A stretch of DNA of 26,771 nt, from IMG/VR virus record IMGVR_UViG_3300035670_001084, positions 1 through 26,771 of that record. One strand, 5' to 3'. Source of the stretch: a virus. Position 1 is the stretch's first letter. Every line of letters begins with the position of its first letter. Below, one piece after another: positions 1-26,771 of the stretch. The position numbers were made by a program, and so were the translations under genes. Below the pieces are notes generated by a model. The model made no database searches. It worked only from the letters and a program-made list of their open reading frames with translations, and had not been told where the DNA came from.

Positions 1-3000
1 CCTGCGGCTTTTTCTAAATTTGGAAAAGTATTTAAAGACACAAGAAAAGGTTTTGGAGCAAATCAAGATTCTGTGTCTTTTTCAAATTGGAACTCCATAG
101 AATTTTACAAGAAACTTAGACAGTCAGGAAGTTCTATAAAAGAAGCAAGAGATAAAGTAAAGGAAATGGGAGGTTCGTTTTATAAGCCAGGAACCTTGCT
201 GGAGTCTTTCCAAAAAGCTGGCGATGTTTTCGTAGAAACAATTACTGGGAAGGCGGGAGTAATATCGGGAGCTTTTGCTAAGGCTTCTGCTTTTATTGCT
301 ACTCCTATTGGACAAGTACTTAAAAAAGCTCTGGGACCAGCGGTTGTTTTACTAGGCGGAATAAAAGGAGCAATGGAAGCAGACAGCGTTCAAAGAACAA
401 AGGCTGAAGGAGCAATTTTAGGAGTATTTACAGGAGGAGCAAAAACAGGAAGCTTCTTAAGCCCAACATTAGGAATAGAAAAAGGAACAGTAGCAGACAA
501 AACCTTAGGTGTTGCAGGAGCTGCTGCTTGGGGGGCCATGGCGGGCGCAGCATTTGGTACATTTTTCCCACCGCTGATGCCTGTGTTTGCCGCTGTGGGC
601 GCGGCGGTCGGTGCGGTAACAGAAATAATAAAAATCGTAACAGAAGGAACTGATATTCTTAGAAATGTATTCAAGCCTGTTCAGGTTGTTGTTGATTATA
701 TTTATTTTATATTTCAAGACGTTTATGATATTTTAGCCGGAATAGTGACTTTAGACTTGGGTCGTGTGTTCAAAGGGGTGTTCAATGCAATTGGCAGTAC
801 ATTGGCATTAATTCCTAGATTACTAATTGGATTTTTAGAGACCGGTCTTGTTGGCATTCCAAAATTAATAATGAGATCTATAAGCATGATTTGGGAAATC
901 CCAAGAATGCTTATGCAATCAATACTAGACGGACTATCAAGTCTAGCAGAAAATTCTTGGGTCGGTCCAATATTCAAAACTCTGCACGACGCTTTCAAAG
1001 CTTTGTTTGACGGATTTATGGCCGTATGGACTCCTATATCAGAAATATTTAGCGGAATTTACACTGTATTCAATGACTTAGGCGTGGCTTTATTTGGAGC
1101 TAGTGAAGGAGGAGGAATACTTGCAGGTGCTATTTGGATTTTACAAAAAGCTATCTGGGGACTTTCGTATGTAATTAGTTGGATTTTATCTCCAATAATT
1201 TTACTCACACATGTTTTAGGATTTGTTCTTAAAATAGTAGGAGCACTAATAAAAGGAATAATCACTCCTTTCCAATGGCTATACGACACTTTGGTTGGTC
1301 ATTCTATAATTCCAGATTTAGTAATAGCAATTGTTTCTTGGTTTGCAAAATTACCAGTATTAATATTTAAATCATTATTAGCAATTCCAAGAAAAATTGG
1401 CGAAGCAATGTCCGGCATAGGTTCTTATTTAGAAGGATTCAAAGACATTCCAATAATAGGACCAATGATAGCTCAAATTGGAAACTTAGTAGGCTTTATC
1501 GGAGAATCTATAAGATTGCTATCTGAGGGATTGAGCAATATATTTAATATAATTCAAGGAATATTTACTTTAGATCCATCAAAAATTTGGGAAGGAATAA
1601 AAGGAATAGGCTCTGTAATTATTTCTTCATTGTCTAATGTCGGAAGCTTTTTATATGATTCAATAACAATTTCTTTAGGAGGATTAGGATCTTTCTTACT
1701 AACATCTTTAAAAGCAGCATTCATAGATTTGCCAACTTATATTTTCAATGGATTCAAATCTGCTTTAGAAGGAATTTGGGATTGGATAAAGAGCTGGATT
1801 CCGGGAATGAAAACAGTAGAAAGTGCAGCGGGAGGATATTCAGAGAATGCAGCCGAACAAGCGGCCACTATGGCAAAAGAAGGCCCAAGTACCGCTCATG
1901 CAATAGGAGGATTAGCAGGAGCAGGAGCAGATTTACTTCAACTAGATGTTGGTGAGGCTGCTTCTAAAGCTGGGTTGGCTTTGAAAGAAGGCGTTTATGC
2001 TGCCGGTGAAAATTTAAAAAATGCAGCAAGCTCTGCTTGGGGAGGAGTAAAGGCGGTAGGCTCTTATCTTAATCCTTTCAATTATTTTGAAGAAGGAACA
2101 AGAAAAATAGAAGAGCCAGGTCTTGCAATGCTTCATCAAGGAGAAATGGTAATACCAGCTGACCTAACAAATAAAATAACAGCAGAAGGAAATGGCCCAT
2201 TTGGAGCAATGGAAAAATCAAAAGAACTATTAAGTTCTCCATCAAAAGAGTTTATCGGAGCAGCCAGCGGAGCTTTTGTTGGCTCTACGATGGCAAGTCC
2301 AGCAGTAACTATTGATATAGACGAAACGCTTTTGGCCAAATCAATAAAAAAATCTTTTGAGTTTACAAAAAATCTAGCTAAGAAAATTAAAAATTATGCT
2401 GGATCTGCTTTTACTGGGATGGGCGATTATTTCTCTGATGCTTTTGCTCCTCTTACCACTGGATTCAATAGATCGATGGAGGCAGGAGAAGGAATATTCT
2501 CTGCAATGTCCAGAGGTATTAAGGGACAATACATGTCCATAACTAAAGGAAAATCAATATCAGAAATAGCAAAATCTGCTTTTTATAATATACAAAATTT
2601 AGTTCCAGAATCAATTAAAAATTATGCCGCATCTGCTTTTGGAACTATTCAAAATTTAGTTCCAGAATCAATTAAAAATTATGCAAGCTCAGCATTTTCA
2701 AATATAAGCGATGGATTGTCTAGTGCATTCTCTCCAATGATTAAGGGGTTCACAACATCAATGGAAGCAGGAGAAGGAATATTCTCGGCAATGGCTAAAG
2801 GAATAACTAGTCAGTATGCAGCTATAAATAGCGGACTATCCAACGCTTTCTCTCCAATGATTAAGGGCTTTACTAGATCAATGGAAGCGGGAGAGGGAAT
2901 ATTCTCTGCCTTGTCAAGAGGAGTAACAAGTCAGTACATGTCAATAACCAAAGGCAAACCAATATCTGAAATAGTCGGCTCTGCTTTCTCTAGTGTTAAA

Positions 3001-6000
3001 AATTTAGTTCCAGAATCAATTAAAAATTATGCTGCTTCTGCTTTTGGCACAATTAAGGGATTGGTTCCTGATTCGATTAAGAATTATGCAAGCTCTGCTT
3101 TTTCTAATATGAGCGGGTATTTTTCAAATAGCTTTTCGCCAATGATAAAAGGATTCACAAGATCAATGAAAGCAGGAGAAGGTTTATTCTCGTCAATATC
3201 CAGAGGCGTAAAAGCACAATTCATGTCTATAACAAAAGGCAAATCAATATCAGAAATAGCAAGTTCTTCATTTGAAGCATTTAAGAAAAACGCTCCTGAC
3301 TCTATCAAGAAATATGCTTCTTCAGCATTTGGAAAAATTCAAAGTTTCGTTCCAGAATCAATTAAAAATTATGCAGGCTCAGCTTTTTCTAGTATGAGCG
3401 GTTATTTTTCTAATGCTTTTGCTCCCATGATATCTGGATTTACTAGATCAATGAAAGCAGGAGAAGGAATATTTTCATCTTTGTCTAAAGGCATAACAAG
3501 TCAATATATGTCTATAACAAAAGGCAGATCAATATCAGAAATGGCAGGATCAGCTTTCAATGTAATAAAAAATCAAGGATCTAAAGCTTTTTCAAAAATT
3601 CAAAATTTTGCAAGCAGTATGTTCAAATCCGCAAAAGAAAAAGGAGGAGGATTATTAGAAAAAGCAAAGGGAATCGTAGGAATTAAATCCACAACAGAAG
3701 AAACAAAAATACCGGGAACAGACGGATTGAAAAACGCAACGGATGCTGCTGGTTCGATCAAAGGTAGTTTTGAAAATGTAAAACAAGCACTTTCAAATTT
3801 AGCAGAAGGCATAAAAGCTTTTGCTAATAAAGATGTCCTTTTAGGAGCATTAAACTTAATTCCTGCTGGGGTTGGGTTAGTTGCTATGATTCCTGGTTTT
3901 GTTGGAGCAAAATTAGTCGAAAAATTAAATGGAGAAAAAATAGGAGAATCGCTAACAGGATTAGCAAATGGCTTGTCACAAATGGCCAGTGGGAAAGTAT
4001 TACTAGGATCTGGAGCTTTGGTTTTAGCTTCTTTGGCATTATTAGCAATGCTACCAGCACTTCCAGTTCTTGCGATTTTAGGATCTATGTCTGGACTTAT
4101 AACTTCTGGTTTAACTTCTTTGTCTGTAGGGCTTTCAACTTTTGGAGCAGCTGCGGCTAATCCGATGCTTTGGATGGGCATAGCTGCCATTGGCGCTTTA
4201 GGCATTGCGATGATACCATTTGGATATGCACTAAGTGCTCTTTCTCCATTAGTAATAGCCTTTGGATCAGCCATAAATGCAGCTTTTTCAGGAATAGGTA
4301 GCGTCATATCTTCTATTGCTGCCGGAATGACGATGTTCTTAGGAGCAGTAAGCTTAGAAAAAGCAGCAGGACTGGTTGCTGTTGCAGGTGGATTAGCAGT
4401 TTTATCTGCTGCCATGATAGCTTTTTCTGCCGCAACCGCTGTTGCTGGTTGGGTGAGCTTTTTTGGCGGCGATGGTGTTGTAAACAAAATAATGGAATTG
4501 GCGGCTGCTGGCCCTAATCTAAAAATATTTTCGGACTCTATAACTTCTATGTCGTCAGGCATTAAAGAATTTATAAGTCAATTAGCTGATTTGGGGAGTA
4601 TGGAAAAAAATGTAGATAAATTTATAGAAATTTCAAATAAATTATCATCTGCGTCTTCAAACATAAAGATTCCAGATAAATCTATAGAGTCAAACACAAA
4701 AATAGAACAATCAACAAGCTCGCTATTCAATGACAAAAATGGTCGCCCAGATCCCAATGGAATTATGTGGGTAGATCCAATGCAATTGGTAAATAGAACT
4801 GCTGGAGCAGGTGCTTTACAATCACAAGAGCCATCAGTGATAGCAACAACAGCACAAACAAATGTGGCTAACATTTCTGCTGAACCAGCAACAGCTGCAA
4901 TTAATAATTCTACTATTATGCAGACCTTGCCAACAAGTAAACCATTAGAACAAACGGTTTTACCAACTACTAACATTTCTGCTGAGCCAGCAACAGCTGC
5001 AATTAATAATTCTACTATTATGCAGACCTTGCCAACAAGTAAACCATTAGAACAAACGGTTTTACCAACTACACTAGAACAAAAAACAATCTCTCCAGAA
5101 ATTCAAGCAATAGATTGTTGTTGCGAAGCAAATGAAATTATAAATAAAGCATCAATGATGCCAGACTTAAGTGGTTTATTCTCTAGTATATCTTCTGGAC
5201 TAAAGTCTGCATTTGTTGAATTTCCAATGTGGCTAGGTGGAATTATAGCCTCAGGATTGAAATCTGTTTTTGTTGATTTGCCGGTTTGGTTAGGCGGAAT
5301 AATTGCGGGAGGTTTGAAGTCTATATTTGTTGACATACCGGTATGGCTGGGAGGTATGATAGCAACTGGCCTGAAGTCTGTACTTGTTGATATACCAATG
5401 TGGCTAGGCAAAACTATTGTTTCGGGATTAAAATCAATATTTGTTGATCTGCCAATGTGGCTTGGCGGCATGATTGCCTCGGGATTAAAATCAATATTTG
5501 TTGATTTGCCAATGTGGATTGGCGGAATGATAATAGGCGGAATCAAGTCTATATTTATTGATTTGCCAATGTGGCTAGGAAGCTTAGTGATTTCAGGAAT
5601 TAAGAAAATATTTATTGATCTTCCTATGTGGTTGGGCGGAATAATCGTCGATGGAATAAAATCTATATTTATAGATTTGCCAGTGTGGCTAATGTCTACT
5701 ATTGTTGGAGGAATAACATCTCTAATGGGAGCCATACCAGGAGCTATATACAATGCTCTGTATTGGGCCGCTTCTAAAGTAGGATTGGGATGGGTTGTAA
5801 AAAGTTTAGCTGGTGGCGGGGGAGGAGAAACAACAGCTGGTGGAAAAGAAGAGGGGATGCTTTCAAAAGCCGGTTCTACGGTTGCAAATGTTGCTTCTGG
5901 TGCTTGGAGCGGAGTAAAGTCTGCCGGGTCCGCAGTTGCAAATGCTGCTTCTGGAGCGTGGGAAGGAATAAAAGGATTTTTTGGATTTGGAAAAGAAGAA

Positions 6001-7476
6001 GTTTCTTTAGAATCAATACTGCCTTTGATGGCTGAATTTTATAAAGCTGGGGTTTCTGGTTCTGGCGTATTAGTTAGACAAGCAGAGAAGGCTGCGTCTG
6101 AAGAACTCAAATCTGCCGAAGCACTAACAACAAACTCTTTATTTAACGACAAAAATGGAGTTCCTAATCAAAATGGAATTATGTGGGTAGACCCGATGCA
6201 GTTGGTAAATCGTAACGCTGAAAATCTACAGCCTCAAGAACCATCTGCTTTGGCAATAAATAAAACCGAAACTCCTATGAGTGTCGTTGGACAATTAGAC
6301 CCATTGACAAAAACCACCCAAATATCAGCAGGATTTGGCGACATGCCTAATTTAGCTTTAGCAGGATCTGCTTTGGGGCTGGGTGCTCAAAAATCTAGAT
6401 TTAGCATGATGGAAGTTGGAGCAGATTTCACAGCACTTGGAGATGAAAATTTACTTTCTTTACTAAAGAAACCATTTGGTGGAATGGCACCTGCTCCGTC
6501 AAGTGCAGGTTCTGGCTTGTTAGGAAAAGGAGCAGAATTAACAAAAAATCTAACAGGTAAAATTACTTCTAATCCATTGGTTTCAAAAGCAACTGGAGTA
6601 GTTGGAAATATAGCCTCAAATCCTTTGGTTTCAAAAACACTAAGTAGAACCTTGCCTTTCTTGGGATTAGCGGCAGGAGGTGTTTCTGGAGCCATGCAAG
6701 CTAAAGAAACCGGTAGATCTACTTTAGAAGCGGGTGTGTTGGGAGCCATAACTGGAGATGCGAAAACTGGCAGCACCATGAGCAAATATCTTGGTGTGCA
6801 AGAAGGATCTACTACCGATAAGGTTTTAGGCGTTGGCGGTGCAGCGGCAACAGGAGCGATGACTGGGGCTGCAATTGGAAGCATAATTCCTGTTGTGGGC
6901 ACTGCTCTTGGCGCAGGCATAGGCGGTTTATTAGGAGGAGGAGCCGAATTATACAAATGGGCCACAGAGAAAAAAGTTCCTGAGACGCCAAAATCAGACT
7001 TAGAAAAATTAAATAATTTAAATGCATCAATAGATGGATCGCTAGCTGGAAGTCAAGATTTATTAAATAAACATGCGATTCCGATGGCAAGACCTGCGGA
7101 GGTAGAGGCTCGCCCATTAACAGAAGGAACTGCGGATGTTCAACCTGTGCACTTAAGAGACATTGGACAAACTATATTAAGAGAGAAAGCAAGTGCTAGT
7201 TCTGGAACTGGCAAGTTGCAAAGCGACGAATTAACAAGAATGGAAGAAACAGCATATAGACAAGTGGAAGAATTAGAACAAATAAAAGAAGGAATAAATG
7301 AGTTAGTGACGCTAATGAAACCAAGAGGCGGAGGAGGAATAGCTGGGCCTTCTAATCAGTTGCCAGGATCAACAAGAGATCCAAGAAGACCCATGCACTC
7401 CGCTGTTTTTGGAAAAATGAAATTTGGATACCCATCAGGAACGGCTAATAAAGACGTATTGAGAACAGGAGAATAG
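1..7476 (+). CDS. Tail tape measure protein (5' partial)
   Basis: The frame is open from the first base, and the residues before the GTG at 73 (PAAFSKFGKVFKDTRKGFGA) look like the same protein, so the true start is probably upstream of the window. At least 2,491 codons are present. Signs of a tape measure are great length, a position just before the hub genes, Gly/Ala-rich and hydrophobic helical stretches (about residues 1330-1500, counted from base 1), tandem internal repeats, and a GLAMLHQGEMVIPA motif at residues 707-720, a type often seen in phage tape measures. Known role: the protein fills the tail tube lumen, sets tail length and is ejected at infection. It contains a five-copy array of about 95 residues, a nine-copy 19-residue array, a recent 102-base tandem duplication, and similar Gly/Ala modules near both ends. 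No peptidase or lysozyme domain was recognised. The tail would be unusually long if length scales with the protein, which is inference. Confidence 0.9.
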   Translation, partial: PAAFSKFGKVFKDTRKGFGANQDSVSFSNWNSIEFYKKLRQSGSSIKEARDKVKEMGGSFYKPGTLLESFQKAGDVFVETITGKAGVISGAFAKASAFIATPIGQVLKKALGPAVVLLGGIKGAMEADSVQRTKAEGAILGVFTGGAKTGSFLSPTLGIEKGTVADKTLGVAGAAAWGAMAGAAFGTFFPPLMPVFAAVGAAVGAVTEIIKIVTEGTDILRNVFKPVQVVVDYIYFIFQDVYDILAGIVTLDLGRVFKGVFNAIGSTLALIPRLLIGFLETGLVGIPKLIMRSISMIWEIPRMLMQSILDGLSSLAENSWVGPIFKTLHDAFKALFDGFMAVWTPISEIFSGIYTVFNDLGVALFGASEGGGILAGAIWILQKAIWGLSYVISWILSPIILLTHVLGFVLKIVGALIKGIITPFQWLYDTLVGHSIIPDLVIAIVSWFAKLPVLIFKSLLAIPRKIGEAMSGIGSYLEGFKDIPIIGPMIAQIGNLVGFIGESIRLLSEGLSNIFNIIQGIFTLDPSKIWEGIKGIGSVIISSLSNVGSFLYDSITISLGGLGSFLLTSLKAAFIDLPTYIFNGFKSALEGIWDWIKSWIPGMKTVESAAGGYSENAAEQAATMAKEGPSTAHAIGGLAGAGADLLQLDVGEAASKAGLALKEGVYAAGENLKNAASSAWGGVKAVGSYLNPFNYFEEGTRKIEEPGLAMLHQGEMVIPADLTNKITAEGNGPFGAMEKSKELLSSPSKEFIGAASGAFVGSTMASPAVTIDIDETLLAKSIKKSFEFTKNLAKKIKNYAGSAFTGMGDYFSDAFAPLTTGFNRSMEAGEGIFSAMSRGIKGQYMSITKGKSISEIAKSAFYNIQNLVPESIKNYAASAFGTIQNLVPESIKNYASSAFSNISDGLSSAFSPMIKGFTTSMEAGEGIFSAMAKGITSQYAAINSGLSNAFSPMIKGFTRSMEAGEGIFSALSRGVTSQYMSITKGKPISEIVGSAFSSVKNLVPESIKNYAASAFGTIKGLVPDSIKNYASSAFSNMSGYFSNSFSPMIKGFTRSMKAGEGLFSSISRGVKAQFMSITKGKSISEIASSSFEAFKKNAPDSIKKYASSAFGKIQSFVPESIKNYAGSAFSSMSGYFSNAFAPMISGFTRSMKAGEGIFSSLSKGITSQYMSITKGRSISEMAGSAFNVIKNQGSKAFSKIQNFASSMFKSAKEKGGGLLEKAKGIVGIKSTTEETKIPGTDGLKNATDAAGSIKGSFENVKQALSNLAEGIKAFANKDVLLGALNLIPAGVGLVAMIPGFVGAKLVEKLNGEKIGESLTGLANGLSQMASGKVLLGSGALVLASLALLAMLPALPVLAILGSMSGLITSGLTSLSVGLSTFGAAAANPMLWMGIAAIGALGIAMIPFGYALSALSPLVIAFGSAINAAFSGIGSVISSIAAGMTMFLGAVSLEKAAGLVAVAGGLAVLSAAMIAFSAATAVAGWVSFFGGDGVVNKIMELAAAGPNLKIFSDSITSMSSGIKEFISQLADLGSMEKNVDKFIEISNKLSSASSNIKIPDKSIESNTKIEQSTSSLFNDKNGRPDPNGIMWVDPMQLVNRTAGAGALQSQEPSVIATTAQTNVANISAEPATAAINNSTIMQTLPTSKPLEQTVLPTTNISAEPATAAINNSTIMQTLPTSKPLEQTVLPTTLEQKTISPEIQAIDCCCEANEIINKASMMPDLSGLFSSISSGLKSAFVEFPMWLGGIIASGLKSVFVDLPVWLGGIIAGGLKSIFVDIPVWLGGMIATGLKSVLVDIPMWLGKTIVSGLKSIFVDLPMWLGGMIASGLKSIFVDLPMWIGGMIIGGIKSIFIDLPMWLGSLVISGIKKIFIDLPMWLGGIIVDGIKSIFIDLPVWLMSTIVGGITSLMGAIPGAIYNALYWAASKVGLGWVVKSLAGGGGGETTAGGKEEGMLSKAGSTVANVASGAWSGVKSAGSAVANAASGAWEGIKGFFGFGKEEVSLESILPLMAEFYKAGVSGSGVLVRQAEKAASEELKSAEALTTNSLFNDKNGVPNQNGIMWVDPMQLVNRNAENLQPQEPSALAINKTETPMSVVGQLDPLTKTTQISAGFGDMPNLALAGSALGLGAQKSRFSMMEVGADFTALGDENLLSLLKKPFGGMAPAPSSAGSGLLGKGAELTKNLTGKITSNPLVSKATGVVGNIASNPLVSKTLSRTLPFLGLAAGGVSGAMQAKETGRSTLEAGVLGAITGDAKTGSTMSKYLGVQEGSTTDKVLGVGGAAATGAMTGAAIGSIIPVVGTALGAGIGGLLGGGAELYKWATEKKVPETPKSDLEKLNNLNASIDGSLAGSQDLLNKHAIPMARPAEVEARPLTEGTADVQPVHLRDIGQTILREKASASSGTGKLQSDELTRMEETAYRQVEELEQIKEGINELVTLMKPRGGGGIAGPSNQLPGSTRDPRRPMHSAVFGKMKFGYPSGTANKDVLRTGE
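319..655 (+). repeat. Tape-measure Gly/Ala module, N-terminal copy
   Basis: This protein-level repeat contains GAKTGSFLSPTLGIEKGT and DKTLGVAGAAAWGAMAGAAF. It closely resembles a stretch near the C-terminus of the same protein (about 6631-6960), with the same order of motifs and similar spacing. Edges are approximate. The glycine-zipper-like GxxxG/AxxxG pattern suggests a membrane-active or tightly packed helical hairpin; that is inference. Confidence 0.7.
2392..3615 (+). repeat. Tape-measure array of ~95-residue repeats (five copies, some shortened)
   Basis: Units begin at about 2392, 2677, 2836, 3082 and 3367. A full unit is 285 bases and carries NYA-SAF, then F(S/A)PMIKGFTRSM(E/K)AGEG, then QYMSITKGKSISEI, then VPESIK. 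The second and third units are shortened and together span 405 bases. Inside the units the VPESIKNYAxSAF block repeats with a 57-base (19-residue) period, for example at 2593 and 2650. Some segments of about 30 bases are identical between copies, so duplication is fairly recent or is homogenised by recombination. Confidence 0.85.
4720..4797 (+). repeat. Dispersed tape-measure linker motif, copy 1
   Basis: This is a 26-residue block starting SLFNDKNG and ending MWVDPMQLVNR. It occurs again at 6136-6213 with only a few central residues changed. Both copies are followed by a Gln/Pro/Thr-rich linker, so each may mark the end of a helical block. Confidence 0.8.
4870..5073 (+). repeat. 102-base tandem duplication inside the tape measure gene
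   Basis: Two adjacent 34-codon copies run from 4870 to 4971 and from 4972 to 5073. They differ only at one internal synonymous site (GAA/GAG in AEPATAA) and at the last codon's third base (ACT/ACA). The encoded unit begins NISAEPATAAINNST and ends LEQTVLPTT, a Thr/Pro/Asn-rich linker without hydrophobic core. The high identity indicates a recent duplication. Confidence 0.9.
5200..5712 (+). repeat. Tape-measure array of nine 57-base repeats (19 residues each)
   Basis: Nine back-to-back 19-residue units follow the consensus (L/I)KS(I/V)F(V/I)D(L/I)P(M/V)WLGG(M/I)I. Every unit carries the P-(M/V)-W core, while third codon positions vary, so the array is older than the 102-base duplication just upstream. 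A single diverged relative (KAAFIDLPTYIFNGFKS) occurs near 1705-1760. The period equals that of the VPESIK repeats in the earlier array. Confidence 0.9.
6136..6213 (+). repeat. Dispersed tape-measure linker motif, copy 2
   Basis: This second copy of the SLFNDKNG...MWVDPMQLVNR block lies about 1.4 kb from copy 1 and is followed by another Gln/Pro-rich linker. The nucleotide sequences have diverged at many third positions while the protein is conserved, which suggests selection on the motif. Confidence 0.8.
6631..6960 (+). repeat. Tape-measure Gly/Ala module, C-terminal copy
   Basis: This copy contains GDAKTGSTMSKYLGVQEGST and DKVLGVGGAAATGAMTGAAI, matching the N-terminal copy at 319-655 motif for motif. 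It is followed by a glycine-rich hydrophobic segment (GTALGAGIGGLLGGG). The two copies lie roughly 2,100 residues apart in one polypeptide. Confidence 0.7.
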
Positions 7477-7478
7477 TT

Positions 7479-8111
7479 ATGCCAAAAGCCACAATAATAG
7501 GCGGAGCACTTAAACCAATAAATGATTGTTATATAATAATTCCTATTGATATTCCTGAATCCCAGCTCTCCGAACTTCCTCCCGCCGTTAGCGGCAGAAT
7601 ACAAAACAAAGAATATAAAATAGTTTTAGACAATCTTCCCGAAATAAGTGACACTAAATCAGCCAATTATAGTGATGAAGTTGTTATAGGAAGAGCATCT
7701 CCATTAAAAACATATTCTCAATCAGATAATCGATCAATAAGTATGCAACTTCACTTTATAATATCAAAACCTGAAGATGTGGATATTAATTTATTAAATC
7801 TCAGAGCAATTCAAAGCGCAACTTATCCTAGAGAAGGAGAGGGAGAAGGGACAAATAGATCTCCGTTTTTTCCGCCTCCTGTTTGTAGAATTAAATGTGG
7901 CAAATTATTGTCAAACGCAGGAGAATTATGCGTAATATTAAAAAGTTATAGCGTAAAATTTCTAACAGAAGTGTCATGGTTTAGCAGCTCTGAAGATGGG
8001 TTTGGCGATAGTTTTACTCCTATGAAATTTGATATAGATACAACTTGGGACGTAGTATATTCAAGTTCAGATTTACCCGGACAACAAAGAATATTCACAC
8101 TAGGAGCATAA
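7479..8111 (+). CDS. Putative tail-tube initiator / baseplate protein (gp48/gp54- or gpU-like by position)
   Basis: This 210-residue protein begins two bases after the tape measure stop, with an AGGAG-type site just upstream. It has no signal peptide or obvious membrane segment. The C-terminal part (about residues 151-190: SYSVKF, then DSFTPMKFDIDTTWDVVYSS) has the alternating beta pattern ending in a conserved-looking strand that is typical of proteins joining tail tube to hub. Contractile-tail clusters commonly place a tube-initiator or U-type protein between the tape measure and the LysM and hub genes. The assignment rests mainly on position and general shape; sequence similarity to a named family was not recognised with certainty. 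An alternative is another small baseplate connector. Confidence 0.5.
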   Translation: MPKATIIGGALKPINDCYIIIPIDIPESQLSELPPAVSGRIQNKEYKIVLDNLPEISDTKSANYSDEVVIGRASPLKTYSQSDNRSISMQLHFIISKPEDVDINLLNLRAIQSATYPREGEGEGTNRSPFFPPPVCRIKCGKLLSNAGELCVILKSYSVKFLTEVSWFSSSEDGFGDSFTPMKFDIDTTWDVVYSSSDLPGQQRIFTLGA

Positions 8112-8112
8112 A

Positions 8113-8439
8113 ATGGCAAATAAAATCGAGTACACAGATATAAATTCTACAAGATTTGTAACTGCTACAAGTAGATACGCTAATAGTAGAGTCATTTTTT
8201 ATTCTGATGACAAAATAACCACATTCGAAACATATAAAAAACAAAAATTCACACCTTCTCAGCAAGATCAAGTTGCTGTCATACCCCCAGGTATGCAGTA
8301 TAGGCCTGATCTTGTTTCTAGAGATAGATATGGGACAGTAGATTTTTGGTGGAAAATAATGGAGGTTAATCAAATAAAAGACATATTTGATTTTAAAACT
8401 GGAATAACAATAATTTTACCCGGTAATATCTATGCCTGA
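8113..8439 (+). CDS. LysM-like / gp53-like baseplate protein
   Basis: This 108-residue protein follows the previous stop by one base, with an AGGAG-like site at the end of the upstream gene. The second half (residues about 61-106) reads YRPDLVSRDRYGTVDFWWKI, then EVNQIKDIFDFKTG and TIILPG. This is the pattern of the gp53/LysM-like baseplate family: 'ia..yyG...lWW.I...N.i.d.....G..i.IP'. Such proteins sit at the hub-wedge interface of contractile baseplates and in phages usually do not bind peptidoglycan. The stop codon overlaps the start of the hub gene by eight bases, consistent with coupled translation. Confidence 0.7.
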   Translation: MANKIEYTDINSTRFVTATSRYANSRVIFYSDDKITTFETYKKQKFTPSQQDQVAVIPPGMQYRPDLVSRDRYGTVDFWWKIMEVNQIKDIFDFKTGITIILPGNIYA

Positions 8440-9970
8440 CTATGGACCTAAAACCTATAATTGTTTAGCTGGTTGTGTGGATAAATACAAAGCTCCTCCC
8501 TTATGGAATCAAACTCCATTTCTTGAAGGACAACCAGAAGCGGAAAATTTTGCTCCTTATATTTGGATTAAGATAAATAATGGAGACAACGAAATAACAG
8601 TGGGAAATGAGTCTTATCCTTATAACCCCAATAAAGCCGTAATAAAGTCTTTTGAATCTGGTTGGATAAACGAGTCGCAAGGATCTGTGGAGATCGTGGA
8701 TGAAGAGGGAGGTCAATTAAGTGTTTTTCTAGATGCCGTACAGAAATGTGGATCGCAATGGAATCAAGGATCTGTGCTTCAATATAAACTTGGATGGGTT
8801 TTTACAAGATGTGACGGATCAAAGGGAATAGTTACTTCCCCAACATGTGAAGTTGTAATTTTACAAGTATCTTCAAATTTAAGCAATGGAATAATTAAAT
8901 TTCAAATTAAATTTTCTGCTGCGGCTTCTATTGTTCAAAGCTTGAGGTATGACAAAACATTTGGGCAAGAAAAAAGCGGACAAAAAGAACATTTAGAAGA
9001 CGCCATAAGACAATTGGCTGCGGAGGCTCCAGAGATAAATGTCAGATATGCATATTATAATGAAAGTGGAGAATTGATATATACTGATTTTGATTGGGTT
9101 GATCATGGAAAAAAAGGGCCTAAAGCAATCTGGCACTCAGATAGTCAAAATAAATATTCTACAATAGCAAAATGGCTAGAAGGTTATAGAGTAGATGATG
9201 GTAAAAATGGTAAAGGTGTAATTTTAGTTCACGATCCTAAAAAATACAACGATTTGGTAATATTAATGGACCCTTCAAAGTCTTGTGACGAAAGAGTGGA
9301 TCCTAGACACTTAGGAACATTTATTGTAAATGGAGGGAAATGCAGTTGTGTTTTAGAATTTAGTCCAACATATGACTTTGTGAGTGCATTAGGATATTTT
9401 AGTTCTGGTGGTTCTACTAAAGGAGCACTTAGTTCGAAACAATCTAAAAAAGAAGACCCACAAGTAAAAAGAATAAATTGTGACGAAAATGAAAAACAAG
9501 TTGGAACCACTAGTCAAGTTTCTCCAAATCAATCATCTTTTTCTTCTGACGGAACAAAAGCTCCAGATAATGTCAATAAGTCTTCTGAGGCACACCTTAA
9601 AGCGAGCAGACTTGTAGACGTTCAAGGATCAGCAATAAATGCAGAACTTAGAATTGTCGGAACTACATTTTATAAATTTTACGAAATTATAGCTGGTGCC
9701 CCTTGTTCTATAGTGGTGATAAATCCAAATTATATTAGCGGAGGAAAAACAGGAGAAAGTTGTGGAGATTTTTTAAAAAAAGCAGATTGTCATCCTTTTT
9801 ATAGCAATAAAAATTGGACTGTTATGGGCGTAAATCATACAGTTCAAGAAGGATCTTTTGTTACTACATTAAAGGTAATGTTGGGCAGTCCCGCCGTAGA
9901 GCTGAGTGCGAGTAATTTTCTCGGAGCAAACGAAACAGGAATTAGAGTAAGAGGTGCATGTAGTGGCTAA
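8432..9970 (+). CDS. Baseplate hub protein (gp27/gpD-like)
   Basis: This 512-residue protein probably forms the trimeric hub that joins the tail tube to the spike. The N-terminal half (from about residue 39, PYIWIKINNG) is beta-rich. Around residues 183-330 is a mixed domain with SGQKEHLEDAIRQLAAEAPE. A Ser/Lys/Asn-rich linker follows (about 330-390). The C-terminus has NWTVMGVNHTVQEGSFVTTL (about 461-480), the 'w.V.gv.H.i..g.f.T.L' strand typical of gpD/gp27-like hubs. Position between the LysM-like and spike genes fits. The start overlaps the previous gene by eight bases, with no strong ribosome site, so translation is likely coupled. Cysteine pairs (NCLAGC, KCSC) echo the cysteine-rich spike downstream. 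Confidence 0.75.
   Translation: MPDYGPKTYNCLAGCVDKYKAPPLWNQTPFLEGQPEAENFAPYIWIKINNGDNEITVGNESYPYNPNKAVIKSFESGWINESQGSVEIVDEEGGQLSVFLDAVQKCGSQWNQGSVLQYKLGWVFTRCDGSKGIVTSPTCEVVILQVSSNLSNGIIKFQIKFSAAASIVQSLRYDKTFGQEKSGQKEHLEDAIRQLAAEAPEINVRYAYYNESGELIYTDFDWVDHGKKGPKAIWHSDSQNKYSTIAKWLEGYRVDDGKNGKGVILVHDPKKYNDLVILMDPSKSCDERVDPRHLGTFIVNGGKCSCVLEFSPTYDFVSALGYFSSGGSTKGALSSKQSKKEDPQVKRINCDENEKQVGTTSQVSPNQSSFSSDGTKAPDNVNKSSEAHLKASRLVDVQGSAINAELRIVGTTFYKFYEIIAGAPCSIVVINPNYISGGKTGESCGDFLKKADCHPFYSNKNWTVMGVNHTVQEGSFVTTLKVMLGSPAVELSASNFLGANETGIRVRGACSG
9948..9954 (+). promoter_or_regulatory. Ribosome binding site that decides the spike gene start
   Basis: TAAGAGG lies eight bases before the GTG at 9963. 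The alternative in-frame GTG at 9954 overlaps this site and would leave it no spacing, so 9963 is preferred. Confidence 0.5.
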
Positions 9971-12068
9971 TAATGAAAGTAATAACATAACAAATCTTCC
10001 CTTGCCGGATAAAATAGACAATATAGCGTCGAGATTAGCTCAGGTAGAAGCAAGATTTTCTGACATGGGGTATAACTTCAGGTCTATGGTTCAAAGCGAA
10101 CTAAAAACAAATTTTAGAATAGCTCCTCAGGCCGAGACAATGCATTCTCTTCACACGGCAGTTTGCGTAGAAACAATAGACCCTTGGAAACAAGGAAGAG
10201 TAAGATTTTTTAGTCCTTTATTACATGATTTTCAAACGCCCGTTAAAGCTCTTCCTTGGGCCTACCCAGTTTCGAATCAAGGAGGCTTTGATGATTCTGG
10301 TTGCACTTGGGTTCCGCCAGCAGGCTCAAAATTATGCATCTTATTTGAGGCAGGCAATAGAAGTTGGGGGTATTATATTGGAACAACTTGGGACAGAGAT
10401 CGATCTCAAGGTTGGGACATAGCAATTCCTGAGTATGAGCGAATCCACAGGGGACATAGAGGCGGATATTTAGTAGGAAATCAAGAGGGACAAGTGTTTC
10501 CTCCATGGAATACCGAAAACTATAATGGAAACGATATTGATTCAATTTTAGATTTTGAAGAAGACGAAGACGCTCAAAATAAAATTACATATCCTAATAT
10601 ATACGGATGGAAAACCCCTCAAAAACACATGATAAAAATGGTCGATGGAAATTATAAATGTAATTTTCGTTGGCAAAGATTAGAAATCAAGTCAGCTCAG
10701 GGCAATCACATAATATTAAAAGATGATAGAGTCCACCCAACTGCTCAGTGGGCACATCCAGGCTGCGGATGTGGTGGAGGAAACGTAAGCAAATGTAATG
10801 AAGGAGATATAGATGCAGGGCGCGATCAACCAATAGAAAAATTAGACAATTGTCCGGCAGATGCCTTTGATCAATCTTGTGCCAATCCATATTTCAAACA
10901 TAGAAATGAATGTAAACCTTACCAAGGACCACAAAATTGTCAAAACAACAAAGTTGACAAAGTAACATTGCCCCAGTCAGGAATTCAATTTATATCTCTT
11001 AGCGGCCATACTCTTTGGATGGACGATTCTGTGTTAGAACCTAAAGGAACAAATGAATGGGAAAGCTCTTTGAAATCATTTGATTATGGTTGCCCAGAAG
11101 GCGAAGGAGTATTTAAAGGAAAAACAGTTTGGAAATCTGCTCATGGCCATCAAATTATGATGAGCGATGTTGAACCCGATGATCGTCCTAGACTTAGGGG
11201 TGATGAAAATTTTATTAGAATACTAAGTGCCACTGGAAATAAAATCGAATTAAATGACGATAGTAATGACTGTAGTTGCACTTGTGATCAATGTGCTTGC
11301 GGCTGCGGATCAGATAGTGCGGGTCCTAAAAGAGGAATCACTATGCAAAGCACTTCAAATCACACAATCGAAATGATTGATGAAAACAATAAACAGTGCA
11401 GCCCCAATAGAAGAGAAGGAGGAATTCCGACAAATGATGCTACTGATGCTTTTGTTAAAATAAGAACTGGTTATGGTTTAGAAATAAAAATGTCAGATGA
11501 CAACAGTCAAAAGAAATGCCAATCACAGTATATTCAAATATTAGCTCCTCAAAAGGGCGAAGAAGACGCAGAAGGAGCGTGTTGCGGACCTCATATTATT
11601 AGATTGCAAGAAGACATTAATTGTGGATATGTTTTTGTGAGAGCTGCTGGCGATTATATCTGCATGACAGAAGGAGATCATTACACGGTAGTTGGAGTAG
11701 GAAAATCGACAGAAGAATTTTGTGATGGAGGCTGTTTGGGTCCAAGAAATTGGTTTACGGCTGTTAGCAAGCATTCATTACATTATTCATGTAATTTTTA
11801 TTTCAACAAAGCAGAAATTCACGCATTTTTAGCTGATAGATTGATATTATTAATGGCAGGTAAAGATTGTCCGCCTCCTCCTGGAGGAGAGGAATGTGGC
11901 CCATGTATAGGTCCGGTTGCTGTTTTGGTGCCTACAGAAAAAGGTGCTCAACTTAAGGCTAGTGACAGAGTTTATGCTTCTTCTTCAACAACAGCTCCTT
12001 GCATTTCCTTATTTATGTTAAGTCCATTTGTAAAATGCAATACAGAAGCTCCAGAAGAATGTCAATAA
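9963..12068 (+). CDS. Baseplate spike protein with OB-fold (gpV/gp5-like), cysteine-rich
   Basis: This protein is 701 residues from the preferred GTG, or 704 from the GTG at 9954. Residues about 15-45 could form a short coiled coil. An OB-fold like that of the gpV/gp5 family covers about 60-150: QGRVRFFSPLL, LPWAYPVSNQGGFDDSGCTW, VPPAGSKLCILFEAGNRSWG, YYIGTTWDR. From about 235 to 525 come spaced repeats of the type G-H/N-x-I-x-M-x-D (GHTLWMDDS, HGHQIMMSD, GNKIELNDD, SNHTIEMID, YGLEIKMSD), consistent with a trimeric beta-helix needle. Cysteines are very abundant, including PGCGCGGG and CSCTCDQCACGC at 11271-11306. No lysozyme domain was seen. Role: membrane-piercing tip on the hub. It overlaps the hub stop and precedes the gp25 homologue. 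Confidence 0.85.
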   Translation: MANNESNNITNLPLPDKIDNIASRLAQVEARFSDMGYNFRSMVQSELKTNFRIAPQAETMHSLHTAVCVETIDPWKQGRVRFFSPLLHDFQTPVKALPWAYPVSNQGGFDDSGCTWVPPAGSKLCILFEAGNRSWGYYIGTTWDRDRSQGWDIAIPEYERIHRGHRGGYLVGNQEGQVFPPWNTENYNGNDIDSILDFEEDEDAQNKITYPNIYGWKTPQKHMIKMVDGNYKCNFRWQRLEIKSAQGNHIILKDDRVHPTAQWAHPGCGCGGGNVSKCNEGDIDAGRDQPIEKLDNCPADAFDQSCANPYFKHRNECKPYQGPQNCQNNKVDKVTLPQSGIQFISLSGHTLWMDDSVLEPKGTNEWESSLKSFDYGCPEGEGVFKGKTVWKSAHGHQIMMSDVEPDDRPRLRGDENFIRILSATGNKIELNDDSNDCSCTCDQCACGCGSDSAGPKRGITMQSTSNHTIEMIDENNKQCSPNRREGGIPTNDATDAFVKIRTGYGLEIKMSDDNSQKKCQSQYIQILAPQKGEEDAEGACCGPHIIRLQEDINCGYVFVRAAGDYICMTEGDHYTVVGVGKSTEEFCDGGCLGPRNWFTAVSKHSLHYSCNFYFNKAEIHAFLADRLILLMAGKDCPPPPGGEECGPCIGPVAVLVPTEKGAQLKASDRVYASSSTTAPCISLFMLSPFVKCNTEAPEECQ

Positions 12069-12084
12069 ATAGGAGATTATTAAT

Positions 12085-12504
12085 ATGAGTTTTTTAGGCT
12101 GTCCGTATCCTTTAGTAAGGCATCCGAGAGGATTTTTTCACACACAATCAGGAATTAATCAAATAAAATCTGATTTATTGGCCTTATTGCTCACGGAGCC
12201 GGGAGAACGCGTGATGCTTCCAGAGTTTGGCACAGCTTTGAAAAAATTTATATTTGAACAAAATGATTCTAGTGTTCTTGAACAAATAAGAAATGAGATA
12301 GCGAGAGCCATATCTATATGGGAGCCTAGAATAGCAGTTCAAAATATTGAGGTTACAAATGGCTCTGACGTTGTTTCTTCTTTAGATCCACAAGATTTAC
12401 GACAAGATACTCAACATATCGTACTAGTTAAGATATTATTCACAAATTTCGACAATATTCAAAAAGTAGAAGAATTAAGATTAGAAATTCCAATCGGAGG
12501 ATAA
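12085..12504 (+). CDS. Baseplate wedge protein, GPW/gp25 family
   Basis: This 139-residue protein matches the usual size of the gp25/gpW family. The diagnostic run at residues 35-50 (LLTEPGERVMLPEFGT) and the WEPRI motif at 79-83 are clear, as is the N-terminal HPRGFFHTQSGINQIKSDL. The family forms the core of the baseplate wedge and helps start sheath assembly. A good AGGAG site lies about 11 bases before the ATG. It sits between the spike and J genes, exactly the V-W-J order of P2-like phages. Confidence 0.95.
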   Translation: MSFLGCPYPLVRHPRGFFHTQSGINQIKSDLLALLLTEPGERVMLPEFGTALKKFIFEQNDSSVLEQIRNEIARAISIWEPRIAVQNIEVTNGSDVVSSLDPQDLRQDTQHIVLVKILFTNFDNIQKVEELRLEIPIGG

Positions 12505-12505
12505 A

Positions 12506-14080
12506 ATGCCTGAAAATTGCCCTTTTGAAACAAATCCTTATGCAACATCTTCATTAATTAATAATGAAAAAATAAATAATTTAAATTATACAAACCAAGA
12601 TTTCTGGTCTTTAAAAAATAGATTAGTAGATTTTATCAATGAGCGATTTGGGGAAAACGGAAACACTTTGCCAAATACCTTTAACGACTTAGTTGAAGGT
12701 TCTATAGCCATCATGCTAATTGAAAATTGGGCATTTTTGGCCGATACGTTGTCATTTAAGATTGACCAAATGGTCAATGAATTATTTATAGACACAGTAA
12801 CAGAACCAGAAAATGCTTTTAGAATATCTCAATTAGTTGGATTTAAGCCAACTCCACCGATACCTTCAAGATCATTATGGACAGCTAGTCTAGGAGGAGC
12901 TTTATCTTCTGATGTGATTCTCGCTGCTCCGGTGACATTAGAGGTTGTTGCGAATGATGTTCCGATAGTAATTGAATTATTTCCAGCTGACGCTAATAAT
13001 AATCCAATATTTGACGAGGACATAATTATTCCTGCTGGTTCTTTTGTTAATTCTTCAATAGTCGGCCTAGAAGGAAAAACTATTGTTGATGAATTTAATT
13101 CTAACGGAGACATTCTTCAGACTTTTACAACTCGATACGATTCCGTTATTTTCGATTCCATGGTAGTTAGAGTAGATGGAGTATTATGGGAAAAAGTAGA
13201 TTACTTTACTGACTCTCAGCCCAGAAAAGAATACAGAGTAGAATATGACTCAGATTATAGATCTTACATTGTTTTTGGAAATAATAGAGCCGGTCTAATT
13301 CCCCCAAATGGCTCTACAATAGAAGTAGCATACAGAATTGGGGGCGGTATAGTTGGAAATATAGTTACTGGATACGTTGAAGAACAACGATTAGCAAATG
13401 TTTTTGGATTAGACAATAGCGTTCCAGTATTTTTAAGAAATTATACAAAAGGCGACTTTGGATATGATGGCGACACTATAGAAGACATCAGGAGAAAACT
13501 TCCCGCTTATCTTAGAACGCAAAATAGAGCCGTAACGGGAACAGACTATAAAACTTTAGCCGATCAGTTTGTGACGCCTTTTCATGGGCAAATAGGAAAG
13601 TCTACAGCTGTTCTTAGAAACCATGGTTGTGCAGGAAATGTGATTGATCTTTATATTTTAGCTAGAAAAGAAATCGATGGGCTGCAAGAAGCTGGCGATG
13701 AATTAAAAGCAGATTTGTCTGCCTACATGGAAGAACACAAAATGATGACTGATTTTATTTGCATAAAAAATGGAGAAATAATTGAAGTGGACGTTTCTGT
13801 TGAGGTTTCTTTGTCTAGAATAAATAAAAAATTTGAACAAGAAATAAAACAAAATATAGAAAACAAAATAGAAGAATTTTTTAGGCTTTATAATTGGGAA
13901 TTTGGACAAACATTAAGAGAATCCGATCTTATTAGATACTTATCGCAAATTAAGGAGCCTCAGAGTTATGACTTAGTTTTCACAACAAATGACGAGAATA
14001 ATTCTGGAAATCTAGTCAATACAAAATATTATGAAATAATAAGACCATCAGACATAGGCATTTCTTTTATGTATATCTAA
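12506..14080 (+). CDS. Baseplate wedge protein, baseplate J / gp6-like
   Basis: This 524-residue protein starts one base after the gp25 stop, with GGAGGA upstream. The N-terminal part (about 55-110) has NTFNDLVEGSIAIMLIENWA, then DTLSFKIDQMVNELF and ENAFRISQLVGF, typical of J-like wedge proteins. The middle includes VFGNNRAGLIPPNGS and GGGIVGN (about 254-285). The family signature IEDIRRKLPAYLRTQNRAVT-GTDY lies at about 325-350. The protein dimerises and links wedges around the hub in contractile baseplates. The length is normal for this family, and no truncation is seen. Confidence 0.92.
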   Translation: MPENCPFETNPYATSSLINNEKINNLNYTNQDFWSLKNRLVDFINERFGENGNTLPNTFNDLVEGSIAIMLIENWAFLADTLSFKIDQMVNELFIDTVTEPENAFRISQLVGFKPTPPIPSRSLWTASLGGALSSDVILAAPVTLEVVANDVPIVIELFPADANNNPIFDEDIIIPAGSFVNSSIVGLEGKTIVDEFNSNGDILQTFTTRYDSVIFDSMVVRVDGVLWEKVDYFTDSQPRKEYRVEYDSDYRSYIVFGNNRAGLIPPNGSTIEVAYRIGGGIVGNIVTGYVEEQRLANVFGLDNSVPVFLRNYTKGDFGYDGDTIEDIRRKLPAYLRTQNRAVTGTDYKTLADQFVTPFHGQIGKSTAVLRNHGCAGNVIDLYILARKEIDGLQEAGDELKADLSAYMEEHKMMTDFICIKNGEIIEVDVSVEVSLSRINKKFEQEIKQNIENKIEEFFRLYNWEFGQTLRESDLIRYLSQIKEPQSYDLVFTTNDENNSGNLVNTKYYEIIRPSDIGISFMYI

Positions 14081-14088
14081 GAGGGAAA

Positions 14089-17000
14089 ATGATAAAAACA
14101 GTAGGAATAGACAAAGATATAAAAAATACAGATAAATTAAAATTTATACTAACAACAACTGATTCTTCTAGTTGTTTATCAACGCCTTATAAAATAAACA
14201 AAGTAACAATATATTTTATATCTAGAGAATTTACGAGTTCTACTGTTTCTGAGTACACTTATGACTTTGTCGAACCTTCTTTGATAAGCAAATATGAAAA
14301 TGCAAAAAAAATAGCTTGCGAAACTCCCTCAGAAGAGAACTTGAGTAAATTACGATTACTGGAATTAGAAGTAGAGAATGCAAAGTTTTTTTCCTCTTTT
14401 TATTACAAGCAAGCAAATCCAATAAAAACTTTTGGAGGCTACGCAGATAATAATTTTGGGTATATCAATGAGAGCGAATTCCCTAGAAGAGATCTTAGAG
14501 ATGTTATAGAAGAAAATAGAGAATATTTTCCAGCTTGGCTAAATCCAGATCTTGTTCCGATTGAAACAAAAGAAAAAGTGGAAAGCGAAAACATACTGTA
14601 TCAATTAGAGGAAAATGGCGAAGTTGTTGAAGGAAAATTTGTTTTAGAATGGGATCCAATAGGAGTTAGAGAGGGAGATTATTTTATATGTTGGAACTGG
14701 AATCCGAATTTAGCTGGTGATAGTCTGTCTGCTCACATGATGTTTACTATTGGAAGCGATTCCAGAATGACCGCTTCTATTCCCAGTCACTTCACGAGAA
14801 AAGACAAATATGAAATATTAATGGAAAGATATCTGCCTGAGATGTTCAAAAACATCTTGTCTCAGAATGATTTGTCTCCTTTTATTTTACAAGAATTAAA
14901 TAATTCTGTCGCTAAAGGATTTACGTTTTTAGAAGATTTTGCTAATCAAATTATAGATTTATTAGATGCAAATGTTATTCACGAACAACTTCTTCCATTA
15001 CTATCTAATATTTTTAATTTAAAATTAAAATCTAATGATCCGACTTTATGGAGAAGGCAAACAAAAAATGCCATACCTAACTTCAAAAGAAAAGGAACAA
15101 TAGGAGGGTTGAGAACAGCACTATCTGATGGCGGGATGAAATTGCTAAAATTCACTAGGCTTTGGCAAACAAATTCTAAATATACATATCAAGAAGTTTT
15201 TACAAAAAATAGCGAAAGCGAAAATAAATTCACACTAAGCAATAGCATAATATTGCCCGTAAATTCTGAAAATTTTGAATTGTGGTTTAGATCAAAGGGA
15301 GCAGATTCTTGGGGAATCATAGAAGAAAATTATGTGCTAATTGAAGAAGATTCTGGAGTTTGGACTTGTGAGTGGGTTGGAGACAATCACCCTTCTAGGC
15401 CATTTTCTTTAGATATTGGAGACTCAATAAAAATTTTGTATCAAGTCAATCCAATTCCAGACATAGAAGAACAAAATTTAGAAAAATATATTAGATCTTT
15501 AGAATTAATGGATAAAAGAGATGAAAGAGATCAGGAATATCCTCCAAAAAATTGGAACACAAGAGTACTAGAAGAAGACGATCCTCTTTTTGACATTATA
15601 ATACCAGTTAGACATCCTATAAAAGACTCGATTATTTGGGGCAAAGTAAGAACCGAATTTCCATATAGTGAAAACATTTACAATATGGAAGAATATAACG
15701 GCAGTACAAGAGATAGTTATGACCCTTGTCACATTGATAAAAATTTCATTGACACATGTAAGGATTGTCAGTCTAGTACTTTTTCGGTTGATGTCGAAAT
15801 AGAAGAATTATCAAATGATAGAATAGAAGAATGCAAACAAATAATTGAAGAATTTATTCCTTTTCATTCATTAATAAATTCTATAAACTTTTTAGGAGCA
15901 AAAAATGAATTTGTAAAGTCTCCCATTGAAGATATTAGAGCACTAATAAGATTCGTAAAAGAAGAGGCGGTTATATCCGGGGAGGCTCAACACATATTCA
16001 ACAGATCTATTTCTTATGAAAATTTAAATTTAGTTAAGAGAAATATTTTAGCATCAATGGAAGATGTGTCAGGAGATGTTTCTGGGCAGGGTTTCAATTC
16101 CTCTATTTATTTATTTGCCCCAAATCTTAGTTCAACGGAAAATCTTCAAGATGAAAGATTTAAGGGAAAAACAAGCAAGTTCAATGTAAAAAATATTAAT
16201 TTAGATTACTTATTAGGAGAAAGTCCTTTTGATAATTCTAATATTTTAGAAGTTTTGTCTCCTTCGACCAATTCAGGGGTTTATAGTATATCTTCTGTTT
16301 CTAAAGATTCTTTAGAAGTTTTATCTAAAAATATCAACGCAGTATCAGAACCACTTGATCGATCTCAATTTGAATTTAGAGTTTCAAATAAAATATATAA
16401 TCAATCTTCTGTTCTGGTTTCTCAAGAAGATTACTATATTTTTAGAGATGAAAATTTTAATTTTGAAGAAATTAAAATAGAAAGTGGATATAAAATTAAA
16501 ATCAATGATACTGAGTATTTTGAATATGAAATTTTAGAGATCTTACCAGATAACAAAATTGTTTTTTCAGGACCATCTAATAGCGATGAATTTAGCACTA
16601 ACAGAACCAATATTTCTTGGGAAATTTTATCTCCTGAATTAGAAATCGTTGCTTCTGGTGATGGTGGTTACGTTACCATAAAAAGAAGGGGTTTGGTTGA
16701 TATAGAATCTGGGTCTTCAATCAATGATGTTCGCGAATTAATTAAAATTAATGATTATTTATTGCTTAATGAAAACCAATATAAAATAAAATCATTTATT
16801 AAAAATGAAAATTATAAATTTTATATTGAAAATTATTCTTTAGGAGATATTGGCGGTGTTGAAATATTTGTATACAGAAGAGTAATAGAAAATTGTGTGG
16901 GTCAATTTGATTACAGAGGCTTGTCATTAGAAACGCTTGCGAATTATGAAAGTTCTCTAGGAATTCAAAATGGCAAAAATTCAAATGGAATAATTACAAA

Positions 17001-17379
17001 ATCTAATAATCTAAAAGAAAATTATTTAATATTAATTGGTTCAGATTACTATTCTATCTTAGATATAGATGAAAACAAAATAACAATAGATGGTCCAAGT
17101 AAAGATTGGACAACATTAGGAACTTCAGTAGATTTTACTATTTATAAATTTGTGAAACAACCAATAAACATTCCAGAAACCATAGAGCCTCCAATTCCCG
17201 GTCACGAATTCGATCAAATATCAAGATCAAATAATGAAATTATAGTTAATTCAACTGAGTACTCGTCTTCTATTTTAGCAAGCAAAATACTAAACTCAAT
17301 AAACTCAGGAAACGAGTTTGTTGATTCAACAAGCCAACAAGAATCCATTAATTTTAATATTGAATATAAAGAGGAATAA
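14089..17379 (+). CDS. Tail protein I-like wedge protein with large C-terminal extension
   Basis: This 1,096-residue protein has a GAGGG site four bases before the ATG. Residues about 240-350 fit the P2 gpI/gp7-like family: ILMERYLPEMFKN, DLLDANVIHEQLLPLLSNIF-like packing, then RRQTKNAIPNFKRKGTIGGL and RTALSDGG. The 'kGT..gl...l...g' ending is typical. Before it lies a beta-rich, Ig-like segment (VREGDYFICWNWNP). P2 gpI is only about 180 residues, so most of this protein is additional. From about residue 710 to the end, at least four degenerate beta units carry the pattern 'hydrophobic-G/D-Y-x-I ... I-hydrophobic-GPS'. Role: wedge periphery, connecting the J protein to fibre attachment proteins. 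The function of the C-terminal extension is unknown; it may be a fibre platform. Confidence 0.75.
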   Translation: MIKTVGIDKDIKNTDKLKFILTTTDSSSCLSTPYKINKVTIYFISREFTSSTVSEYTYDFVEPSLISKYENAKKIACETPSEENLSKLRLLELEVENAKFFSSFYYKQANPIKTFGGYADNNFGYINESEFPRRDLRDVIEENREYFPAWLNPDLVPIETKEKVESENILYQLEENGEVVEGKFVLEWDPIGVREGDYFICWNWNPNLAGDSLSAHMMFTIGSDSRMTASIPSHFTRKDKYEILMERYLPEMFKNILSQNDLSPFILQELNNSVAKGFTFLEDFANQIIDLLDANVIHEQLLPLLSNIFNLKLKSNDPTLWRRQTKNAIPNFKRKGTIGGLRTALSDGGMKLLKFTRLWQTNSKYTYQEVFTKNSESENKFTLSNSIILPVNSENFELWFRSKGADSWGIIEENYVLIEEDSGVWTCEWVGDNHPSRPFSLDIGDSIKILYQVNPIPDIEEQNLEKYIRSLELMDKRDERDQEYPPKNWNTRVLEEDDPLFDIIIPVRHPIKDSIIWGKVRTEFPYSENIYNMEEYNGSTRDSYDPCHIDKNFIDTCKDCQSSTFSVDVEIEELSNDRIEECKQIIEEFIPFHSLINSINFLGAKNEFVKSPIEDIRALIRFVKEEAVISGEAQHIFNRSISYENLNLVKRNILASMEDVSGDVSGQGFNSSIYLFAPNLSSTENLQDERFKGKTSKFNVKNINLDYLLGESPFDNSNILEVLSPSTNSGVYSISSVSKDSLEVLSKNINAVSEPLDRSQFEFRVSNKIYNQSSVLVSQEDYYIFRDENFNFEEIKIESGYKIKINDTEYFEYEILEILPDNKIVFSGPSNSDEFSTNRTNISWEILSPELEIVASGDGGYVTIKRRGLVDIESGSSINDVRELIKINDYLLLNENQYKIKSFIKNENYKFYIENYSLGDIGGVEIFVYRRVIENCVGQFDYRGLSLETLANYESSLGIQNGKNSNGIITKSNNLKENYLILIGSDYYSILDIDENKITIDGPSKDWTTLGTSVDFTIYKFVKQPINIPETIEPPIPGHEFDQISRSNNEIIVNSTEYSSSILASKILNSINSGNEFVDSTSQQESINFNIEYKEE

Positions 17380-17381
17380 AA

Positions 17382-17858
17382 ATGAAACAATTAGATCTTT
17401 TTACATGTAAAGGAACAATAAAAGGAACGATAGAATATAAAAATGGCGAAAAAGAAACAATTAATTTCAGCAATGCAATTCTTAGAACTGGTCGAGCCGC
17501 ACTGGCCCTTGCTTTATCTAATAGGATAGGAAATGATTTTGATTTCTTTATCAGCAAAATGATATTTGGAGATGGAGGAACTAACGGAGGCGTTCCAAAA
17601 CAAGTCGGAGATGAAAGAAACGGATTATTTGGCTCAGCAAGAGTTGTTAGGCCTGTAATTTCCAATATAGACCCCAACAACGAAACGCAAGTTATTTTTA
17701 CTTCTGTCATACCGTTTGACGAAGGGAATGGTTTTGAATTAAATGAAATGGCCTTACAATTAAATAATGGAGATTTATATAGCATGGCTACTTTTCCGGG
17801 AATATCAAAAACCTCTGAAATGCAAATTACTTGGAACTGGAGACTATCTTTTATTTAA
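17382..17858 (+). CDS. Tail fibre/collar-adaptor-like structural protein
   Basis: This 158-residue protein follows the gpI-like stop by two bases, with AGAGGAA upstream. It has the pattern seen in tail-collar or fibre N-terminal domains: INFSNAILRTGRAALALALS, then FISKMIFGDGGTNGG (about 56-70), a middle strand TQVIFTSVIP, then FELNEMALQL (about 118-127), where 'f.i.E.aL' is the hallmark, and a closing WNWRLSFI strand. Such proteins anchor fibres to the baseplate. Here the domain stands alone, so it could be an adaptor onto which separate fibre proteins dock. Family identity is judged by eye. Confidence 0.6.
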   Translation: MKQLDLFTCKGTIKGTIEYKNGEKETINFSNAILRTGRAALALALSNRIGNDFDFFISKMIFGDGGTNGGVPKQVGDERNGLFGSARVVRPVISNIDPNNETQVIFTSVIPFDEGNGFELNEMALQLNNGDLYSMATFPGISKTSEMQITWNWRLSFI

Positions 17859-17859
17859 T

Positions 17860-18111
17860 ATGATAAAATTAATAGAAATTAGAAGCTTAGATGGAGAAAA
17901 TCGTTTATTTATTGATAATCAATTATTTGATTGGGGAATAGACGAAGAAGCAATTGAACAAATAAAAAAAATAGAAAACGAAGAAGATTTACAAAAAATA
18001 AATGAAAACATAAAAGATTTTTTCTTGGAATGTTTGTCTTCTGTTGTTGGTAAAAAAATGAATATAAAAGAAGCTTATGAAGCAATTATTTCCGGGCAGG
18101 TTGATGTATGA
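17860..18111 (+). CDS. Small protein of unknown function (83 residues)
   Basis: Translation from the ATG at 17860 (MIKLIEIRSLDGENRLFIDN) begins just after the previous stop and gives a compact acidic protein. A longer in-frame extension back to 17767 would overlap the previous gene by about 90 bases and looks like read-through of the other frame, so it is not used. The C-terminal two thirds is predicted helical (EEDLQKINENIKDFFLECL, then NIKEAYEAIISGQ). It overlaps the SET-domain gene by four bases (ATGA). It may be a partner or chaperone of a neighbouring structural protein, but no family was recognised. Confidence 0.6.
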   Translation: MIKLIEIRSLDGENRLFIDNQLFDWGIDEEAIEQIKKIENEEDLQKINENIKDFFLECLSSVVGKKMNIKEAYEAIISGQVDV

Positions 18112-18587
18112 TATTAGTAGAAGAAAAAGATAATAGATTTTATATAAAAGAATCAAAAATACCAAATGCTGGACTAGGCGTTTTTGCAAATCAAGATATA
18201 AAAAAAGATAGTTTTTTAGAAATAATTGGAGTAATGGTCGATGCGAATTCGATCTCTGATCACTGCACAAGTTATGCAAAAAACTATAAATTTGCCGCAA
18301 ATTTTGCCGACAAATACGACAGACATATTGTTCCAATGGGATTTGGCGGAATAGTAAATCATACAGAAGATAAAAATCTTCAAAATGTAGAATTAAGATA
18401 CATTAAGCATTCGAGTTCAAATGCAGCAGCCGGTTCTGCTGTCTATTATTTTATCAAGGATGTTAAGAAAGATGAAGAAATACTTGGAAATTATGGACAA
18501 CTTTTTGAACTCAAGATGAACGAAGATAAATATTGGCAAATGTTTTTGGATCTAGAACTATATAATTTAAAACAATTGAGAAGGTAA
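18108..18587 (+). CDS. SET-domain protein (protein lysine methyltransferase-like)
   Basis: This 159-residue protein is a compact SET fold. Residues 20-41 read NAGLGVFANQDIKKDSFLEI, the opening 'G.GvFa...I.kg..i' element. GFGGIVNHTEDKN (78-90) supplies the N-H pair (84-85) of the cofactor-binding 'NHs..pN' element. DVKKDEEILGNYG (118-130) supplies the 'i..GEEi...YG' ending with Tyr129 as likely catalytic tyrosine. No pre-SET or post-SET zinc cysteines are visible. Known SET proteins transfer methyl from S-adenosylmethionine to lysine side chains. Its place in a four-base-overlap chain inside the fibre operon suggests a virion or fibre substrate, but a host target is equally possible. Substrate is not visible from sequence. 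Confidence 0.8.
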   Translation: MILVEEKDNRFYIKESKIPNAGLGVFANQDIKKDSFLEIIGVMVDANSISDHCTSYAKNYKFAANFADKYDRHIVPMGFGGIVNHTEDKNLQNVELRYIKHSSSNAAAGSAVYYFIKDVKKDEEILGNYGQLFELKMNEDKYWQMFLDLELYNLKQLRR

Positions 18588-18590
18588 AAA

Positions 18591-19409
18591 ATGCCAGATA
18601 TTAATAAAATAACAGAAGTGCTATATGATGGCAATCAACCATATCACGTTCACTACGATAATTTGCCACTTAAAAATATACTTACGAGAATCGACTTGGT
18701 TAATGCACAAGTTGATATAAATACAAACATATTACGAGGATGTGCTGGTAGTGTTGGAACCTTAAGTAACCGGTTGTCTGCCTCGATTGAAGATAATGGA
18801 AAACTAAAATCTTCTGCTGTGGATATTAGTCTTCATAATATAGGATATCATTCTGACGGTGTTTATGATGGCATAGAATATGTTAGAATGACAAAAGCAG
18901 AAAGAGACAAGCTAGAGACTATCGAATCTGAGTCTAACAAAATCGAAATTGAGATTGAAGACTCAGTTTCTTCAGAAACTCAAGTAGATCACGTTGTTAT
19001 TTATAATGGCTATGTAAGATTAAAATCATCAGATACAATCGCATTTCAATTTATAGCTCCAGACACAATAAAAGCTCATTCTAAATTTACTCTAGAAGCC
19101 GCTCATATTCATCATTATGAGATAGAACCTTCTTATTTAATTGCTGGATTTCCTGATTATATTAATTTCAAGACAACATCTGCAAACACAGCCTTTAGAG
19201 AAGGCAGCCTAAGAGTTTACGTTAATGGATTTAAATTAAATTCAATATCTCCTGTTAAGGTTTTGACAGGAGATATGAATCCTATGGTTTTAGAAAATTG
19301 GAAGGATTTGTATATTGCTTCTCAATCGCCAGAACAAGGCTTGTTTTCATTAAATTCAGCCATAACTTCCACTGATGTTATTTTAATTGATTTTGACCAA
19401 ACAATATGA
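18591..19409 (+). CDS. Fibre-associated virion structural protein
   Basis: This 272-residue protein has GAGAAGG upstream. The N-terminal half (LPLKNILTRIDLVNAQVDIN, then LSNRLSASIEDNGKLKSSAV and HNIGYHSDG) and the element EYVRMTKAERDKLETIE (about 95-111) match a pattern common in large-phage fibre or baseplate-proximal proteins. The second half is beta-rich: SSDTIAFQFIAP, AAHIHHYEIEPSYLI, then FREGSLRVYVNGFKL (about 203-217), which resembles the terminal beta domain of such proteins. It probably forms a short fibre or adaptor. It overlaps the following gene by four bases (ATGA). The exact family name was not recognised. Confidence 0.6.
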   Translation: MPDINKITEVLYDGNQPYHVHYDNLPLKNILTRIDLVNAQVDINTNILRGCAGSVGTLSNRLSASIEDNGKLKSSAVDISLHNIGYHSDGVYDGIEYVRMTKAERDKLETIESESNKIEIEIEDSVSSETQVDHVVIYNGYVRLKSSDTIAFQFIAPDTIKAHSKFTLEAAHIHHYEIEPSYLIAGFPDYINFKTTSANTAFREGSLRVYVNGFKLNSISPVKVLTGDMNPMVLENWKDLYIASQSPEQGLFSLNSAITSTDVILIDFDQTI

Positions 19410-19951
19410 ATGTGAATTTTGGATTTATAATACTTTCTCCCGAACACAATATCGGCGGTTTGAAAAATACGATGCGCTCAATAGAGGGCAACTATAAAAA
19501 AACTGAGTGCGTTTGTGTTGTACCTAAAGAAATAAAGAAAGAACAAATAAAAGAAATCAAAGAATTGTGTGATGTTTACAAAGGAGGACTAACATTAACT
19601 TCTTTGATAAATAAAGGATTTGAAAAAACAAAATGTGATTGGAACATATTAATTTTAGAAGGATCTAGAGTTCCTAAAAATTTTTATAAAAAATATGAAA
19701 TTTTTATTCAAAAACAAGAAGACATATTATATCCACTTATTGTAGAACACGACATTTATGGGTATGTTAAACACATATATGATAAATTTTATGACTGTAC
19801 AATCAATGGGATCTGTATAAATAAAAACTTTTTTAATAAAGTGGGAAAGTTATCAGAAAATCCTTTAGAAATATCTAGAAAATTTTGGGCCTTAGAAGCA
19901 AAAGAAAAAATGGCAAACTTTAAGACTATTTTGGGAATTAAAATTTGCTAA
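19406..19951 (+). CDS. Glycosyltransferase-like protein (GT-A fold, family 2-like)
   Basis: This 181-residue protein starts inside the previous stop (ATGA). The N-terminus (FGFIILSPEHNIGGLKNTMR, then ECVCVVPKE) resembles the first Rossmann-like strand and nucleotide-binding part of GT-A enzymes. Next comes LTSLINKGFEKTKCDWNILI with LEGSRVPKNFY (about 62-95), where a GT-A enzyme normally carries its D-x-D; here the segment is L-E-G-S and no clear D-x-D is present. The C-terminal NGICINKNFFNKVGKLSE with later FKTILGIKIC resembles the acceptor side. It is short for an active enzyme, so it may be a minimal transferase, a glycan-binding relative or inactive. Position among fibre genes suggests modification of virion proteins, which is inference. 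Confidence 0.5.
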   Translation: MNVNFGFIILSPEHNIGGLKNTMRSIEGNYKKTECVCVVPKEIKKEQIKEIKELCDVYKGGLTLTSLINKGFEKTKCDWNILILEGSRVPKNFYKKYEIFIQKQEDILYPLIVEHDIYGYVKHIYDKFYDCTINGICINKNFFNKVGKLSENPLEISRKFWALEAKEKMANFKTILGIKIC

Positions 19952-20487
19952 ATATTAAAAAATTGCCATCTTTTATATAAATTTATATTTTTGTCTTCAT
20001 TAACATGCATCAAATACTTTCTTAGGTCATCCCAATTTGAAAAAAACCAATCGTGTGGTATTGTGCCAAATAGCCAGTCGGGCGTGTGTTCTTTCCCTTG
20101 TTCTACGTGAATCAATATGGGCTTTTTAGAACGATTTGCCAAGGCAATTTCTTCATAAGTTCCGCAAGCATGATGTTCTATATTTAGATTAACAACAAGA
20201 AAATCACTTATATCCACCATTCGCAAGTCTACTGCGCGTATAGTTTTCATGATGTTGGCTAATTCATCATATTTTCGCTCTTTTCTTAATTTAATTTTAA
20301 TAGAATGAACTTCATCATCTTCCAAACCAACTCCAGTTGGCTTTTTAAGGGGATTAAAAACTTTAATTCCCAATTCCTGTAGGAACGGGGTTATTAATTC
20401 TCTCCATCCTGCTCCTCTGTCTGCGACCCTGTCTATAGCCCCAGCCAAATATACTCTTTGATTATTAAGTCTATTAAATTTTTGCAT
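19948..20487 (-). CDS. Nucleoside 2-deoxyribosyltransferase-like protein
   Basis: This 179-residue protein is the only clear gene on the minus strand. RVYLAGAIDRVADRGAGWRE (11-30), GIKVFNPLKKP (40-50), AVDLRMVDISDFLVVNL (85-101) and GTYEEIALANRSKKPILIHV (109-128) match the nucleoside 2-deoxyribosyltransferase-like fold: a beta-strand/AGA loop, an NP turn, a D-x-S-D region, then G-T-x-E-E with the likely catalytic glutamate at 112 or 113. Family members cleave or exchange N-glycosidic bonds of deoxynucleosides or nucleotides, in salvage or nucleotide-pool control. AAAAGG precedes the ATG. Its stop overlaps the stop of the glycosyltransferase-like gene by four bases. An isolated, oppositely oriented gene suggests a separately inserted and regulated accessory gene. 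Confidence 0.75.
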   Translation of the reverse strand: MQKFNRLNNQRVYLAGAIDRVADRGAGWRELITPFLQELGIKVFNPLKKPTGVGLEDDEVHSIKIKLRKERKYDELANIMKTIRAVDLRMVDISDFLVVNLNIEHHACGTYEEIALANRSKKPILIHVEQGKEHTPDWLFGTIPHDWFFSNWDDLRKYLMHVNEDKNINLYKRWQFFNI

Positions 20488-20573
20488 TATATGCCTTTTT
20501 TAGGGTTTTCATTCTATATTATAATGTGTAAAATATAGGTTAGATTTCAATTTATAACAAAAAAAAGGTTATT
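20488..20573. promoter_or_regulatory. Divergent intergenic gap, probable promoter region
   Basis: This 86-base AT-rich gap separates the minus-strand deoxyribosyltransferase-like gene from the plus-strand coiled-coil gene. An ATTATAAT palindrome near 20518-20525 gives a TATAAT-like -10 box on either strand (20520-20525 on +, 20518-20523 on -). No convincing -35 box at 16-18 bases was found on either side. Promoters are expected here because the flanking genes diverge. AAAGG sites precede both starts. Confidence 0.35.
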
Positions 20574-21227
20574 ATGTCAAGCGAAGAATTGTACGAAGAA
20601 GCAGTTAAATTAATATCGAAATCAGAAATTTCTAATAGGCACACTTTTTTTCAACTAAAACATTTTGTTTTAGGAAAAGAGCTTACTACACAAGCAAAAA
20701 TGCAAAAATGCCTAAAAGAAACAGAGGCTAGAGTAGAATCTATGAATAATATAATACTTAGCGTAGATGAAACGAATGACGACATTAAATTATTAGAATT
20801 AAAAATATTAAGTTTAGAAAAAAAGAAACCAAAAAATGACATAAATAAAGAGTACAAACAAATTCAAATAAGAAAATTACAAAGAAAAAAATCATCGCTG
20901 TTCAATTCTTTACACAATTTAAGAAAAAAATTAAAAGAAACAGAAGAAGAGATGGCATTTTTTATCAGTGCGTTCAAACAGTTAGAAAAAATAGAACCGC
21001 TCAAAAAATATGATGATTTAGAATCTAATCAAAATTTTTGGAATGAGAATTTTGGACAAGAATTACAATTAAGACTTTTATTACAAAAGCCAATAGATTT
21101 AGAACTTGTAAAATGCATATTGGCTCTTGATAAAGATTCGCCAATAAGAAAAGAAGTTGTAAATATGTTAGAGCAATTACAAAACAAAGCTATAGAGAAT
21201 AAAAAAACAATAGAGCAAAAGGGATAA
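20574..21227 (+). CDS. Coiled-coil protein of unknown function
   Basis: This 217-residue, highly charged protein is mostly alpha-helical. Residues about 40-140 are rich in Lys/Glu with heptad-like hydrophobics (LLELKILSLEKKK, LHNLRKKLKETEEEMAFF), fitting a long antiparallel coiled coil. The C-terminal part is a compact helical segment (FWNENFGQELQLRLLLQKPI, then CILALDKDSPIRKEVVNML). It begins the second plus-strand transcription block, one base before the first PKD fibre gene. The position suggests a fibre-assembly chaperone or a structural adaptor, but no family was recognised and there is no direct evidence of either. Confidence 0.65.
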   Translation: MSSEELYEEAVKLISKSEISNRHTFFQLKHFVLGKELTTQAKMQKCLKETEARVESMNNIILSVDETNDDIKLLELKILSLEKKKPKNDINKEYKQIQIRKLQRKKSSLFNSLHNLRKKLKETEEEMAFFISAFKQLEKIEPLKKYDDLESNQNFWNENFGQELQLRLLLQKPIDLELVKCILALDKDSPIRKEVVNMLEQLQNKAIENKKTIEQKG

Positions 21228-21228
21228 A

Positions 21229-22278
21229 ATGGCAAGAATATCTAGTTTAGATAACACATACACCACTGGAGATCTGTCTTCTTTTTCTCCAAATCCCAGG
21301 ACTTCTACTACGGATCCAGCAGAAATAGACACAAAAGACAGTCTTTATACTGTATCTAATAACGCGGAAACCAAATTAAGAACAGGCCTATCATATAATG
21401 GAAAATTTATTATTGTAGAAAATGCAGAATCTTTTCCAGAAAAGGGACTAGTTAGAGTTGGTCCGCCTCCAGGCGAAGAGGGAGCTGCTGAATTAATTTA
21501 TTACGGCCAAAGAACAAAAGATACATTTAAAGAATTAATAAGAGGATTTGCGGGATCGAGACAAAATCAATGGCCATCTGGTTCGTGGGCGACAAACGCT
21601 GTTACAGCAGAACCACACAATGCAGTCAAAGACGCAATTATAAATATCGAACAAAAAATAGGGCTATTAGAAAATCCAACAAATGGTAGTCTTCAACAAA
21701 GACTAAAAAGTTTAGAAGCAAGATTTTTAGCTCCCAAAGCGTCATTTAGAGCTTTCCCAAAAATAGGAAAGCCGCCACTAACAGTAAGATTCCAGAATTT
21801 TTCTGAAGGAGATGTTGTTAGATTTCTTTGGGATTTTGGAGACGACAGCCAAACAATAGAAAAAAGTCCAACGCACACCTACACTCAGCCAGGAGTTTAT
21901 ACTGTAAAACTAAACGTGATTACAAGTACCGGCGCCCAAGGAATATCGACAAAAACAAATTACATTGTTGTTTCTGACGATGAGTCTTCTGCGTTTTTCT
22001 ATTCTAATCTAACAGAAGGAATTTCTCAAACATCTGCTGATGTCTTGGGTATTAATCCAACGGAATTTAGATTTATAGATCAAACAGATGGAGACATAAA
22101 GCAAAGATTTTGGATTTTTGGAGATGGATCGGAGAATTTCGTAGAAAACGATCCCAACAAACATGAAGTCAAACATATTTATCAAAACAAAGGAGAATAC
22201 CAACCTTCATTATTGGTTGTTTTTGCCAATGAAAATCTCAAGAGAGTTTTCTTAACAAAAAAGGTGGTTGTATCATGA
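21229..22278 (+). CDS. Fibre protein with N-terminal module and two PKD domains
   Basis: This 349-residue protein has an N-terminal module (about 25-148: DTKDSLYTVSNNAETKL, then FIIVENAESFPEKGLVRVG, then AELIYYGQRTKDTFKELIRG, then EPHNAVKDAIINIEQKIG) resembling the starts of the next two genes. PKD domain 1 lies at about 168-248, with FLWDFGDDSQT and HTYTQPGVYTVKL. PKD domain 2 lies at about 253-348, with FWIFGDGSEN and HIYQNKGEYQPSLLV. PKD domains are beta-sandwich folds used for adhesion and spacing on surface proteins. No enzymatic domain is seen. It overlaps the next gene by four bases (ATGA). Likely role: short fibre or baseplate decoration that contacts the host surface. Confidence 0.75.
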   Translation: MARISSLDNTYTTGDLSSFSPNPRTSTTDPAEIDTKDSLYTVSNNAETKLRTGLSYNGKFIIVENAESFPEKGLVRVGPPPGEEGAAELIYYGQRTKDTFKELIRGFAGSRQNQWPSGSWATNAVTAEPHNAVKDAIINIEQKIGLLENPTNGSLQQRLKSLEARFLAPKASFRAFPKIGKPPLTVRFQNFSEGDVVRFLWDFGDDSQTIEKSPTHTYTQPGVYTVKLNVITSTGAQGISTKTNYIVVSDDESSAFFYSNLTEGISQTSADVLGINPTEFRFIDQTDGDIKQRFWIFGDGSENFVENDPNKHEVKHIYQNKGEYQPSLLVVFANENLKRVFLTKKVVVS

Positions 22279-24524
22279 TACCCGCTTCAAGCGAATATCC
22301 AAATAAATTTGACACAGACGATAATCTTTTTTTAGTTCATGATTCACTAAGAGTTAGACTGCTAGAAGATTACAATCCGGGTGACAAGAGCATATTTATT
22401 GAAGGAGATCCTACAATTATAAATAGATTTCCACCAACGGGAATCATCACTCTCACCGAACAGTGTAGCGATATAGATAAAAGAGCAGTCAGTCTTTACT
22501 ATTCTTCTAGAACGCAAAATTCTTTTGACAATTTAGAATTGCTTCCAGAATTTGAAGATGTAATAAAACCAAAAAAAATAACAAATGTAACTATGAATGT
22601 TCTTGACAAACATCATAATTACCTAAAAGACGCCTTGATTGCCGTTCAAAAATTTTTAGGAGTAAAAGATCAAACAGATTCTGAGCCTTTTGGAGAAACA
22701 ATAACCGGCAGATTAAATTTTCTTCAAAATTTAGTTTATAAACCAAGGGCCTGGTTCAGTATAGACACCAGACTAGGAATTGTTCCACTAGAAGTAAATT
22801 TTACAGAAGATAGCTATAGAAAAGGAAAAGGAGAAATAAAATATACATGGGCAACAAAGTTATCAACAGAAAATGAATGGAGCATCATAAGCTCAGCAAC
22901 AGACAATACATCTCAAACATACATATACCTAACTCCTGGAATCTATGATGTCAAATTAACAGTGTCTAATGACTTTGGAGAAGACACTGTCGTTTTTGAA
23001 AAAGCGATAACTGCAAAAATCTTTGCTCCAGAAGAAGCAAAAATAAATTTTATTCCAAAAACAACTCAAAAGTTTACAGAGGGAGATCCAATAAATGGGC
23101 CGCCCTATAATTCGTTTCCAAAGATAAGATCTACAACAAATACTTTTATAGACATAGAAATACCAGAAGGAGAAAACCTTTCAAATCCTGGTTATTCTTA
23201 TTCCGGCGAACTTTTGTCTGCTGGCAGTCCTATAGATCAAATTATTGAATACACCTGGGAATTGGGCGATGAATTGGTCCATTCCAATACAAGCTACACA
23301 AGAGCTTCATATTCAATAGGAGGATATTATGATTTGATTCTCAGAGTGGATACGGAATTTGGATCTTACAGAATAACAAAATATGAAAATTCTATAGACA
23401 TTATAGAAAATCAAAACGTTTGGTTTTTTAATTTAAAAAATGAAACATCCACAGACAGTGGCGAGTTAGAGTGTTGGGAATTTGGAATCATAGGAGAAAC
23501 ATTCAAAAAATTAGGAAATTCAACCATAGCATTAACCAGAAACAATTCTTTTCTAGATGCGTATTCAGATTCTCTATTCAACTCACAAACAGAATCAAGA
23601 GCAAAAAAAGAATTTTCTAAAAATGTCACATTTGCGCCACAAGGAACAATAGCGTCAGGAGATCGTGGAAACTCTTTGTTATTTTGGGCAAGCGGAGGCG
23701 TTTCTTTGCTTGATCAAGATATTAAAATAAGAAGATACAACGCATTTGACGATACGTATTTATCTTTGGACCCAATTCCAGATAGAACTTGGAATTGGGC
23801 CTCTTTAGTTTCTTCTAATTTTGTTTATTTTATACTTGGCCAATCAAATGATTCATTAATTAATACTAATAAAGCAAATCCTATTAGAACGGACTATAAC
23901 CTAACAACCACATCTGCATCTGATCCTGTTACTTTAAACATCACTAATTTTGAAAATGGAGCAGAAGAACTATTAGATTATCCTTCTTTTTTCAATTCAG
24001 AAGGAATTCCTACAAATGGATATTTTGCAACTTATAGGACAGCGTGGAAAGACTCCACAGGATACATCTTACGAAATTCTTCTGTTAATGAATTTTTTAG
24101 AATATCTGATTTTTATAAAACAAATGGAAATTTGTCTAGTCCCTACAACACTCTAACAAGACTGCCTGATATGTCGGGCGTAACCAAAACAGAAGGAGAA
24201 TTAGTAAACTTATCCACCGGTGTTTTCTTTTTCAATAACAGCGGAGAAATTTCCGCTTGGAATGATTTTTCCTTAACTTGGGAAATTGGAAGAGCAAATT
24301 CTTCTTCAATATCATTCCGATCTTTACAAGACAGTAATGTGTCCGGGTTTGATAATAAATCTAATACTTTATTGGCAACTTCAGACGGTGATAGATTGGC
24401 TTACTTAAGCTTTGATTACAGCAGAAATACATTTGTTAAATTTAATGGAACTGATCTTACTTTCAGTACAGCAGGATCAGGAGTAAGGCCTTTAGGAAAA
24501 CAACTAAAATTAGGGGTTTATTAA
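22275..24524 (+). CDS. Fibre protein with PKD domains and probable C-terminal beta-propeller
   Basis: This 749-residue protein starts within the previous stop codon (ATGA). The N-terminal module (YPNKFDTDDNLFLVHDSLRV through DKHHNYLKDALIAVQKFLGV) is a diverged copy of the neighbours' module. PKD-like domain 1 lies at about 157-250 (IKYTWATKLS, YIYLTPGIYDVKLTV); PKD-like domain 2 lies at about 256-378 (IIEYTWELGDEL, SYSIGGYYDLILRV). From about 380 to the end, repeating beta segments with spaced aromatic and Gly/Asp turns (NSLLFWASGGVSL, RTWNWASLVSSNFVYF, TGVFFFNNSGEISAW, NTLLATSDGDRLAYL) suggest a Kelch-like propeller. The propeller assignment is inferred from pattern only. It probably supplies a receptor-binding tip. 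Confidence 0.65.
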   Translation: MIPASSEYPNKFDTDDNLFLVHDSLRVRLLEDYNPGDKSIFIEGDPTIINRFPPTGIITLTEQCSDIDKRAVSLYYSSRTQNSFDNLELLPEFEDVIKPKKITNVTMNVLDKHHNYLKDALIAVQKFLGVKDQTDSEPFGETITGRLNFLQNLVYKPRAWFSIDTRLGIVPLEVNFTEDSYRKGKGEIKYTWATKLSTENEWSIISSATDNTSQTYIYLTPGIYDVKLTVSNDFGEDTVVFEKAITAKIFAPEEAKINFIPKTTQKFTEGDPINGPPYNSFPKIRSTTNTFIDIEIPEGENLSNPGYSYSGELLSAGSPIDQIIEYTWELGDELVHSNTSYTRASYSIGGYYDLILRVDTEFGSYRITKYENSIDIIENQNVWFFNLKNETSTDSGELECWEFGIIGETFKKLGNSTIALTRNNSFLDAYSDSLFNSQTESRAKKEFSKNVTFAPQGTIASGDRGNSLLFWASGGVSLLDQDIKIRRYNAFDDTYLSLDPIPDRTWNWASLVSSNFVYFILGQSNDSLINTNKANPIRTDYNLTTTSASDPVTLNITNFENGAEELLDYPSFFNSEGIPTNGYFATYRTAWKDSTGYILRNSSVNEFFRISDFYKTNGNLSSPYNTLTRLPDMSGVTKTEGELVNLSTGVFFFNNSGEISAWNDFSLTWEIGRANSSSISFRSLQDSNVSGFDNKSNTLLATSDGDRLAYLSFDYSRNTFVKFNGTDLTFSTAGSGVRPLGKQLKLGVY

Positions 24525-24538
24525 TATAAATACATATT

Positions 24539-26771
24539 ATGGCAATAGGATTTCCTCCACAACCAACATATCCGCTAGCTTTAGATTCTGACAGAACTCT
24601 ATTTGCAGTATTCAACACAAGTGAAGCAAAGCTTACAAAAGACAATTCTGCTTGGTCAGAAGAAATAGATATAGAACCTGTCAGTTCAGATAAACAAGAC
24701 ATATGGGCAGATAATGGATTCGCCAATATTTCTGGTGAGCTTTTTTATTACGACGCAGTTGAAAAAAATGAGAATGGAAAAGTATTTAAATTAAAAAGAT
24801 GTGCCAGAAATTTAGGAGGAAAACAAACAAAATTCAATAAGGCTGGGACTTGGGTGAGGGGTTATGTGATTGCAGAGCATCATAACCAAATAGTTGATGT
24901 TACGATATCCATAGAACAATATTTATTAGATCTAGAAGATGAAATAATAGAACTTGAAGAAGAGCCTATTTGTCTTGATGATATCAAATGCCCAGAAATA
25001 ATATTTGAAATTAACGAGCAGGATTCCCTAAACAATTGCGAAGGAATAATAATAAATTACACCATTACAATTAATGGAAATTATACAAATTTTAGATTAG
25101 ATTTTGGAGATGGCGAGTTTACAAACTCTAGCTCTCCAGGAAGTCACACTTATTCTCCAAATTCTAAAATAGATCCAATCATAACAATTAGCAATGATAC
25201 TTGTACGGTAATTCAAACGCCAATAGAAAGAACAAGTTCCACGGTTCCAGAAGAAACTCAAGAAGATACTACTTTTCAAATTCCGCTGCCTCCTCCTCCT
25301 GATTTTCCAACTCTTGAAATTCCAGACTGCCCATCGGTGACACAAGAATTTGATCTGCCTCAATTAATTATACCACAAATTGACATAGCTCCATTATCCA
25401 CGATACCAATATCTATAACGGTATCATTTACACCTCCTGAGATAAATATTCCTGATATAAATATAACTCCCTTAAGTTTTGACGGAAATATAAATTTTGG
25501 TCCCGCTCCTTTTGTTCCTACCTCTTTCTTTTTTGGGCCTGCTCCTGACATAAATTTACAGCCTGGATCTTTTGTTTTTGGACCTGCTCCTGACATAAAT
25601 TTACAGCCTGGATCTTTTGTTTTTGGACCTGCTCCCGACATTAATATTCAATCAGGATCTTTTATTTTTGGACCTGCTCCTGACATTAATATCCAACCAG
25701 GATCTTTTATATTCGGACCCGCTCCTTTGGTCGATTTCAATTCTTCTTTTAATTTTGGACCAGCACCCGAGGTTGATTTCAATGCCAGTTTTGATTGGGG
25801 AGATCCTCCAGATATAAACTTTAATGCTAGTTTTGATTGGGGAGATCCGCCTGACATAAACTTCAACGCTAGTTTTGATTGGGGAGATCCTCCAGATATA
25901 AATATTAATGCTAGTTTTGATTGGGGAGATCCTCCAGATATTACTATTAATTTTGATTTCAATTGGGGAGATCCTCCTGATGTGAATTTCAATGCTAGTT
26001 TTAATTGGGGAGATCCACCTGACATAAACTTTAACGCTAGTTTTGATTGGGGAGTGCCGCCTGATATTACTATTAATTTTGATTTTAATTGGGGCAATCC
26101 GCCTGATGTGAATTTTAACGCTAGTTTTGATTGGGGAGTGCCGCCTGATATTACTATTAATTTTAATTTTGATTGGGGAGATCCTCCTGATGTGAATTTT
26201 AACGCAACCTTTGACTGGGGAATTCCTCCTGAAATAGACTATAATGCCAGCTTTGATTGGGGAAATCCTCCAGATATTAATGCTAGCTTTGACTGGGGAA
26301 TTCCTCCGAATATCGACTATAATGCCAGTTTTGATTGGGGAAATCCTCCAGATATTAATGCTAGCTTTGACTGGGGAATTCCTCCGAATATCGACTATAA
26401 TGCCAGCTTTGATTGGGGAAATCCTCCAGATATTAATGCTAGCTTTGACTGGGGAATTCCTCCTGAAATAGACTATAATGCCAGTTTTGATTGGGGAAAT
26501 CCTCCAGATATTAATGCTAGCTTTGACTGGGGAATTCCTCCGAATATCGACTATAATGCCAGTTTTGATTGGGGAAATCCTCCAGATATTAATGCCAGCT
26601 TTGACTGGGGAATTCCTCCGAATATCGACTATAATGCTAGTTTTGATTGGGGAAATCCTCCTCAAGTGGATTACAATGCTAGTTTCGACTGGGGAAGTCC
26701 TCCAAATATAAGTTTCGACTGGGGCAATCCACCAAGTATAGATTCGAGATTCGATTGGGGAAATCCTCCTC
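24539..26771 (+). CDS. Repeat-shaft fibre protein, PKD-like plus FGPAP/DWGxPP repeats (3' partial)
   Basis: The frame is open from ATG 24539 to the right edge (744 codons) and the gene continues beyond. An in-frame stop at 24527-24529 limits upstream choices. No Shine-Dalgarno site is evident near the ATG, unlike most neighbours. The N-terminus (YPLALDSDRTLFAVFNTSEA through IAEHHNQIVDVTISIEQYL) is the shared fibre module. A PKD-like segment (about 165-225: YTNFRLDFGDGEF, SPGSHTYSP) follows. Then comes a Pro/Ile-rich stretch (about 240-318), then seven FGPAP units and about 25 WG-x-PP units. Repeat units consist of alternating short strands and Pro-Pro turns, so a beta-rich, probably trimeric shaft is likely by inference. 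No known fold was recognised for the repeat. Confidence 0.85.
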   Translation, partial: MAIGFPPQPTYPLALDSDRTLFAVFNTSEAKLTKDNSAWSEEIDIEPVSSDKQDIWADNGFANISGELFYYDAVEKNENGKVFKLKRCARNLGGKQTKFNKAGTWVRGYVIAEHHNQIVDVTISIEQYLLDLEDEIIELEEEPICLDDIKCPEIIFEINEQDSLNNCEGIIINYTITINGNYTNFRLDFGDGEFTNSSSPGSHTYSPNSKIDPIITISNDTCTVIQTPIERTSSTVPEETQEDTTFQIPLPPPPDFPTLEIPDCPSVTQEFDLPQLIIPQIDIAPLSTIPISITVSFTPPEINIPDINITPLSFDGNINFGPAPFVPTSFFFGPAPDINLQPGSFVFGPAPDINLQPGSFVFGPAPDINIQSGSFIFGPAPDINIQPGSFIFGPAPLVDFNSSFNFGPAPEVDFNASFDWGDPPDINFNASFDWGDPPDINFNASFDWGDPPDININASFDWGDPPDITINFDFNWGDPPDVNFNASFNWGDPPDINFNASFDWGVPPDITINFDFNWGNPPDVNFNASFDWGVPPDITINFNFDWGDPPDVNFNATFDWGIPPEIDYNASFDWGNPPDINASFDWGIPPNIDYNASFDWGNPPDINASFDWGIPPNIDYNASFDWGNPPDINASFDWGIPPEIDYNASFDWGNPPDINASFDWGIPPNIDYNASFDWGNPPDINASFDWGIPPNIDYNASFDWGNPPQVDYNASFDWGSPPNISFDWGNPPSIDSRFDWGNPP
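25496..25786 (+). repeat. FGPAP-type repeat array (first shaft section)
   Basis: Seven FGPAP cores occur. Four complete 45-base units lie at 25523, 25568, 25613 and 25658, with consensus SF(V/I)FGPAPDIN(L/I)QPG. Two 42-base units at 25703 and 25745 (SFIFGPAPLVDFNS and SFNFGPAPEVDFNA) are transitional and lead into the next array. A leading partial copy lies at 25496-25522. The 45-base copies at 25523 and 25568 are nearly identical. Confidence 0.9.
25787..26771 (+). repeat. DWGxPP-type repeat array (second shaft section, continues past edge)
   Basis: About 25 units carry the core F(D/N)WG-x-PP. From 25787 to 26248 all units are 42 bases (14 residues, for example SFDWGDPPDINFNA). From 26249 to 26638, 36-base and 42-base units alternate (SFDWGNPPDINA with SFDWGIPP(N/E)IDYNA). 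The last units are 42, 30, 36 and at least 25 bases long. Tryptophan, glycine and the second proline of the core are invariant in all units; the first variable position is D, N, I, V or S. Confidence 0.95.
26249..26638 (+). repeat. 78-base higher-order repeat, five copies
   Basis: Copies start at 26249, 26327, 26405, 26483 and 26561. Copies two and four are identical over 78 bases, and copies one and two differ at one base. A GAAATA variant (Glu-Ile instead of Asn-Ile) occurs at 26207-26248 and again 234 bases later in copy three, hinting at a third-order duplication of three 78-base units. Confidence 0.9.

Follow-up and report, generated by a model that had tools for sequence, protein, structure and literature searches.

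Huge phages are widespread in metagenomes, few of them are cultured, and the parts by which they contact their hosts are, to our knowledge, mostly unknown. The locus considered here, a stretch of 26,771 nucleotides representing positions 1 to 26,771 of the IMG/VR virus record IMGVR_UViG_3300035670_001084 (the window), ends inside a long open frame of short Trp- and Pro-containing units and raises the question of what kind of protein it encodes and whether its unit belongs to a characterised fibre or solenoid class. A preliminary description, made from the letters alone, had proposed a giant fibre shaft of possibly undescribed architecture. The repeat is real, and the protein is a member of a widespread, unannotated phage protein family under selection.

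The frame (24539-26770, plus strand) starts with ATG and extends over 744 codons without a stop up to the window end (ORF list). Its product contains 31 matches to the regular expression [FL]x[FW]Gx[AP]P, 25 of the form F-x-W-G-x-P-P and six of the form F-x-F-G-P-A-P; together with one variant core, I-N-F-G-P-A-P (residues 318-324), which precedes them, the total of 32 agrees with the early estimate of about 32 short units, and shuffling this protein 2000 times gave 0.0135 cores on average and never more than one. The Trp-Gly-x-Pro-Pro core, however, is not invariant as had been thought, because the first seven units carry F-G-P-A-P and only the last 25 W-G-x-P-P, and the array does not begin at 24539 but near 25490 (Table 1). 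Its spacing is mostly 14 residues with some of 12 and 15, as in the suggested 12-15-residue period, but one spacing of 10 widens the measured range to 10-15. The contig L004 (45,299 bp) shares 12,233 bases with the window at 0 differences and adds 217 codons, so that 961 codons with 47 regex cores can be read without reaching a stop; since window and contig both end inside it, 961 codons are a lower bound for an as yet incomplete gene. The 78-bp double unit (26 residues) recurs in 6.3 copies at 93% match (TRF, L004 11671-12171, identical to the window sequence), and a 39-bp unit follows in 11.7 copies in L004 beyond the window. The minus-strand open frames that cover the array (25652-26770) were dismissed as shadows of the repeat. 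Pro-Pro, PPP and DPPD-type motifs are EF-P-dependent stall sites; the W-type part of the window array contains 25 Pro-Pro pairs, seven of them within DPPD, and the L004 array 14 PPP.

Table 1. Positions of the array protein's parts and of its upstream neighbours in the window.
Feature	Position	Strand	Basis or remark
Conserved 217-residue protein, no Pfam match	20574..21227	+	homologue in 52/52 distinct loci with enough flank
PKD protein with the same N-module	21229..22278	+	homologue in 53/53 distinct loci with enough flank
PKD protein with N-module	22275..24524	+	homologue in 54/54 distinct loci with enough flank
N-terminal module (N-module)	24539..24871	+	many family-invariant residues; alignment A2, 23 sequences
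AEHHNQIVD segment, then helix with heptad-like spacing	24872..24964	+	A2; L037 model
PKD-like domain (LDFGDG)	24974..25234	+	A2 profile against PDB; L037 model; Foldseek
Pro-rich linker into array	25235..25489	+	sequence
Seven F-type units x-x-F-G-P-A-P, spacing 12-15	25490..25789	+	core listing
25 W-type units F-x-W-G-x-P-P, spacing 10-14	25790..26770	+	runs off window end; 16 more in L004
Higher-order repeat, 78-bp double unit	26209..26709	+	TRF

Among the W units of L004, the internal pattern is most regular in the 19 that are fourteen residues long, where the offsets -8, -6, -4, -2 and 0 from the Trp are hydrophobic in 100, 100, 95, 100 and 100% and the offsets -7, -5, -3 and -1 in 0% of cases, the nine alternating positions being followed by G-x-P-P-x. 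When all 41 W units of L004, shorter and longer ones included, are considered, the values for -8, -6, -4, -2 and 0 are 56, 71, 76, 100 and 100%, and offset -7 is hydrophobic in 27%. The alternation of hydrophobic residues between the cores, as first described, is thus near-perfect over nine positions but a property of the 14-residue form, since it weakens over the complete set. In this form it supports the proposed unit of a predicted β-strand followed by a Pro turn. At the fixed residues F, G, P and P, pairwise codon comparison among the 41 units gives differences of 0, 0 and 46% at bases 1, 2 and 3; with changes confined to the third base, it is the protein and not the DNA that is conserved, a sign of selection on the protein. 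Four of six pairs of relatives gave a usable array dN/dS of about 0.06, 0.12, 0.14 and 0.20, bearing in mind that repeat alignment can inflate array dN. Three of these ratios lie above both flanks, and that of L098/L099 (0.061) lies slightly under the N-terminal part (0.067); in the pair L081/L087 the array is saturated. The proteins of L070 and L071 show no substitutions and a single 11-residue gap, which may be a biological or an assembly effect.

Relatives were detected on 38 viral contigs by an N-terminal query, and a C-terminal profile confirmed 93, of which 80 were kept, the two sets overlapping. Among all fetched sequences, 41 distinct complete proteins (differing in their last 170 residues) range from 644 to 2048 residues with a median of 849. 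Contigs L005, L007 and L008 gave one match each by DNA pattern, and a genome scan returned two loci, the full relative L129 and a short match over the PKD part in L130; the 25-kb contig of L129 is recorded as part of a Neisseriaceae MAG and is probably a phage contig. Matches to Escherichia phage 186 were discarded as chance, the query being compositionally biased. Seven IMG/VR contigs with relatives (251, 254, 323, 340, 343, 381 and 533 kb) and LR756511 (595 kb) exceed 200 kb, and these homologues on phage contigs above that size, together with the baseplate genes in the window, are what a huge-phage tail module should display. The common anatomy comprises the N-module, the AEHHNQIVD segment with its helix, the PKD-like domain, the Pro-rich linker, the array, a closing segment and, outside the window, a C-terminal domain of ~180 residues with IPxxIxL steps and conserved cysteines at its end (alignment A1). 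Both ends are conserved, and the middle varies in its unit and ten-fold in length, from 155 to 1579 residues when arrays are cut by rule. Most rows have a main period of 10-14 residues, L040 one of 5 and L013 one of 9/18, several short arrays having no clear period; Ser/Thr account for 9-30% and hydrophobic residues for 25-45% of the arrays. Among the literature matches listed, none treats the family in its title or at the start of its abstract.

The N-terminal part can be subdivided with different degrees of clarity. The N-module, originally termed fibre-type, is real and common to the two upstream PKD proteins (A2 against the 21229-22278 protein: hhalign 97.9%, E 3.6e-13; against the 22275-24524 protein: 87.0%, E 4.1e-6), but it matched no described fibre anchor. 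In L034, L037 and L040 it contains an inserted GGSGY-type domain of about 70 residues matching baseplate wedge and virion PHROGs. The subsequent helix (194-217 in the L037 model, low pLDDT) is a possible coiled coil. A PKD-like domain ahead of the units is supported by the A2 family profile, whose best match among the PDB chains is ColH (E 4.8e-4), by pLDDT values of 67-86 in blocks 231-300 of the L037 model and by Foldseek (PrtV PKD1, probability 1.00, TMt 0.67). As this Foldseek match has an E of 0.1 and stands in the second row behind an unrelated chain, we restrict the label to "PKD-like"; Pfam returned no PKD in the window protein at E 0.1, and none of the eight relatives scanned reached the curated PKD cut-off (best L042, 24.3 bits versus 27). 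Of 58 family rows, 50 have a cap-like motif ahead of the array; it is absent in that form from the window protein.

The origin of the W-G-x-P-P unit might be sought within the family itself. Of 55 distinct proteins or fragments with at least 230 residues (four shorter fragments excluded), 41 end their array in a closing segment, Φ-x-[W/F]-x-x-P...C-x-Φ-x-Φ-x-C, 36 with Trp and five with Phe; a looser pattern detects a Trp unit at the array close in 12 of the other 14, leaving two without it (L113, L116). The unit is therefore not unique to the window phage, a related W/F-x-x-P unit closing the arrays of its relatives. Arrays with at least four W units occur in eight of 58 rows, all belonging to one clade of 10 rows (support 97/95), whose other two members are L039, with an array cut short, and L102, without such an array. 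Judged from position and tree, the simplest reading is that the closing unit of the family was multiplied in the window's clade. Among the forms that this highly plastic repeat takes across a large family, the window unit is one local variant, W-G-x-P-P looking like an amplified closing unit.

Alternatively, the W-type array could be homologous to the 14-residue Trp repeats of KVP40-type gp15, which would place it in an already known but uncharacterised class of tail repeats; we consider this doubtful. Phrog_6079 ("tail protein"), the sole PHROG to match the array (E 1.7e-8, residues 475-562), also recognises gp15 repeats from two Vibrio phages (E 1.3e-8 and 9.1e-6). BLASTP against F86 gp15 aligns the repeat part, which contains 21 Trp, and the local alignment of the array with gp15 scores 216, far above 60 gp15 shuffles (36±6.5, maximum 54) and compared with 92 for reversed gp15, but common composition and period inflate such scores. 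Both gp15 proteins resemble the array in their C-terminal Trp repeats with a Trp spacing of mostly 14 and in Ile/Val at -8, found in 13/16 and 8/8 units. Position -2, always hydrophobic in the window W units and also hydrophobic in F86 gp15, is however Thr in 4/8 units of 1.081.O, and the two gp15 C-termini contain 0 and 1 Pro-Pro pairs. What is shared is thus the profile and a Trp period near 14, and not the gp15 N-terminal domain or the neck context: gp15 is a different protein encoded in the neck gene block, whereas the window gene lies on the baseplate side with its own N-module, and its unit can be accounted for within its own family as an amplified closing unit. In L048 (MG592456.1), positions 2904-3097 inside the gp15 coding repeat are annotated as "CRISPR spacers", a call on a 14-residue protein repeat that is likely false.

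The gene order around the array is conserved. Upstream in the window, Pfam and PHROGs identify a Phage_base_V spike, gp25-like, J-like (Pfam below cut-off, phrog_219 1.3e-29), P2 I-like and tail-collar N-terminal proteins, and these baseplate genes end a few kilobases ahead of the array gene. The downstream genes, read from the relatives because the window stops before them, begin with an MptE-like homologue, present in all 64 distinct loci at a median distance of 3 bases. Its assignment is weak: PF01973 was found in 18 of 30 members scanned (of 62 rows) at E≤0.01 with a best value of 6.4e-7, the first member reaches 23 bits versus a cut-off of 34.6, and no PDB relative appeared at E 1. PF01973 is a family linked to Maf flagellin transferases; among the matches listed, the abstract starts on Maf do not contain the word DUF115. 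Further downstream follow a GT9/heptosyltransferase-like gene in 37 of 59 distinct loci and a Volactin-family actin in 57 of 59 (L086:14839-15843, PF25216 E 1e-72). The window offers several additional observations. A SET-domain protein (18108-18587, PF00856, E 4.5e-9) lies within the tail gene block; counted over redundant sets, its homologues occur in 24 of the 119 loci fetched, and those of a nucleoside 2-deoxyribosyltransferase-like gene (19948-20487, minus strand) in 51 of the 77 loci whose flank is long enough. The conserved 181-residue protein at 19406-19951 appears glycosyltransferase-like by eye, a reading left unproven because Pfam gives DUF7198 only (0.008). The product of 1-7476, a probable tape-measure protein, shows by eye two internal repeat families, ~20-residue LKSIFVDLPMWLGG units and longer GFTRSMEAGEGIFS blocks.

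Database searches agree with the initial impression that the unit is not a recognised fibre fold. Neither Pfam and PHROGs (window protein and eight relatives) nor NCBIfam (P0003 and two relatives) returned a confident fibre or solenoid family, the matches being confined to PKD-type domains, the inserted N-module loop, low-complexity extensin, cuticle and porin families, phrog_6079 and three weak PHROGs; PDB sequence searches with P0003 and the profiles A1, A2 and A4 gave nothing at E≤0.001 except ColH. In the AlphaFold2 model of full-length L037 (mean pLDDT 44.8) the array reaches about 42-59, and the PKD-like region alone is good. The C-terminal 420 residues of L081, a relative with the same class of unit as the window, were modelled with the array (21-170) as a solenoid of pLDDT 67-77, in which every 13 residues hold a pair of short strands placed at I-E and F-N ahead of the Trp, and with a C-terminal domain of pLDDT about 40-51. 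A disordered prediction, which would have spoken against a fixed architecture, was thus not obtained for the L081 array, but its solenoid is not trustworthy on account of the known AlphaFold2 bias for repeats, perfect repeats yielding confident yet unrealistic solenoids as reported by Pratt et al. (PMC11795689). Foldseek with the L037 and L081 models found no PDB match at E≤0.001, nor a BFVD match for the C-terminal model, and reached no better than E 0.23 against solenoids; the best VIA-align partner, a PL3 pectate lyase (Z 7.5, rmsd 3.5, 144 residues), is within the range which the tool calls common. The array fold could prove new.

Taking gene context and unit pattern together, we lean with modest confidence towards a virion rod, a tail fibre or baseplate appendage of a huge contractile-tailed phage lineage, in which the array would form a β-structured shaft. 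Its placement at the tail or baseplate is suggested by the baseplate and tail genes upstream and the invariably adjoining MptE-like homologue downstream. In this scenario, the N-module probably docks the rod to the tail beside the two upstream neighbours with the same module and the PKD-like domain might act as a spacer. Each unit would contribute a nine-residue strand, hydrophobic side in and polar side out, plus the G-x-P-P-x turn, and the number of units would set the shaft length. Whole units would be gained or lost, as suggested by L070 and L071 differing by exactly one 11-residue gap. The conserved C-terminal domain might cap or oligomerise the rod or join a partner. Against this scenario count the conserved C-terminus itself, unlike the usual hypervariable receptor tip, the unit lengths from 5 to 15, for which one common rung geometry is hard to picture, and, as far as predictions can tell, the low pLDDT of the L037 model and of the L081 C-terminal domain. 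That the rod represents a new fibre architecture, with a shaft of 5-15-residue β/Pro units of ten-fold length range between conserved ends, multiplication of the closing unit and MptE-like modification, seems to us unlikely.

The constant MptE-like neighbour, the GT9-like gene and the Ser/Thr content of the arrays could also fit a glycan-carrying surface scaffold, in which a β display surface would be modified at Ser/Thr or Asn by the neighbouring enzymes in the manner of flagellin or autotransporters. Autotransporter heptosyltransferases, whose substrates include the adhesins TibA and AIDA-I (PMC4358343), provide a precedent. Four groups of putative glycosyltransferases are reported for the moraphages, an aquatic jumbo lineage (PMC12619734). 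The enzymatic role is however predicted from the weak MptE-like match, every W-type array locus checked lacks the GT9-like gene (among them L082, L087, L088, L090, L098 and L099, which have ~10 kb of downstream sequence), and such enzymes may target the host surface or DNA instead, so that we regard this scaffold as improbable. The same low probability is attributed to a tail-surface hair or neck whisker in place of a baseplate fibre: length plasticity would suit hairs, and jumbo phage CBB possesses a hairy tail with hairs of 119.3 nm whose genes its authors could not pin down (PMC5259590), but the gene is located a few kilobases past the baseplate genes, and tblastn of the relatives' N- and C-terminal parts against 50,697 phage records, which do not necessarily include CBB, retrieved LR756511 only. 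A flexible Pro-rich spacer without fixed fold, to which the low pLDDT of full-length L037 and the Pfam matches of the 5-residue L040 version to Extensin_1 (2.7e-15; 57 bits, cut-off 105) and of L010 to Extensin_2 (21.1 bits, just over the cut-off of 20.8) would point, is very unlikely in view of the hydrophobic content of the arrays, the strictly alternating hydrophobic positions within those window units that have 14 residues and, subject to the repeat bias, the array pLDDT in the L081 model.

The rod-like protein in its conserved gene block is a concrete target. The fixed ends of the family and its natural series of unit and array lengths would allow tests of how far a β-repeat tolerates change, and the repeats may serve for testing structure predictors. 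In comparison with known systems, the collagen pattern of Gly at every third residue is not found, one or two Gly occurring per 10-15-residue unit, and no collagen family appears in the Pfam output for the window protein. Single-chain β-solenoids such as pectate lyase and pentapeptide repeats share the two short strands per unit with the L081 model, a likeness limited by the Z and E values and the model bias described above. Triple β-spiral shafts of the adenovirus and reovirus type are built of units of about 15 residues with alternating hydrophobics and a Gly/Pro turn. Unit size, alternation and turn are thus shared with the window array, but a 15-residue repeat ill fits the 5-, 10- and 11-residue units of the family, and Pfam and PDB sequence searches returned no such shaft. 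The nearest described repeat appears to be that of KVP40-type gp15, with uncertain kinship to the window array. The protein encoded on LR756511.1, an unannotated 595-kb genome of an uncultured phage, differs in its Cys-rich units (FDCISFCxPPS) and single W unit, but resembles the window protein in an N-module 48% identical over 118 residues, a PKD-like FGDG motif, Pro-containing 11-residue units and a C-terminal domain of 35% identity.
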